Assembly: GCF_900142415.1 (NCBI RefSeq)
Contig: NZ_FRAU01000006.1
Span: 62,001 to 126,000, forward strand
From: Rhodothermus profundi
GTDB lineage: Bacteria > Bacteroidota > Rhodothermia > Rhodothermales > Rhodothermaceae
Direction of reading: 5' to 3'
Length of the DNA: 64,000 nucleotides
The position numbers were made by a program, and so were the translations under genes. Under the pieces are notes generated by a model. It was given only the letters and a program-made list of their open reading frames with translations. It did not search any database and was not told where the DNA came from. This document shows, piece by piece, positions 1 through 64,000 of this stretch; position 1 is the stretch's first letter, and each line of letters opens with the position of its first letter.

Positions 1-665
1 TGCTTCCTTACCTTTACACCTGCTTTGAAGAGCACCAGCGCACGGGCCTTCCCGTGCTACGGCCTCTCTGGCTACACTACTTCGATGATCCGCGCACCTT
101 TGAAATTGACGACAGTTTTCTACTGGGTCCCCATCTGCTGGTCGCACCTGTTTTAGAACCGGGCGCTCAACATCGCCGCGTCTATTTGCCTGCTGGCAGG
201 TGGTATGACTTCTGGAGCAACCGCGCTTACGAGGGACCCGATGAAATCCTCGTTGAAGCTCCCCTGGATGTATTGCCCGTTTTTGTGCGTGCGGGAACGG
301 TGCTCCCACTGGGCCCCGCCTTACAGCACACCGACGAACCCTGCGACACGCTGCAACTCCACGTGTATCCCGGCCAGGGCCATAGCCTGCTCTACGAAGA
401 CGACGGGCATTCCTGGGCCTACGAAACCGGTGCGTTCCGACGCACTACCTTCATGCTGGAAGCCACTTCTTCCGCGCTCTCTCTACGCGTCCACGTAGAA
501 GGAAGCTATCACTCTCCCATAAAGCGCTTTCATCTCTGCTGGCATCACGGAGAGGGACCCACTACCCTTTACGTAGATGGCCAGCCTATTGCGTCCCACT
601 ATGACGCCACCCATCAGCATATAACCGCAGAACTTCCCGCCTTTTTCACGCATGTGCACACGTGA
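1..665 (+). CDS. GH31 family glycosidase (alpha-glucosidase type), C-terminal part
   Basis: An open frame enters from the left edge (first whole codon at base 3) and stops at 665, so only about 220 C-terminal residues are present. The sequence begins with LPYLYT and continues with GLPVLRPLWL, FLLGPHLLVAPVL, YLPAGRWYDFW and VFVRAGTVLPLGP, which are the typical run at the end of the GH31 barrel and the start of its beta-sandwich domain. The family hydrolyses alpha-glucosidic bonds or transfers glucosyl or xylosyl units. The catalytic aspartates lie upstream of the window, so substrate specificity cannot be judged. The GTG at 54 is internal and is not the real start. Confidence 0.9.
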   Translation, partial: LPYLYTCFEEHQRTGLPVLRPLWLHYFDDPRTFEIDDSFLLGPHLLVAPVLEPGAQHRRVYLPAGRWYDFWSNRAYEGPDEILVEAPLDVLPVFVRAGTVLPLGPALQHTDEPCDTLQLHVYPGQGHSLLYEDDGHSWAYETGAFRRTTFMLEATSSALSLRVHVEGSYHSPIKRFHLCWHHGEGPTTLYVDGQPIASHYDATHQHITAELPAFFTHVHT

Positions 666-866
666 GCCATTTTTATCTCCCTGCCCCTCGGATGCTGGAA
701 GCGTTTACCAGGCGCTTTATCCCCTTATCTCTGCTACACTTTCCCACCAAACTCCAATCATTTGATCAATTACTTGAATATCCGTTATGTTTTTTGTAAA
801 TTGCATTGTTGTAGCACCCCCCTGACGCCAGACATTCTTGCTCACCAATCCTATAGAGAAGCGGAC

Positions 867-1643
867 ATGGCTCAGCCAATGCGTATTCTTTTTGTTGCCA
901 GTGAAATCATTCCTTTTGCTCAAGTTACCCCCATTGCCGAACTGGCTCGCCTGCTGCCGGAACGGCTGCAAGAAGCGGGATTGGTAGAGCCGCGCATTAT
1001 GATGCCTCGTTATGGCATCGTCAGTGAGCGCCGGAACCGCTTACACGAAGTTATTCGTCTTTCGGGAACGCACGTGCCGCTCGGCAAAGACCAGGAAACG
1101 TTGAAAGTTAAGGTAGCCTCTATTCCTGGAATTCGGCTTCAGGTCTATTTCATGGACAACACCCGTTATTTCAAACGCAAAGGCGTGTACGCCGACAAGG
1201 AAGGCGCCGAATTTCCGGACAATGTAGCCCGCGCTCTGTTTTTCGGTCGTGCCGTGCTGGAGACCGTGCGAAAACTGGGATGGGCACCGGATATCGTGCA
1301 TGCCTTTGGTAGCCTGGCGGGATTGTTGCCTTTTCTACTTACCACAGAATATGCACAGGACCCACTTTTCGAGCGGGCGCGACGCATCTATACGCCGGAC
1401 GGCCTCACGTTAAAGGCGCGCCTGAGCGCTGCGCTGCTAGACAAGCTGCGGTTGCCCCAGGATGAACGCCTCATCGACCGTTCGCTCGATGAAGTAGGCC
1501 GCGCTCTGGCCGAAGTCGTGGTCTATCCGGCATCACTGCAGCCAAGTGAAACAGAGGCGGTTCAGTTTGCTGCTGATCCCGAGGCGTTTGTGGAGCAGGC
1601 TGCTGCCCTGTATGAGCAGTTGCTCAGCAGCGTGCCTGCTTGA
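867..1643 (+). CDS. Short glycogen/starch synthase-like protein (GT5 N-terminal domain only)
   Basis: 258 residues from ATG 867. The frame stays open back to 762, but MRILFVASEIIPFAQV shortly after Met867 is the classic N-terminus of GT5 synthases (ADP-glucose binding fold), which fixes the start. A full glycogen synthase is about 480 residues; this protein stops after the N-terminal Rossmann half and lacks the C-terminal GT-B domain. Short forms of this kind next to a DUF4270 gene are familiar in Bacteroidota, and a DUF4270 gene follows here. It is therefore probably a genuine short protein rather than a broken gene. A synthase activity is doubtful; its role is unknown. Confidence 0.75.
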   Translation: MAQPMRILFVASEIIPFAQVTPIAELARLLPERLQEAGLVEPRIMMPRYGIVSERRNRLHEVIRLSGTHVPLGKDQETLKVKVASIPGIRLQVYFMDNTRYFKRKGVYADKEGAEFPDNVARALFFGRAVLETVRKLGWAPDIVHAFGSLAGLLPFLLTTEYAQDPLFERARRIYTPDGLTLKARLSAALLDKLRLPQDERLIDRSLDEVGRALAEVVVYPASLQPSETEAVQFAADPEAFVEQAAALYEQLLSSVPA

Positions 1644-1811
1644 AGCACGCTCCAGCGAAAACCTGCCGGTAGCTCCTGCGTTAACCGCACGGCTGCTGGC
1701 CGTGGGCAAGCCCCTCGACCCCGTCGAGTGGGCTTTTGCCTTTCTCAAACACGAAATCGTAACCGGGCATCGTTCTTCAGCCGATGCCCCTGCTTCAGGC
1801 GGAAAGAGTTT

Positions 1812-2951
1812 ATGCGACGCTTAGCGGTCTGGCACCTTTGCGTGCTATTTCTGCTGCTGACGGCAGGCTGCGATGATCCGTCGGCGGTAGGCATTGGCTT
1901 GATCGGCGAGGAGGGTGTTCCCGTGCTGGTGCGTCTGCCAGCCGACTCGGTACTGGTGGCTCAGCAAAAAGATCGAACCGGCAACGCTGCCCAGGTACTG
2001 GCCGGTCGGGTAGCCGACCCAGCGATTGGAACGCTGGCCGCAACAGGCTACCTGGATTTTACCATGCCGCTTGGCACGCGCGTCGACACAACCATTGTCA
2101 GCGTCCAACTGCAGTTGCGGCGCAGTTACCTGTACGGCGACACGCTCTCTTCGGTAACGTTGGCCTTGCATGACATGCTGGAAGACTGGCCTTTCAGCGG
2201 CGTCGCTTCGGATACAACGCTGCCAGCCGGTCCTCAGGTACGCACCTTTACGTTTACCCCCACCGACACGCTTCTTCAGGTTGCGCTGCCTGCTGAATGG
2301 ATCGCCGCGCACGACACCACCCTTCGGAGCCGCACCTTTGCAACCAGCTTTCATGGCTTTCAGCTAGCGCCGGTTGCAGGCAACGCGGTTGTAGGGTTCC
2401 AGCTAGAAGCCACCCGCCTTCTGGTGATTACGGCTACCGATACGCTACGCCTGACCACTTCCAAAGCCTTAACAACCATTGCCCGCGAAGCTACGGTGCC
2501 GCCGCCAGAAGGTCGCCTCTGGCTGCAGGACGGCACCGGCCAGGTGGTGCGCCTGCGTTTCAATTTTCTAGCCGATAGCGTCCGCGAGGCAGGACTGCAC
2601 GCAGCGCTCCTTGAGGTTCCGCTGGATTCCACGCAGACGCCTCCAGGCTTCGTGCGCCCGCTTCCCGTCAGCGTTCGCCTCGTGGGCGTCGACGCAGAAG
2701 GGAATGTCCCGATTACTTCGCTGGGAGAACCGATCGTACTGGCAACCACAACGCCTGATGGGGGACGCCTCCGGTTTCGGTTGACCGGCATCACCCTGCA
2801 AACCCTTCAGCGGCTTATGCTGGGCGAAACGCCCATTCAGTATCTCCAACTGGAATTCCCGAACCGGGATAACACGCTGAGCCCGCTGCTTCTTGACACA
2901 AGGGAATCGCGCCCCACCTTAACCCTGATGCTCACGCCGCCTGCCCCATGA
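1812..2951 (+). CDS. DUF4270 family lipoprotein
   Basis: 379 residues from ATG 1812, preceded by a purine-rich GGAAAGAG ribosome site. The N-terminus is a lipoprotein signal: MRRLAVWHLC, a hydrophobic run, then LLTAGC with Cys18 as the lipidation site. The rest is beta-rich and Thr/Leu/Asp-rich, with the early VGIGLIGEEG stretch and repeated 'DTTL' and 'LRLT' elements of the DUF4270 family of Bacteroidota surface or periplasmic lipoproteins. The stop overlaps the next start (ATGA at 2948-2951), so the two genes are probably translationally coupled. Function is unknown; an envelope role is inferred from the lipid anchor and the neighbouring barrel and TPR proteins. Confidence 0.75.
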   Translation: MRRLAVWHLCVLFLLLTAGCDDPSAVGIGLIGEEGVPVLVRLPADSVLVAQQKDRTGNAAQVLAGRVADPAIGTLAATGYLDFTMPLGTRVDTTIVSVQLQLRRSYLYGDTLSSVTLALHDMLEDWPFSGVASDTTLPAGPQVRTFTFTPTDTLLQVALPAEWIAAHDTTLRSRTFATSFHGFQLAPVAGNAVVGFQLEATRLLVITATDTLRLTTSKALTTIAREATVPPPEGRLWLQDGTGQVVRLRFNFLADSVREAGLHAALLEVPLDSTQTPPGFVRPLPVSVRLVGVDAEGNVPITSLGEPIVLATTTPDGGRLRFRLTGITLQTLQRLMLGETPIQYLQLEFPNRDNTLSPLLLDTRESRPTLTLMLTPPAP

Positions 2952-4273
2952 CCATGCGCACGCTTCAACGACTCCTTGCGCTCGCGCTGCTGGGACTGGC
3001 CGTTCCGGCAACCGCCCAGCGTACAGGCGAGGGCTCTGTGTACTCGCGCTTCGGCCTGGGTAACCGCGTCGACTACGCCTCCTCTCAACTGCAGGCCATG
3101 GGCGGAGGCGGGGTCGCGCTGTTTAACTTGAATTATCTAAATCTCAGCAATCCGGCTACCTGGTCGGAGCAGGTGCTGACGCGCGCTACGGGCACCGTCG
3201 TCTTTCAGCGGCTTTGGGCTACCGATGCCTCCGGAAACACAACCCGGCTGGGCTCTGGTGCCCTGCAATCGGTTCACTTGAGCCTTCCGCTGCGAACGCG
3301 CCGTATCGGTCTGGGCCTCGCCTTTCGGCCTTACACCCGTGCCAATTATCTGGTACGGACGGGTGCGCTGCTTGCCCATCCAGAACTGGGCGATACGATT
3401 CGCTATCAGATCGACTACGCTGGCGAAGGCGGACTGCAGCAGCTCAATGCGGGGCTGGGTCTCTACGTGCATCCTCGCCTCAGCATAGGCGTGCGTGCTG
3501 ATCTGATTTTTGGCATCATTGAACATACGCGGCGCACGCGCTTCTTTTACCCGGACCTGCCCGGGGTTATGCCGACGGAATATGTGCCCACCTTATTTGC
3601 CACCGCTACCCGACTGGCTGGCGCCCGCGCTACCGTTGGAGTGCTCTTGCGCCTTCCCGCCGGAAGGCGCCCCTCAGATGCATTGGCCTTCGGACTCACC
3701 TTCTCAACACCGACCACGCTCCGCGGCACGCGCGTGCATACCCTCGGCGAAAGCCTTGACCGCGACACGCTGGGGACGCCGCAGCGCGGCAATGTCTATC
3801 TACCCCTTTCCATCAGTTGGGGAGTGTCCTATCAAAAGGACAATCGCTGGACACTGGTACTGGACGGCCAATACGAACCGTGGTCACGCTTCCGAAGCGA
3901 TCTGGCATTTGCTGGCTACAACCCAGATGGAGAAAATCTCTTCAAAGACCGCCTGCGGCTTTCAGCCGGTCTTGAATACCTGCCAGCCGGAACCGATTTT
4001 TCCGCAGCGTATTTTCATCAAGTAGCTTACCGGTTAGGCCTTTACTGGGAGCGTGCCTACGTCGATCCTCGGCCGGACACCCCGTTGCATACGCTGGCGC
4101 TAACGGCCGGCCTGAGCTTCCCGACGCTGTTTCCCGGCACGCGCCTTGACGTAAATCTAGAAGTAGGCACCCGCGGAACAACAGCCCGCAACCTGGTACG
4201 CGATGTATATTACCGTCTCGGACTGAGCGTGAATGTAGGCGAACGCTGGTTCCTGCAACGACGCTTTAATTGA
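2948..4273 (+). CDS. Outer-membrane beta-barrel protein (FadL/PorV-like)
   Basis: 441 residues with a clear signal peptide (ALALLGLAVPATAQ, cleavage expected after AQ). The mature part begins with GSVYSRFGLGNRVDYASSQLQAMGGGG and keeps an alternating hydrophobic, aromatic and glycine pattern to the end, finishing with a Phe-rich strand (WFLQRRFN), as outer-membrane barrels do. It resembles the Bacteroidota OmpP1/FadL-like transport barrels. ATG 2948 overlaps the stop of the DUF4270 gene; an alternative ATG lies at 2954. The substrate cannot be read from the sequence. It forms an apparent operon with the lipoprotein before it and the TPR protein after it. Confidence 0.7.
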   Translation: MTMRTLQRLLALALLGLAVPATAQRTGEGSVYSRFGLGNRVDYASSQLQAMGGGGVALFNLNYLNLSNPATWSEQVLTRATGTVVFQRLWATDASGNTTRLGSGALQSVHLSLPLRTRRIGLGLAFRPYTRANYLVRTGALLAHPELGDTIRYQIDYAGEGGLQQLNAGLGLYVHPRLSIGVRADLIFGIIEHTRRTRFFYPDLPGVMPTEYVPTLFATATRLAGARATVGVLLRLPAGRRPSDALAFGLTFSTPTTLRGTRVHTLGESLDRDTLGTPQRGNVYLPLSISWGVSYQKDNRWTLVLDGQYEPWSRFRSDLAFAGYNPDGENLFKDRLRLSAGLEYLPAGTDFSAAYFHQVAYRLGLYWERAYVDPRPDTPLHTLALTAGLSFPTLFPGTRLDVNLEVGTRGTTARNLVRDVYYRLGLSVNVGERWFLQRRFN

Positions 4274-4309
4274 TGCTAAGCCACCTGCCAACCAGCCGGT
4301 AAAAAAGAA

Positions 4310-5695
4310 ATGATGATCCGGGCAACAGGGATCTTCGCCGGGCAACCCTACACCACGGGCATCTGGAGTGGTGTCCTCGGGCTGCTTCTGCTGGTCTTTA
4401 GCGCCCAGGCCCAGCCAGTGGCCGCACAGCAACCCGAGCAGCAGGAAATTGACGAGCACACGAAGGCGGTCAACTATAGCCTCTACTACGAGTACTTCAA
4501 AAACAAAGATTACAACGCCGCCCTCCCCTACCTGCGCTGGATGATCCAGCATGCACCGGAATACGCTGGCCCCGGCCGCAAGGATGATCGCAACTTTGAG
4601 CGCATCATTAAAGTCCACGAAGAGCTGGCTAAAGCTGCCGACGATCCAGAGCTTGCCCGGGCTCATCTTGACTCAGCGCTCGCGTATTTCGACATGGCCC
4701 TGGAAGTACTGCCAGCTCGGGGCGTAGACCTAGATACCGTTACCTGGTATATCCGGCGAGGTCGCTTCATTCAGCGCTTTCCCGAACTGCTGGCTGATCG
4801 CCAGCCAGAGGCAGTCACGTACTACCGAAAAGCATTTGAGCTGGCTCCGCAGCGGGTCGACGACTATTCCATTCAGGTAGTTATTGCCGATCTGGTCCGG
4901 GAAGGCAAAAAAGAAGAGGCTGTCGCCTTCATGGACCAGGTGGAGGCAGCGCTGGGAAATGACCCGGAACGGGCCTCTCTGATGGAATACATTACGGCCA
5001 TTCGCGACAATCTCTTCCAGACACCTGAGGAACGCATGGCTTTCCTCGAAAACCGGCTGGCAAAAGACTCCACCAATCTGGAGATCATCTCGGAGCTGTT
5101 CGACATTTACCGCCAGCTCGGTGAACGCGAAAAAATGTATGGCCTGGCCGAACGACTCCTTGCGCTCAAACAGGATGCACGCACCTACCATATGGTCGGG
5201 AAACTCTACCTGGACGACGGCGAACCGGCAAAAGCGCTAGAGTACTTCCGCCAGGCCATGCAAATGCCCGGGGTGGAAGAGATTGCCCGCGAGTTGTATT
5301 TCAACGCAGGGGTTGCAGAACAGCAGCTTGGACGTCTGGCCAATGCGCGCACCTACTTCCGGCGTGCTCTGCGCGTTGATCCGCAGTTTGGAAAAGCCTA
5401 CATTGCTATCGGAGATCTGTACGCGCAAGCCGTTGCAGAATGCGGCAGCCAGCTCGAACGCGAAGATCGCGCAGTCTACTGGCTAGCCGTTGATTACTAC
5501 GAGCGCGCCAAGCGGGTCGATCCATCCGTCGCGAATGAAGCTAACCGCAAGATCAACACGTACCGCAAATACTTCCCCGATCAAGAAGCACTCTTCTTCA
5601 AAGGATGGCAAGTAGGCCAGCCCTATAAGATCGACTACGGCTGCTACGCCTGGATTAACGAAGAAACCACGGTCAAGCCGCCTCCCTCCTCGTAA
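4310..5695 (+). CDS. Secreted TPR-repeat protein
   Basis: 461 residues with an N-terminal hydrophobic signal (VLGLLLLVFSAQAQ) followed by a Gln-rich linker. The mature protein consists of helix pairs typical of tetratricopeptide repeats: YFKNKDYNAALPYLRWMIQHAP near the start and a clear pair at about residues 300-370 (YFRQAMQMPGVEE, YFRRALRVDPQFGKAYIAIGDLY). TPRs bind partner proteins, so this is probably a periplasmic scaffold working with the barrel and lipoprotein just upstream. It begins 36 bases after the barrel gene and is followed by a strong terminator, so it is likely the last gene of the envelope operon. Confidence 0.8.
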   Translation: MMIRATGIFAGQPYTTGIWSGVLGLLLLVFSAQAQPVAAQQPEQQEIDEHTKAVNYSLYYEYFKNKDYNAALPYLRWMIQHAPEYAGPGRKDDRNFERIIKVHEELAKAADDPELARAHLDSALAYFDMALEVLPARGVDLDTVTWYIRRGRFIQRFPELLADRQPEAVTYYRKAFELAPQRVDDYSIQVVIADLVREGKKEEAVAFMDQVEAALGNDPERASLMEYITAIRDNLFQTPEERMAFLENRLAKDSTNLEIISELFDIYRQLGEREKMYGLAERLLALKQDARTYHMVGKLYLDDGEPAKALEYFRQAMQMPGVEEIARELYFNAGVAEQQLGRLANARTYFRRALRVDPQFGKAYIAIGDLYAQAVAECGSQLEREDRAVYWLAVDYYERAKRVDPSVANEANRKINTYRKYFPDQEALFFKGWQVGQPYKIDYGCYAWINEETTVKPPPSS

Positions 5696-5727
5696 ACAGA
5701 GAATTCGCGGCAAGCATGCGCTCTGAG

Positions 5728-5757
5728 GGTCGGTCTGACAGACCGACCTTTTTTTTT
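5728..5757 (+). terminator. Rho-independent terminator after the TPR gene
   Basis: A near-perfect inverted repeat, GGTCGGTCTG / CAGACCGACC around a single A, runs straight into nine T residues. It sits 32 bases after the TPR stop codon and closes the envelope operon before enolase. Confidence 0.9.
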
Positions 5758-5793
5758 GTACAAAGCGCTTCCTTTTCCGAGCATTTCGCTTGA

Positions 5794-7146
<1,353 letters not shown>

Positions 7147-7149
7147 ATC

Positions 7150-7464
7150 ATGTCCGTGCCCCGCTACACCGATATTCCGCCTCCGAGCAGGCGACGACGG
7201 CGTCGTCGCCTGCTCATCGGAGGACTTCTGGTACTTCTGGGCATATGGCTGGCTTTTCTAGACAGCCATAGTCTTTACCGGCGCATCCGGTGGAGCTACG
7301 AAGCCGCCCGCCTTCGCGCCCAGAACGAAGCCCTCCGGCAACGCATTGACTCCCTCAAGCAGCAGTTGAAGCGCGGGATAACGGACGAAATGATCGAACG
7401 CATAGCCCGCGAACAATACGGAATGCGTCGCCCGGGCGAAACGGTGTATCGGGTTGAAGAATAG
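7150..7464 (+). CDS. Septum formation initiator (FtsB/DivIC family)
   Basis: 104 residues: a basic cytoplasmic tail with a run of arginines, one membrane segment (LLIGGLLVLLGIWLAFL, about residues 22-38), then a coiled coil (LRAQNEALRQRIDSLKQQL) and the typical end EMIERIAREQYGMRRPGETVY. These features define the small bitopic FtsB/DivIC proteins that form the FtsQBL-type complex at the division site. It starts 3 bases after enolase and its stop overlaps a possible GTG start of the ROK kinase, so the three genes look co-transcribed. Confidence 0.93.
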   Translation: MSVPRYTDIPPPSRRRRRRRLLIGGLLVLLGIWLAFLDSHSLYRRIRWSYEAARLRAQNEALRQRIDSLKQQLKRGITDEMIERIAREQYGMRRPGETVYRVEE

Positions 7465-8474
7465 TGCCAAACCCTATGGATTCCCTCCCCGCCTTTGCTG
7501 TTGGCGTTGATCTAGGCGGTACAACCATCAAAGCCGCCCTGGTAGAGCGCGGCGTGGGCATCCAACATGAGCTGAGCCGCCCAACCGAAGCCGAAGAAGG
7601 CCCGGCTCACGTCATCGGTCGGATCGCCGAAATGGTACAGACGCTCATCAGGCGCGCTCCTGACCACCAGATTGCCGGCATTGGCATTGGAGCTCCTGGT
7701 ACCGTCAACTGGGAACGCACGGCTGTCGTCTATCCACCCAACCTGCCGGGCTGGGGTATCGTCGATCTGCGCAAGGCGCTCCAGGAAGCGCTGGGAATTC
7801 CGCTACCGGTATTCGTTGAAAACGACGCCAACCTGGCCGGCCTGGGATCAGCGCACTACGGCGCTGGCCGCCCGTTTGATGCCTTTATCATGGTGACGCT
7901 GGGCACGGGGGTAGGAGGAGCTATCATCTACCGGAACCGCATCTTCCGGGGCACCACTGGTGGGGCAGGCGAAATCGGCCATATGAGCATCGACTACGAA
8001 GGCCCTCTGGATCGCTACGGTATCGCAGGATCCATTGAGGCCTATATTGGCCAACGGTTCTTATCCCGTTACGCCCGCTATCGACTCCTGACGCAACGGC
8101 ATAGTCTCGTGCACCAGATGGCGGGCGAAGACCTGCGCAACCTCACCCCACGCCTCCTCTACGAAGCCGCCCGCGCTGGAGACGAACCGGCCCGAGAAGT
8201 GCTGGCCTGGGCAGGTCATAAACTGGGCTGCGTGCTGGCCTCAGCCGTTAACTTGCTGGACATTCATAAAATTGTAGTGGGCGGAGGCGTCTCAGCCGCA
8301 GACAGGTTCATCCTGGAGCCAGCGCGCCAGACGCTCCGCCGCTATGTAATCCCGGCTCTGCGCGACAAAGTTGAAATTATCCGCGAAACGCTGGGCAACG
8401 AAGCCGGAATGCTGGGCGCTGCCCAGTTAGTCTTTCAGCTCCTTGAACATCCCTCCGAGGAGCTGGAAGCCTGA
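7464..8474 (+). CDS. ROK family sugar kinase (glucokinase-like), zinc motif lost
   Basis: About 333-336 residues. The start is uncertain: GTG 7464 overlaps the divIC stop, while ATG 7476 gives MDSLPAFAVGVDLGGTTIKAALV, and both are possible. Motifs are the phosphate-1 loop GVDLGGTTIK, the catalytic VENDAN segment, VTLGTGVGGAII, GGAGEIGHM and a late VVGGGVSAA. ROK kinases phosphorylate glucose or related sugars with ATP. The family zinc signature C-x-C-G-x2-G-C, expected between GHM and EAY, is replaced here by a stretch with no cysteine (LDRYGIAGSIEAYIG). Glucokinase is the likeliest activity, but the substrate is not proven. Confidence 0.85.
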   Translation: MPNPMDSLPAFAVGVDLGGTTIKAALVERGVGIQHELSRPTEAEEGPAHVIGRIAEMVQTLIRRAPDHQIAGIGIGAPGTVNWERTAVVYPPNLPGWGIVDLRKALQEALGIPLPVFVENDANLAGLGSAHYGAGRPFDAFIMVTLGTGVGGAIIYRNRIFRGTTGGAGEIGHMSIDYEGPLDRYGIAGSIEAYIGQRFLSRYARYRLLTQRHSLVHQMAGEDLRNLTPRLLYEAARAGDEPAREVLAWAGHKLGCVLASAVNLLDIHKIVVGGGVSAADRFILEPARQTLRRYVIPALRDKVEIIRETLGNEAGMLGAAQLVFQLLEHPSEELEA

Positions 8475-8546
8475 GTCGGGAACCCGGTGCCTGCTTTCCG
8501 GTGCATCTCTCCGTCGCCTGACCCGAAGCCTGGTTTCGTCTGTCTG

Positions 8547-11159
8547 ATGCGCTGTCGGTGGGGCTGGCTGTGGCTTACTACTGTCCTGACCATCACGGCT
8601 CAGGCACAACCGACCGGTATGCCAACAACAACGCCGCATGCCGAGGGCGTCCATTTCAGCGCTCGCGATTCTCTGGTATTGCTGCTCAACACACCCCAGG
8701 GCGACCAGGGCCACCTGATAGGCAATGCGCGCGTGCAGTATCGCGATATCGAACTGACTGCCTACCGAATCGACCTGTTCTTTGATCAGGAAGAGCTGCG
8801 GGCTACCGGACTTCCAGTCGACACCGGTGTAGTGGGACAACCTCAGTTTCGCCAGGGCAGCGACACGTTCACCGGTCTAGAACTTCGGTACAACCTGCGC
8901 ACCCAGCGAGGGCGCGTCGTCAACGCACAGACGCGCATTGAAGACGGCTACCTGCAGGCGCAGGTGGTCAAGGTTACCGAAGACAGCGTGCTGTACGTGC
9001 AGGGAGGTACCTATTCCACCTGTCCTTGCACCGGTGGCCGGGCTCCCTCCTACTCGCTCCGCACCAGCAAGATGAAAGTTGAAGGACGATGGATCTACAC
9101 GGGTCCTATTCAGCTCTATCTGTTCAATATTCCAACCCCATTCTGGCTACCTTTTGGGTTCCTGCCGGCCATTGAAGGCCGCCGAAGTGGTCCGTTGCCA
9201 GTGCAATACGGCGAAGACGAACGCGGCTTTTATCTGCGCGGCTGGGGCTGGTACTGGGCCATCAGTGACTACATGGACCTGCAGATCCGCGGAGGCATCT
9301 GGACAAAAGGGAGCTGGCAGATCAGCCCGCTGTTTCGCTACGCCAAACGCTACGCCTTCAACGGCCAGCTCATGCTCGATTACTTGCACAACCGCCGTGG
9401 CGAAAAAGGAGACCCCGACTTCACCGTCACCAACACCCTTTCGTTTCGCTGGACGCATAACCAGACGCTTGGCCCTTCAACCACCTTCTCGGCCAATGTT
9501 AACCTGACAAGCTCCAGCTACCTGCGCGCCATTTCCGAACGCTACAACGACCGCGTACGCCAGACCATCTCTTCCAGCATTCGCTACAGCAAGAACTGGC
9601 CGCAGGCAGGCCGCTCACTTAATCTGTCCCTCTCTCATCAGGAAGTGCTGACAACCGGTGCCGTGCAGCTCTCCTTTCCCCAGCTTTCCTTCTCCCAGCG
9701 GGCGTTTAAACCGTTTCGCCGGGGTACCAGTAGCCGAGAACGCTGGTACGAACGCATTACGGTTAGCTATAGCGGTACGCTGAGCAACCTGTTCAACTTC
9801 ACCCCCCTTCCCGACGAAACGCTGCTGGCCCGTGGCGACACCAGCGCGTTGGACATTTCCTGGTACGACGCCCTCTTTTCACCCAGCGCCTACCGACGAG
9901 CAACCGGCCAGGAAATCCCCTTTCAATTTCGCGCCACCCATCGGATTCCGGTATCGGCCAGCTTCTCCATGCGCCGCCTGCCGGTGCTCAACCGACCGTT
10001 TCCGGTCACTTTCTCAACCAGCCTGAACTATCAGGAAGACTGGTTCATTCGCACCGAACGCCGAAGCATAGACAGCACCGGCCGCGTAGTAACCCGCTCT
10101 GTTCCCGGCTTCTTTGCGCTGCGCCAGTTCACCACCAGCCTTTCGGCCTCGACTACCATTTACGGGCTGTTTCCCGTTCGCCTTGGTCCCTTTGAAGGCC
10201 TGCGGCATACAGTGCGCCCCAGCCTGAGCGTCGCCTACCGCCCCGACTTTTCCTCGGACTTCTGGGGCTACATGCGTACCTACCAGGACACGAGCGGCCG
10301 ACAGATCCGCTATCCTATCGTCCCGGGTGTTCCAGTGGGACGCACCCAGAGCCTCTCATTTTCTCTGGGCAATGTGTTTGAAACCAAGCGGGTTCGCACC
10401 GACACCGCTGGCAACGTCCAGCGCCAGACGCTGCAACTGCTTACCGTGGATCTATCGACCAGCTACAATTTTGCTGCTGATTCGCTACGTCTGTCTCCCA
10501 TCACCCTCAGCGCCCGCACGTCGGCACTGGGACCGCTGAGCCTGACCTCTTCCCTGGTGCTCTCGCCTTACGCGCTGGCTGCCGATGGTCGCCCGATCAA
10601 CCGCTACGTGTTCGATCTGCGCAAGGGGCGCCTAGCCCGCATCACCAGCTTCCGGCTCAGCGCTTCACTGCGGCTCCGAAGCCGCACCCGTCCGCCTGCC
10701 GGCGAAGCCGCTCCCCCGCCTCGCGCCCGCTTTGGCGATCCTTTTAACCCCGATCCCCTTACAAGTCCCATCCCTTCACTGCTGGACCCAGCCCTCCATT
10801 ACGCCGACTTTTCCATTCCCTGGTCGCTTAACCTGAACTTCAGCTATAGCATGAGTCGCCTGGCCCAACGCCTTACCCGCAGCGCTATCCTGAACCTATC
10901 CTTTGATTTCAACCTGACGCCTCGGTGGAAAATCCAAGGCCGCAGCGGCTACGATTTCGTCCGAAAAGAACTGGCCACCACCAGCCTGTTCATTGTGCGC
11001 GATCTGGGCTGCTGGCAAATGAGCCTTTCGTGGATTCCTTTTGGTCGCTACCAGTCCTATGGATTCGAGCTGTATGTCAAAAGTGGACGCCTGCGCGACC
11101 TGCTGCGCCTGCGGCAGCCGCGCTCAGACATCCGCGGCCGTTTCCGGCAACTGCTTTAA
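8547..11159 (+). CDS. lptD: LptD-type LPS-assembly outer-membrane protein
   Basis: 870 residues from ATG 8547, chosen because MRCRWGWLWLTTVLTITAQA is a signal peptide; an earlier GTG at 8487 is in frame and a clear ribosome site is missing for both. After a short OstA-like N-terminal domain (LIGNARVQYRDIELTAYRIDL; GDTFTG-type strands around residues 40-130) comes a long beta-barrel rich in aromatic and Ser/Thr strands. The segment FNIPTPFWLPFGFLP and the CPCTGG site are characteristic of Bacteroidota LptD-like proteins. The family inserts lipopolysaccharide into the outer leaflet. An LptF/G permease is encoded further on at 13821. Confidence is lower for the exact start. Confidence 0.85.
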   Translation: MRCRWGWLWLTTVLTITAQAQPTGMPTTTPHAEGVHFSARDSLVLLLNTPQGDQGHLIGNARVQYRDIELTAYRIDLFFDQEELRATGLPVDTGVVGQPQFRQGSDTFTGLELRYNLRTQRGRVVNAQTRIEDGYLQAQVVKVTEDSVLYVQGGTYSTCPCTGGRAPSYSLRTSKMKVEGRWIYTGPIQLYLFNIPTPFWLPFGFLPAIEGRRSGPLPVQYGEDERGFYLRGWGWYWAISDYMDLQIRGGIWTKGSWQISPLFRYAKRYAFNGQLMLDYLHNRRGEKGDPDFTVTNTLSFRWTHNQTLGPSTTFSANVNLTSSSYLRAISERYNDRVRQTISSSIRYSKNWPQAGRSLNLSLSHQEVLTTGAVQLSFPQLSFSQRAFKPFRRGTSSRERWYERITVSYSGTLSNLFNFTPLPDETLLARGDTSALDISWYDALFSPSAYRRATGQEIPFQFRATHRIPVSASFSMRRLPVLNRPFPVTFSTSLNYQEDWFIRTERRSIDSTGRVVTRSVPGFFALRQFTTSLSASTTIYGLFPVRLGPFEGLRHTVRPSLSVAYRPDFSSDFWGYMRTYQDTSGRQIRYPIVPGVPVGRTQSLSFSLGNVFETKRVRTDTAGNVQRQTLQLLTVDLSTSYNFAADSLRLSPITLSARTSALGPLSLTSSLVLSPYALAADGRPINRYVFDLRKGRLARITSFRLSASLRLRSRTRPPAGEAAPPPRARFGDPFNPDPLTSPIPSLLDPALHYADFSIPWSLNLNFSYSMSRLAQRLTRSAILNLSFDFNLTPRWKIQGRSGYDFVRKELATTSLFIVRDLGCWQMSLSWIPFGRYQSYGFELYVKSGRLRDLLRLRQPRSDIRGRFRQLL

Positions 11160-11805
11160 CGCCTGCACCCGGACGGAGACGCTCCTTCTGATTACTTCAG
11201 CGCGTCGCGGCCTTTCTCTTCTCCCACCATGCTGCTCTTTTAATAGATCCGGCAACCCCTATGTCGCCAGCAAGACGATCTGCAGCGTTCTGCAGAGAAG
11301 CTATTTCTCCTCCCTACTCGCCCCGTGCCGTGTTATCGATTGCACTCTGCACCCAAAGAGGACGATCAGATCGACACAGTCATGCACCAGCGCAGGTGCA
11401 CCCGCACAGGCACAGAGCCAACAGTTCGTTGGCTGGACGCACAGCCCATCGCCGGGGTACCGGTTCAAGAGGAGCACTCCTGTTGTTGGCTGCGAGCGCA
11501 GCGGCCGGTGCACCTGAGGCAAACGCGCCTTCTCCTCATGCCAGACGGCAACAGCGCTCCAGAAGTGTAGATTCAACGCTGCTACCCGGCTATCGGCGCA
11601 TCAAAACAACCGGGAGCAGATGGACCAATTGATCTAACCTTCCGATTTATCCACATTTTTTACACAAATCTTTTCTTTAAACGCAGGTCTTGCTATTCTA
11701 TGGAAAAGTCGTACGGGAACGCGGTTGTTCGAGGAGTTTTAGAGCCGTTCCTGCTATCCGTTCTTTTCACCAACGGGGTTCGGGCGCAACGTCCGTCCTC
11801 AGGTT
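11160..11805. other. Intergenic gap of 646 bases without a convincing gene
   Basis: Only short overlapping open frames with no ribosome sites or recognisable domains are present. The left half is GC-rich and holds a small inverted repeat TGCACC-6-GGTGCA (11383-11400). The right part (about 11636-11705) is clearly AT-rich and probably carries the promoter of the BON gene, although no clean -35/-10 pair could be fixed. A single perfect DnaA-box-like TTATCCACA lies at 11647-11655, alone and without other boxes. Confidence 0.5.
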
Positions 11806-12090
11806 ATGGTTCGATTAGCCTTCTGGCATCGCTTTTCAAAAGCTACCCGCACTGACCGGAAGTTAGTGCGCCGGCTGGCTCGTCGGATTGAGGCCGACCG
11901 AACGCTGGCCGAAATGACCAGTGTGCACGTGTACGTCTTAGAAGGCCATGTAACGCTGTATGGCTTTGTTCGGGGCGAAGCGGCGCGCCGTCGGTTGTTA
12001 GAAGTGGTGCATGCGGTACCGGGCGTGCGTTCTGTGCAGGCCAGTTTGCAGGTATTGCCTGAGGAAGAACCTGCCTTGGTAGAAGCCTGA
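11806..12090 (+). CDS. BON-domain protein
   Basis: 94 residues consisting almost entirely of one BON domain: DRKLVRRLARRIEADRTL, then VHVYVLEGHVTLYGFVRGEAARRRLLEVV and VPGVRSVQASLQVLP. The alternating 'VxGxVTLxGxV' and 'VxGVxxVxxxLxV' pattern defines the family, which is thought to bind phospholipids or act in envelope stress. There is no signal peptide, unlike OsmY, so the protein may be cytoplasmic or peripheral. It stands alone after a 646-base gap and converges on the GNAT gene. Confidence 0.8.
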   Translation: MVRLAFWHRFSKATRTDRKLVRRLARRIEADRTLAEMTSVHVYVLEGHVTLYGFVRGEAARRRLLEVVHAVPGVRSVQASLQVLPEEEPALVEA

Positions 12091-12095
12091 GCTAG

Positions 12096-12512
12096 TCAGG
12101 CGCGACGCATCCAGGCGTTGCGGACCCGCTCAAAACCCAGTCGGGCATAAAAGCCGGCTGAAATATCGGAGTCGCGCAACACCAGTTCCGTTCCTTTACA
12201 TCGTTCCAGCACGGCTTCGATCAGCCGGCGTCCGATGCCGAGTCCTTGCACATCGGGTTCAACGGCCAGGTCGCACAGGTAACTGTAAAGCACGCCGTCG
12301 GTCAGCACCCGGGCGATACCGACCAGCCGCCCTTCGTGCCAGGCAGTCAGCACCAGGGAAGCGTTTTCGAACATCTGCCAGACGCGCCGAGGATCATCGA
12401 CGGGCCGCAGGAGAGGCGCGCGCCGGTAGAGCGTCATGATGCGTCCGGGCGTCAGCCCCTCCAGCCCTTCCCGAATTTCCAGCGCCCCGGTTAGTTGCGT
12501 GCGGGCCGGCAT
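12096..12512 (-). CDS. GNAT family N-acetyltransferase
   Basis: 138 residues. The acetyl-CoA site is clear: LCDLAVEPDVQGLGIGRRLIEAV contains the motif A pattern V-x4-Q-G-x-G-I-G, followed by the late SAGFYARLGFERV motif of GNAT enzymes. The protein transfers an acetyl group from acetyl-CoA to an amine; the acceptor cannot be told. It starts 10 bases after sucC on the same strand, so the two are probably transcribed together, although no metabolic link is evident. Confidence 0.88.
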   Translation of the reverse strand: MPARTQLTGALEIREGLEGLTPGRIMTLYRRAPLLRPVDDPRRVWQMFENASLVLTAWHEGRLVGIARVLTDGVLYSYLCDLAVEPDVQGLGIGRRLIEAVLERCKGTELVLRDSDISAGFYARLGFERVRNAWMRRA

Positions 12513-12522
12513 AAATGCCTCC

Positions 12523-13710
12523 TCAGGCTGCGGTCACGCGCTGCAATGCCTGATTGACCTTATCTGCTACCTCTTTGAACAATGTGGCCGTTTCAATTTC
12601 CAGACCACTGGCTTCTAAAATGGCACGCGCTTCTTCCGCATTCGTGCCCTGCAGCCGCACAATCAGCGGAACATTGATCTGCACTTTACGGGCTGCCTCT
12701 ACGATCCCACGGGCTACCCGGTCGCAACGCACAATGCCGCCAAAGATATTCACCAGAATGACTTTAACGTTCGGATCTTTCAGGATGATGCGGAAGCCCG
12801 CCTCCACCGTTTCCGGGCTGGCGCCACCTCCTACATCCAGGAAATTAGCGGGTTCACCGCCAGCCAGTTTAATCAAGTCCATCGTGGCCATTGCCAGCCC
12901 GGCGCCGTTTACCATGCAACCCACGTTCCCTGTGAGCCGCACGTAGTTTAGCCGGTACTTGCTGGCCTCGACCTCTAGCGGATCCTCTTCATGGATGTCG
13001 CGGAGTTCGGCCAGATCAGGATGTCGGAAGAGTGCGTTATCGTCCAGGTTGATCTTGGCGTCTACAGCCACCACATCGCCCTGCTCCGTCAACACCAATG
13101 GGTTGATTTCAGCCAGCGAACTGTCGGTTTCTTCGTAAGCTCGATAGAGCGCCTGAATAAACTGGACAGCCTGTTTGAAAGCATTGCCCTCAAAGCCCAA
13201 TCCGAAAGCCAGCCGACGTGCCTGGAAGGGGCGAAGACCAATGGTAGGGTCAACCCATACCTTCAGAATCTTCTCAGGAGCCCGCGCAGCCACTTCTTCG
13301 ATCTCCACGCCTCCCTCTGTAGAGGCCATGATCACGTTCTGGCTCCGCTGACGGTCCAGCGTGATGCCCAGATAGTACTCTCGCGCAATGTCAACGGCGC
13401 CCGCCACCAGCACCGCCCGCACTTTCTGGCCTTCAGGGCCCGTCTGAGGCGTCACCAGATTCATGCCCAGAATTGCCCCAGCCTTCTCCCGCACCTCTTC
13501 AAGTCCACGCGCTAGCTTGACACCGCCTCCTTTACCACGTCCACCGGCATGAATTTGCGCTTTCACAACGAATAACGTATATCCATGCTCCTGTTGTAAC
13601 CGCCGGGCAGCATCGACAGCCTCGTCTACTGTGCGCGCCACGTAGCCGGGCTGGGTGGCCACGCCATAACGTTGCAGGATCTCTTTTGCCTGATATTCGT
13701 GCAGCTTCAT
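12523..13710 (-). CDS. sucC: Succinyl-CoA ligase (ADP/GDP-forming) beta subunit
   Basis: 395 residues, the normal length for SucC. It begins MKLHEYQAKEILQRYGV, and the ATP-grasp domain has VKAQIHAGGRGKGGGVKLA and EINPLVLTEQGDVVAVDAKINLDDNA. The C-terminal flavodoxin-like domain shows VNGAGLAMATMDLIKLAGGEPANFLDVGGGA and NIFGGIVRCDRVA. It makes ATP (or GTP) from succinyl-CoA in the TCA cycle together with a SucD alpha subunit, which is not in this window. It is first in an apparent two-gene unit with the GNAT gene and is divergent from the LptF/G permease across about 110 bases. Confidence 0.97.
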   Translation of the reverse strand: MKLHEYQAKEILQRYGVATQPGYVARTVDEAVDAARRLQQEHGYTLFVVKAQIHAGGRGKGGGVKLARGLEEVREKAGAILGMNLVTPQTGPEGQKVRAVLVAGAVDIAREYYLGITLDRQRSQNVIMASTEGGVEIEEVAARAPEKILKVWVDPTIGLRPFQARRLAFGLGFEGNAFKQAVQFIQALYRAYEETDSSLAEINPLVLTEQGDVVAVDAKINLDDNALFRHPDLAELRDIHEEDPLEVEASKYRLNYVRLTGNVGCMVNGAGLAMATMDLIKLAGGEPANFLDVGGGASPETVEAGFRIILKDPNVKVILVNIFGGIVRCDRVARGIVEAARKVQINVPLIVRLQGTNAEEARAILEASGLEIETATLFKEVADKVNQALQRVTAA

Positions 13711-13820
13711 GGATCTTTCTGACTGAATGAACTGATTGGCCTGGTTAAAAGTACACGCCCCTGCTTAAAGAATCCACCCTGAGCGAAGCAAAACGTGCTT
13801 TTTTTGCGGGTTGTTCGTGC

Positions 13821-14906
13821 ATGACGCTGATTGATCGCCACATTATTCGCCGCGTGCTACTTGGCTACCTGTTTTTCACAGGAGCGCTGATTGTTTTTTT
13901 CATCCTGCTCCACTATGTGGAGTACATCGACGATTTTATGGATCGGGGCGCTTCAATGCGTGAAGTCTTTCTGGTGTACTACCCCAGCTATATTCCAGAA
14001 ATTGTGCGCCTCACTTCACCGCTGGCGCTGTTTCTGGCCTGCCTGTACGTAACGGGTCGCATGGCGCAGGGCCTGGAGATCGTGGCCTTGCAAATGAGTG
14101 GCATCTCGCTCTATCGGCTGCTGCGCCCCTATGTTGTCCTGGCGCTTGTCGTCACTGGATTTATGTTCTGGTTTAACGGGTGGATCGTGCCTGTGACGAA
14201 CCGTACCGTGGTGGCCTTTGATGAAAAATATCTGTCCAAAACGCCGCGTCAGTTTGACCTGAGTCATCTCCACCGGCAGGCCTGGCCCGGACAGATACTC
14301 TCCGTGGGCTACTATGACCGCCAGCGACGCATTGCCTATCGCATTTCCTTACAACAGTTCGAGGAGGGGCGCCGGTTGGTCTATCGCCTCGACGCCTCCC
14401 GTATGGTGTGGGACGACTCGCAGCGGGTGTGGATGGTGCCGGAAGGTATTGAGCGCCATTTTACGCCAGACGGACGCGAAGTGCGCCGTCCGGTGCGCCA
14501 ACAGCCCCTGGCGCTGCCGCTCTACCCCCGCGACCTGGCGCGCACCGAACGCGAAGTAGACGCCATGACCTTACCCGATGCGGCAGCCTATCTGGCTACA
14601 CTGCGCCGCTCCGGCGCAGCCCATCTGGGACGGCCGCTGGTTGCCTACTACAGTAAATTTGCCTATCCCTTCGCCAACTTGATTCTGGTGCTAATCGGGG
14701 TCCCTCTAGCCTCCGTGCGCCGACGCGGCGGCCAGGCCGTCCAGATTGGCATCGGGCTGGGCGTGGCCTTTGCTTACTTAGCCCTTCAAAAATTGATCGA
14801 GCCGTTCGGCTACGCGGAAACTCTGCCGCCAATGCTGGCCTCCTGGCTCCCCCACCTGGTGTTTTTCCTGGGAGCTCTGGGGCTCATTGCCCGGACCCGC
14901 ACCTGA
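13821..14906 (+). CDS. LptF/LptG (YjgP/YjgQ) family LPS export permease
   Basis: 361 residues starting MTLIDRHIIRRVLLGYLFFTGALIVFFILLHYVEYIDDF, the usual start of the YjgP/YjgQ family. Membrane segments lie near residues 15-35, 60-80 and 100-125, followed by a periplasmic beta-jellyroll-like region (about 125-260) and more membrane segments at the C-terminus (FAYPFANLILVLIGVPLASV, IGLGVAFAYLALQKL). With LptB2 these permeases extract LPS from the inner membrane. Whether this is F or G cannot be decided. The stop at 14906 abuts the stop of the convergent DUF3467 gene with no spacer. Confidence 0.9.
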   Translation: MTLIDRHIIRRVLLGYLFFTGALIVFFILLHYVEYIDDFMDRGASMREVFLVYYPSYIPEIVRLTSPLALFLACLYVTGRMAQGLEIVALQMSGISLYRLLRPYVVLALVVTGFMFWFNGWIVPVTNRTVVAFDEKYLSKTPRQFDLSHLHRQAWPGQILSVGYYDRQRRIAYRISLQQFEEGRRLVYRLDASRMVWDDSQRVWMVPEGIERHFTPDGREVRRPVRQQPLALPLYPRDLARTEREVDAMTLPDAAAYLATLRRSGAAHLGRPLVAYYSKFAYPFANLILVLIGVPLASVRRRGGQAVQIGIGLGVAFAYLALQKLIEPFGYAETLPPMLASWLPHLVFFLGALGLIARTRT

Positions 14907-15230
14907 TCAGGCCTCTCCGCTGGGCCCTCCAAAATGTATCGGCGGACCGGCCTCCGGCACCTCAATCTCACCATAGGTAGCTTCATACCGACTGATATTG
15001 TCAGCCAGCGCCCGCAACAGACGCTTGGCATGAGAGGGCGTGATGATGATGCGGCTCTGCACCCGAGCCTTGGGAAGCCCGGGCATAATGCGGATAAAGT
15101 CCAGAATAAACTCTTCAGCCGAATGCGCAATCATCACCAGATTCGCATACCGTCCTTCTGCGACCTCTTCAGGTAACTCAATGTCGATGCGTTGAGGCGT
15201 ATCCCCCGGGAAATTCACGTTTCCTGCCAT
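14907..15230 (-). CDS. DUF3467 family protein
   Basis: 107 residues. The pattern RIDIELPEEVAEGRYANLVMIAHSAEEFILDF followed by PGLPKARVQSRIIITPSHAKRLLRALADNISRYE is that of the small DUF3467 proteins, common in Bacteroidota and other bacteria. No signal peptide or membrane segment is seen, so it is probably cytoplasmic. Its function is unknown. It converges on the LptF/G gene with zero spacing and is divergent from the hybrid kinase at 15380. Confidence 0.85.
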   Translation of the reverse strand: MAGNVNFPGDTPQRIDIELPEEVAEGRYANLVMIAHSAEEFILDFIRIMPGLPKARVQSRIIITPSHAKRLLRALADNISRYEATYGEIEVPEAGPPIHFGGPSGEA

Positions 15231-15379
15231 AGGTCATCCCTGTTCAAGCTCGTGATTGGATGGGCAAGCTACGCCGAGCAGGCCAGACAGGTTGCGCGCA
15301 GCGCGCCTTGTGTCCTGACATCTGATGTTCTAATTTGTTGGTAATACGCACCGTAAACCATCAGGGCCAACCCTCTATC

Positions 15380-16873
15380 ATGTCCTCGTCGCATCCATCT
15401 TCCCCGACGATGAGCAGCCGCGCCCCCGAGTTTACCTCGGAACCTACCTTATTTATCGCTACTCTGTCTCCTCAAGGCACCTGCTACGAGGCCAACCCTC
15501 CCTGGGAAGAACTGTTTGGACGGCTGGCCGCTCCCTGGCAGCGCCTGTCCTCAGAAGATCAGGAGCGCTTTCGCGACCTACTGGACCAGGCGGCCCGGGG
15601 CCGACGCATCCTTCACGAAGTGCTCATGCTGCAGCTTCCTGGCCGCGATGAACCCGTTCCTGCCCTGTTCAACCTCATTCCGGTCCGCCTACCTGCCCAT
15701 GGGGACGCTCCGGTCGCCCTGGTCGTTACGGTTGAGCTACTCGTAGAGCCCTCTAGCCTGACCTACAGTCAAAATCAACGACATCGTCTGGAAACGCTGG
15801 GACGCATGGCCCTGGGCATCGCGCATGATTTCAACAATCTCCTGATGACTTTTCTGGGACATCTGGAGCTGCTGCGGCGGGCGCTGGCTTCGGCCTCTGC
15901 TCGAGAAGAGATTAAACATCATCTGCAGGCGTTAGAGCGAGCTGCGCTGGACGGCGCAGCCCTGATGCGCAAGTTGCAGGAGTATGTGCGGCAGGAAAAA
16001 CCTACCCCGTTGGAATCCATAGACCTGCCTACCCTTCTGGAGGAGTGCCTGATGCTCACCCGTCCCTACTGGTACAATGAGCCACGTCGCCAGGGTATTG
16101 ACATCCGATTAGAAACCCATCTGGAGCCGGTTCCGCCTATTCGGGGCATTGCCTCCGAGCTACGCCAGGTGTTCACCAACCTGATTCTCAATGCCGTTCA
16201 GGCAATGCCGCAGGGCGGAACGCTTCGGGTCGAAACGGACTTCGGCGAACAGCAGGGGGTTATGGTTCGCGTGTCGGACACGGGTATTGGAATGCCCGAG
16301 TCTGTCCGCCGTCGCATCTTCGAGCCGCTCTTCACCACCAAACCCGAAGGCTCAGGCATGGGACTGGCCATCGTGGCCGGTATTGTGCGGGAGCATGAAG
16401 GTCGCATCGAGGTGAAAAGTGCGCCGGGCGAGGGCACGACCTTTACCCTTTACTTTCCCCCGGCCGAAACGACCCAGCGCACCCCTGCAGCAGCACAGGA
16501 GGAAGCAGCAGTGCGCCCCGTACGCGTGCTCCTGGTAGATGATGAAGCCGGCGTGCGTAACGTACTTTCACGCCTGCTCGCTTTGCATGGCCACACCGTC
16601 GTCCAGGCTGCTTCAGCTACCGAGGCCCTAAGGCAACTACAACACACCTCTTTCGACATTGTCTTTACCGATCAGGGCATGCCCGAAATCAGCGGCCTGG
16701 AACTGGCCCGTCGCATTCGGGAGCAGCACCCCGAACTTCCCATTGTGCTGATCACAGGAGACACCGAAGTGCAAGCCGAACGGGGTTTGGTGAACGCCAT
16801 TCTGCAGAAACCCTTCCGGCTTGAAACGCTGGCCCAGCTCATTCGCCAGCTCTGCGCTCAACGTACGTCATAA
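15380..16873 (+). CDS. Hybrid sensor histidine kinase with C-terminal receiver domain
   Basis: 497 residues from ATG 15380; an in-frame upstream start at 15335 is less likely. Order: a Ser/Pro-rich start, a PAS-like region (about residues 20-125), an NtrB-like dimerisation helix with the phosphoacceptor in ALGIAHDFNNLLM, and an ATPase domain with N box FTNLILNAVQAM, DTGIGMP and GSGMGLAIVAGI. A receiver domain (RVLLVDDEAG, Asp in VFTDQGMP, Lys in ILQKPF) fills the last 120 residues. No membrane segment is seen, so the signal is probably cytoplasmic. No separate DNA-binding partner lies nearby. Confidence 0.93.
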   Translation: MSSSHPSSPTMSSRAPEFTSEPTLFIATLSPQGTCYEANPPWEELFGRLAAPWQRLSSEDQERFRDLLDQAARGRRILHEVLMLQLPGRDEPVPALFNLIPVRLPAHGDAPVALVVTVELLVEPSSLTYSQNQRHRLETLGRMALGIAHDFNNLLMTFLGHLELLRRALASASAREEIKHHLQALERAALDGAALMRKLQEYVRQEKPTPLESIDLPTLLEECLMLTRPYWYNEPRRQGIDIRLETHLEPVPPIRGIASELRQVFTNLILNAVQAMPQGGTLRVETDFGEQQGVMVRVSDTGIGMPESVRRRIFEPLFTTKPEGSGMGLAIVAGIVREHEGRIEVKSAPGEGTTFTLYFPPAETTQRTPAAAQEEAAVRPVRVLLVDDEAGVRNVLSRLLALHGHTVVQAASATEALRQLQHTSFDIVFTDQGMPEISGLELARRIREQHPELPIVLITGDTEVQAERGLVNAILQKPFRLETLAQLIRQLCAQRTS

Positions 16874-17032
16874 TGGCAGGCCTAAACGGACGGCCCAGTT
16901 TTTGACCCAGCTAAACCCGGCCGGCTGCCCGGTGAGGGTCATACAAGTTGTCAGAGGGAAGACCCTTTCAGGCGTGGCTGGCAGGATGTGGAGGGTGTGT
17001 GTTTTTCATCCAAATGAGGTTTTTGTAAGACT

Positions 17033-19537
17033 ATGCGGCACGGAGATCTGCTTTACCTGCTGGACGACGATCCGGAACAGAGCATCCCACTGCCCACGCC
17101 GGACGAGCAGCAGGCAATGAGCGCCGAGGAAGTGCCGGAAACCCTGCCTATCCTGGCGCTCCGTAACACGGTGCTCTATCCGGGCGTGGTGTTGCCCATT
17201 ACGATTGGCCGCGACGCTTCCCTGAAGCTTGTGCGTGATGCGTTTGCGGGCGATCGGCTGATCGGTGTCGTAGCCCAGCGAAGCAGTGAAATCGAAAATC
17301 CGACGCCGGACGACCTGTATCAAGTCGGAACGGTCGCTTCGATCCTTAAGCTGATTAAAATGCCCGATGGATCGAAGTCGATCGTCATTCAGGGACGGCG
17401 CCGGTTCGAAATAGCTGAGTTTACCCAGACAGACCCCTACTTTGTGGCGCGGGTGCAGCCGCTGGACGATAGCATTGAAGGCGTCGACGAGGTTGAACTG
17501 CAAGCGCGCGTCCGGTCCATCAAAGAACTGGCCGTCCAGATCGTCAACCTGTCGCCCAACCTGCCCAGCGAGGCAGCTTATGCGATTCAGAGCATTGAAT
17601 CGCCGCCATTTTTGATCTACTTCATTGCTTCCAACCTGCCAATTGACGTAGCGGCCAAGCAGGAGCTGCTGGAAGCCCGCTCCATTCTGGAACAGGCCGA
17701 CCTGCTCATGCAGCATCTGTCGCGTGAATTGCAGGTGCTGCAGCTCTCGCAAGAGATTCGCTCGCGGGTTAAAAGCGATGTCGATCGGCAGCAGCGGGAG
17801 TATCTGTTGCGGCAGCAGCTTAAGGCCATTCAGGAAGAGCTGGGCGAAGCAGACGAAACCGCTGAGATTGAGGAACTGCGTAAACGGGCCGAAGAAAAGC
17901 CGCTGCCGGAGCATGCGCGCAAGGCGGTGCTGAAGGAAATTGAGCGGCTTTCTCGGATGAATCCGGCCTCGCCTGACTACGCCGTTACCCGCAACTACAT
18001 TGACTGGATTCTGGAGCTGCCCTGGCTGGAGTACTCCGAAGACCATCTAGACCTGCAGGAAGCTCAGCGCATCCTTGACGAGGACCACTATGGGCTGGAG
18101 CAGGTCAAGAAGCGGATCCTCGAATATCTGGCCGTGCTCAAGCTCAAGGGCGACATGAAAGCGCCCATTCTGTGCTTTGTCGGTCCTCCTGGCGTCGGAA
18201 AGACGAGCCTGGGCAAAAGCATTGCACGAGCGCTGGGCCGGAAGTTCGTTCGGGTCAGCCTCGGGGGCGTGCGCGATGAAGCTGAAATTCGCGGGCATCG
18301 GCGGACGTACGTCGGGGCGCTGCCTGGCCGGATCATTCAGGGCATGAAGAAAGCAGGCACGGCCAACCCCGTCTTCATGCTCGACGAAATTGATAAGCTA
18401 GGCGCCGACTTTCGGGGCGATCCGGCCAGCGCCCTCCTGGAAGTGCTTGACCCGGAACAGAACTACGCCTTCAGCGACCACTACCTGGAGCTTGAGTATG
18501 ATCTGTCGCGCGTGCTGTTTATCGCCACGGCCAACTATCTGGACCTGATCCCGGCTCCGCTGCGGGACCGCATGGAAATCATCGAAATCAGCGGGTACAC
18601 GCAGGATGAAAAGCTCCAGATTGCCAGGCGCTATCTGGTGCCGCGACAGGTCGAGCAGCATGGACTCCAACCGGAACAGTTCAGCATCACCGACGAAGCG
18701 CTCCGGGAGATTATTGACGGCTACACGCGGGAGTCGGGTGTGCGTCAGCTCGAACGCACGATTGCTTCGGTGGTCCGCGGCGTCGCTAAGAAGATCGCCA
18801 TGGACGAAATTGAGTCGGCCCATGTAGACGTAAGCGATCTGAAGGAGTACCTGGGGGCCCGGAAGTATTTCTCGGAAGTGGCTGAGCGCACCGAGGAACC
18901 TGGCGTAGCCACAGGCCTGGCCTGGACGCCGACTGGAGGCGATATTCTCTTCATCGAGGCTTCGGCTGCCCGAGGCAACGGCCGCTTGATCCTTACTGGC
19001 CAACTCGGCGACGTCATGAAGGAGTCGGCGCAGCTAGCCTATTCCTATGTAAAAGCGCATGCCCAGGAGCTGGGCATCCCGCTTGACGCGTTCCGTTACT
19101 GGGACGTGCACGTGCACGTGCCGGCAGGTGCTGTGCCGAAGGATGGTCCGTCGGCCGGCGTGGCGCTGCTGACTGCGTTGGCTTCGCTCTTTACGCAGCG
19201 ACGCGTGCGGCACACCGTAGCCATGACCGGCGAGATTACGCTTCGAGGCCTCGTGCTGCCCGTTGGTGGCATCAAAGAAAAAGTGCTGGCCGCCAAACGT
19301 GCCGGCATCCAGACTGTCCTGCTCCCGGAAAAAAATCAGAAAGACATTGAAGAAATTAAACCTGAATCGCTCGAAGGACTGGAAATCACTTACGTTCGGC
19401 GAGTCCACGAGGTACTAGCCCAGGCGCTGGAACCCGAACCGGTGCGCGATCCTCAGGAAGTTTACCACGTGCCGGAGGCCGAACGCACGCCTGCTCCCGC
19501 TAACGGCGCCGCCTCCAGTACCGTCATTGCCGAGTAG
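17033..19537 (+). CDS. lon: ATP-dependent protease Lon
   Basis: 834 residues. The N-terminal LAN substrate-binding domain ([19 protein letters not shown]) is followed by coiled helices ([14 protein letters not shown]), an AAA+ module with Walker [10 protein letters not shown] (from residue 384) and Walker [11 protein letters not shown], and the LonA protease domain. The catalytic Ser707 lies in [12 protein letters not shown] and the catalytic Lys near residue 750 in [10 protein letters not shown]. Lon degrades misfolded and regulatory proteins in the cytoplasm. The 159-base upstream region has no recognisable heat-shock CIRCE element. A terminator follows the stop. Confidence 0.98.
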
Positions 19538-19544
19538 CTGCTGC

Positions 19545-20063
19545 TCAACGGGCACGAAGTATGGAGGCTGCTTCGTGCCCGTTTTCTTTTTTCCGCGTTA
19601 GCTCACAGGGTCCTGTCCGCTGGAGCATTGGCGCATAACGCGCCACAACCTCCAGAAAGGCTTCGGGATCTTCCGGTGCGATAATCAGCCAGTTGGGGCG
19701 ATGGGCCCAGCCATACTCAATGCGCAGGGCATGACGCAGGGAAAGGCTAAATCCGATCGCCCGAAGCGAAAAATGCCGCCAGGGATGATGGCGGGTGATA
19801 CGCTGAATGCGCGCATAGGGGATGCGAAAGTGAATCAATCCAGCATGCACAATCAGGGCCTCGGGATTTGCTTCATAACGCAGGGGCCAGATCAGCACCC
19901 GCATCAAAAAAAGATCCAGGCTCCCCACCAGCAACAGGATCAGTCCGGCCTCGACTTTTCCCCGACTGAGCAACCACCCTCCCACCCCCAGGGGCGAGAG
20001 CATGCAGAGTACCAACAGAACTGCCAGCCCACGGTTTATGCGGGGTCGGAAGACGAAGGACAT
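19545..20063 (-). CDS. PH-like (YdbS-type) membrane protein, function unknown
   Basis: 172 residues. Two adjacent hydrophobic segments (LAVLLVLCMLSPLGVGGWLL and AGLILLLVGSLDLFLMRVLIW) occupy the first 65 residues. A small domain follows in which YEANPEALIVHAGLIHFRIPYARIQRI and WLIIAPEDPEAFLEVV resemble bacterial PH (bPH, YdbS-like) domains. Such proteins sit in the cytoplasmic membrane and have no settled function. It overlaps the end of a small upstream frame by 28 bases and may form a three-gene unit with the two small genes at 20036-20584. Its last 15 codons contain the terminator of lon. Confidence 0.65.
   Translation of the reverse strand: MSFVFRPRINRGLAVLLVLCMLSPLGVGGWLLSRGKVEAGLILLLVGSLDLFLMRVLIWPLRYEANPEALIVHAGLIHFRIPYARIQRITRHHPWRHFSLRAIGFSLSLRHALRIEYGWAHRPNWLIIAPEDPEAFLEVVARYAPMLQRTGPCELTRKKENGHEAASILRAR
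19549..19592 (+). terminator. Terminator of lon, embedded in the end of the opposing gene
   Basis: An 11-bp perfect stem, CGGGCACGAAG / CTTCGTGCCCG, with an 11-base loop is followed by GTTTTCTTTTTT. It begins 12 bases after the lon stop. It lies wholly inside the 3' coding end of the - strand membrane gene that stops at 19545. Confidence 0.88.
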
Positions 20064-20323
20064 GTCGAAGCATCAGCCTTAGACTCCCGGGCCGGCCGAC
20101 TGGTTGAAGGTGGTGGCGTTTCTTCAAGAACCCGCGCCTCCTCAATGCGCGGGTCCATGCCTTCCTGGAAAGCGCGCTTGCTCTCGACTGCAATACGGGC
20201 TACATGCCGGATGAACCGCTTGAGCAACCCTTTACCAGCGTGGGCAGCCATTCCCGCCACAAAAACCGTTTTGCCTAAGGCATTTAACTGTTCAAACTCC
20301 ACAACGCGACGCGGACGCTCCAT
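20036..20323 (-). CDS. Small hypothetical protein (95 residues)
   Basis: I do not recognise a family. The first two thirds read as a plausible protein with amphipathic helices (LGKTVFVAGMAAHAGKGLLKR, IRHVARIAVESKRAFQEG), and the tail is Ser/Pro-rich and probably disordered. It starts 15 bases after the 81-residue gene and overlaps the start of the PH-like gene by 28 bases. This compact same-strand packing is the main reason for calling it. A longer + strand frame crosses the region but has a random composition. Confidence 0.5.
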   Translation of the reverse strand: MERPRRVVEFEQLNALGKTVFVAGMAAHAGKGLLKRFIRHVARIAVESKRAFQEGMDPRIEEARVLEETPPPSTSRPARESKADASTCPSSSDPA

Positions 20324-20338
20324 TGCCGCCGTCCGGTT

Positions 20339-20584
20339 TCAGGATTGGTCCGTTGCCGTTGCCCTGTTGGAACCGCTTGCAGCCCTGCGCTGGCTGGATT
20401 CCATGCAACGCTCTAACCCACGAGCCAGCAGCGCCCCTACCGCTTCAATACCGTCGGCCAGCGTAGCAGCGGTCGCTTCAATCAGAAACCGCGCCTTATC
20501 TTCCAGCCGAAGTCGAATGAACGCATTCCGTACCTCCTCGTAACGGGGAGCCTCCATGACCAACGCCTCCAGATTAAAATTCAA
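20339..20584 (-). CDS. Small hypothetical protein (81 residues)
   Basis: No known family was recognised. The sequence is mostly helical and amphipathic (YEEVRNAFIRLRLEDKARFLIEATAATLADGIEAVGALLARGLERC), of a type seen in small accessory or phasin-like proteins, but this resemblance is only structural. It is divergent from rsgA, with about 50 bases between the two starts, and heads a possible three-gene - strand unit ending at 19545. Confidence 0.5.
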   Translation of the reverse strand: MNFNLEALVMEAPRYEEVRNAFIRLRLEDKARFLIEATAATLADGIEAVGALLARGLERCMESSQRRAASGSNRATATDQS

Positions 20585-20636
20585 CCTGTAGCAATAGACG
20601 AACGCACAATCGCAGAGGTTTCAAACAGGTATCACA

Positions 20637-21596
20637 ATGGGTAAACAAGACACCGGCCCGCGATTAGAAGGAACAGTTATTCGAGCAACCGGCAGTTGGT
20701 TCGACGTGCAGGCCGACGGCCGCGTTATTCCCTCACGCGTCCGCGGCAAATTCCGGCTGTCCGGGAAGGATACGACCAGTCCGGTCGTTGTAGGGGATCG
20801 GGTTACCGTACGGCTTAACCCAGACGGCACCGGACTGATTGTTGACGTGCACCCCCGCCGCAACGAGCTTTCCCGACGCGCAGCCGGCCGTCGCCATAGC
20901 CTGCGTCACGTCATTGCCGCCAATATTGACTTCGTATGGATCGTGCAGGCCGTGCACCTACCTGAGCCTAACCCTGGCTTTATCGACCGCGTCCTGGTAG
21001 CCGCCGAGCGCTATGAGATTCCTGCCGGCTTAATCATCAACAAGGTCGATTTGATAACGGAAGACGATCAGCCCGCAATTGACGCGTTAGAACATCTGTA
21101 CGCCGATCTGGGCTACCGGGTGCTACGTACGAGCGCAGTGACAGGCGAAGGGCTGGACGTACTCCGCGAGGCGCTGCGCGACAAAACCAGTGTGGTGACC
21201 GGCCCTTCCGGCGTAGGCAAATCATCGCTGCTCAACGCGATCGAACCAGGCCTCAACATCCGCACAGCTCCGGTCAGCGAAAAAACCGGGAAAGGACGCC
21301 ACACCACTACCTACGTAGCCCTCTATCCCCTTTCAATTGGCGGATTTGTCGTCGACACCCCGGGCTTGCGAGAGTTTGGCGTAACCGATCTGGAACCCGC
21401 CGAACTTTCGCACTATTTCGTGGAATTTCGCCCCTACCTTGCTGCCTGTCGCTTTCCTGACTGCACGCACGAACACGAACCCGACTGTGCCGTCAAAGCG
21501 GCTGTCGAAGCCGGAGAAATCGCTGAAGAACGTTACTTCAGCTATCTTAATATTCTGCAAAGTTTGAAGTTAGGGGAAAAAGATGTCGGTCGATAG
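20637..21596 (+). CDS. rsgA: Ribosome small-subunit GTPase RsgA
   Basis: 319 residues. An N-terminal OB-fold (GTVIRATGSWFDVQADGR) is followed by a circularly permuted GTPase: G4 NKVD at residues 135-138 comes before G1 GPSGVGKSS at 189-197 and G3 DTPGLREFG. The zinc knuckle CRFPDCTHEHEPDC ends the core. RsgA binds the 30S subunit late in maturation and releases assembly factors on GTP hydrolysis. The gene stands alone between a divergent small-gene unit and the large hybrid kinase. Confidence 0.97.
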   Translation: MGKQDTGPRLEGTVIRATGSWFDVQADGRVIPSRVRGKFRLSGKDTTSPVVVGDRVTVRLNPDGTGLIVDVHPRRNELSRRAAGRRHSLRHVIAANIDFVWIVQAVHLPEPNPGFIDRVLVAAERYEIPAGLIINKVDLITEDDQPAIDALEHLYADLGYRVLRTSAVTGEGLDVLREALRDKTSVVTGPSGVGKSSLLNAIEPGLNIRTAPVSEKTGKGRHTTTYVALYPLSIGGFVVDTPGLREFGVTDLEPAELSHYFVEFRPYLAACRFPDCTHEHEPDCAVKAAVEAGEIAEERYFSYLNILQSLKLGEKDVGR

Positions 21597-21727
21597 GGCA
21601 AAAACGGACATTTTTTCCGCATAGCCCTTTCTGAGCCCCTTCTGCGTTGCTCCTTCAAACTGGAATGGCTTTTGTCTGTCCGCACCACCAAGGGTGCCCT
21701 TTGACAAAAGCCATCCTAGAGGTTCGC

Positions 21728-25753
<4,026 letters not shown>

Positions 25754-25762
<9 letters not shown>

Positions 25763-28330
25763 CCGACGGCGGCGTTTCCGTTGTCCTTTACGACGCGTAG
25801 CTTTTTCTTCCAGCAATGCCAAGGCTTCCTCTAATGTAAGAGCTTCAGGAGCACGTCCTTCAGGCAACGACGCGTTGACGCGCCCGTGTTTTACATAAGG
25901 ACCATACCGTCCCTCCCAGATCTCTATAGGCTCGCCGGTCTCGGGATGGGTACCGAGAACGCGCAGCGGCCGACTCCGCGCCTCCTTTTCGGCCAGCAGC
26001 TCCAGCGCTCGCTCTAGATCAATCGTAAACACGTCATCCTCATCCTTAAGCGAGGCGAACGTTCGGCCGTGCTGCACGTACGGACCGTAGCGACCAATGC
26101 CTGCCAGCACCGGCTGACCGGTTTCCGGGTGCGTCCCCAGCGTGCGCGGTAGCTGCAACAACGCCCGCGCCTTCTCCAGGTCCACCACCGCCGGTTCCAT
26201 TCCTGGTGGCAGAGCTACCCGCTTGGGTTTACCCGCCCGTTCATCATCGCCGAGTTGCACATAGTAGCCATAAGGTCCTCGCTTTAATAAGACTGGCAGG
26301 CTGGTTTCTGGGTCAATGCCAAGCACCCGATCTTCGGTCTGGCCTTCTCGAAGGATTTGCTCCAGCTTTTCGCGGGTCAGATCGCCAGGCGCCAGATCAG
26401 ACGGCAATGAGGCGGTCACGATCTGGCCGTCCAGCGGTCCTTCAACGTACGGCCCATACCGGCCAACCCGCACCACATAGGGCTCCCACTGCGGAAAGCG
26501 GATGGTCGAAACTTCGCGTGGATCCACACGCCGGAGCGCCTCATCAATCATCCGCTCTAGCCCTTCTTCGCCTTCATAAAACTGACGCAAGTAAGGCACT
26601 GTCTTTTGCCGGCCTGCCGCAATTTCATCAAGCGCTTCTTCCATTTGCGCGGTAAAGCCCAGATCGACGAGCTTTTCAAAATAGGCTTCCAACAGGTTAT
26701 TGGTAGCAAACGCCATGAATGTAGGTACGAGCTGGTTGCCGCGCCGCACCGCGTAGCCTCGCTGCAGAATCGTGTCAATAATGGTCGCGTAGGTGCTGGG
26801 TCGACCAATGCCCTCCTGCTCAAGTGTTTTAACCAGCGTAGCTTCCGTATAGCGGGCAGGGGGACGCGTCTCATGTCGCTGGGGAATGAGCTGAAGGCAA
26901 CGCGGACGATCTCCCTGCCGTAAAGGAGGCAAGGGTTGATCCCGATCTTCCAGGGCAGCTTCTGGATCGTCACGCCCCTCCACATAGGCCCGGAAAAAAC
27001 CAGGAAACTCAACGGTTCGGCCCGAAGCGCGAAAACGCGCCACCGGTTCCCGATCACCGGCCTCCAGATGCACGGTCAACAGGCGCAGCCGCGCATCGGC
27101 CATCTGGGAGGCTACCGTCCGTTTCCAGATGAGATCATACAACGCGGCATCGACACCGATTAATCCCAGTTCTTCGGCGGTTTTCATGTCGCGTCCAGCA
27201 GGCCGAATGGCTTCATGCGCTTCTTGCGCGTTGCGGACGCGGCTTCGATACTGGCGCGGACGGGGACTGAGATATGCGCTGCCATAGCGCTCCGCAATGG
27301 TGCGACGGCTGGCTTCGATAGCCTCCTCTGATAGATGGGTCGAGTCGGTACGCATATAGGTGATATAGCCCTGCTCATAGAGGCGTTGGGCAATTTGCAT
27401 CGTTTGCCGCGCCGATAGTCCTAACTTTCGACTGGCTTCCTGCTGCAGCGTGGAGGTAATAAAGGGCGGCGCGGGCGAGCGCGTCACCACCCGCTCTTCC
27501 ACATCGACCACCCTCCAGCCCTCTGCGTGCAATCGCTCGGCCAACGCGCGCGCCTGCGCTTCGTCAAGCAAAACGACATCGCGCCCAGCCGTCAGCCCCG
27601 GCCTCAACTGTCCGGTATGCTCATCAAAGTCCTTACCACCGGCCACCCGAATGCCACCGACATGGGTCAGCACAGCCTCGAACGTCTGTCCCTCTTGCTC
27701 CAGCAGTGCTTTCAGATCCCAGTAAGTGGCCGGAACAAAGGCGATACGCTCTTTTTCTCGCAATACGAGCAGCCTGACAGCCGCACTCTGGACGCGACCG
27801 GCTGACAGACGCGGTGCAATTTTACGCCAGAGCACAGGCGACACCAGATAGCCGACAAGCCGGTCCAGGATGCGCCGGGCCTCCTGGGCTTCAACCAGAT
27901 TATAGTTGATCTCTCGGGGATTGCGCAGTGCCTGTTCGATCGCCTCTCGCGTAATTTCGTGAAAGACCATGCGCCGAACAGGCACTTTAGGTTTGAGCAC
28001 TTCGACCAGGTGCCAGCCGATGGACTCACCCTCTCGATCTTCGTCGGTGGCGATATACAACTCGTCTGCTTCCTTCAGAGCTTTCTTGAGCTGTTGAACA
28101 ACCTTGCGCTTGTCTGGCGGAATAACGTAAAGGGGCTCGAAGTCGTGGTCAATACGCACGCCCAGGCGTGCCCACTCTTCCTGCTTAAGCTGCTCCGGTA
28201 CTTCGGCTGCCGAGGCGGGCAGGTCACGAATATGCCCCATGCTTGCCTCAACGCGAAAGCCATCCTTCGGCAGAAAATTGCGGATAGTGCGTGCTTTTGT
28301 AGGCGACTCGACAACGACCAGGCGCTTCAT
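25754..28330 (-). CDS. topA: DNA topoisomerase I
   Basis: 858 residues. It starts with the TOPRIM domain ([30 protein letters not shown]). The active-site tyrosine is Tyr325 in [10 protein letters not shown]. The C-terminus carries no cysteine zinc fingers. It has about four beta-type repeats of the form 'GxHPETGxPV..GRYGPYVxxG' and ends in a basic tail ([11 protein letters not shown]), the layout known from Bacteroidota and Actinobacteria type IA enzymes. It relaxes negative supercoils. The leader upstream holds several hairpins (see the regulatory entries). Confidence 0.97.
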
Positions 28331-28359
28331 AGGCGATCAGGCTGCTTCCATACATAAAA

Positions 28360-28386
28360 CCGCCCGGCTTATTAAGACCGGGCGGG
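28360..28386 (-). promoter_or_regulatory. Terminator-like hairpin in the topA leader
   Basis: Read on the - strand, CCGCCCGG-T-CTT, loop AAT, AAG-CCGGGCGG is followed by TTTT. It lies 29 bases before the topA start, so transcription of topA must pass through it. A second hairpin (CCGGAA-7-TTCCGG, 28401-28419) precedes it. Attenuation or mRNA protection is an inference; only the inverted repeats and the T-run are observed. Confidence 0.55.
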
Positions 28387-28445
28387 CAGTCTCACGCCTA
28401 CCGGAAGGCAACGTTCCGGCAGGAGTTGCGCCGAAGTTTAAACAG

Positions 28446-28481
28446 GAAAAAGGGGAACCGGCTGTTTGGCCGATTCCCCTT
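28446..28481 (-). terminator. Terminator of the beta-oxidation operon
   Basis: On the - strand a 13-bp stem with one wobble (AAGGGGAATCGGC / GCCGGTTCCCCTT) and a 6-base loop ends in a T-run. It begins 18 bases after the stop of the acyl-CoA dehydrogenase gene, the last gene of the operon. Confidence 0.85.
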
Positions 28482-28499
28482 GTGTTGTGGGTGCTGTTG

Positions 28500-31004
28500 C
28501 TACGATGGTGTTGTTACCGCTTCATGGCTACCATCTCCGGCGGGTTCAATCCCGGCCGGTGGCGCATTGTAGTAGCGCTGGTATTCTTCAAGCGTGAAGG
28601 CATCGACCTGGATAGCATCCCAGCGGGCGGCTTCGGCTTCCTGAATGATGCGGGCTTCTTCGGCGGTGAGGATGCCTTTTTCGACGGCCTGTCGCACCAT
28701 CTGCTCCGGCCGCGCTTTGGTGAGCTCGCCACGCTTGAGCGCGGCATAAACTTTCTTGAGTAGCTCGTCTTCCTGGTAGGCCAACTGGAAAGCCCGCTCC
28801 AGGCGACCGAGCGCTTCGTTGGGATCGGAGGGCACGTACATACCCGCCGTCATCCGCTCGCGCTGCTCACCTGGCGTCAGCATGCGCTGCACGACCCGGT
28901 GCCCTAGCGCATCCGAGGGCGGCGTGCTCAGCCGGTTCAGGCGCGACCACCAGGCGGCCGGTCCGCGCAGGAACCAGGTCAGCCCCGGGATGCGCAGGTT
29001 GTCGAAGAGGCCATCAAAGGCTTGCTGCATACGGGCAAACGCATACTGCATTGCCCAGTCGAAGAACGGCCGATCTTCTTCGCGGCGTCCTTCGGCCTCA
29101 AAGCGTCGCATGGTGGCGGCTGCCAGGTACATCCACGAAAAGATGTCGGCAAACCGCCCGGTGAGTTTTTCCTTGCGCTTCAGGTTACCTCCCAGGGAGG
29201 CCATAGCCAGGTCAGCCAGGAACGCAAAGGTGGCCGATGCCCAGGCCAGTTTCCGAGCATAGCGAGCTGCCGGTCCCGAAACGCCTGTCCGTGCCAGGCG
29301 CCCGCGCGACAGGCTCAGCAGCAGGGCGCGGGCTCCATTGCGGATGACCAGCCCGACATGCTTCCAGAAGGCCTGATCAAATGCTTTTACGTCGCCCTGC
29401 TCCAGCGCCGAGATCTCTTTGTAGGCATAGGGGTGGCAGCGAATAGCCCCCTGCCCAAAGATCATCAGCGTACGGGTCAGGATGTTGGCGCCTTCGACGG
29501 TAATTCCGATCGGCGTGGCGATGTAGCCGTGGGCCAGCAGGTTGCGCGGTCCGCGCGAGATTCCATTACCGCCCAGAATGTCCATGCCATCGTTGATAGC
29601 CTGCCGCGCCAGCTCGGTTGTGTTGTATTTCATAATGGCCGAGACCACCGCCGGTTTGGCCCCCCGATCCAGCCCGCCGCAGGTGTAGACGCGGCTGGCT
29701 TCGATCAGGTAGTTAAAGCCTCCGATGCGCGCCAACGGTTCTTCAATGCCTTCAAATACGCCAATAGGCAGGCCAAACTGGCGACGCACCTTGGCGTGAG
29801 CCGAAGTGACGCGATAGATCAGCTTCACCCCTCCTGCCGACGAGGCGGGCAGCGAAATGCCTCGGCCGGCTGCCAGCGACTCCATGAGCATACGCCAACC
29901 TTTGCCGGCCCACTCCGGCCCTCCAATGATCGCGTCGATGGGCACCACCACATCGTGTCCCTCTACCGGACAGTTATAGAAGGGCACGCCCAGCGGATCA
30001 TGCCGCATGCCCAGCTTCACCCCCGGTGTATTGGTCGGGATCAGCGCACAGGTAATGCCGACGTCTTCTCCCTTCCCCAGCAGATTTTCGGGATCGCGGA
30101 GTTTGAAAGCCAGCCCCAGCACTGTGGCGATAGCTGCCAGCGTGATGTAGCGTTTCTGGAAGTTCAGGCGAATGTATAGCTTCCCGTCTTCACCCCGAAA
30201 CACAACGCCGCTGGCCTGAATGGCTCCTGCATCAGATCCAGCGCCCGGTTCGGTCAATGCAAAGGCAGGGATTTCCTCACCCCGGGCCAGGCGGGGCAGG
30301 TAATAGTCGCGCTGGGCCTGCGTTCCATAGTGAATGAGCAGCTCTGCTGGCCCCAGCGAGTTGGGCACCATTACAGTGGTAGCCAGCGGACCGCAGCGCG
30401 AGGCGAGCTTCTGCACGATGGCGCTGTTAGCCAGTGCCGAGAAGCCCAATCCGCCGTACTCTTTCGGAATAATGATGCCCAGGAAACCTTTTTCCCGGAT
30501 AAATTGCCATACTTCCGGGGGCAGGTCGCGTCGGCGCCAGACTTCCCAGTCATCCACCATCCGGCAGAGTTCCTCGACGGGCCCCTCCAGGAAGGCCCGC
30601 TCTTCTTCAGTGAGCGACGGATAGTTCGTCTCGCGAAGGAGTCGGTGGAAGTTGGGCTTTCCGGCGAACAGCTCGCCTTCGACCCAGACAGTGCCTGCTT
30701 CGATAGCCGTGCGCTCCGTGTCCGAGATTTTGGGCAGGAAGCCAGAGGCGCGCATCAGGCTCATGAGCGGTTTCGAGACGAGCGTCTGCCGCAGGGGTTT
30801 CAGGTTAAAAATGACGGCCAGCACGCCAAAAACCGCCCAGAGCCATCCGGGAGCTCCTACGCCATATAGCACAAGAGCCGTTGCCAGTGTCCACAGCGCC
30901 AGCGGCGCGCCCGTAAAGGCTAAGACCAGCGCTACCACGAGCACGCCCAGAACGATCCAGCCAGCACCTACGGCTTCCAGAAAGTGATAGAACGGCAGGT
31001 TCAT
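28500..31004 (-). CDS. fadE: FadE-type acyl-CoA dehydrogenase
   Basis: 834 residues, close to the 814 of E. coli FadE. Two hydrophobic segments at the N-terminus (WIVLGVLVVALVLAF and the stretch to about residue 65) would tether it to the membrane. The flavin dehydrogenase core follows, with FIREKGFLGIIIPKEYGGLGFS, PAFALTEPGAGSDAGAIQ and NDGMDILGGNGISRGP. The long C-terminal extension is typical of FadE. It catalyses the first beta-oxidation step, acyl-CoA to trans-2-enoyl-CoA. The start has a strong GGGAGGGG ribosome site. It is the last gene of the fad operon, 33 bases after the thiolase. Confidence 0.93.
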   Translation of the reverse strand: MNLPFYHFLEAVGAGWIVLGVLVVALVLAFTGAPLALWTLATALVLYGVGAPGWLWAVFGVLAVIFNLKPLRQTLVSKPLMSLMRASGFLPKISDTERTAIEAGTVWVEGELFAGKPNFHRLLRETNYPSLTEEERAFLEGPVEELCRMVDDWEVWRRRDLPPEVWQFIREKGFLGIIIPKEYGGLGFSALANSAIVQKLASRCGPLATTVMVPNSLGPAELLIHYGTQAQRDYYLPRLARGEEIPAFALTEPGAGSDAGAIQASGVVFRGEDGKLYIRLNFQKRYITLAAIATVLGLAFKLRDPENLLGKGEDVGITCALIPTNTPGVKLGMRHDPLGVPFYNCPVEGHDVVVPIDAIIGGPEWAGKGWRMLMESLAAGRGISLPASSAGGVKLIYRVTSAHAKVRRQFGLPIGVFEGIEEPLARIGGFNYLIEASRVYTCGGLDRGAKPAVVSAIMKYNTTELARQAINDGMDILGGNGISRGPRNLLAHGYIATPIGITVEGANILTRTLMIFGQGAIRCHPYAYKEISALEQGDVKAFDQAFWKHVGLVIRNGARALLLSLSRGRLARTGVSGPAARYARKLAWASATFAFLADLAMASLGGNLKRKEKLTGRFADIFSWMYLAAATMRRFEAEGRREEDRPFFDWAMQYAFARMQQAFDGLFDNLRIPGLTWFLRGPAAWWSRLNRLSTPPSDALGHRVVQRMLTPGEQRERMTAGMYVPSDPNEALGRLERAFQLAYQEDELLKKVYAALKRGELTKARPEQMVRQAVEKGILTAEEARIIQEAEAARWDAIQVDAFTLEEYQRYYNAPPAGIEPAGDGSHEAVTTPS

Positions 31005-31037
31005 GATCCCCTCCCTGTATGGTTGGCGGTTGCTGCC

Positions 31038-32225
31038 TTAGCGTTGCAGATTTTCGATAATACCGGCTGCGCCCATGCCGCCGCCTACGCACATGGTGCA
31101 GAGCCCATAACGTCCGCCCCGTCGCCGCAGCTCGTAGAGCAGCGTAGCGGTTAACTTGGCGCCAGTACAGCCAAGCGGGTGGCCCAGCGCAATAGCCCCT
31201 CCGTTTACGTTTACCTTATCCTCGTCAAGCCCCACTTCGCGAATGACGGCCAGTGCCTGGGCAGCAAATGCTTCATTTAGCTCGATAAGGTCGATATCGT
31301 CAAGCGTTAGTCCGGTCTGCTTGAGCACCTTACGGATGGCTTCGACCGGCCCAATGCCCATGATTTCAGGCGGCGCGCCAGCCAGCGCAAACCCGATAAG
31401 CCGTCCCATTGGCTCAACCCCCAGCTCCTGCACCATGCGCTCGCTCATCACCACGGCTGCGGCCGCTCCATCCGATTTCTGCGAGGCATTGCCGGCCGTA
31501 ACTGTACCGTTTTGCTTGAAGACCGGCCGTAGCGTGGCCAGCACTTCGAGGCTCGTGTCGCGGCGGGGTCCTTCGTCCACGCGGAAATCTTTCTCAACGG
31601 TACGGGTCTGGCCGTTCTCGTAAACCACTTCGCGCACCGTAACGGGCACAATTTCTTCGTCGAATTTACCTCCATCGATGGCCTCGATGGCCCGCTGATG
31701 CGAACGCAGCGCAAACCGGTCGGCTTCTTCGCGGGTAATGCCGTAGCGTTCGGCCACGTTCTCAGCGGTCAATCCCATCGACAGGTATACGTCGATATCC
31801 TGCTCCACCAGCTCCGGATCGGGCTGGAAGAAGAAGCCGGTCATAGGTACCTGGCTCATCGATTCGGTACCACCGGCTACGATCACGTCGGCGTGTCCGG
31901 CGATGATGGCCTGCGTGGCCATAGCAATGGTTTGCAGTCCCGAAGAGCAGAAGCGGTTCACCGTAGCGCCGGGCACACTGTCGGGCAGGCCGGCTTTTTG
32001 CGCAACAATCCGGCCTATGTTCATCCCCTGCGGCCCTTCGGGAAAAGCACACCCCATGATGACGTCATCGATTAGCTCGGGCTCCAGCCCTTTTACCCGC
32101 TGAACGGCTTCGCGCACGACAATAGCGCCTAGCTCTTCGGGGCGTACGTTGCGCAGCGATCCTTTGTCGGCCTTGCCGACGGCCGTGCGCACAATGCTGA
32201 CGATATAGGCTCCGTTAGCCTGCAT
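31038..32225 (-). CDS. fadA: Thiolase (3-ketoacyl-CoA / acetyl-CoA acyltransferase)
   Basis: 395 residues. The nucleophile Cys93 is in [10 protein letters not shown]. The C-terminal motifs [18 protein letters not shown] (catalytic His) and [14 protein letters not shown] (second Cys) are complete. It cleaves 3-ketoacyl-CoA with CoA to acetyl-CoA and a shortened acyl-CoA, the last step of the cycle. It lies between the bifunctional hydratase/dehydrogenase gene and fadE in one same-strand operon, which favours a degradative rather than a biosynthetic thiolase. Confidence 0.96.
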
Positions 32226-32253
32226 GGCAGTTGTCTTCTTCGGTTTTGAGGGT

Positions 32254-34665
32254 TCAGTTACGCAGTGGTTTGTTGGTTTGCAGCAGGTGCATGATGCGCT
32301 CCTGCGTCTTGGGCTGGCCCAGCAAGTGCAAGAAGACCTCGCGTTCCAGGGCCAACAGATAGTCCTCCGAAACTTCCTGGGGATAGGTCAGCGCTCCTCC
32401 CGTCATCACGTAGGCGAGCTTCGAAGCCAGATACTGATCATATTCGGTAATGAAGCCGCCTTTCCGGTACTGGTCCACCCCGACCATGAGCGCGGCATAG
32501 CCGGGCTTGCCCAGTACCTTGACGCGCGTGGGTTTGGAAGGCGGCAGGTAGCCCTGCTCAGAAAGCCGCAGCACCTCCTGTTTGGCTACATAGAGCCGGC
32601 GGTCTTCGTGCATGACAATGCGGGCGTGCGGCGGTAGAAAGCCCATCGCCTGAGCCTGCCGCGCGCTGGTGGCTACCTGCGCCATGGCAATGGTCTCAAA
32701 GTACTTCTGAATCCATGGCAGAATCTCACTGGGATGGCCGTGAGGCGCCTGTTCGGCCGCTTTCACCACAAGCCGCGTTGTACCCGTACCGGCAGGAATC
32801 AGGCCAACGCCTAGCTCGACCAATCCCATATAGCTTTCGGCCGCAGCGACGGGATAGGGACAGGCCATCGCCATTTCGCAACCTCCTCCGAGGGCGCGCT
32901 GGTGCACCGCCACGACGATTGGCTTGGAAGCGTAGCGAATGCGCTGCATGACCTCCTGGAATTTTTCCAGGAAGGTCTCCAGCATCTTGAACTCCTGCTG
33001 GGCTACGGCCATGACAGCCTCGCCCAGATTGGCTCCTACGGAGAAATGTCGCCCCTCATTGCCAATAACCATCCCCCGGATGTTCGGATCGTTCTCAACG
33101 CGATCAATGACCTCCAACAGGCCTTCCATTACCCATTGGCCCAGCGCATTCGCCTTCGAGCGAAACTCGTAGAGCACCACGCCATCCCCCAGGTCGAGCA
33201 GGGCGGCTTCTGCATTCTGCCAGAGCGTACGTTTTGCGTCGGCCTTAATTACAGCCAGCCGGATTTCGTCGGTTGGTACGGGATCGTCTACATAGCGGCC
33301 TTCCAGGGGATGATAGACCTGCGCGCGTCCATTTTCCTGCCGGTAGAAAGAAGTTGCCCCCTTCTTGGGCATTTCCTCGACCCAGGCAGGCAGCGCATAG
33401 CCCAGCTTCTGGCAGCCTTCTACCACCTGCTCAAATCCCAGCGCATCCCAGATCTCGAAGGGTCCTAGCTCCCATCCAAACCCCCAGCGAATGGCGCGAT
33501 CCACATTGGCAGGATTATCTGTGATTTCCGGGATGCGTCGGGCGGCATAGGCTAAGAGGTCCAGCGTGGTTGTACGGAAAAATTCGCCGGCCCGTCCCTC
33601 ATCGGCAAAAAGCGCCCGCAGCCGCTCCCGCAGGTCAGGAATGGATTTGATCCGGTCGAGATCGCCCAGGTCGAGCGGCCGAGGCGGCTCATACTGCCCT
33701 GTTGCAGGGTTAATGGACTTGATAACGCCGTCTTCTTTTTTATAGAAGCCTGCCCGGGTCTTTTGCCCGAGCGCTCCTTTCTCGACGAGCATCTCCAGAA
33801 CCTTGGGCGGCCGAAAGGCCTCCCGGCTTTCGTCCTGTGTGGCCTTCTCATACAGGTTGCGAGCCACGTCGAGCATCACATCCAGCCCCACCACATCGGC
33901 TGTGCGAAAAGTAGCCGACTTGGGACGCCCCACAAGGGTGCCCGTAAGCGTATCAATTTCTTCAATGGTGTAGCGTCCCTGCTCAAGCAGGGCGATCACC
34001 CGCATCATGCCGTAGATTCCGATGCGGTTACCGATGAAGTAGGGCACATCATTCGCCACAACGATCCCTTTCCCCAGATAAAAGCGACCGAACCAGGCCA
34101 CCCGGGCCAGCACGTCCGGATCGGTATCGGCCGTGGGAATCAGCTCAAGCAGCTTCAAATAGCGCGGTGGATTAAAAAAGTGCGTGCCCAGAAAACGCCG
34201 CCGAAATGCCTCCGACCGTCCTTCGGCAATTTCGCGAATGGGCAGCCCGCTGGTATTCGTGGAAATGACTGCGTCCTCCCGGGCAACGCTTTCTACCCGG
34301 GCCATCACCTGGCGTTTGATGTCCAGCCGTTCGACCACCGCTTCGATAATCCAGTCAGCCTCACCCACCCGCTCAAAATGCTCGTCGAAGTTCCCCAGCG
34401 TGACGCGTCGCTTGGCCGCTTCGTCGAAGAACGGGTCGGGCTTCATTTTAAGTGCTTTCTTGAATTGCTGCTCGACGATCGCATTTTTGGGTCCTTCACT
34501 GGGAGCGATGTCAAGCAGCACCACTTCAACACCGGCATTGGCCAGATGGGCAGCAATTTGCGCGCCCATGGTACCGGCGCCCAGCACAGCCGCTTTGCGG
34601 AACGGCCGGAAGTGCCAGGGCCGCAGCTCCAGCAGGTTCTGGGGAGTTACCGTAGTCGTCTCCAT
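32254..34665 (-). CDS. 3-hydroxyacyl-CoA dehydrogenase / enoyl-CoA hydratase, FadN type
   Basis: 803 residues with the dehydrogenase first: the NAD site [21 protein letters not shown] lies at about residue 25, followed by [27 protein letters not shown] and [10 protein letters not shown]. The hydratase/isomerase (crotonase) domain follows at about 480-680 ([32 protein letters not shown]). This order is that of Bacillus FadN, opposite to E. coli FadB. The enzyme hydrates enoyl-CoA and oxidises the product to 3-ketoacyl-CoA. It sits between the acyl-CoA ligase and thiolase genes with short spacers. Confidence 0.95.
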
Positions 34666-34687
34666 GATCCATCTGCGTTGTTTTTAT

Positions 34688-36586
34688 TCAGGATTCGAAG
34701 GTTTTCGCTGCATGCGTTTCAGTCTCAGTCGTCGTGCCTTCATAAAGCGCCCGGATCTGGGCCTCATAGCGCTTGTAAAGCACCGAACGGCGCACTTTGA
34801 GGGTAGGCGTCAACGTCCCTCCCGCAATAGAGAGCTGCTCCGGCACCAGCAGAAAGCGTTTGATGGTAGCCCAGGGATCCATGCCCTCGTTGGCATGATC
34901 CACAATCTGCTGGTAGGCCTCCAGAATTTTGGGCTCGCGCACCAATGTCTCGAGCGGCTGGTTCGCGTTGAGCCCCAAGCGGGCGGCTAACCGCCGCAGC
35001 GCGTCTTCATCGGGAAAAATGAGCGCGGCCGTAAACTTGTATCCTGGTCCCACCACAAGCGCCTGATCAATAAGCGGATCGGCCGTCAGCCGCTGCTCTA
35101 ACGGCTGCGGCATCACATATTTGCCCGTCGACAGCTTGAACAGATCCTTCTTGCGATCCGTAATGACCAGAAAGCCTTCTTCGGTGAAATAGCCGATATC
35201 GCCTGTGTGGAACCATCCCTCCTCATCGATGACCTCCCGCGTGCGCTCTGGATCTTTGTAGTAGCCCTGCATAACATGCGGGCCGCGCGTGAGAATCTCG
35301 CCGTCTTCCGCGATCTTTACCTCCACCCCGGGGATAGGGACTCCCACCGTACCCGCCCGATTTAGCTCAAGCCGGTTATACGTGATAACCGGGCTTGTCT
35401 CGGTCAATCCATAGCCTTGCAGAATCGGGATCTGGGCAGCCCCGAAAATATTGGCCAGTTCAGCCGAAAGGGCCGCGCCCCCTGCGATAATGAAGGCTAT
35501 CCGCCCCCCCATCGCCTCGCGCCACTTGCGATAGACCAGCCGGTCGGCTACTGCTAGCTGCAACCGGTAGAGCCCCCGCGGCTTGCGCCCCAGCTCGTAG
35601 CGCCGGGCCAGCTCTAAAGCCCACCGAAAAATCTGCCCCTTCATCCCCGGCATTGTAGCTGCCCGCTCGACCAGCGCCCCGTAGATCTTCTCAAGGGCGC
35701 GGGGCACCGTGGCAAAGGCAGTCGGTCGGACCTGCTGCAGCGCCTCTCGCAACGCATCAGGCGTTGTAAAATAGACGCTGGTGGCGTGGTACAGGTAGCC
35801 GTAAAAAAGCGTCCGTGCAAAAACGTGCGTCAGTGGCAGAAAGGATAGCGCTACTTCGCCGTCTGGCCCGGAGCGGTAGTTTTTGATACCGCTAAAGGCT
35901 GTCAGCGCATTGAACGAAATGTTTTCATGGGAAAGCATTACGCCCTTGGGGCGTCCCGTCGTGCCACTCGTATAAATGATCGTGGCCAGGTCACCGGGCT
36001 GAATTTGAGCCCGCAGCCGCGCAATGGCTTCCGGATCGGCAGCGCGACGACGGCGCCCTTCCGCTATCAATTGCGTAAATGTATATAGCGGTCGTCCCAC
36101 AACCCGGTCCCTCTTTACGCCAGAAGCATCGGCTACCACGACGGCCTGCACGCCGGGCAAATCATGCAACAGCGGGATCATGCGGCCGAGCAGCTCCTGA
36201 TTAGAAACGACAAGCGCCCGCGCCTCGGCGTGCTCAATCACGTAATGGATGGCCTCTGGCGCATGCGTCAGGTAGATCGGTACGTCAACCAAACCGCCGA
36301 TCAGGCAGGCCATGTCGGCCAGGCAGAAGTGCGCATCACTTTCCATGTAGAACGCTACGTGCGCACCCCGCTCCAGCCCCACAGCATGAAGCCCTAACGC
36401 CAGCGCCTCTGCTTGCTCCGCAAAGTCATGCAGCGAGATGGGCTCCCAGCGGCCCGGTCCCACTGGCTGATTGAGAAAAGCCGGATTTTTATAGCGCGCC
36501 AGCGCTTCGTAAAGCACGTCCGGCAATGTCTTGCCGCGTACCGGTATGCCTGTAGCTGGTGGTGCCGTGTAGATGCGTTCGGCCAT
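34688..36586 (-). CDS. Long-chain acyl-CoA synthetase (AMP-forming)
   Basis: 632 residues with the AMP-binding signature IIYTSGTTGRPKGVMLSHENI, then GYGLTETSPVITYN, GWFHTGDIGYFTEEGFLVITDRKKDLFKLSTGKYV and a late C-terminal Lys region. The length and 'GGAALSAELANIFGAA' segment match the FadD15/long-chain group. It activates free fatty acids with ATP and CoA and so feeds the enzymes encoded after it. A good GAGAGG ribosome site precedes ATG 36586. It lies 36 bases after the TetR gene. Confidence 0.94.
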   Translation of the reverse strand: MAERIYTAPPATGIPVRGKTLPDVLYEALARYKNPAFLNQPVGPGRWEPISLHDFAEQAEALALGLHAVGLERGAHVAFYMESDAHFCLADMACLIGGLVDVPIYLTHAPEAIHYVIEHAEARALVVSNQELLGRMIPLLHDLPGVQAVVVADASGVKRDRVVGRPLYTFTQLIAEGRRRRAADPEAIARLRAQIQPGDLATIIYTSGTTGRPKGVMLSHENISFNALTAFSGIKNYRSGPDGEVALSFLPLTHVFARTLFYGYLYHATSVYFTTPDALREALQQVRPTAFATVPRALEKIYGALVERAATMPGMKGQIFRWALELARRYELGRKPRGLYRLQLAVADRLVYRKWREAMGGRIAFIIAGGAALSAELANIFGAAQIPILQGYGLTETSPVITYNRLELNRAGTVGVPIPGVEVKIAEDGEILTRGPHVMQGYYKDPERTREVIDEEGWFHTGDIGYFTEEGFLVITDRKKDLFKLSTGKYVMPQPLEQRLTADPLIDQALVVGPGYKFTAALIFPDEDALRRLAARLGLNANQPLETLVREPKILEAYQQIVDHANEGMDPWATIKRFLLVPEQLSIAGGTLTPTLKVRRSVLYKRYEAQIRALYEGTTTETETHAAKTFES

Positions 36587-36622
36587 ACGACCTCTCTTTT
36601 GAAAGAGCGCTTTCTGCTCGCG

Positions 36623-37246
36623 TTATTTTGAAGCTGGCTGCAATGATGCGTCGGGCGCCAGCACCCCGCGCAGCAGCGTCCGAATGGTTGTGTCGATAAA
36701 GGCCTCCGGATCGATCCGAATGTCCACGCGTCGGGCCAGCAGCAAGGCCACCGCACCATGCAAAGCCGCCCACGCAGCACTGGCCATCACGCGCGGGTTT
36801 TCTACCACAAACACGCCCTGCCGGCGACCTTCTTCCAGAGCCTGAATCGAAAGCTCTAAACAACGACGGGCCCGGCGATACTTCTCTGGAGGATACCGCT
36901 CCATGCGCTCCGGATGCAGCATAAACATGATTTCGTAATACTCAGGATTGCGGCGTCCGAAAGCCACATAACGCCGCCAGAGCGCTTCCAGCCGGACTAC
37001 CGGATCGGCGTGGCGAGCTGCCTCCTCGCGCAACTCTTCATACAACAATCCAAACCCCTCATCAATCAACGTGTGCACCAGCGCGTCTTTGTTCTGAAAG
37101 TACAGGTAGATCGCCGTCGGGCTACAACCAATCTCTCGCGCAATCTTTCGCATAGACAGGCTGGCGTAGCCCTCCGCGACCAGAAGATAGCGCGTCGCAT
37201 CTAAAATACGCCGACGCAGCGTCCCATCCGATCCGGACTCCGTCAT
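36623..37246 (-). CDS. TetR-family regulator of the beta-oxidation operon
   Basis: 207 residues with an N-terminal TetR helix-turn-helix (ATRYLLVAEGYASLSMRKIA followed by REIGCSPTAIYLYFQNKDAL, about residues 15-55) and an all-helical ligand domain. It is first in the operon with acyl-CoA ligase, bifunctional enzyme, thiolase and FadE genes. By analogy with the TetR-type FadR regulators of Bacillus and Thermus it is likely to repress the operon and be released by long-chain acyl-CoA. That ligand is an inference. A 24-base imperfect palindrome overlaps the -35 region just upstream. Confidence 0.9.
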   Translation of the reverse strand: MTESGSDGTLRRRILDATRYLLVAEGYASLSMRKIAREIGCSPTAIYLYFQNKDALVHTLIDEGFGLLYEELREEAARHADPVVRLEALWRRYVAFGRRNPEYYEIMFMLHPERMERYPPEKYRRARRCLELSIQALEEGRRQGVFVVENPRVMASAAWAALHGAVALLLARRVDIRIDPEAFIDTTIRTLLRGVLAPDASLQPASK

Positions 37247-37273
37247 AGCACCAGGCGCTGGTTAACGGTGTTA

Positions 37274-37302
37274 AGTTAAACAAAACATGTATTCGATGTC
37301 AA
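37274..37302 (-). promoter_or_regulatory. Candidate promoter of the fad operon
   Basis: On the - strand a perfect TTGACA (37297-37302) is followed after 17 bases by TTAACT (37274-37279). The expected start lies about 20 bases before the TetR start codon. The -10 is weak (3 of 6). Three GTTAA units on the + strand (37261, 37270, 37275) overlap the -10 region. Confidence 0.55.
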
Positions 37303-37314
37303 GTATTTTCGAAT
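37291..37314. promoter_or_regulatory. Candidate operator, ATTCGA-12-TCGAAT palindrome
   Basis: A 24-base inverted repeat with 6-base arms covers the -35 hexamer of the candidate fad promoter. Position and symmetry fit a TetR-family dimer site, so autoregulation of the operon is likely. It is seen once in the window. Confidence 0.5.
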
Positions 37315-37841
37315 CGAAAGTGCTTCTGCAAAAAAAAGAGCGGAAAACGCTCTTAATCCGCCATGCTTACCAAAAAGGAACAACAAAACCGTCCCGCCCG
37401 CAATACCTGATTGAAGGGATGAGTACAGCTTCAGTCTCTTGCCCGGGCAAAGCTGCCTGCAAAGCGCTGGCAGCTTTGCCCGAGCGTCGGCTGGTGCTTC
37501 CGCGCCCCCTTCTGTTTGACAGCAAGCAGGAAAGGGCTTCCCTATTCATTTCTCCGGATACTCCTTTCGACAGAAGAGTAGCACGCCTCGCCATTGCCCA
37601 GGTGATGCGCCAGCTCTTTCGGAGCGGAAATAGCTATTCGCACCGCTCCAAGCAGCGCGTCAACGTAAGCAAGGCGGCTCAGGCGCGCGGATGCCTCGGG
37701 CTGCGCACCGCTCGTCCCTACAGCCGGAGCGCTTCCCCGGTACGTTGAGCTGCTCTCTGGCCAGAAAAGCAGCTTTTTGCGCTTGTCCCTGCTCAGCGGC
37801 GATTGTTATGCAGTCTACAAGCAGCAGGCAACGTTCGTTAC
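37315..37841. other. Intergenic region with one long hairpin
   Basis: No convincing gene. The only longer frame (+, from 37287) has no ribosome site and reads as unstructured composition. A 14-bp perfect inverted repeat at 37444-37482 is annotated separately. Confidence 0.5.
37444..37482. repeat. Perfect 14-bp inverted repeat with 11-base loop
   Basis: CGGGCAAAGCTGCC and GGCAGCTTTGCCCG flank an 11-base loop. Neither strand has a T-run after the stem, so it is not a standard terminator. It lies in an otherwise empty 600-base gap between the fad operon and the DUF4097 gene. Confidence 0.75.
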
Positions 37842-38741
37842 TTATAGCCAGCGGATGGAGACGTTTCCCAGACCCGCCTCCAGGCGCAGCGTAGGTCCTC
37901 CTCCATTGATGGTGCCCCGCGCCTCGGCGCTCATCCAGTCGCGATCAACGCGTACCTTGAAGTCGGTGCTGACTGACCCAATTCCTGTAGATGCGTCTAA
38001 TTCAAAGCCGGCATTTGCCGGGACAAAAACGGTTACGTTGCCAGCACCAGACTCGAAGCGACTGTCTGCTTCGGGCGGTGCCACAAATTCTGCCGTAATA
38101 TTGCCCGCTCCGGTCTCTACCTCGGCGCTTCCCTGCAATCCTTTTACCGTGATGTTGCCCGCTCCCGTTTCGGCCTCTAAATGTCCCATCAGTTCTGTGA
38201 CCTCTACATTACCGGCCCCGGTGCTAATCTGGACCGTCCCCTGCAGGTTGCGCAGCCGGACATTCCCGGCCCCGGTTTCGCCTTCAATTCTGCCCGCCAA
38301 TCCCCTAATTTCTACGTTGCCTGCTCCGGTTGAAAACGTTACGTTGAACTGCTGAGGAACCCGAATGCGCATTTCCACGCGGATGCGCGAGCGCTTGCGT
38401 TTCCAGAAATGCCAGCTATCTGCTTCGAAAAGTTGTGACTTGATGTAGACTGTCTCGCCCTCTTGCTTAAACGTGAGCTGATGCTCCTCCAGCAGCCGTT
38501 TAGCCTCTTCCCGACGCTCGGTCTGCAACGTCCGGATCACCTCTACATAAATGGCTGATTCCCTGGTGGTTGTGATCTCCAGATGTCCTCGATCCATCTT
38601 CAGCTCCAGATATCCCCCCGGGGCAACCTTAAAGGCGCGCTTCACCACGTCCGTGATCTCTACCAGTCCATCGGCCTGGACAGGCACGCTCCCTAACAGC
38701 AGGCTTCCCACCAGCAACCAGCTTAACCGATACATTCTCAT
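37842..38741 (-). CDS. Secreted DUF4097-type repeat protein (putative adhesin)
   Basis: 299 residues with a signal peptide (LVGSLLLGSVPVQA). The first half is mixed alpha/beta with charged helices (RREEAKRLLEEHQ). From about residue 135 to the end it is a ladder of eight short strands marked by TGAGNV-like units (STGAGNV, ETGAGNV, ETGAGNI, ESGAGNV, STGIGSV, EAGLGNV) spaced about 20 residues apart. This is the beta-solenoid of the DUF4097 family. The family has no proven function despite the adhesin label. It is divergent from a type IX cargo gene. Confidence 0.85.
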   Translation of the reverse strand: MRMYRLSWLLVGSLLLGSVPVQADGLVEITDVVKRAFKVAPGGYLELKMDRGHLEITTTRESAIYVEVIRTLQTERREEAKRLLEEHQLTFKQEGETVYIKSQLFEADSWHFWKRKRSRIRVEMRIRVPQQFNVTFSTGAGNVEIRGLAGRIEGETGAGNVRLRNLQGTVQISTGAGNVEVTELMGHLEAETGAGNITVKGLQGSAEVETGAGNITAEFVAPPEADSRFESGAGNVTVFVPANAGFELDASTGIGSVSTDFKVRVDRDWMSAEARGTINGGGPTLRLEAGLGNVSIRWL

Positions 38742-38959
38742 GGTACAGTTGACTTCGCCTGGTGCGACACGATAGGCTACGGCAAAATGTTGAGTAAGTT
38801 ACAGACAACGCTTCGTTTTTACCTAACGGGTTTCGCATTCACCCCACCTGGTAGGCACGCAGTGGCCTCCACAGCTCATCTGTGCCTTTTTCTTCACCCG
38901 GCATTCTGGTTGGATAGGATGGGGGTGCTTCGCACGCTCACAACAGATCGGTCGGGATT

Positions 38960-39736
38960 ATGGGCTGGAAGTGGATACGCTGGACGCTGACGTTTTCGTT
39001 TTTCTTTGCGCCTTCCCTCAAAGCCCAGCAGTTTTTCACCGACTGCGTCAGGGACACCGATAACAACGCTACCTTGACGGTACCGCTTGACACGCCGCCC
39101 CTGCTTAATGGCAAGCCTATCTCGCCGGGTAGTGAACTAGCTGCTTATACGCCCGAGGGTATCTGTGCAGGGGTGGCTGTATGGGATGGACAGCAGCCGC
39201 TGGTGCTGACGCTCTGGGGCGACGACCCGCTGATCACTCCCGAAACGAAGGAAGGCTTTGCGCCGGGAGATACCATTCTGCTTCATTTATGGGAGCGGAG
39301 TCTGGGGGAGCACGTCGGTCCTGACAATGGTCGATTTGAGGTGCGCTACGCTTCGGGCAATGTGTTCCTGGACAGTGGGCGTTATCAACCCAATGCCCTG
39401 TACAAAGTAGCCCGTCTGGTAATCGTGCCAGAGCGTGCCACCTCCGTAGATCCTGTAACCGAACAACGGCCAGCAATTACGCGGCTACGTGCCGCCTATC
39501 CCAATCCCTTCCAAGCGCACACCACGCTCCAGGTCGAATTGTCGGAAGCCACGCGCGCTCGACTGGTGGTATACAACCTGATGGGGCAGGAAGTGGCTCA
39601 TTTGCTTGACGCGTTGTTACCGCCCGGTGTTTATCAGTACGTCTGGCGACCTGAAGGCTTACCGGCCGGGCTGTATGTCGTTCGGTTGGAAGCAGGGCCT
39701 CACCGCTATCAGCAGGTTGTTGTTTATATCCCCTGA
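38960..39736 (+). CDS. Secreted protein with type IX sorting domain
   Basis: 258 residues with a signal peptide (WTLTFSFFFAPSLKAQ). A beta domain follows with VAVWDG and LTLWGDDP, related in pattern to a segment near residue 1000 of the large protein encoded at 55291-58770. The last 80 residues form a type A T9SS C-terminal domain: AAYPNPFQAHTTLQVEL, VYNLMGQEVAHLLDA, LPAGLYVVRLEAG. Proteins with this domain cross the outer membrane through the type IX system and are released or anchored. No catalytic motif is seen. Its stop overlaps the convergent PqqD-like gene by 13 bases. Confidence 0.85.
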   Translation: MGWKWIRWTLTFSFFFAPSLKAQQFFTDCVRDTDNNATLTVPLDTPPLLNGKPISPGSELAAYTPEGICAGVAVWDGQQPLVLTLWGDDPLITPETKEGFAPGDTILLHLWERSLGEHVGPDNGRFEVRYASGNVFLDSGRYQPNALYKVARLVIVPERATSVDPVTEQRPAITRLRAAYPNPFQAHTTLQVELSEATRARLVVYNLMGQEVAHLLDALLPPGVYQYVWRPEGLPAGLYVVRLEAGPHRYQQVVVYIP

Positions 39737-40059
39737 TCGTCGCGCGTTTCGATCAGTCCTTGCGCCTGCAAATCGCGCATAAGGGCCAAGACGTCTTCAG
39801 CGCACTGCTCGAAGGTCACCTCATATTCTTCAAGCAGCACCTCGCATACCTGACGCACTGAACGCGGTTCTTGAATTAACTCCCAGATACGTGTGCCGAT
39901 AGGATCCAGTCCGTAGTAGACACCATTGCGCAGGTTCAGAATAACCACTTCATCACCCAATTTCGAGGAGACCTGCTCGGGAGAGGCAACCACCACCGTT
40001 TCAAGAGTCAACACAGCACGCTCCATACGTATCTCGGTTCGGCTTAACGAAATCATCAT
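39724..40059 (-). CDS. PqqD-like RiPP recognition protein (lasso B1 type)
   Basis: Up to 111 residues; ATG 40059 and ATG 40026 are both possible starts. The core VSSKLGDEVVILNLRNGVYYGLDPIGTRIWELI followed by VCEVLLEEYEV and LMRDLQAQGLIE is the PqqD-like winged-helix fold. In lasso peptide and related RiPP clusters this discrete protein (B1, RRE) grips the leader peptide and presents it to the modifying enzymes. It lies 17 bases after the ABC exporter gene, on the same strand as three candidate precursors with lasso-type leaders, which supports that role. Confidence 0.88.
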   Translation of the reverse strand: MMISLSRTEIRMERAVLTLETVVVASPEQVSSKLGDEVVILNLRNGVYYGLDPIGTRIWELIQEPRSVRQVCEVLLEEYEVTFEQCAEDVLALMRDLQAQGLIETRDDQGI

Positions 40060-40076
40060 TCCTTGTGCAGCTAAAG

Positions 40077-41963
40077 CTAACGTTTTTTATCGACACCAGG
40101 CAAGGAAACTTGAGGCGGTAGATCTGGAGCAGCGGATTCTCCTTCAATATGTTGGCGCATCTGCCGCCGCCAGGAAGTAGCGTAGCGGCCATTCATTGCC
40201 AGGAGTTGATGATGCGTGCCCTGCTCAACGACGCGTCCTTCGTCCATCACATAGATCAGGTCCGCCCGCATGGCTGTTGTAAATCGGTGGGTAATGATCA
40301 GCGCTGTCCGGCCGCGCACCAGCTCACCAAAACGGTCCATCCATTCGGCTTCGGTCCATGAGTCCATCGCACTAGTGGGCTCATCCAGCACAACGATAGG
40401 GGCCTGTCGATAAAAGGCACGGGCCAGGGACACGCGTTGCCATTCTCCTCCGCTGAGCTCCGCTCCTTCTTCCGAAAACCATTTACCCAGGGGCGTGTCA
40501 TATCCATAGGGCAGCTTACGGGCGATCTCGTCCACCATAGCGCTGCGCGCTGCCTGTTCGATGGCGTCTCGGGTGGGCGGCACTTTGAGATCGCCCAGTG
40601 TGATGTTACGGGCAAGCGTATCCTGATAGGGTACCGGAAACTGGAACAGCACGGTTATCGCGTCGAGCAGCTCGCGTCGGCGGAAGCGTCGCAGGTCGAT
40701 GCCATCAATCGTGACCCGCCCTTCATCTGGGTCATAGAATCGGCACAATAGCTTGATTAGCGTGCTTTTGCCAGCGCCATTGGCGCCAACGATGGCGACG
40801 GTCTTGCCTGCTGGAATGAACAGATTGAGTTGCTGCAGAACAGGTCGGTTGCTGCCCGGATAGCGAAACGTGACGTTTTCAAAACGAATCCCCTCCCGAA
40901 GGTGGCGGGGTACTGGTACAGGGTTTTCGGGGTCGGGCAAGCCTGTTGGAATTTCCAGGAACGTAAATAGGTGCTCCAGAAAAAGCGTGTTCGCGTACAT
41001 CTGTCCGGCGCTGCTGAGCAGCGCTCGCATCAGTCCCTGCCCCTGGTTGAACGCCTGGTAGAAGAGGGCCAGGTCGCCCAGTGAGGCCAGCCCGCGCAGC
41101 GCTCGTCCGACCATCCAGATCATGACAAGGGCGGTGGCCACCAATCCGACAAGGCCGGCTCCCAGACTGGCCCAGGCCTGCCGGCGCATCAGGTCCAGAC
41201 GCCCCTGTCGCAATCGCCGCCGCACTTCCTGGTATTGCTGCCGAAAGTGATCGGACAGGTCAAACACGCGCACCTCGGGAGCAAAAAAGGCCATGGTCAG
41301 CAGGCGGTCGAAATAGCCGGCTTTGCGCTGGTCTCCCGTGTGGGCTTTCCACCAGGCGTGCTCTCGGCGGTGATGATGCACCACAACAAATAGCGCAGGA
41401 AGGGTGGTAACGAGCAACGCCAGGGGTAACCACACACTGTAGTGCATGAGAATGGCGGCAATGCTCACCAGCGTTACGCCGTTCTGCAGCAGGCTGCCCA
41501 GATTATCGAGCAGGGACAGCGAGCGGTTCGCCGCCTCGCTGTTAGCCCGCTCCAGGTGGTCGTAATAGTCCGGGTTGTCGTAGAAGGCCAGATCGACCTC
41601 GGCGGCTTTGGCATGGATCAGGCTTTTGACATGATCTAGTAAATGTTCAGCCTGGGCGGTGCGGATCCAGCCTGTCAGGCCGCTCAACCCCTGCGAAAGC
41701 AACAGCACGCCCCCCATGAGGAGGGCTGGCCACAGGACGGGCTGGACCGTCTCCCAAGAGAGCCCTCCGCCGATGGCTGCAGCCACTGCATCCACCAGGT
41801 GCTTGGTCAGGTACACCAGTGTGGCTGGCAGCACGCCTCCGACGAGCAGAAGCAGCAGCCACAGCAGCGTCCAGCGGCCCGTTGCCTCCCAGATAAGTCG
41901 TAGCGCCCGTACCAGATAGGTCGTCTTCAGACGCGCTTCCTGAAGTACCCAGCGCCACGACAC
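40077..41963 (-). CDS. ABC exporter of the RiPP cluster (lasso D type)
   Basis: 628 residues from GTG 41963. An N-terminal membrane domain with about six segments (LLWLLLLLVGGVLPATLVYL; LVGLVATALVMIWMVG) precedes an ATPase domain with Walker A GANGAGKSTL, signature LSGGEWQRVSLARA, Walker B IVVLDEPTSAMD and the switch His in IITHRF. There is no N-terminal C39 peptidase domain, so it cannot trim leaders. Lasso clusters usually hold such an exporter for secretion and self-protection. It lies 79 bases after the third precursor-like gene. Confidence 0.92.
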   Translation of the reverse strand: MSWRWVLQEARLKTTYLVRALRLIWEATGRWTLLWLLLLLVGGVLPATLVYLTKHLVDAVAAAIGGGLSWETVQPVLWPALLMGGVLLLSQGLSGLTGWIRTAQAEHLLDHVKSLIHAKAAEVDLAFYDNPDYYDHLERANSEAANRSLSLLDNLGSLLQNGVTLVSIAAILMHYSVWLPLALLVTTLPALFVVVHHHRREHAWWKAHTGDQRKAGYFDRLLTMAFFAPEVRVFDLSDHFRQQYQEVRRRLRQGRLDLMRRQAWASLGAGLVGLVATALVMIWMVGRALRGLASLGDLALFYQAFNQGQGLMRALLSSAGQMYANTLFLEHLFTFLEIPTGLPDPENPVPVPRHLREGIRFENVTFRYPGSNRPVLQQLNLFIPAGKTVAIVGANGAGKSTLIKLLCRFYDPDEGRVTIDGIDLRRFRRRELLDAITVLFQFPVPYQDTLARNITLGDLKVPPTRDAIEQAARSAMVDEIARKLPYGYDTPLGKWFSEEGAELSGGEWQRVSLARAFYRQAPIVVLDEPTSAMDSWTEAEWMDRFGELVRGRTALIITHRFTTAMRADLIYVMDEGRVVEQGTHHQLLAMNGRYATSWRRQMRQHIEGESAAPDLPPQVSLPGVDKKR

Positions 41964-42042
41964 GGTAACCGCTTCCGTTATGCTTCAAAAATGGATGCAC
42001 ATGAGACGACCAAAAGGCAGCGCAGTTTCAAGATGGCTCTGC

Positions 42043-42258
42043 TCAGGGGCCGCTCAGGTTATCATACGGACAGGGGTTATGGTTGTGCTGGTGTCCCCAG
42101 GGTCCTCCGCCCCAACCCCGTCCTCCTCGCTGACCCCAGCCGCCCCATGGAAGGCCCGGTGGCCGTCCCCATCCTGATCCGGTGAGTGTTTCCAAAGAAC
42201 CAAACTCCTTGAGCGTGGGACGCGCCCACGACTTCTTGGGCACTACAGCGTCCGACAT
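42043..42258 (-). CDS. RiPP precursor candidate 3, Gly/Trp/His-rich core
   Basis: 71 residues from ATG 42258, with a GGAG ribosome site at 42266-42269. Residues 11-27 carry the lasso leader spacing: Trp11-x2-Pro14-x-Leu16-x3-Gly20-x5-Thr26-Gly27. The predicted core from Ser28 (44 residues) is mostly Gly, Trp, Pro and Arg, then a His/Asn patch (HQHNHN), and has one Cys (63) and one Asp (66). No acidic residue occurs at core positions 7-9, so a classical lasso ring is not possible. It lies between a terminator and the exporter gene. Glycine-rich antimicrobial or metal binding are guesses. Confidence 0.65.
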   Translation of the reverse strand: MSDAVVPKKSWARPTLKEFGSLETLTGSGWGRPPGLPWGGWGQRGGRGWGGGPWGHQHNHNPCPYDNLSGP

Positions 42259-42269
42259 GGCACAACTCC

Positions 42270-42299
42270 ATTTAGGTGAAAGAGCAGCCTTACCTAAAT
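42270..42299 (-). promoter_or_regulatory. Hairpin next to the ribosome site of precursor 3
   Basis: On the - strand ATTTAGGT, a 14-base loop and ACCTAAAT form a perfect 8-bp stem that ends directly beside the GGAG ribosome site (42266-42269). It could tune translation or stability of the precursor mRNA. Confidence 0.45.
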
Positions 42300-42383
42300 A
42301 AAAGATAACTCGGGTTAATGAGAGCCGCTATTCGTTTTGTCCCGCTGACTATGCGCTTTTGGCGCAATCCAGATAAGCTTTAC

Positions 42384-42418
42384 AAAAAAGGTGCGGTGCT
42401 TTTTAACACCGCACCTTT
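42384..42418 (-). terminator. Terminator after precursor 2
   Basis: On the - strand AAAGGTGCGGTG, an 8-base loop with four unpaired A, and CACCGCACCTTT run into further T residues (TTTTTT in all). It begins 24 bases after the stop of precursor 2 and separates the two paralogous precursors and their upstream operon from precursor 3 and the exporter. Confidence 0.92.
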
Positions 42419-42442
42419 CTCGGGAGTTACGTTGCGGCAAAG

Positions 42443-42532
42443 CTAGCGGCAGTCACTGAGGGAACCAGGGCCCAGATCGGCGTCATACCGTCCGCCCTGT
42501 TTGCCGTACCAGCACCCATCGGAGCTGGCCGT
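42443..42532. repeat. Duplicated core cassette, copy in precursor 2
   Basis: This 90-base tract (codons Thr24 to stop) matches 42669-42758 at 85 of 90 positions by hand alignment, while the leader codons before it match at only about 60 per cent. Confidence 0.85.
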
Positions 42533-42601
42533 CACCTGCTCAGCTTTACCGTGCGTGACAAGCACCGGCTTTTGCCACGGACGTTTGAGTGTTTCACGCA
42601 T
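42443..42601 (-). CDS. RiPP precursor candidate 2 (52 residues, lasso-type leader)
   Basis: 52 residues read directly from the - strand: ATG 42601, stop TAG at 42443, AAAGGT ribosome site 6 bases upstream (42608-42613). The leader has Trp9-x2-Pro12-x-Leu14-x3-Gly18-x5-Thr24-Ala25, the lasso leader spacing with Trp in place of Tyr. The predicted 27-residue core starts at Ser26 and holds Cys30, a GCWYGKQGGRYDADLGP stretch and Cys51. It differs from its paralogue at 42669 by only two core residues (Tyr/Phe, Arg/Gln), while the leaders differ widely. Core acidic residues are at positions 3, 15, 17 and 25, none at 7-9. Confidence 0.8.
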   Translation of the reverse strand: MRETLKRPWQKPVLVTHGKAEQVTASSDGCWYGKQGGRYDADLGPGSLSDCR

Positions 42602-42668
42602 GGCAGCACCTTTATGTTTAGGTGGATGGGGTCTTACAGGTACTACCGATTACGCGATCCGCGCACCC

Positions 42669-42758
42669 TTATCGGCAGTCACTGAGGGAACCAGGGCCCA
42701 GATCGGCGTCATACTGCCCGCCCTGTTTGCCGAACCAGCACCCATCGGAGCTGGCCGT
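42669..42758. repeat. Duplicated core cassette, copy in precursor 1
   Basis: Partner of 42443-42532, offset 226 bases. A run of 43 bases including the last codons is identical in both copies; most of the differences lie in the stop codon and in the two variable core residues. Confidence 0.85.
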
Positions 42759-42827
42759 AATCTCCTGGGGCTTTCCGTGGACAACTAAGACCGGCGCTTT
42801 CCAGGAGCGTTTGACAACGTTACGCAT
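42669..42827 (-). CDS. RiPP precursor candidate 1 (52 residues, lasso-type leader)
   Basis: 52 residues read directly from the - strand: ATG 42827, stop TAA at 42669, with a strong GGAGG ribosome site 7 bases upstream (42835-42839). The leader KRSWKAPVLVVHGKPQEITA has the W-x2-P-x-L-x3-G-x5-T pattern that the PqqD-like protein should bind. The predicted core from Ser26 contains Cys30, GCWFGKQGGQYDADLGP and Cys51. It lies 107 bases after the asparagine-synthetase-like gene and 67 bases before its paralogue, so it is probably expressed with the biosynthetic operon. The modification is not known. Confidence 0.82.
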   Translation of the reverse strand: MRNVVKRSWKAPVLVVHGKPQEITASSDGCWFGKQGGQYDADLGPGSLSDCR

Positions 42828-42934
42828 AGCAATACCTCCACAAAACGTTTATTGGACAGGTTTCGGGTAAAAAGATGCGGATGCTACGGGTACGAGTCAT
42901 ACCAGGAATGGCGGCACTTACGTGCGCTTTTGGC

Positions 42935-44971
42935 TCACTCAACTTTACGCCAACTTGGAAAAGCCCCAACAGCTTTCAGCCAGTGCTGTAGGATAAGACA
43001 CAGGTACAACGCCATATCTACCGTTGGGTTCGTGTCCGCCTGACGTGCCTGCAGGTGATCCCATGCCTGGCGCAGTCGCACCGGCTCTACAAAGGGTTGA
43101 AGCAAAGCGCTTGAAGCAACCATCTGGGCAATGCGCGCTGCTTCAAACCGTAATAGTCCAGAAGTGAATCCATATCCAATATTCGCTTTAGACGAACGCC
43201 ATTGGACCACCGGCGGTAAAATCCCCTCAAGAGCGTTGCGAAGAAGATAACGCGCCCACCCTTTCCGGAGTTTATAGCTTAGGGGCAACTGCAAGCTGAA
43301 CGAGATTACGCGCCGGTCAAAAAAAGGGAATCGTTCTTCAACAGCGAGCCATCCAATGCGAGCATTTGCAAATTCAAGAACCCACTGCCATATTCCTCCC
43401 ACTAACTGGGCCCAGTGCTCTTGACGGGGATGCCACGCACGCTGCCGGTTGGTTTGATGCTGAGCCAGCCATTGCTCTATCAGCGGGGATAAATGATAAG
43501 CTTCTGAAAAACGGACAAGTTTTTCTTGTTGACGCAACCGCTGATGCTCTCGCTTTCGACGCCATGCTACAGGCACCCATGGCCGCACGCCCGCCTGCAT
43601 CAGAAGCTTTCTGAAAGGAATATCGAATCTACGTTGCAGATACCATCCCCCTTTCCAGAAATGCCACCACTGAAAAGAGCGAGCCCATCGCTCAAGAATT
43701 GCGCCCCCGAATTTTTGCGCAACCCGTCTCGCAGAGAGTCCTTCCACCTGAGCAAAACGTTCGACTTCCCGGGCAAACTGGTCCCACTGGCCTCGGTAAA
43801 AAAGATCAGCCAGTAGCGCCCATCCATAAGTAAGTACACTGTCGCCATCCAGGCCACTCAGTATAACTCGCACATTGTGCGTCTTCAGCGCCTGTGCTAC
43901 GCCAACAGGAATATGATAATTTGTAGAGAAAAAGGGCTGACCGTAGATTGAAAGTATCTGGTCCAGATGTACCAAAGGACTGACCTGATCAGCCTGAAAT
44001 ACATGAGGACACAGATTAGGAAAGCGTTGAATTACAGCCTCGGCATATTTACGTTCATCAATATGCGCGCGTTGCGCTGCCGGTATCCTGTCAAAGACAG
44101 CAGTTCCCGCATGCAACACTTGCGGCCTTAGCAGATAGGCTGCCATGCTGGTAACCGATGACGAATCGAGCCCGCCACTGAGCTGGGAACCGATTGGAAA
44201 CGCACTGCGGAGCCGGCAGCGAACCGCCTCCTCAAAACAGGCGCGAAACGCCTCGACGTATTCGGCCTCGGTGCGAAAGCGCAGCTCCTGCTCCAGATCA
44301 GGCTGCCAGTAGCGCCAGCGGCGCAGTCCCTGAACGTCTACCTGCAGCGCATGCCCGCCGGGAAGTCGCCGTATGGCCTGGTAAAACGTGCGTTCTTTTT
44401 CGGTATACTGTGTCTGCGCCAGGAAATGCAGAATCATTTCCTCGTCAATGTCCTGCGGTACTTCGGGCAGCAGCCGCACGGCAGGTAGAAGCGTGGCGAA
44501 AGCAAAACGGTGGCGGTCATACAGGTAGTAAAACGGCCGCACGCCCATACCGTCCCGTGCTGCAAACAGCCGTCGGGCCTGCCGGTCCCAGATGGCAAAG
44601 GCGAAGTCCCCGATCAGACGGTCCGGACAGGCAGTGCCCCAGCGTCGATAGGCTGCCAGAATCAGCTCAGCGTCTGTTATGGGCTGCGCATCCCGGGAAC
44701 GAAGCTGCAGGGCTCGCAGCAGTTCGTCGCGGTTGTCGATGCGCGCATCGGCAACCAGCACCAGATCTCCTTCCGAAGCGATCAGGGGCTGCTGCTCATG
44801 CAACGACTCCGGTGTGGTATGCAGCATCCAATGGGCCAAGAACACGGAGCCTTCCTGCCAATAGCTGTGTCCATCTGGCCCACGATGCGCCAGTGTCTTC
44901 AGCGCCGGTTGCAGCGTTTCAAGCGCTATCGGCCGTCCATTAAAGTGAATTATTCCCAAAATGGCGCTCAT
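42935..44971 (-). CDS. Asparagine-synthetase-like RiPP cyclase (lasso C type)
   Basis: 678 residues. The N-terminal glutaminase-like domain (about 1-200; LAHRGPDGHSYW) begins MSAILGII, so the catalytic Cys2 of glutamine-using AsnB is replaced by Ser and ammonia release from Gln is unlikely. The synthetase domain has the ATP-pyrophosphatase loop SGGLDSSSV at 265-273. Lasso cyclases (McjC type) have this same plan and adenylate an Asp or Glu side chain of the core. The gene overlaps the HprK-like gene by 4 bases (ATGA) and lies directly before the two precursors. Base composition falls sharply after about residue 280. Confidence 0.85.
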   Translation of the reverse strand: MSAILGIIHFNGRPIALETLQPALKTLAHRGPDGHSYWQEGSVFLAHWMLHTTPESLHEQQPLIASEGDLVLVADARIDNRDELLRALQLRSRDAQPITDAELILAAYRRWGTACPDRLIGDFAFAIWDRQARRLFAARDGMGVRPFYYLYDRHRFAFATLLPAVRLLPEVPQDIDEEMILHFLAQTQYTEKERTFYQAIRRLPGGHALQVDVQGLRRWRYWQPDLEQELRFRTEAEYVEAFRACFEEAVRCRLRSAFPIGSQLSGGLDSSSVTSMAAYLLRPQVLHAGTAVFDRIPAAQRAHIDERKYAEAVIQRFPNLCPHVFQADQVSPLVHLDQILSIYGQPFFSTNYHIPVGVAQALKTHNVRVILSGLDGDSVLTYGWALLADLFYRGQWDQFAREVERFAQVEGLSARRVAQKFGGAILERWARSFQWWHFWKGGWYLQRRFDIPFRKLLMQAGVRPWVPVAWRRKREHQRLRQQEKLVRFSEAYHLSPLIEQWLAQHQTNRQRAWHPRQEHWAQLVGGIWQWVLEFANARIGWLAVEERFPFFDRRVISFSLQLPLSYKLRKGWARYLLRNALEGILPPVVQWRSSKANIGYGFTSGLLRFEAARIAQMVASSALLQPFVEPVRLRQAWDHLQARQADTNPTVDMALYLCLILQHWLKAVGAFPSWRKVE

Positions 44972-45930
44972 GCACGCTCCTGCTGCATAAACGCTTCGAT
45001 AGCAGCCACTACGTCAGGCAGCAATTCCAATCCTGGAGGACGCTCCAGTGCCATCACAGGCACGTAGCGCGTCAGATACCCTACCTGCTGGAGATGCCGC
45101 GCTAAAGTCCGGGTTTGCTCCAGTAACACCCGCGTGTACGTGTGCAGCAGCAGCTCAAGAAAAGCTTCCTGTCCGCTCAATGGGCGAATTTGAATGGTCT
45201 CGCCGGGACGCAACGCAAACAGAGCCGCCAGGGGCAGCGGTCGATCTACGCTCTGGGGCACGCGGGTTACCCGTTTGTCAATAGCCGGATGCACGCGGGG
45301 CAATCCATCCGGCATTGTATGCATGGCCTGCGCCAGCGCATCTGGCCAGAGCTTGAGCTGTGGATAGGAGGGCAGAACCAGTGGAGGGCCATCAGACTGC
45401 TCATCCAGCACCAGCACATCATCGGTTACCAGCTGATAGCCCCGAGCATGCAGCGCGGCGGCCATGGTCGACTTGCCGTACCCCTTTTCAGCAATAAAGG
45501 CAACGACGCGCTCTCCCATGGCCACTGCACTGGCATGCAGCACCAGGTGGCCGCGCTGATGCATCAGGATGCCCAGTCCGATACCTAGGATGAGCACCCG
45601 TAGCGTTTCGGCTGGAAGGTCTTCTGGCACGTCAAACGTAATGCGTCGTCCCTCTTCAATGCGCAATAATCCTACCTGGTCGTAGATCAGCAGCGCTTCT
45701 GATGGCGTTACGCGCAGTCGGTTCCCTACCCGCTTTAGCCCGCGGGCCAGGGGCTTGAGATTCGCCCGGTAGACGAAAATCTCTCCCGGCGCTGGCTGAG
45801 CCGCCCGTAGCTCCGGAAGAGGAATTTCGGAGCAGAGATGCAGTCCATAGATCGAATAGTGATACGGCCACTTCTGGCCTGAATCTGCTGTCCTCTCGGA
45901 TGCCACTGCGGAAGACGGGTTGTTCGGCAT
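44968..45930 (-). CDS. HprK-like kinase of the RiPP cluster
   Basis: 320 residues. The start region PYHYSIYGLHLCSEIPLPEL and the central HLVLHASAVAMGERVVAFIAEKGYGKSTMAAAL with a P-loop (residues 147-155) are typical of the HprK-like proteins found beside lasso and related RiPP cyclases; VTDDVLVLD supplies the second acidic motif. Some members phosphorylate a Ser near the lasso peptide C-terminus, and the predicted cores here contain SLSDCR at their ends. Whether this enzyme acts on them is not known. It is translationally coupled to the cyclase gene. Confidence 0.82.
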   Translation of the reverse strand: MPNNPSSAVASERTADSGQKWPYHYSIYGLHLCSEIPLPELRAAQPAPGEIFVYRANLKPLARGLKRVGNRLRVTPSEALLIYDQVGLLRIEEGRRITFDVPEDLPAETLRVLILGIGLGILMHQRGHLVLHASAVAMGERVVAFIAEKGYGKSTMAAALHARGYQLVTDDVLVLDEQSDGPPLVLPSYPQLKLWPDALAQAMHTMPDGLPRVHPAIDKRVTRVPQSVDRPLPLAALFALRPGETIQIRPLSGQEAFLELLLHTYTRVLLEQTRTLARHLQQVGYLTRYVPVMALERPPGLELLPDVVAAIEAFMQQERA

Positions 45931-45984
45931 GCAACGCTGGCTTTTACCTCAGCAAGGGAACAGGTGCCCCGCTCTTGTTGCAAT

Positions 45985-47142
45985 TTAGTTTACCTGACTG
46001 CCTTCCGGATGCGCCGATGGCGCATCTACCGAGCAAGTTTCGGCATACGTCGGAGGGCGACGCCAGCGCAGGCGTGCAATGACAGGACGGTGATCCGAAA
46101 GCTGAACGGCCGGAACCGTTCCCTCCAGCACCTCCCATTCACGGCTGACCAATACATGATCAATGCGTACCAGCGGCCGCGCCGCCGGCCAGGTAGGCGT
46201 TGCAACACCTCCCAGACGGCCCGCTACGCGCAGACCTTGAGCCAGTTGACCGTAGAACCACTGGTCTGGCGTACTGTTGAAGTCCCCACTCAGGATAAGC
46301 GGCAACTGCTCCTGCGCAATCCATGCGCGGAGTTGCCGTACCTGCCGGGCTCGTTGCAGCATAGCCTTGCGATAGGCACCAAGCCATTGCCGCCAGGCTG
46401 CGAGGCGTTTCCAGTGGCCATTACGCAGCATTTCCCAGGGCTTGACCGGTCCGTATGACTGGAGCCGCACATTGTAGTGCACAAAGCGGCGCCCTTGCCA
46501 GCACAGCTCACTCCGAACGGCCTGATAGATGAGCCCTTCAGGGCCGCGTGCCAGCGGACGAGTCTCTTGCTGCATAACCGGCAGGCGTGTCATGGTGACC
46601 ACCTCAGCAAACATGGGCCCGCGTGCGGAGTCGGGCGTCGAGAATTGATAGCCCTGCCGTTCCACTAACGGACGCAAATGGTGAATCAGTCGAACGGTGG
46701 ACGTACGCTGAGGCCGAATAAAACGCCAGACGCCCACCTCCTGGAAGCTTATCACCTGCGGACGATAATGGGACGCAAAGGCCAGCAGCGTATCGCCCAG
46801 GCCCGGCTGATGCGTATCCGGTAGGTTGTAAGTCATGACCACAAGGGTATCCCCACGCGCATTTTCTGACGATACCTCGTAGAACGGAGCATGCCGCAGG
46901 CCATACAGCACCAGAGCCAGCAGTGCGCCTCCTGACCAGATCCAGCGCCGTTGCCATAGCATTAGCACAGCCCACCCTCCAAGTGCAGCGACCAGCAACG
47001 GTAGTCCCACAGCGAGTAGCTGCAACCACCAGGCTACTTCGGGAGGAATCCAGTAGGCCAGATAGGCAACCGCAAAAAGCCCCAGCAGACTTCCTCCCCC
47101 TGCATAGAAGAGCAGAGGAAGGGGCTTGCGAGCAGATGGCAT
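45985..47142 (-). CDS. Membrane-anchored endonuclease/exonuclease/phosphatase family protein
   Basis: 385 residues. Three membrane segments fill the first 85 residues (FYAGGGSLLGLFAVAYLAYW; LLAVGLPLLVAALGGWAVLML; WSGGALLALVLYGL). The rest is an EEP-fold domain with MTYNLPDT, the metal-binding Glu in SFQEVG, the catalytic GDFNSTPD and the final SDHRPV. The family includes nucleases, phosphodiesterases and phosphatases, and the substrate is not evident. It lies 7 bases after the SAF-domain oxidoreductase and 54 before the HprK-like gene, inside the same - strand operon. Confidence 0.85.
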   Translation of the reverse strand: MPSARKPLPLLFYAGGGSLLGLFAVAYLAYWIPPEVAWWLQLLAVGLPLLVAALGGWAVLMLWQRRWIWSGGALLALVLYGLRHAPFYEVSSENARGDTLVVMTYNLPDTHQPGLGDTLLAFASHYRPQVISFQEVGVWRFIRPQRTSTVRLIHHLRPLVERQGYQFSTPDSARGPMFAEVVTMTRLPVMQQETRPLARGPEGLIYQAVRSELCWQGRRFVHYNVRLQSYGPVKPWEMLRNGHWKRLAAWRQWLGAYRKAMLQRARQVRQLRAWIAQEQLPLILSGDFNSTPDQWFYGQLAQGLRVAGRLGGVATPTWPAARPLVRIDHVLVSREWEVLEGTVPAVQLSDHRPVIARLRWRRPPTYAETCSVDAPSAHPEGSQVN

Positions 47143-47149
47143 GAAGCGT

Positions 47150-48349
47150 TTAACGCGTGGTCGTTGCGGTTACGGGCTGTTCTTCGACGGCCTTTTTCAG
47201 TCGCACCCGCTCCAGGATTTCCTGCCAGGCGCGCAGCGCCAGCGTATCGGGTAGCTCCACGTCGTCAAAGCGAATTAACTCGCCGGGTTCGATGTCGCGC
47301 GTCAGCATAGCCCCTGCCATGAGACCGATCGGGACATGATCCGGTTCGTCCAGAATGCGCACCGCCTCGCCCCGCACATCAAAGCTTCCGATTCCCCGTT
47401 CAATGCGGGTGCCTTTGGCAAGAGGGCGTTTGGCAACGGTGGCCACACTGATGCGCGGATGGCTTGTGTTGTTCAGCAGAATGCGCCGCTCGAAAAGCAC
47501 GCGTCGAATGGTTTTCTGGATTTCAAGATGGCAGAGATGGAACGGGCGTAGCAGGACATAATAGGGGCCATCGCCCAGTTTGAGATACTGCAGATAGTCG
47601 CGCTGATAGTCGTCGTGTTCGGCTGCAATGAACACGCCAGCCGGCGCGCCGGGTGAGAGCACGTAGTCGCTGATCGGATGTCCGAGCCGGCGGGCGCCAT
47701 CCGCTAGCGTACGCGCCCCTACTTCCACATCAGGCGACTGAATGCCCAGCATGCCACGTACGGCAATATCGGCCCCCAGTCCATTGGCTACCAGGGCTTG
47801 CTCGATCTGCACCTTGGTGCCATCGGTAAAGGCAGTCACCTGCGGAAGTGTAATCCCCTGTTTTCGGGCCCAGAAGTGCATCTCTTCAGGAGTGGGATTA
47901 TGGTTCAGGTAGCGTTTGATATTGCCATAAACCAGCGGCCGGAATCCCATCTGCAGAATATCTTCGCGCAGCGCAGCCAGGCAGCCCGGCTGGTCGCCCT
48001 CCGCTTCGGTCAGCAGCCCGCGATCGACAAAGTAGGAGCCGGTCGTAATGTGAAACTCTGCATCCATGGTTACGACCGGCAGTCCGGCTTCCAGCACCCG
48101 GTTAACCACTTCCGTTGCATGAATCACATCGCCACTGCACTCGACCACCAGATCGGCATGTTCAATCAGGTCGTCCAGGCTGTTGGTAAGGAGTTCCGGT
48201 CGCGGAAAATCTGGGCGATTGCGAATGTCGGTACGCGTCAAGACGCGGGTTACGCGCAGATCCTTTACATGCTGCATCGCCATGACAAAGCCGCGGGCGA
48301 TGAAGCCGCTGCCAACCACCCCGATGCGATAGGAATCTGCCATGGACAT
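47150..48349 (-). CDS. NAD(P)-dependent oxidoreductase with C-terminal SAF domain
   Basis: 399 residues. An N-terminal Rossmann fold (RIGVVGSGFIARGFVMAM) resembles homoserine dehydrogenase-like enzymes. The middle has the segment HFWARKQGITLPQVTAFTDG, and the end is a SAF domain (VAKRPLAKGTRIERGIGSFD; MLTRDIEPGELIRFDDVELP), known from sialic acid synthases and related sugar enzymes. The reaction is unknown. It lies between the GMC oxidoreductase and the EEP protein with 7-base gaps on both sides, so it belongs to the operon. ATG 48343 is an alternative start. Confidence 0.82.
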   Translation of the reverse strand: MSMADSYRIGVVGSGFIARGFVMAMQHVKDLRVTRVLTRTDIRNRPDFPRPELLTNSLDDLIEHADLVVECSGDVIHATEVVNRVLEAGLPVVTMDAEFHITTGSYFVDRGLLTEAEGDQPGCLAALREDILQMGFRPLVYGNIKRYLNHNPTPEEMHFWARKQGITLPQVTAFTDGTKVQIEQALVANGLGADIAVRGMLGIQSPDVEVGARTLADGARRLGHPISDYVLSPGAPAGVFIAAEHDDYQRDYLQYLKLGDGPYYVLLRPFHLCHLEIQKTIRRVLFERRILLNNTSHPRISVATVAKRPLAKGTRIERGIGSFDVRGEAVRILDEPDHVPIGLMAGAMLTRDIEPGELIRFDDVELPDTLALRAWQEILERVRLKKAVEEQPVTATTTR

Positions 48350-48356
48350 TCACTCG

Positions 48357-49997
48357 TCAGGTTAGACGCGTTCTCAAATGATCCGCAAGCCGCAAGCTCA
48401 GTGCCACAATTGTTAGCGTCGGGTTTGCAAAACCACCTGTCGGAAAAACAGACGATCCAGTTACATACAGATTCTTTACACCGTGCACGCGACAGTTGGG
48501 ATCCACGACCCCTTCGCGGGGGCTGGCATGCATACGGGTGGTTCCCATGTGATGGAATCCCCCGGTAATCCCATCGGGGGGTATGCGGCGTAACGTTTCC
48601 ACCTGCACACGCCCCCATCCCAGATGGGCCAGTTCCCGGGCAACCAGTTGCTGCGCGCGCTGCAGGCTTTCTACATCCTGGCGACTGATCTGCCAGTGCA
48701 GTTCCAGGCGTGGCTGTCCAAACACATCCCTGCGACGGGACAGCCGCACCCGACTTTCTGGATTCGGGGCCTGCTCGGTCATATGATGCAGCACAAAAGC
48801 GACCGGCATGCGCTCCTCACTTTTTTTGCCTTTTAGAGAGAGCAGGCGCGTGGTAGCCCAGGGGATTAAGCGAGGCATATCACGTGCCAATCGGAAAAGC
48901 TGGCGAGGTAAGTCTTCTGGCCAGGTGCGGTGCCGAACCGCTTCCCGCAGGATGCGCAGCGCTTCAAATCCGCCCCAGAGCAACGGATTGTTGCGACGGG
49001 GCAGCGCGGCGCGATCGCTTGGCCAGAGCGCCACGCAGTAATTCAGCAGTCCCTCGCGCCGCACCACTTCCTCCCGCAGAGCCAGTTTCCCCATGATCCA
49101 GGTATCTCCTTGGCGGTGCAGCCGATAAAAGCCCAGTTGGGGAATTAACGTGCGGTCGGCCGGTACAAACACACCCGAGAGAAAATGGAGGTGCTCCATA
49201 AAAAACCGCCCGACCCGGTCATAGCTGTTTCCTAGCCCCTGAGGGCAGACCTGGTTGGAGAGCAGCAGCAGACGCGCATTCTCCAGACCACCGGCGGCCA
49301 GCACAAAACAGCGCGCGCGTATCGTCACCGTAGCCCGATCAGGCCGCGCAACTCGAACGCCCTCGACCACCTCTCCGGTTTCATTGGTCAGCAGTTCAAG
49401 CACATGGGCGTGCAGGCATACGGTCACGTTTGGCGCAGCCAGCAACGCCGGCCCATAGACCTGGTAAAAGCGCGTGGGATCGCCAAACTGAAACAAGGCC
49501 GTGCGCAACACCCCACTTCCTTCAGAGAGCAACGGGCGCTCCGTAGCCGAGGCCCAGGCTTCGGCCGTATAGGGACGATCTTCCAGTCCAAAAAAAGCCT
49601 GCGCTCGGCGATAGTACGGCGCAACCGTCTCATAGCCAAAAGGCCAACCGCTGAACGAAATGCCTTCGCGCCGTTCAAAATCAAGGGGATCAAGAGGACG
49701 CAGCCGAATGCGACAGACGCCCGGTGCGACTTCGTAATCCCAGAGGTGGCTCGAACCGCCCAGCGCACGTGCCCGGGCCATATCCAGCGGAAAATAAGGA
49801 TAGCCAGTAATGTCGCCCCGGCTCAGCCGATTGGTAGCCGGTTCTGGCCGCTCACCTCCGGTCTCCACCAGACAAATGCGCAGCCCACTCTCACGCAGCG
49901 CCCACGCCAGCGTTAGTCCAGCGACACCTCCACCTACAATGCATAAATCGTACGGCCCGAGTTCTGGCTGTTCAAATACCTGTAGGTCAATTTTCAT
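48357..49997 (-). CDS. GMC-family FAD-dependent oxidoreductase
   Basis: 546 residues from ATG 49997, which overlaps the stop of the nucleotidyltransferase (ATGA) and has a GGGGGA ribosome site; the frame is open further upstream. The FAD site is YDLCIVGGGVAGLTLAWAL, with CLVETGGE as the ribose-binding acidic strand. The C-terminal GMC signature is HHMGTTRMHASP and GSSVFPTGGFANPTLTIVALSLRLADHL. GMC enzymes oxidise alcohols or sugars. The substrate may be a sugar or polyol attached to a secondary metabolite; this is an inference from the operon. Confidence 0.9.
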   Translation of the reverse strand: MKIDLQVFEQPELGPYDLCIVGGGVAGLTLAWALRESGLRICLVETGGERPEPATNRLSRGDITGYPYFPLDMARARALGGSSHLWDYEVAPGVCRIRLRPLDPLDFERREGISFSGWPFGYETVAPYYRRAQAFFGLEDRPYTAEAWASATERPLLSEGSGVLRTALFQFGDPTRFYQVYGPALLAAPNVTVCLHAHVLELLTNETGEVVEGVRVARPDRATVTIRARCFVLAAGGLENARLLLLSNQVCPQGLGNSYDRVGRFFMEHLHFLSGVFVPADRTLIPQLGFYRLHRQGDTWIMGKLALREEVVRREGLLNYCVALWPSDRAALPRRNNPLLWGGFEALRILREAVRHRTWPEDLPRQLFRLARDMPRLIPWATTRLLSLKGKKSEERMPVAFVLHHMTEQAPNPESRVRLSRRRDVFGQPRLELHWQISRQDVESLQRAQQLVARELAHLGWGRVQVETLRRIPPDGITGGFHHMGTTRMHASPREGVVDPNCRVHGVKNLYVTGSSVFPTGGFANPTLTIVALSLRLADHLRTRLT

Positions 49998-51184
49998 GGG
50001 TTTCCCCCAGGATGCAATCGCTCTACCAATACGCGCACCGGCCGAATGAGCGGATAGAGAAAGGTAAGCTGCTCGGGCAACCGGCAAAACGCCCGATCTT
50101 TTTCGGTAGGAGCCAGGGCCAACTTTAGATGATGTCCCAGATAGCCCAGGCGGTGGCGCCAGCGTTCGCGCTCTCTGAGATGATACCAGAACACAGGCCA
50201 GAAGGCATAGACCTCGGTATTGTCTCGAAACATCCACCGATGGACAACTTCGCGGGCCATGCGGTGTGCTATGCGTCTCTGACGCAACCGAGATTGTATG
50301 CCTTCTGGCACCGGCGCCCCCAGCAACGCTTCAGCTAAAATGAGTCCAATGGCCAGCACCCGTTCCACCCCAAGATCGCGTGCCTGCTGCGCGACAAAGC
50401 TCCAGTCCAGCTCCGGACAGCGGCGCACCAACTCGGCCACATCAGCCACCCAGGTCAGCTTGAGCCAGCGGTGTTTGTTGCCATGAATGACGAGATACAG
50501 CAGCAGGTCTTCAGGAGCCATGGTGCGTATGGTGCGCCCGGCGAAAGGCACCGGTCGATGCCGCGCCCATATAGCTTCAGGGTCCAGCGCCAGGTCATAG
50601 ATCGTGTAGAAAAAGGCCCAGTGGAGTTCGACGACAAAATGGCGACTTTCGTGGATGAATTCGAAGCCGAGCTGCGTATCGAGATACGCTTCTTCTTCGG
50701 CACCGGACAGCATTTTATGGGCCTGATACCCCATGGCTTCCAGGACGCGACGCGCCTTTCGAAAATCAGCACGTCGCACGAGCAGATCGATGTCCACGTA
50801 CACCCGCGCGGCCGGATCGCCATAGATAAGGGCAGCCAGCGCGGGCCCTTTGAAAGGAAGCACCGGAATCCCTTCCGCTTCCAGTTGATCAATGAGCCGC
50901 AACAACTCCTGGGTCTGGTGCAGGTTATGGAGGGCCAGCGACCGCGCTTCGCTTTCTAACCGAAGACGCCAGGGTTCCGGAATCGCATCCGGTGCTATCT
51001 GCAGAAGATTGCGATATACCAGCGCCACCACGCCATGCCGCAACACCCACCGATACAGACGGGCCCAGTCGAGCGGCTGCGCCAGCAGCGCCCGCAATTT
51101 TTCGGCTGACGGTGTCTCCACCTGAGTCCGCGCTGCCAGCGCCAGCACCTGGGCTTCTAAGGGGAGCGCCGAAAACAGCGACAT
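49994..51184 (-). CDS. Nucleotidyltransferase family protein (PF14907 type)
   Basis: 396 residues. The centre reads IPVLPFKGPALAALIYGDPAARVYVDIDLLVRRADF, the characteristic pattern of the nucleotidyltransferase family often found in lasso peptide clusters (D-x-D in YVDIDLLV as metal site), followed by FEFIHESRHFVVELHWAF and HLGVIHGNKH-like helices near LLLYLVIHGNKHRWLKL. The C-terminus has the usual YLGHHLKLAL and LYPLIRPVRV. Targets of this family are not established. It lies 7 bases after the GT2 gene and overlaps the GMC gene by 4. Confidence 0.85.
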   Translation of the reverse strand: MSLFSALPLEAQVLALAARTQVETPSAEKLRALLAQPLDWARLYRWVLRHGVVALVYRNLLQIAPDAIPEPWRLRLESEARSLALHNLHQTQELLRLIDQLEAEGIPVLPFKGPALAALIYGDPAARVYVDIDLLVRRADFRKARRVLEAMGYQAHKMLSGAEEEAYLDTQLGFEFIHESRHFVVELHWAFFYTIYDLALDPEAIWARHRPVPFAGRTIRTMAPEDLLLYLVIHGNKHRWLKLTWVADVAELVRRCPELDWSFVAQQARDLGVERVLAIGLILAEALLGAPVPEGIQSRLRQRRIAHRMAREVVHRWMFRDNTEVYAFWPVFWYHLRERERWRHRLGYLGHHLKLALAPTEKDRAFCRLPEQLTFLYPLIRPVRVLVERLHPGGNP

Positions 51185-51191
51185 GGCTTGC

Positions 51192-52307
51192 TCAGGAAAA
51201 AAACGAAGGAGACGCCTCCCGGGCGGTGCCTTCAGGCACCGTAGGCTTTATCGAGGGATTCGGCAGAGGGTGTCGGAACAACTCCTCTGGATAGTTAGGC
51301 ACAGGCTGCCGCCAGATCCGACTGCGCAGCCAGCGCACGCCTCGTGAGATCCAACTTCCTGGTGGCCCCAGAAACGTTAACGCATACCCCACGCTGCTCC
51401 GTAACGTCCAGCGCAGGCGCAGGGCCTGGCGCAGCCGCTCCCGAGCGGCCGCTCGCTGCCCCAGCGTCAGCAGTGTATTGCCATAAGTCGTCAGCGCATA
51501 AGCCATTCGCGCTTCAAAGATGGGGCGATAAGGCGCCAGATCCGGATCTTGCAAAAAATGTCGATAGCAGAACAGCTCGCCTTCAAATCCATACAGGCGC
51601 CAGTTCCAACTGCGGCTGACCCCGCCCGGTTGCCATCGACAACTGGCCAATCGCTGCGACACGTAATAGGCACCTCCTTGCTGAGCGCACCGATAGAGCA
51701 GCCACAGGTCTACCATAGCCCGCGCTTCATCCGCCAGGAACGTAGGCTGCACACGGTCGCGCCGAAACAGCACCGCCCCAATGAACACGGCCCGATCAAT
51801 CAGCGCCACCCGCAGAAAATCTTTTACCGGCCCTTCGGGCAGGCGCGCGCGTCGCCAGCGTCGGGTGTTACGCTCACTGTCGTCTGGCAACCGGCGTCCT
51901 TCGCCATCCATCACCCAGTGATCACAGAAGGCAAGAACCAGCTCTGGATGCTGGCGGAGCGGTTGCAGCAGCGTTTCTACAAACGTGGGTTCGAGTGCAT
52001 CGTCGTCACCCAGGAAACAGAAGAACTCGCCCTGCGCTATTTCAACGCCCTGCCGCCAGTTAGCTACCAATCCTCGGTTTCGATGGTTACGCACGTACAG
52101 GATGCGGTTGTCCTGCTCCTGGAAGGCCTGCACCACGGCGGGCGTGCGGTCCGTACTGGCATCGTCCAGCACAATGATTTCCAGGTGAGGATACGTCTGG
52201 GCACAAGCACTTTCCAGCGCTGTCTGTAAGTATCCGGCCCGATTGAAGGTCGGAATCAAAATGCTGACCAGCGGACTGCTATCCCCCCGACGGCTGGTTT
52301 GCGGCAT
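51192..52307 (-). CDS. Glycosyltransferase family 2
   Basis: 371 residues from ATG 52307, which has a GAGG ribosome site; a TTG at 52322 is in frame. GT2 motifs are complete: SILIPTFNRAGYLQTALES, IIVLDDASTDRTPAVV, RGLVANWRQGVEIAQGEFFCFLGDDDALEP with the D-x-D-like DDD metal site, and a later W-containing acceptor region. It transfers a sugar from a nucleotide donor. It is the first gene of the tightly packed - strand operon that ends with the asparagine-synthetase-like gene, so it could glycosylate the RiPP product, but a cell-surface glycan role is equally possible. Confidence 0.9.
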   Translation of the reverse strand: MPQTSRRGDSSPLVSILIPTFNRAGYLQTALESACAQTYPHLEIIVLDDASTDRTPAVVQAFQEQDNRILYVRNHRNRGLVANWRQGVEIAQGEFFCFLGDDDALEPTFVETLLQPLRQHPELVLAFCDHWVMDGEGRRLPDDSERNTRRWRRARLPEGPVKDFLRVALIDRAVFIGAVLFRRDRVQPTFLADEARAMVDLWLLYRCAQQGGAYYVSQRLASCRWQPGGVSRSWNWRLYGFEGELFCYRHFLQDPDLAPYRPIFEARMAYALTTYGNTLLTLGQRAAARERLRQALRLRWTLRSSVGYALTFLGPPGSWISRGVRWLRSRIWRQPVPNYPEELFRHPLPNPSIKPTVPEGTAREASPSFFS

Positions 52308-52467
52308 TGGCGCCTCACACAACGTTGGCTGAAAAATGCATAACTCCTTATGAGCAATACGTCGAGCACGCCTAAAAGATTAGCACACAACGCAGCCCAG
52401 GGCGCATCGGTTTTGACCGATCCGGCATGCGCCAACGGCGCAAGCTACCCGTCTGGATAACGCCTGA

Positions 52468-55152
52468 CTACTTCTGCACAATAAGCGTACGGCTTGCCGA
52501 ATACGGGCCGGCCTGTAGCCGAAACACGTATCGTCCGCTGGCCAATGCCTGCACGTCAAAAGGCACGCGGTGCCGCCCTGCCGGTTGCACCGCATCGACT
52601 ACCACTGCCACCCGACGTCCCAGCAGATCATAAATCTCCAGCCGAACGGGAAGCGTCTGCGGCAGCGTATACGGGAACGTAACCTTACGCACTGCAGGAT
52701 TAGGATAGGGTGCTTTCACTTCGAAAGTCCTCGCCTCTTTTCCTTCTGCAGAAGTTGGTGTTCCCTCCTGGTTTAAGAAGAACCGTTCCCAGTTACCGCC
52801 CGGCGAGATCGTTTCCCAGAAGCGGGCGACGCTGTCCAGTAATGTCGGCCGCACCCCCAGACACTGGGCATTGTAGAGATATTGCATAAAGGCTCGGTTC
52901 TTCCAATCGCTGAGATTGACTCCTGTTGACGGATGCCCATCTGCCGTACACTTTTCTTTGGGGACGTCAAAAACGGTCTCGGGTGGTTCAATGCCGTTCG
53001 ATCCGCCCACGCGTTTCCCATAAAGCGTCTGCCAGTGCCGCAGGTCGTAACGCGCAGCCTCTATGAACCATGCGCGCAATAGATTTTCCGTGATGAGTCG
53101 GAGCGTGTCTCGCGAAAGTGCCCGGAATCCCACCGGCATGTAATGCGACCCAAACCATACCAGCGGGGTAGAGACCTTCAGATTGCGCATGCCATTGCGC
53201 CGCGTGGTTCCCCAGCCGGGGGTGAACCCTTCTTCGGCATACCAGGAGGCGTGCGCCTGCATCGAGGCCAGTACATAGTAGAGATGCCCAACGGTATGAT
53301 TACGCCCGTAGCCCGTCAGGGCATTGCGGCTTACCTCAAAAATGTAGGACCAATCAATTGCCCCACCGCTGGGATTATCGGTGCGAAGCCGCGGCGTCAA
53401 AATAGTAGCCAGATGCCACCAGGCCAGGTCCTCGTATTTTAACCGGACCTTAGTTGGAAAGGGAGCTGCCGAATACTTTTCGTTTTTCGACAGGCGATGC
53501 ATGGTCTGGTCCATCAGCCAGGGTCCGGTAAGCAACAGGGCCCGATCGGCCTTTTGCATCGAAAGGCCGCGTAGATTATCCCCGTAGACGTCTGCGTAGC
53601 GATCCTCCAGCTTATACTGCACCTGAAGTTCCCACATTTTCATGAGAAACCAGCGCGCCACGGCAATGTGCATGATCCGCCCTCTTGGATCTTTAGGATA
53701 GCGTCCGCCCCACTCAGGCGGCGGGTTCAGATCGTCATGCGGATTATGCTTCGGGTTGAGTCGGAAGTTGTACCGTTGGAAAAGTTGTGCCAGCCCTTCA
53801 TCCCACTTACCAGAATTACGACTTTTCCGCTGCTGCTCCACGTAGAAATCGGGTCCCTTCTCTGCCAGCAGCCTCTTAATGGTCAGGTAATTCTGATAGT
53901 ACGTTGAGTTGTGCCAGACATCTTCGGGGAAGAAATCGCCGGGATAAACCTGAGGCCACCAGGCAAAAATGTCGGGCAGCTCAAAACTCACCGGAATGTC
54001 GGCCAGCACGAGGGTGGAATCGAGCCGCCAGTAGCGGCTCACGTTTGTCCAGGAGAGATCCGCTTCAGGTTGGAGCAGGTCCGGATCCGGGACGCCCTGA
54101 AGCGCATCCAGCACCGCCTGAAAGCGGGCGCTTGGTGCCAGAAAAGCCAGCATTTGTTGATCGGAGTCCAGCACCCATCGCCGTCCGGCGCCAGCTGCCC
54201 AGCATTCCACCGGCCGCTTGGACAACCCCGGCCCGGGCTGATACGGTGGATCCCATGGACGCCCGCCACAGCTCGAAACCGTCTCTCCGGCAGGAAGCTG
54301 GAGATCAACCGAACGAATGTAGGCGGCTATCTTCTTTCCCTCCTCTTCAGTAAGCCCATGAAACTTCGCTCGTTCTATAATGGAGCGATTCGAAAAGTTG
54401 AAATACTTCAGATCAAAGCCGCTTTCGGCATGGCAGTCGGCGCAGGCGGCGACGATAGGTTCTGGATGCGTCGGGTTGTCGATCAGGATGTGGCGGCTTT
54501 TCCAGAGGCGTTCGCCTTCAGCTATCGCTGCAGGCGAATCGTATCCCGCCGGAGGCCCCCACTGCGCTGGATCGTCCCACACAAAACGGGTCCCCTGCAG
54601 CACGCTCTGCCCGTTGCGCCCTCCGCGCCGAAGGTCCAACGCCAGCACACGGTAGCCTGAACTCAAGCCCTCTGTCTTGTTAAACCGGAACTCAATCGTA
54701 TTGCGACCCGGACGCAACTTGCCCGTACCCCGAATGGAAATCATGCCCCGAAGCGTCCGGTATGGCCCGCCTATCGGTCCCGTAAGCGGCGGCGCATACA
54801 TGCGCGCCTCCGGATAAAAGGCTTTAAAATGGGCATTGTCTATGGGAATCCAGGGGCCCCCATTGATACGGAACGACGCTTTTTTGTCGTATCCGCCGGT
54901 ATCTTCCAGCGCTGGTGTGTACGTATACCCCAGGGCATGGGCTTTTAAATACATGGAATCGACGCCGGTGGTGTCGGACACGTAGACCTCGACGGCCACC
55001 GTGTAGCCGTCTGGCCCGATCACCTCAATGGGAAGCACCACCACCACCTCCTCATTGGCATGAAGCTGCTCAGAAACGATGATCAATGCGCCGATGCCTG
55101 CAAGTATAAAGCTGCTGAAAAGCGCAAGCAGCGAACGACGGCAGTACTGCAT
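52468..55152 (-). CDS. Type IX-secreted monohaem cytochrome-domain protein A
   Basis: 894 residues with a signal segment (LFSSFILAGIGALIIVSEQLHA). Residues 30-190 form a beta domain. A c-type haem motif C237-A-D-C240-H241 is followed by LTEEEGKKIAAYIRSVD, the usual end of a class I cytochrome c fold. The large central part (about 300-790) is Trp/Tyr-rich with no recognised family. A type A T9SS sorting domain ends the protein (PYPNPAVRKVTFPYTL, YDLLGRRVAVV, LASGRYVFRLQAG). It is paralogous to the next protein. A secreted redox or binding protein is inferred. Confidence 0.8.
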   Translation of the reverse strand: MQYCRRSLLALFSSFILAGIGALIIVSEQLHANEEVVVVLPIEVIGPDGYTVAVEVYVSDTTGVDSMYLKAHALGYTYTPALEDTGGYDKKASFRINGGPWIPIDNAHFKAFYPEARMYAPPLTGPIGGPYRTLRGMISIRGTGKLRPGRNTIEFRFNKTEGLSSGYRVLALDLRRGGRNGQSVLQGTRFVWDDPAQWGPPAGYDSPAAIAEGERLWKSRHILIDNPTHPEPIVAACADCHAESGFDLKYFNFSNRSIIERAKFHGLTEEEGKKIAAYIRSVDLQLPAGETVSSCGGRPWDPPYQPGPGLSKRPVECWAAGAGRRWVLDSDQQMLAFLAPSARFQAVLDALQGVPDPDLLQPEADLSWTNVSRYWRLDSTLVLADIPVSFELPDIFAWWPQVYPGDFFPEDVWHNSTYYQNYLTIKRLLAEKGPDFYVEQQRKSRNSGKWDEGLAQLFQRYNFRLNPKHNPHDDLNPPPEWGGRYPKDPRGRIMHIAVARWFLMKMWELQVQYKLEDRYADVYGDNLRGLSMQKADRALLLTGPWLMDQTMHRLSKNEKYSAAPFPTKVRLKYEDLAWWHLATILTPRLRTDNPSGGAIDWSYIFEVSRNALTGYGRNHTVGHLYYVLASMQAHASWYAEEGFTPGWGTTRRNGMRNLKVSTPLVWFGSHYMPVGFRALSRDTLRLITENLLRAWFIEAARYDLRHWQTLYGKRVGGSNGIEPPETVFDVPKEKCTADGHPSTGVNLSDWKNRAFMQYLYNAQCLGVRPTLLDSVARFWETISPGGNWERFFLNQEGTPTSAEGKEARTFEVKAPYPNPAVRKVTFPYTLPQTLPVRLEIYDLLGRRVAVVVDAVQPAGRHRVPFDVQALASGRYVFRLQAGPYSASRTLIVQK
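54554..54638. repeat. 85-bp segment identical to 58184-58268
   Basis: The bases of this segment are identical to those at an offset of 3630 within the paralogous gene. The surrounding sequence is similar but not identical, pointing to recent duplication or gene conversion. Confidence 0.85.
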
Positions 55153-55290
55153 AGACCTGCCTCGCTGTTTGGTTAAACCAGATAGACAGGAACACGCTGA
55201 ACCGCGTTGCTCGTGGATCTGGGGGACGTGCTGCTACTGGAACAGCAACTAGTTGTGAGCGTGACGCAGCAAGAACTTGTTTTTTTCGAG

Positions 55291-58200
55291 TTACCGGATC
55301 ACGATCATCTGCCCGGTAGCCTGGTGCGGACCTGCCTGCAACCGGTAGAAGTAGGTTCCTCCAGCCAGGCTATGGGCATCCAGTACAACCCGGTGCGTAC
55401 CCGCTTCCTGGTACGCATCGACTAACGTTGCTACCCGTCGGCCCAGTACATCGAACACTTCCAGGCGTACCCGGGCAGCTTCTGGAAGCTGGTAGACCAG
55501 CACCGATCGGTTGGTGACAGGATGCGGATAAGGCGGAGACAGCGAAAAGCGCCTCGGAATGGCTTCTGCTTCTACCACCCATACCTGGTCAGGTGCAAAC
55601 TGTAGCGTGGTCGGAAGTTCCTGCTGCTGCAATGCATCGACCACCCGCTTTACTGGCAGGCGGTACGTGTCGGTCGAGCCTATCCACCAGAGCTCTAGCG
55701 TTTCGCCTATCCGGGCTCCCTCACGGGCTTCCGTTAGCGGTTCATCGCCCCAGACAACCACTGCTGCTCGGCCCTGGCGCACTGTCCCTTCGCCTACAAT
55801 GTCCCCTTGCTCGGTGCGCACCTGAAGCTGGCCTTCCTCGGGCAATCCTTGCAGGATAAGTACACTGCTGAGCGTAGCCCGGCTGCCTTCCGGATCGGTA
55901 ACCACTGCCGTCCGCTTCCCGCTTGGAGGGGCTGGATACCGAAGCGTTACTTCTTTTGTGACATACACCTTGTAGCCCTGGCCAGGCGTCAGGGTCTGCA
56001 GGGTGTAGACTTCGTAGTCCGGGAAGAACAGGCGTCCTTCCAGATCTTTTACCAGCACAAGCGCCGATCCCAGCGAAGCCAGCGCGTCCGCTACCGGCAT
56101 GGAGACCGTTGACCAGTAAGGAATCAGGTTCCAGCCTGCTTTCAGCGTTACCGTTGCAGAGGCTGGTATTGGACGGCCCTCTACTGTCCAGGTGGTTGGT
56201 TCGGTTACAAAAACCATATAGGCTCGGCGCCAGTCCCAGCGTTTGATCTGGTCAACGCCCAGCTCTGGACTGTACACCCTGCCAGCCTCGTCCTTAACCA
56301 GCACCAGCCGATCACGGATTGAGGCCAGCAATGCCTTCATTTGGGCACGCTCAGGCTGCACATATAGCGACACCAAATTCCATCCCGCCTGGAGCGAGAG
56401 CGTCTGCACCTGGGTATCGGTAGCCTCCAGGAAGAATCGTTCCCAGTTACCGCCCGGTGAGATTCGTTCCATGTAGCGCGCTACCCGATCCAGCACGACC
56501 GGATCCACGCCATAGCACTGCGCCTGGTAGAGGAACTGAAGCATGGCCTCATCCTTGTACCAGTTTGGATCGAGCGGTACCGGACGGCTGCAGCTTTCAC
56601 GACGCACGTCGTAGGTCGTGTCTGGAGGCAACAGGATCTTGTGTTTTTTATTGTCTCGCCAGTTGCGGATCCATTCAGCATGCCGCTCGTCGTAGCGCTC
56701 AGCCTCTTCGATCCAGATGCGCAACAGGGCCTCGGTAATATTGCGCATTTCCTCGGCTGTGAACTCCTGCGCCCGCCGCTTATGCCCGAGGTAAAACCAA
56801 GTGAGCGGCATGTGCTCTTTAAGATTCTTGAAACCTGGCCGGTTTTGCTTGCCAAACCCCGGAACCATCCAGTCGGGCGCTTTGCGCTCCACGTACCAGG
56901 ACGTGCGCGTCTGCATCATGGCGACCAGGCTCTTAAGGTATTCAGCGCCGAGTGGAATATTGTACCAGCGCTGCATATCATTGATGTGGGCAAATACGTA
57001 GTTCCAGTCGACGTTGGTCGTACCACCTGAGGTTCGCGTCCCATTGTTCAGGATGATCGAAAGCTGATACCAGGCGGCCGAGAAGTACTGATCTTGCGCC
57101 TTCGTAGCATACGGGCCAATATCAGGATATGGACTGCCCTGTTTATGCGTGGCCATGTCGTAAACCCACATGCCTCGCACGGGCCAGTTCCGATCCCATC
57201 CGCTCAGGTCTATCTCATTAGCCCGGGCGTTTTCGCCATAGATCTCAACAATTTTGTCCTCCAGTTTGTACTTATGGACCAGTTCCCAGAGTTTGATTAA
57301 AATCCATTGGCGAAGCGACAGCCGGGCTAACTCTCCTTCGCCAGACTTATCTGACCATGAGGGCGGCGTGGGCAGATCGGCCGGCATGGCCTTCGTATTG
57401 ACCTCAAATCGGAAAAAGGTGGTAATGCCCCGGCTCATCCAGGAATTCGCGTAGCGACGCGCTTCTTCCAGCAGAGCCGCTACCTGACCTGGTTGCTTAA
57501 GGGCTTCGTAGGCCTGTTCCCAACTCCGGTACGTCTCGGAGTTATGGAAGACTTCTGCTCCAAAGTAATCACCCGGGTACACACTGGGCCACCACTCGAA
57601 AATGTCAGGCATTTGATAGGCCACAGGGATGTCGGTAAGGGGCAGCGATCTTTTCAGGTTAAAATGCCGCACCAGGTTTTCCACCGACAGATCGGCCCGG
57701 GCTGTGAAGTGTTCGGGTGAAGGCGGCACGCCTTGCAGGGATTTCAGCGCCGCTTCGGTAGCCGCATCGGGTGCCAGGTAGGCCAGCACGTCGCGATCCC
57801 TGGCAAGCGCCCATTCAATACCGGCCCCGGCAGCCCAGCATTCCACCGGACGCTTCGACAGGCCTGGCCCGGGCTGATAGGGAGGGTTCCAGGGACGCCC
57901 ACCGCAGGTAGCGACCGTTTCGCCCGGAGGCAGTTCAAGATCAACGGAGCGGATGTAAGCTGCAATCTTTTTGCCCTCCTCCTCAGTAAGTCCCCGCAGC
58001 TTTGCCTTCTGAATAATGACCTGGTTCGAAAAGTTGAAGTATTTCAGATCGCGTCCATCGGTCGCATGGCAGTCGCTGCAAGCTGCCACGAGGCGTTCGC
58101 CAGCGAGCCCTTTTAGAATTCCTCGGGTCTGCCACAGACGTCGTCCTTCTTCAATAGCCTCTGGAGTATCATACCCTTCCGGCGGCCCCCACTGCGCTGG

Positions 58201-58770
58201 ATCGTCCCACACAAAACGGGTCCCCTGCAGCACGCTCTGCCCGTTGCGCCCTCCGCGCCGAAGGTCCAGCTCCAGGATACGATAGCCAGAGGTGCGCCCT
58301 TCTGTCCTGTTAAACCGGAATTCAATCGTATTGCGGCCCGGACGCAACTTGCCCGTACCCCGAATGGAAATCATGCCCCGAAGCGTCCGGTACGGCCCGC
58401 CTATCGGTCCCGTAAGCGGCGGCGTAAACATCTGCGACTCTGGCCAGAACGCCTTGAAGTGCTCGTTATCGATCGGTATCCATCGCCCTCCATTAATGCG
58501 AAACGCTGCTTTTTTGTCGTATCCACCGGTATCTTCCAGCGCCGGCGTGTACAGGTAGCCCAGCAGATGGCCCTTCAGGTACATGGAGTCGACGCCGGTG
58601 GTGTCCGACACGTAGACCTCGACAGCCACCGTGTAGCCGTCTGGCCCAATCACCTCAATGGGAAGCACCACCACCACTTCCTCGTTGGCCTTTAAGAAAT
58701 GCGTTAGTCCAAAGGTGAGGAGCAATCCTCCAAACAGGAATCCCCAGGCGTACCGCATCGTCCCCGGCAT
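55291..58770 (-). CDS. Type IX-secreted monohaem cytochrome-domain protein B with GWNL repeats
   Basis: 1159 residues. A signal segment (GFLFGGLLLTFGLTHFLKA) leads into the same beta domain and cytochrome c domain as protein A (haem motif C231-S-D-C234-H235, then KKIAAYIRSVD). The large central region ends near NWERFF. At about residues 795-960 it has two tandem copies of a domain marked by AGWNLV or AGWNLI and LVLVKD, absent from protein A. A further beta segment near 1000 resembles one in the cargo protein at 38960, and a T9SS type A domain closes it (PYPHPVTNRSVLVYQL, FDVLGRRVATLV). Function is unknown. Confidence 0.8.
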   Translation of the reverse strand: MPGTMRYAWGFLFGGLLLTFGLTHFLKANEEVVVVLPIEVIGPDGYTVAVEVYVSDTTGVDSMYLKGHLLGYLYTPALEDTGGYDKKAAFRINGGRWIPIDNEHFKAFWPESQMFTPPLTGPIGGPYRTLRGMISIRGTGKLRPGRNTIEFRFNRTEGRTSGYRILELDLRRGGRNGQSVLQGTRFVWDDPAQWGPPEGYDTPEAIEEGRRLWQTRGILKGLAGERLVAACSDCHATDGRDLKYFNFSNQVIIQKAKLRGLTEEEGKKIAAYIRSVDLELPPGETVATCGGRPWNPPYQPGPGLSKRPVECWAAGAGIEWALARDRDVLAYLAPDAATEAALKSLQGVPPSPEHFTARADLSVENLVRHFNLKRSLPLTDIPVAYQMPDIFEWWPSVYPGDYFGAEVFHNSETYRSWEQAYEALKQPGQVAALLEEARRYANSWMSRGITTFFRFEVNTKAMPADLPTPPSWSDKSGEGELARLSLRQWILIKLWELVHKYKLEDKIVEIYGENARANEIDLSGWDRNWPVRGMWVYDMATHKQGSPYPDIGPYATKAQDQYFSAAWYQLSIILNNGTRTSGGTTNVDWNYVFAHINDMQRWYNIPLGAEYLKSLVAMMQTRTSWYVERKAPDWMVPGFGKQNRPGFKNLKEHMPLTWFYLGHKRRAQEFTAEEMRNITEALLRIWIEEAERYDERHAEWIRNWRDNKKHKILLPPDTTYDVRRESCSRPVPLDPNWYKDEAMLQFLYQAQCYGVDPVVLDRVARYMERISPGGNWERFFLEATDTQVQTLSLQAGWNLVSLYVQPERAQMKALLASIRDRLVLVKDEAGRVYSPELGVDQIKRWDWRRAYMVFVTEPTTWTVEGRPIPASATVTLKAGWNLIPYWSTVSMPVADALASLGSALVLVKDLEGRLFFPDYEVYTLQTLTPGQGYKVYVTKEVTLRYPAPPSGKRTAVVTDPEGSRATLSSVLILQGLPEEGQLQVRTEQGDIVGEGTVRQGRAAVVVWGDEPLTEAREGARIGETLELWWIGSTDTYRLPVKRVVDALQQQELPTTLQFAPDQVWVVEAEAIPRRFSLSPPYPHPVTNRSVLVYQLPEAARVRLEVFDVLGRRVATLVDAYQEAGTHRVVLDAHSLAGGTYFYRLQAGPHQATGQMIVIR
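58184..58268. repeat. 85-bp segment identical to 54554-54638
   Basis: Second copy of the identical tract within the paralogous type IX cargo genes. Confidence 0.85.
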
Positions 58771-58891
58771 GTTTGGGCTTCTGGATGACTGAAGGCGTTC
58801 CGGTCCCGAACAGGCACCGGCCGGTGATGCCGGGGGCGAACGATATGCCGATTAGCTCGGCTGCTTTAGAACGGGGAAATCAGGCCGATTT

Positions 58892-58920
58892 ACTCTAACT
58901 TGACGAATACAAATTGTAAA
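58892..58920 (-). promoter_or_regulatory. Candidate promoter of cytochrome-domain gene B
   Basis: On the - strand TTTACA (58915-58920), 17 bases and TAGAGT (58892-58897) lie about 115 bases before ATG 58770. The match is 5 of 6 and 4 of 6 to the sigma-70 consensus in an AT-rich stretch. It has not been tested by alignment. Confidence 0.4.
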
Positions 58921-58944
58921 CCCGCATTTCAAACTGACCCTTCT

Positions 58945-60108
58945 TCACGAGAAGGCTCTTTCAAGGGCCTGCCGTACCCCCTGACGCATAGCCTCTATGG
59001 AAAACCGCGTACGGGCGTCTTTATAGGCAGCTTCGGCCAGTTGACGGGCCTGTTCCGGGTGGCGCAGCAGGCGCTGAATGGCCACGGCAAGCGCCTGCGC
59101 ATCGCCGGGCGGCACCAGCAGGCCCGTTTCCCCATCGCGCAGAATCTCTACGGCCCCTCCGCCTCGCGTGGCGATGACGGGACGACGGGCCAGCATGCCC
59201 TCGACGATCACCCGGCCGAATGGTTCGGGTGCAACCGACGTATGCACCACCACATCGACAAGTTGCATCAAAGCTGGCACATCGTCTCGAAATCCCAGAA
59301 AATACACACGACCGCGCAGGTCGGCCCGAGCGGCTCGCTGGCGGAGCTGTTGCGCGTACTGCTGTTCATCCTGAAACAGCGCTTCTCCTACCAGCAGGGC
59401 CTGTACGTCTGGCAACTGCGCCAGCGCCTCCAGCAGCACATGTTGTCCTTTCCAGGGAGCCAGGCGACTGAAAAGTCCCACCACCGGTCCGTCCCGAAGC
59501 CCGAGCGCGCGTCGCATCGCCTGCAGTTGGCCGGGTTCCACGGCCGCAAAACGTTGCACATCAATGCCATTGTGCACCACCACCGCAGGTGTTTTTCCCC
59601 CGGCTTCTTGAAAGGCCCGGCGCGAAGCGTCGGAGTTGGCAATGACCAGACGCGCAAAACGGTTGGCCAGCGTTACAGCCAGCCGAATGTTTAATCGACT
59701 AAAATGTGCGGTAGTCAGCACGTCGTGCAGGTTCCATACAAGGGGACGCCCGGCCAATCGGGCAGCCAGACTGCCCACAACGAGCGCTTTCTGCGAGTTG
59801 GCGTAAATCAGATCGAACGCTCGGGCCTTTCGGGCCACGCGTCCCGCTACCCAGAACAGCCCTGGTATGGCACGCAACGCGCTGCCCGGACCTGCTTCTC
59901 GGGCAACCTGGCGCACCGCGCGCGGGGCCGCCATGACCGCTACAGGAATCCCTGCTGCCTGCAGCTTCTGGTAGAAAGGCCCTTCTTCCAGTAACACCAC
60001 TTCACCCGGAGGTGCAAAGGCAGGCGCCAGATCCAGCAGATACAGTTCAGCCCCTCCCAGGGCGGCACTGTGATCCAGAAAAAGAATGCGCAGGCCTGCC
60101 TGTGTCAT
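58945..60108 (-). CDS. Glycosyltransferase family 4 (GT4)
   Basis: 387 residues with the N-terminal LRILFLDHSAALGGAELYLLDLA and the C-terminal GT-B motifs VVGLFSRLAPWKGQHVLLEALAQL, YFLGFRDDVPALMQLVDVVVH and the E-x7-E signature PEPFGRVIVEGMLARRPVIAT. It transfers a sugar from an activated nucleotide donor in the cytoplasm. The acceptor is unknown; capsule, exopolysaccharide or O-antigen assembly are typical. It lies downstream of the lipoprotein and pyrR genes on the same strand, with about 100 bases between it and the lipoprotein gene. Confidence 0.92.
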   Translation of the reverse strand: MTQAGLRILFLDHSAALGGAELYLLDLAPAFAPPGEVVLLEEGPFYQKLQAAGIPVAVMAAPRAVRQVAREAGPGSALRAIPGLFWVAGRVARKARAFDLIYANSQKALVVGSLAARLAGRPLVWNLHDVLTTAHFSRLNIRLAVTLANRFARLVIANSDASRRAFQEAGGKTPAVVVHNGIDVQRFAAVEPGQLQAMRRALGLRDGPVVGLFSRLAPWKGQHVLLEALAQLPDVQALLVGEALFQDEQQYAQQLRQRAARADLRGRVYFLGFRDDVPALMQLVDVVVHTSVAPEPFGRVIVEGMLARRPVIATRGGGAVEILRDGETGLLVPPGDAQALAVAIQRLLRHPEQARQLAEAAYKDARTRFSIEAMRQGVRQALERAFS

Positions 60109-60209
60109 GGTCTATGCGAAATGCCCCTTAATCTGCCGTCTCCTCAAACAGAGTCTCACGCGCAAGCGGCGTTTACGGTCGTTTTGGGTGGTCCGGTCCG
60201 ATATCTGAC

Positions 60210-60572
60210 TCAGAGCACCAGCACGCTGCGCACGCGGGCTCCCTGCACATCTTGATCCGTGTCAAGCGGTTGGCGAAACCGTTTGCGACCCTGGGGGGGA
60301 ATGTCTTGCACAGGCACCTGCATGGTACCAATCAACCGATTATGTCGATCATAAAGTCCAATTTCAAGCTGCAAGTTGGCAATCGGCTGATCGGTCAGGT
60401 TTCGCACAATCCCACTCACGACCCGCGTGCCTCCAGGCAGCTCCTGATACCGAAAGTTTTCAATCTGTACCGGGCTCGCTGCCGGCTCTTCCTGTCCGCA
60501 ACCGACCATTATGAGTCCCAGCAGCATGCCCAGTATTCCAATCCCTTGCATCCAGCGTTGCCTGCGTCCCAT
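60210..60572 (-). CDS. Small lipoprotein with FxLYD-like domain
   Basis: 121 residues from ATG 60572 (ATG 60608 or 60551 are possible; none has a good ribosome site). The signal GILGMLLGLIMVGC has a lipidation Cys followed by a Glu/Pro/Ala-rich linker. The domain reads VVSGIVRNLTDQPIANLQLEIGLYDRHNRLIGT and VQDIPPQGRKRFR, the pattern of the FxLYD and related beta-sandwich domains. Such proteins sit on the outer or inner membrane leaflet; function is not known. It lies between pyrR and the GT4 gene. Confidence 0.7.
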   Translation of the reverse strand: MGRRQRWMQGIGILGMLLGLIMVGCGQEEPAASPVQIENFRYQELPGGTRVVSGIVRNLTDQPIANLQLEIGLYDRHNRLIGTMQVPVQDIPPQGRKRFRQPLDTDQDVQGARVRSVLVL

Positions 60573-60692
60573 TCTGAAAATACGGGTGATGTAATCAAAA
60601 AAGTACATGGTCTTACCGTGCAGCAGTCCATTTATGAGGGGCTTAAAGATCCGGACCATCCCCCTTTGTTTCTTTGAGATTCCGGCCAAAAA

Positions 60693-61271
60693 TTACGGAG
60701 TCGGCGTGCGGGCCGTCTCTACCAGCCAGACGCCTTCGCGGTCGTCCACTTCGCGCAAGCGCACGCGCACTTCTTCGCCCGGAAGCGTGGGCACCTGGCG
60801 TCCAACAATATCAGGGCAGATAGGCAGCTCGCGCAGGCCTCGATCAATCATCACCAGCAGATAAACAGCAGCCGGACGCCCCAGGTCCATGAGCGCATCC
60901 AGGGCAGCCCGGGCTGTACGTCCTGTATAGATGACGTCGTCAATAAGCACCAGGTGACGGCCGGTCACGTCGAAGGGAATATGAGTGGGGCGTACCACCG
61001 GCTGATGCGCACGCAGTCGCACGTCGTCTCGGTAGAGGGTTACATCAAGGATGCCAACCGGCACCTCCAATCCGGCCGCCGCCCGAATTTTTGCCTGCAG
61101 GCGACGGGCCAGATATACGCCCCGGGTTTGCATGCCCACCAGGGCCAGTCGCTCTTCCCCACGGGCATCAAGCGCGGCTCGTTCGATGATCTGCCGAGCC
61201 ATGCGCTCCAGCGTGCGGTCCAGATCGGCCGCGTCCATAAGCTGCGCTTTAATACGATCTTGAGCTTCCAT
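60693..61271 (-). CDS. pyrR: PyrR-type bifunctional pyr regulator / uracil phosphoribosyltransferase
   Basis: 192 residues. The phosphoribosyltransferase core is clear: LVGMQTRGVYLARRL, LDVTLYRDD, and the PRPP loop LVLIDDVIYTGRTARAALDAL, then VYLLVMIDRGLRELPI. The pattern ILDVTLYRDD with the following region fits PyrR rather than hypoxanthine enzymes. In Bacillus, PyrR binds pyr mRNA leaders with UMP or UTP; no pyr operon lies nearby here. It is encoded before the lipoprotein gene. A run of palindromic repeats precedes its start. Confidence 0.88.
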   Translation of the reverse strand: MEAQDRIKAQLMDAADLDRTLERMARQIIERAALDARGEERLALVGMQTRGVYLARRLQAKIRAAAGLEVPVGILDVTLYRDDVRLRAHQPVVRPTHIPFDVTGRHLVLIDDVIYTGRTARAALDALMDLGRPAAVYLLVMIDRGLRELPICPDIVGRQVPTLPGEEVRVRLREVDDREGVWLVETARTPTP

Positions 61272-61381
61272 AGGCGCTGTTCGTTCCAGGTGAAGACTTT
61301 GTCGGCCAGACGCACGGGCCGGCCCAAAGGATCCCGTCCCTGACGATCCGCATCCCGGGCGACCCTATCGGTTCGTATTGA

Positions 61382-61408
61382 GGGCGGACACATCAGTCCG
61401 CCCCTACC
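61382..61408. repeat. Palindromic repeat element, copy 1
   Basis: GGGCGGAC-6-GTCCGCCC followed by CTACC. The copy at 61510 has compensating changes in both arms. The stretch belongs to the widespread class of GTAGGGGC-type inverted repeats of GC-rich thermophiles. Confidence 0.75.
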
Positions 61409-61486
61409 AACAACACAACGCCCGGCATCAGCACACACCCCGGGTGCGCCCAACCCGTCCCTCCAAACACCACGGCCACATTACGG

Positions 61487-61504
61487 GCGGACTCATCGGT
61501 CCGC
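61487..61504. repeat. Palindromic repeat element, partial copy 2
   Basis: GCGGAC-6-GTCCGC without the flanking CTACC, immediately before copy 3. Its loop TCATCG is close to those of the others. Confidence 0.6.
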
Positions 61505-61509
61505 ATCCC

Positions 61510-61536
61510 GGGCAGACACGTCGGTCTGCCCCTACC
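61510..61536. repeat. Palindromic repeat element, copy 3
   Basis: GGGCAGAC-6-GTCTGCCC followed by CTACC. Relative to copy 1 one base changes in each arm (G to A and C to T), so pairing is preserved. A degenerate relative with CATCCCGGGC starts near 61345. Confidence 0.75.
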
Positions 61537-61607
61537 GGAGGAACCCCAGCGCCTGCTAGGACTCTAACCGCATCACCTGATACCCTCCATCAACCTTCAG
61601 GCTTCCG

Positions 61608-62540
61608 ATGGCCCGTCCTGCGATATTGCAGTTTCTCGATCCGGCTGTGCTCTCACGCCTGAAAAACATGGAGCTGCGGGCACGCCTGATCGTTGAGGGA
61701 TTCATCACCGGATTGCACCGCAGCCCGTATCATGGCTTTTCAGTAGAATTTGCCGAGCACCGCCCCTACAACCCGGGTGACGAACTGCGACACATTGACT
61801 GGAAAGTTTACGGCAAAACAGACCGCTTCTACGTAAAGCAGTACGAAGAGGAAACGAACCTGCGCCATTATATCGTGCTCGACACGTCGCCCTCCATGCG
61901 CTATCGTTACCGAGCGCCTCTGAGTAAACTTGAGTACAGCGCCTATCTGGCTGCCGCCCTGCATTTCCTCATGCTACGTCAGCAGGATGCCACAGGACTA
62001 ATTGCTTTCGACGAACGCGTACATACGTTGCTCCCTCCCAAAAGCAAACCAGGGTACCTGCATACGCTGCTGGCTCATCTGGAACAGCTGGTGCACCAGA
62101 AGCCTGCCGAAATGCGACGCACGGCGGTGGCCTCCGTGCTGCATGAAGTGGCCGAACGCATCCACCGCCGATCGCTGGTGGTGCTGATTACAGACCTGTT
62201 CGACAACCGGTCCGCTCACGACGAACTGCTGCGCGCCCTGCGCCATCTCCGGCATCGTGGACACGAAGTGCTGGTTTTCCACGTGTTAGAAGGGGATGCT
62301 GAGCGACGCTTTGCCCTGCCCGACCGTCCATTACGCCTTTTCGATGTGGAAACAGGCGAAGAGCTGACGCTGCATCCCGCGCAATTCCGTGAAGCCTATG
62401 TACGGGCGCTGCAGACGTTTACCGAACAATTTCGCCGGCGCTGCCTGGAACACCGCATCGATTTTATCGAGCTGGATACCGGTCAGCCCTACGACGTCGC
62501 CTTGCTGGCTTATCTGAACAAACGCCAGCGACTGGGCTAA
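61608..62540 (+). CDS. DUF58 domain protein
   Basis: 310 residues. The DUF58 hallmarks FAEHRPYNPGDELRHIDWKVYGKTDRFYVKQYEEE and YIVLDTSPSMRYR are present, followed by a von Willebrand A-like fold with a MIDAS-type D-x-S-x-S site in DTSPS. Members lie near MoxR ATPases and VWA proteins that may chaperone or insert cofactors. No MoxR gene is within the window. The gene follows the palindromic repeat cluster and precedes the M28 peptidase gene by 81 bases. Confidence 0.92.
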   Translation: MARPAILQFLDPAVLSRLKNMELRARLIVEGFITGLHRSPYHGFSVEFAEHRPYNPGDELRHIDWKVYGKTDRFYVKQYEEETNLRHYIVLDTSPSMRYRYRAPLSKLEYSAYLAAALHFLMLRQQDATGLIAFDERVHTLLPPKSKPGYLHTLLAHLEQLVHQKPAEMRRTAVASVLHEVAERIHRRSLVVLITDLFDNRSAHDELLRALRHLRHRGHEVLVFHVLEGDAERRFALPDRPLRLFDVETGEELTLHPAQFREAYVRALQTFTEQFRRRCLEHRIDFIELDTGQPYDVALLAYLNKRQRLG

Positions 62541-62621
62541 GTGCAGTGCATCGGTATCAGGGTAATGCTATCTTTAGGAGTACGCTCCACGCGCTCACGT
62601 AAACGTTCACAGCCAGTCATC

Positions 62622-64000
62622 ATGCGACGACCGTTACTCGTAATCTACTGGATGCTGTGGGCCAGTTGGCCCTTCCTGCTTCAGGCGCAGAGTCCGCGCC
62701 CTGTTTCGACACCTACCGTGTTCGACAATCCGGTCCTGGTGCAACGGTACCAGGCCACAATTACGCCCCAGGACCTGGCGGCCCACCTGTTTATGGTGGC
62801 GTCCGATTACTTTGAAGGCCGCGAAACTACAACACGGGGCCAGAAATTGGCTGCCTACTATCTGGCAAGCCAGTACCGCAAACTGGGACTTAAGCCTGCC
62901 GGCACCCAGCAGGCAACGCACCCTTATGCCCCGGAAGCCTATTTTCAGCCTTTTACGGTCTACGGTCAGCGCCTGCAGGAAGCCCACTTTGTTGCGCTGC
63001 AAGGCACCGATACCCTCGTCACGTTAACCTTTGGCCCAGAACAGGTCAGTTCTGAGGGTTATCTGTGGTTCGGAACCCACCCTGAAAGCACCGGCGATCT
63101 GGTCTTTGGCGGCTATGGCATTGCCGATGCAGAGCTAGGCTACGACGACTACGCCGCCCTGGCAGCCGACAGCATTGAACTAACCGGCCGCTGGCTCATG
63201 ATTCTCGCCGATGAACCCATGGCGAATGATTCGACCAGCTTGATTACAGCAGATGGCCGTCTCTCCCGCTGGACAACCCAGCCGTTTCTCAAGTTGCGAC
63301 AGGCGCTGCAGGCAGGCGTAGCCGGGATCATTCTCGTCGGAGACCGTTCCCTGCGGGAAACCGTTTCGCTGGCTGAGCGCGCCCGGCGAGCTGCGCTTCG
63401 GACGCGCCATCGCGTAGGTCGCCTCTCGCTCACACCACCGCAACGCAGTGGATTCCAGTTCCCTCCGATCTGGGTAGTCAGCAGCCGCATAGCCGACGCG
63501 TTGCTTGCCCCGAGCGGACACACCATTGCGGCATTGCAACAACAGATTGACACTCATCGCCAGCCTGTCGTCTTTGCCGTACCCGAGGTTACCATTCAGG
63601 CCCGGCTCCTGCAAGAAACCTTTCAGGCCCAAACGGAAAACGTGCTGGCGCTCATCGAAGGCGCCGACTCGCTGCTAAAAAACGAGGTGGTAATCCTTTC
63701 AGCACACTACGACCACGTAGGCACCGATCCAACGGCCGAAGGGGACGGCATCTACAACGGAGCGGACGACGATGGATCGGGCACCGTTGCCCTGCTGGAA
63801 ATCGCCGAAGCCTTCATGCAGGCCGTGCGCGACGGGTACCCACCCCGTCGCTCGATTCTGTTTCTGCATGTCTCCGGTGAAGAAAAAGGCCTGTTAGGAT
63901 CTGCGTATTACACCGATCAGGAACCAGTTTTTCCGCTTGAAAAGACCGTCACCAACCTGAACATCGATATGATCGGTCGCCACGATCCCACCCGCAACGG
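62622..64000 (+). CDS. Secreted M28-family peptidase, 5' part
   Basis: Open from ATG 62622 to the window edge, 459 codons without a stop. A signal peptide (LVIYWMLWASWPFLLQAQ) starts it. An insert with a PA-like domain (about 150-290) precedes the zinc peptidase core: His362 and Asp364 in SAHYDHVG, GADDDGSGT, the catalytic SGEEKGLLGS and NIDMIGR. These are all the M28 metal ligands up to that point. The family removes amino acids from peptide N-termini or processes other substrates. Its C-terminus lies outside the window. Confidence 0.9.
   Translation, partial: MRRPLLVIYWMLWASWPFLLQAQSPRPVSTPTVFDNPVLVQRYQATITPQDLAAHLFMVASDYFEGRETTTRGQKLAAYYLASQYRKLGLKPAGTQQATHPYAPEAYFQPFTVYGQRLQEAHFVALQGTDTLVTLTFGPEQVSSEGYLWFGTHPESTGDLVFGGYGIADAELGYDDYAALAADSIELTGRWLMILADEPMANDSTSLITADGRLSRWTTQPFLKLRQALQAGVAGIILVGDRSLRETVSLAERARRAALRTRHRVGRLSLTPPQRSGFQFPPIWVVSSRIADALLAPSGHTIAALQQQIDTHRQPVVFAVPEVTIQARLLQETFQAQTENVLALIEGADSLLKNEVVILSAHYDHVGTDPTAEGDGIYNGADDDGSGTVALLEIAEAFMQAVRDGYPPRRSILFLHVSGEEKGLLGSAYYTDQEPVFPLEKTVTNLNIDMIGRHDPTRN

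Follow-up and report, generated by a model that had tools for sequence, protein, structure and literature searches.

The 64,000-nt stretch of Rhodothermus profundi DNA analysed here (the window) carries on its minus strand an operon combining a PqqD-like protein, an ABC exporter, an AsnB-like cyclase and an HprK-like kinase with three short precursor peptides (P1, P2 and P3), and a five-gene cassette directly upstream. The features are as follows:

39724..40059, minus strand: PqqD-like B1 protein (RRE), 111 aa; PF05402 76.7 bits, NF033536 lasso_PqqD_Bac 80.6 bits (cut-off 80)
40077..41963, minus strand: D, MsbA-like ABC exporter, 628 aa, GTG start; PF00005, PF00664
42043..42258, minus strand: precursor P3, 71 aa; lasso leader, core SGWGRPPGLPWGG...NLSGP, rich in His, Gly and Trp
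42385..42420, minus strand: hairpin plus T run between P2 and P3, resembling an intrinsic terminator; fold -24.7 kcal/mol
42443..42601, minus strand: precursor P2, 52 aa; core SSDGCWYGKQGGRYDADLGPGSLSDCR; NF033534 rhodolasso 107.9 bits (cut-off 30)
42669..42827, minus strand: precursor P1, 52 aa; core SSDGCWFGKQGGQYDADLGPGSLSDCR; NF033534 rhodolasso 115.6 bits (cut-off 30)
42935..44971, minus strand: C, AsnB-like macrolactam (isopeptide) cyclase, 678 aa; NF033535 792 bits (cut-off 525)
44968..45930, minus strand: K, HprK-like kinase, 320 aa; motif H...EKGYGKS...DD; TIGR04352 43.8 bits, below cut-off
45985..47142, minus strand: cassette, EEP-family protein, 385 aa, hydrophobic N-terminus; PF03372 62.6 bits, weak VanJ similarity
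47150..48349, minus strand: cassette, DRL_cat plus SAF oxidoreductase, 399 aa; PF21135 130.8 bits, PF08666 26.4 bits; relative of PDB 3upl/3upy
48357..49997, minus strand: cassette, GMC oxidoreductase, 546 aa from the ATG at 49997; PF05199 98.6 bits
49994..51184, minus strand: cassette, PF14907 nucleotidyltransferase (NTP5), 396 aa; 220.6 bits; motif GDP..DIDLLV
51192..52322, minus strand: cassette, family 2 glycosyltransferase (GT2), 376 aa; PF00535 122.6 bits

Profile matches placed every gene named in the original prediction on this strand and in this region. The ABC exporter is 82-92% identical across 6 sister genomes, and the solved structures nearest to the GMC oxidoreductase are glucose/fructose dehydrogenase and pyranose oxidase. 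The hairpin between P2 and P3 has equivalents in genomes G003, G008 and G296 and a variant in G151; a scan for consensus promoters and terminators did not beat shuffled sequences.

All three peptides show the exact leader spacing W(-17)xxP(-14)xL(-12)x3G(-8)x5T(-2) that had been described for them, and peptides of this set occur throughout the genus. P3 orthologues were found in 7/7 Rhodothermus genomes and P1/P2-type peptides in 6/7, the conserved frames in related genomes that the original prediction had set as its test. Between precursor orthologues, dN/dS was 0.07-0.25 in the tested pairs with a single exception, a P3 pair that reached 0.44 (range for P3, 0.08-0.44). The orthologues and low dN/dS values rule out chance open reading frames. 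A genome-wide search with the leader pattern at the DNA level, covering Trp-type leaders, gave 13 matches, three of them P1, P2 and P3, compared to 9 with the reversed pattern, so that the extra matches are at chance level only.

The cyclase, the PqqD-like RRE and a remote B2 protease pass curated models and P1 and P2 belong to NF033534; with the conservation across the genus, this supports assignment to a lasso-type RiPP system that is already catalogued. P1 and P2 match NF033534 ('rhodolasso', lasso peptide) over their full length at 108-116 bits, well above the cut-off of 30. P3 falls outside this family and matched no other NCBIfam or Pfam family. The model description mentions neither a missing ring acceptor nor a remote B2, and a literature search found no paper describing 'rhodolasso'. 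The leader [Y/W]xxPx[LIV] with T(-2) in 3/3 peptides, the discrete RRE and the isopeptide-forming cyclase all agree with a lasso system, but the cluster lacks a B2 and the cores lack Asp/Glu at position 7, 8 or 9. Thus the earlier call of a RiPP locus with lasso-type leaders holds, whereas that of an unrecognised subclass holds in part: P1 and P2 are catalogued and the kinase/NTP set is of the paeninodin/pseudomycoidin type, but cores without the defining acceptor are unusual. This absence, the lack of an operon B2 and a separable cassette are observations that the original prediction did not contain.

A ring that joins residue 1 to an Asp or Glu at position 7-9 is the defining mark of lasso peptides, and methods for predicting precursors depend on it. 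Asp/Glu at core position 7-9 occurs in 0/17 Rhodothermus precursors, P1, P2 and P3 included, compared to 33/35 precursors beside related cyclases elsewhere (Fisher p 8e-12, with the sequences of the genus not being independent of one another). Screening the operon, the remote cassette loci and the B2 loci with the strict leader motif found no further short ORF that could be a fourth precursor with a canonical acceptor.

A decayed cyclase was ruled out, as all 24 columns conserved in at least 95% of related cyclases are retained. The enzyme begins MSAI and therefore lacks the Cys2 glutaminase nucleophile, and it is intact in all genomes, in the same operon as P1 and P2. Rhodothermus cyclases form one clade (support 100) whose sister is L108 from Acidobacterium (support 97), a long-branched sequence that scores below the NF033535 cut-off (403 vs 525). 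The only clade-specific substitution found that might have explained a changed ring, M23A, is absent from L108, and this explanation was rejected. No plasmid record matched the cyclase at E 1e-60. An intact, genus-wide lasso cyclase alongside acceptor-less precursors means that one of two rules, that for cleavage or that for cyclisation, is incomplete, and that these enzymes must cut or crosslink their peptides by a route that has yet to be described.

P1/P2-type peptides all share a Lys-x5-Asp between two Cys. The distance from T(-2) to this motif varies (K7, K9 or K13) while K-x5-D itself is fixed, and thus an N-terminal ring of fixed size does not fit. The L108 precursor has a W-type leader, T(-2), no D/E at 7-9 and C5...K12-AQ-G15-VN-D18...C29; a K..G..D between two Cys arises in 0.3% of shuffles of its core. 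The other two exceptions, L027 and L095, likewise carry K4-x5-D10, and in a canonical cyanobacterial relative the normal ring itself is K1-VI-G4-FG-D7. This pattern is consistent with a 7-residue ring displaced inward in P1 and P2. More tentatively, the cyclase clade of Rhodothermus and at least one Acidobacterium may close an internal Lys-Asp side-chain isopeptide in place of the N-terminal macrolactam, with a disulfide linking the remaining N-terminal extension to the tail; P3, which shares leader and kinase, would stay linear. K-x5-D could also be a recognition or structural motif.

The main rival to an inward-displaced ring is an ordinary lasso with displaced leader cleavage, in which a cut before the Gly or Lys of GKQGGxxD would let the alpha-amine close a Gly1-Asp8 or Lys1-Asp7 ring. 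The 8-residue GKQGGxxD spacing occurs in P1 and P2 of four species and in the G151 P1, a related canonical cyanobacterial precursor has its normal ring, K1-VI-G4-FG-D7, directly after T(-2), and the family already carries the name 'lasso peptide' at NCBI. However, all peptides but one (G297a, which has Ile) have T(-2) spaced canonically from WxxPxL, so the cut should lie upstream. No residues are shared ahead of the Lys, and the conserved Cys would be lost along with the leader. Conservation of the Gly immediately before the Lys does not extend to the G297 peptides or L108, which lowers the Gly1-Asp8 version, and overall we regard displaced cleavage as rather unlikely.

Linear phosphopeptides, with a cyclase that acts weakly or on something else, are improbable. 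Bacillota LPP clusters have a core set of RRE, HprK kinase, NTP transferase and ABC exporter (PMC13381572), all of which the Rhodothermus locus shares, and their precursors have no usable acceptor, as is true of P3-type peptides (the G151 P3 core contains no Asp or Glu at all). LPP clusters, however, encode no cyclase themselves and rely on a SipW-like peptidase (PMC13381572), whereas Rhodothermus has a cyclase, a B2-type protease and a leader without the LPP consensus, and none of the nine operon and cassette proteins resembles a signal peptidase or a graspetide ATP-grasp ligase. The cyclase is intact in every genome, in one operon with P1 and P2, and their Lys, Asp and two Cys are kept. A large macrolactam of 13, 15 or 19 residues, joining residue 1 to the sole conserved Asp, would retain the usual nucleophile and make use of that Asp, but is very improbable, as its size would differ among orthologues with 2-residue indels and lasso cyclases are known for rings of 7-9 residues.

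The protease expected for leader removal, B2, is located in trans to the peptide operon. No B2 is present in the operon; the window's genome has a single NF033537 match (71.8 bits, cut-off 33) at another locus, and 7/7 Rhodothermus genomes have one B2 each, always outside the operon. In the window's genome and G151, B2 and PqqD at this second locus are intact while the adjacent kinase is gone and NTP5 is broken. Of the presumed catalytic triad of B2, the third position varies within the genus, and the enzyme at this second locus might act on a different substrate. Searches bound to a single cluster would call such a pathway incomplete.

Known kinase-containing lasso clusters offer the closest comparison. 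Paeninodin/pseudomycoidin-type clusters combine a WxxP leader, a discrete RRE, an HprK-like kinase, a cyclase and an ABC exporter with a nearby PF14907 gene (PMC9266682, PMC13381572), as the Rhodothermus locus does. Unlike them, it has no B2 in the operon and no D/E at 7-9, and its PF14907 gene is separable. The kinase nucleotide motif (H...GYGKS...DD) is intact, but Ala replaces the Gly that comes first in the BsfK motif (PMC10368454). Rhodothermus peptides end in LSDCR, LSGP or LSGL, which places the Ser a few residues from the end, unlike the C-terminal Ser that is the kinase substrate in paeninodin-type systems. Bsf-type precursors have Ile(-2) and Gly1-Asp8 in a kinase-containing cluster (PMC10368454); G297a shares Ile(-2) and the clustered kinase, whereas the other Rhodothermus precursors keep Thr(-2).

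We therefore propose, with even confidence for and against, a split lasso-type RiPP pathway in Rhodothermus, with an inward-displaced ring in P1 and P2, a linear P3 and B2 acting in trans; we infer every chemical step from sequence, including the phosphorylation site, ring and disulfide. The PqqD-type RRE would bind all three precursors through W(-17)xxPxL, and the HprK-like kinase would phosphorylate them, probably at the Ser of the common C-terminal 'LS' motif. B2 from the second locus would trim them after T(-2), and the ABC transporter would export them. The cyclase would act on P1 and P2 other than from residue 1 to an Asp/Glu at 7-9, closing the displaced 7-residue ring, possibly a Lys(i)-Asp(i+6) isopeptide via the Lys side chain, around which the two conserved Cys would form a disulfide. 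P3, which has no acceptor, would stay linear, and the neighbouring sugar-type cassette might decorate the product or have no part in it. For P1 and P2 the question is small in scale, involving two short peptides and four enzymes in a culturable thermophilic genus.

The GT2-NTP5-GMC-SAF-EEP cassette is a separable unit. Present in at least 6/7 genomes, it is linked directly upstream of the peptide operon in four (G000, G296, G054 and G151), but in two sister species (G003 and G008) all five genes lie together ~245 kb away. The original prediction saw the GMC, SAF, EEP and GT2 proteins as tailoring enzymes of one compact operon; the linkage stands in the window, but the remote position weakens that putative role. 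Membership of the peptide pathway, giving a heavily glycosylated and oxidised product, is compatible with any ring and is a doubtful but live possibility: it fits the linkage and the pseudomycoidin hexose, which needs a PF14907-type gene (PMC9266682), but not the distant loci, where the cassette keeps its other neighbours, nor the DRL-type relatives elsewhere, which lie beside nucleotide-sugar and glycosyltransferase genes and not beside peptides. Those neighbours, retained in G003 and G008 despite the remote position, are two secreted CxxCH proteins.

The nine enzymes and three short lasso-leader precursors (P1, P2 and P3) of the original prediction are all present in the window on the - strand, within a genome (G000) of 18 contigs and 3.14 Mb. 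The proposal that the AsnB-like and PqqD-like proteins are of the lasso type was borne out by curated lasso models, as the cyclase matched NF033535 at 792 bits (cut-off 525) and the PqqD protein matched lasso_PqqD_Bac at 80.6 bits (cut-off 80). P1 and P2 match NCBIfam NF033534, the already catalogued 'rhodolasso' family, which no paper in the literature searched describes; P3 had no family match in NCBIfam and Pfam searches.

Conserved peptide frames beside homologous clusters in related genomes, a second expectation, were also found: P3-type peptides occur in 7/7 Rhodothermus genomes, and P1/P2-type peptides in the 6/7 with sequence to examine, the contig of the seventh (G054) ending just past the cyclase. 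Pairwise dN/dS between orthologous precursors is low (0.07-0.25, except 0.44 for the P3 pair of G297a and G054), so the precursors are translated and kept by purifying selection. Few enzymes of the set evolve as fast as the cyclase, at 57-74% identity to the window protein; the exporter and SAF protein stand at 82-96%. In four species a terminator-like hairpin occupies the gap between P2 and P3, and G151 has a variant of it. The sister genome G297 encodes two different cyclases and two different precursors (L056 2432-2650; L057 239-394), one precursor having Ile at -2.

With W(-17), P(-14), L(-12), G(-8) and T(-2) setting the leader register, core positions 7-9 were scored for the Asp or Glu that closes a lasso ring. 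None of the 17 Rhodothermus cores has this acceptor, compared to 33 of 35 precursors found by the same leader rule beside related cyclases in other genera, a set drawn from one collection with two short peptide patterns that gives no frequency of acceptor-less precursors. The contrast is clear, even though the genus peptides are mutually related and its p value (8e-12) overstates their independence. The cyclase itself retains every one of the 24 columns that >=95% of its relatives conserve. A lasso-type cyclase also occurs on two methanogen (archaeal) contigs, where the adjacent precursor has an ordinary acceptor (L097 10952, L098 10958).

The P1/P2-type sequences, 11 in number and ten of them distinct, all contain the pattern Cys ... 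Lys-x-x-Gly-x-x-Asp ... Cys, in which the Lys-to-Asp spacing is always six while indels vary the distance from T(-2), placing Lys at core 7, 9 or 13. In a tree of 89 cyclases, the Rhodothermus rows form one clade (support 100) whose sister is an Acidobacterium row, L108 (support 97), the one non-Rhodothermus member found in the comparison set. L108 has a PqqD gene and a precursor, convergent to the cyclase, laid out like P1/P2: no Asp or Glu at 7-9, and C5, K12-x-x-G15-x-x-D18 and C29, a pattern recovered in 0.3% of shuffles of its core. The remaining two acceptor-less exceptions, L027 and L095, fall outside the clade, and both carry K4-x5-D10. In L090, a cyanobacterial relative of canonical type, the normal ring is K1-V-I-G-F-G-D7, which looks like the P1/P2 motif in the ordinary place. 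We read the P1/P2 ring as having moved inward, where it would close either after a second cleavage or by way of the Lys side chain. The precursors at L090 7528, L030 12121 and L114 7567 look canonical and start with Lys, their Asp being residue 7; for these, sequence cannot tell an alpha-amine ring from a side-chain amine ring.

The P3 cores begin with SG[W/F]GxPP in 7/7 peptides, have the 7-9 acceptor in 0/7, and in G151 contain no Asp or Glu at all. LSG lies near the C-terminus in all but G054, which has LSRI. Beyond the leader, P3 and P1/P2 have little in common except a C-terminal 'LS', lacking only in the G297a P1. HprK-like kinases elsewhere act on a C-terminal Ser or on Ser3 (PMC9266682, PMC10368454, PMC13381572), and 'LS' is the obvious candidate site for the HprK-like kinase here.

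The operon encodes no B2 leader protease. In 7/7 genomes there is a single PF13471 match, and it falls in a second locus ordered NTP5-like, B2, HprK-like, PqqD. In G000 and G151 this locus has lost the kinase and NTP5 is in fragments:
L003 8779-11600 (G000:C1): second locus of G000, decaying NTP5 beside intact B2 and PqqD; the kinase of sister species is absent.
That B2 and PqqD stay intact despite these losses suggests B2 is needed by something other than its second-locus neighbours, and the peptide operon would be the obvious user. The Cys and His of the presumed catalytic triad of B2 are conserved, and its third position is variable.

The operon resembles paeninodin/pseudomycoidin-type clusters in its WxxP leader, RRE, kinase, cyclase and exporter (PMC9266682, PMC13381572), but departs from lasso clusters in two defining features, the acceptor at 7-9 and a B2 within the cluster. 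Because of this split, operation with lasso machinery is well supported, whereas a lasso peptide product is putative. P3 is like the precursors of the linear polyphosphorylated peptide (LPP) family in having no acceptor, but the remainder of that family's definition does not fit.

In G000, G296, G054 and G151 the kinase gene is immediately preceded by the GT2, NTP5 (PF14907 nucleotidyltransferase), GMC, SAF and EEP genes. The five remain a group in G003 and G008, where some 245 kb (approximately) separate them from the peptide operon; there too they follow the two large secreted CxxCH proteins that lie upstream of them in the window:
52468-55152, - strand: long secreted protein with CxxCH haem-type motif and C-terminal sorting domain.
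55291-58770, - strand: its paralogue, with the same features.
DRL-type relatives elsewhere occur among nucleotide-sugar and glycosyltransferase genes, and the nearest relatives of the GMC protein are sugar dehydrogenases and pyranose oxidase. Given these contexts and the remote position in G003 and G008, we regard the cassette as a sugar-type unit of its own, with a possible link to the peptide.
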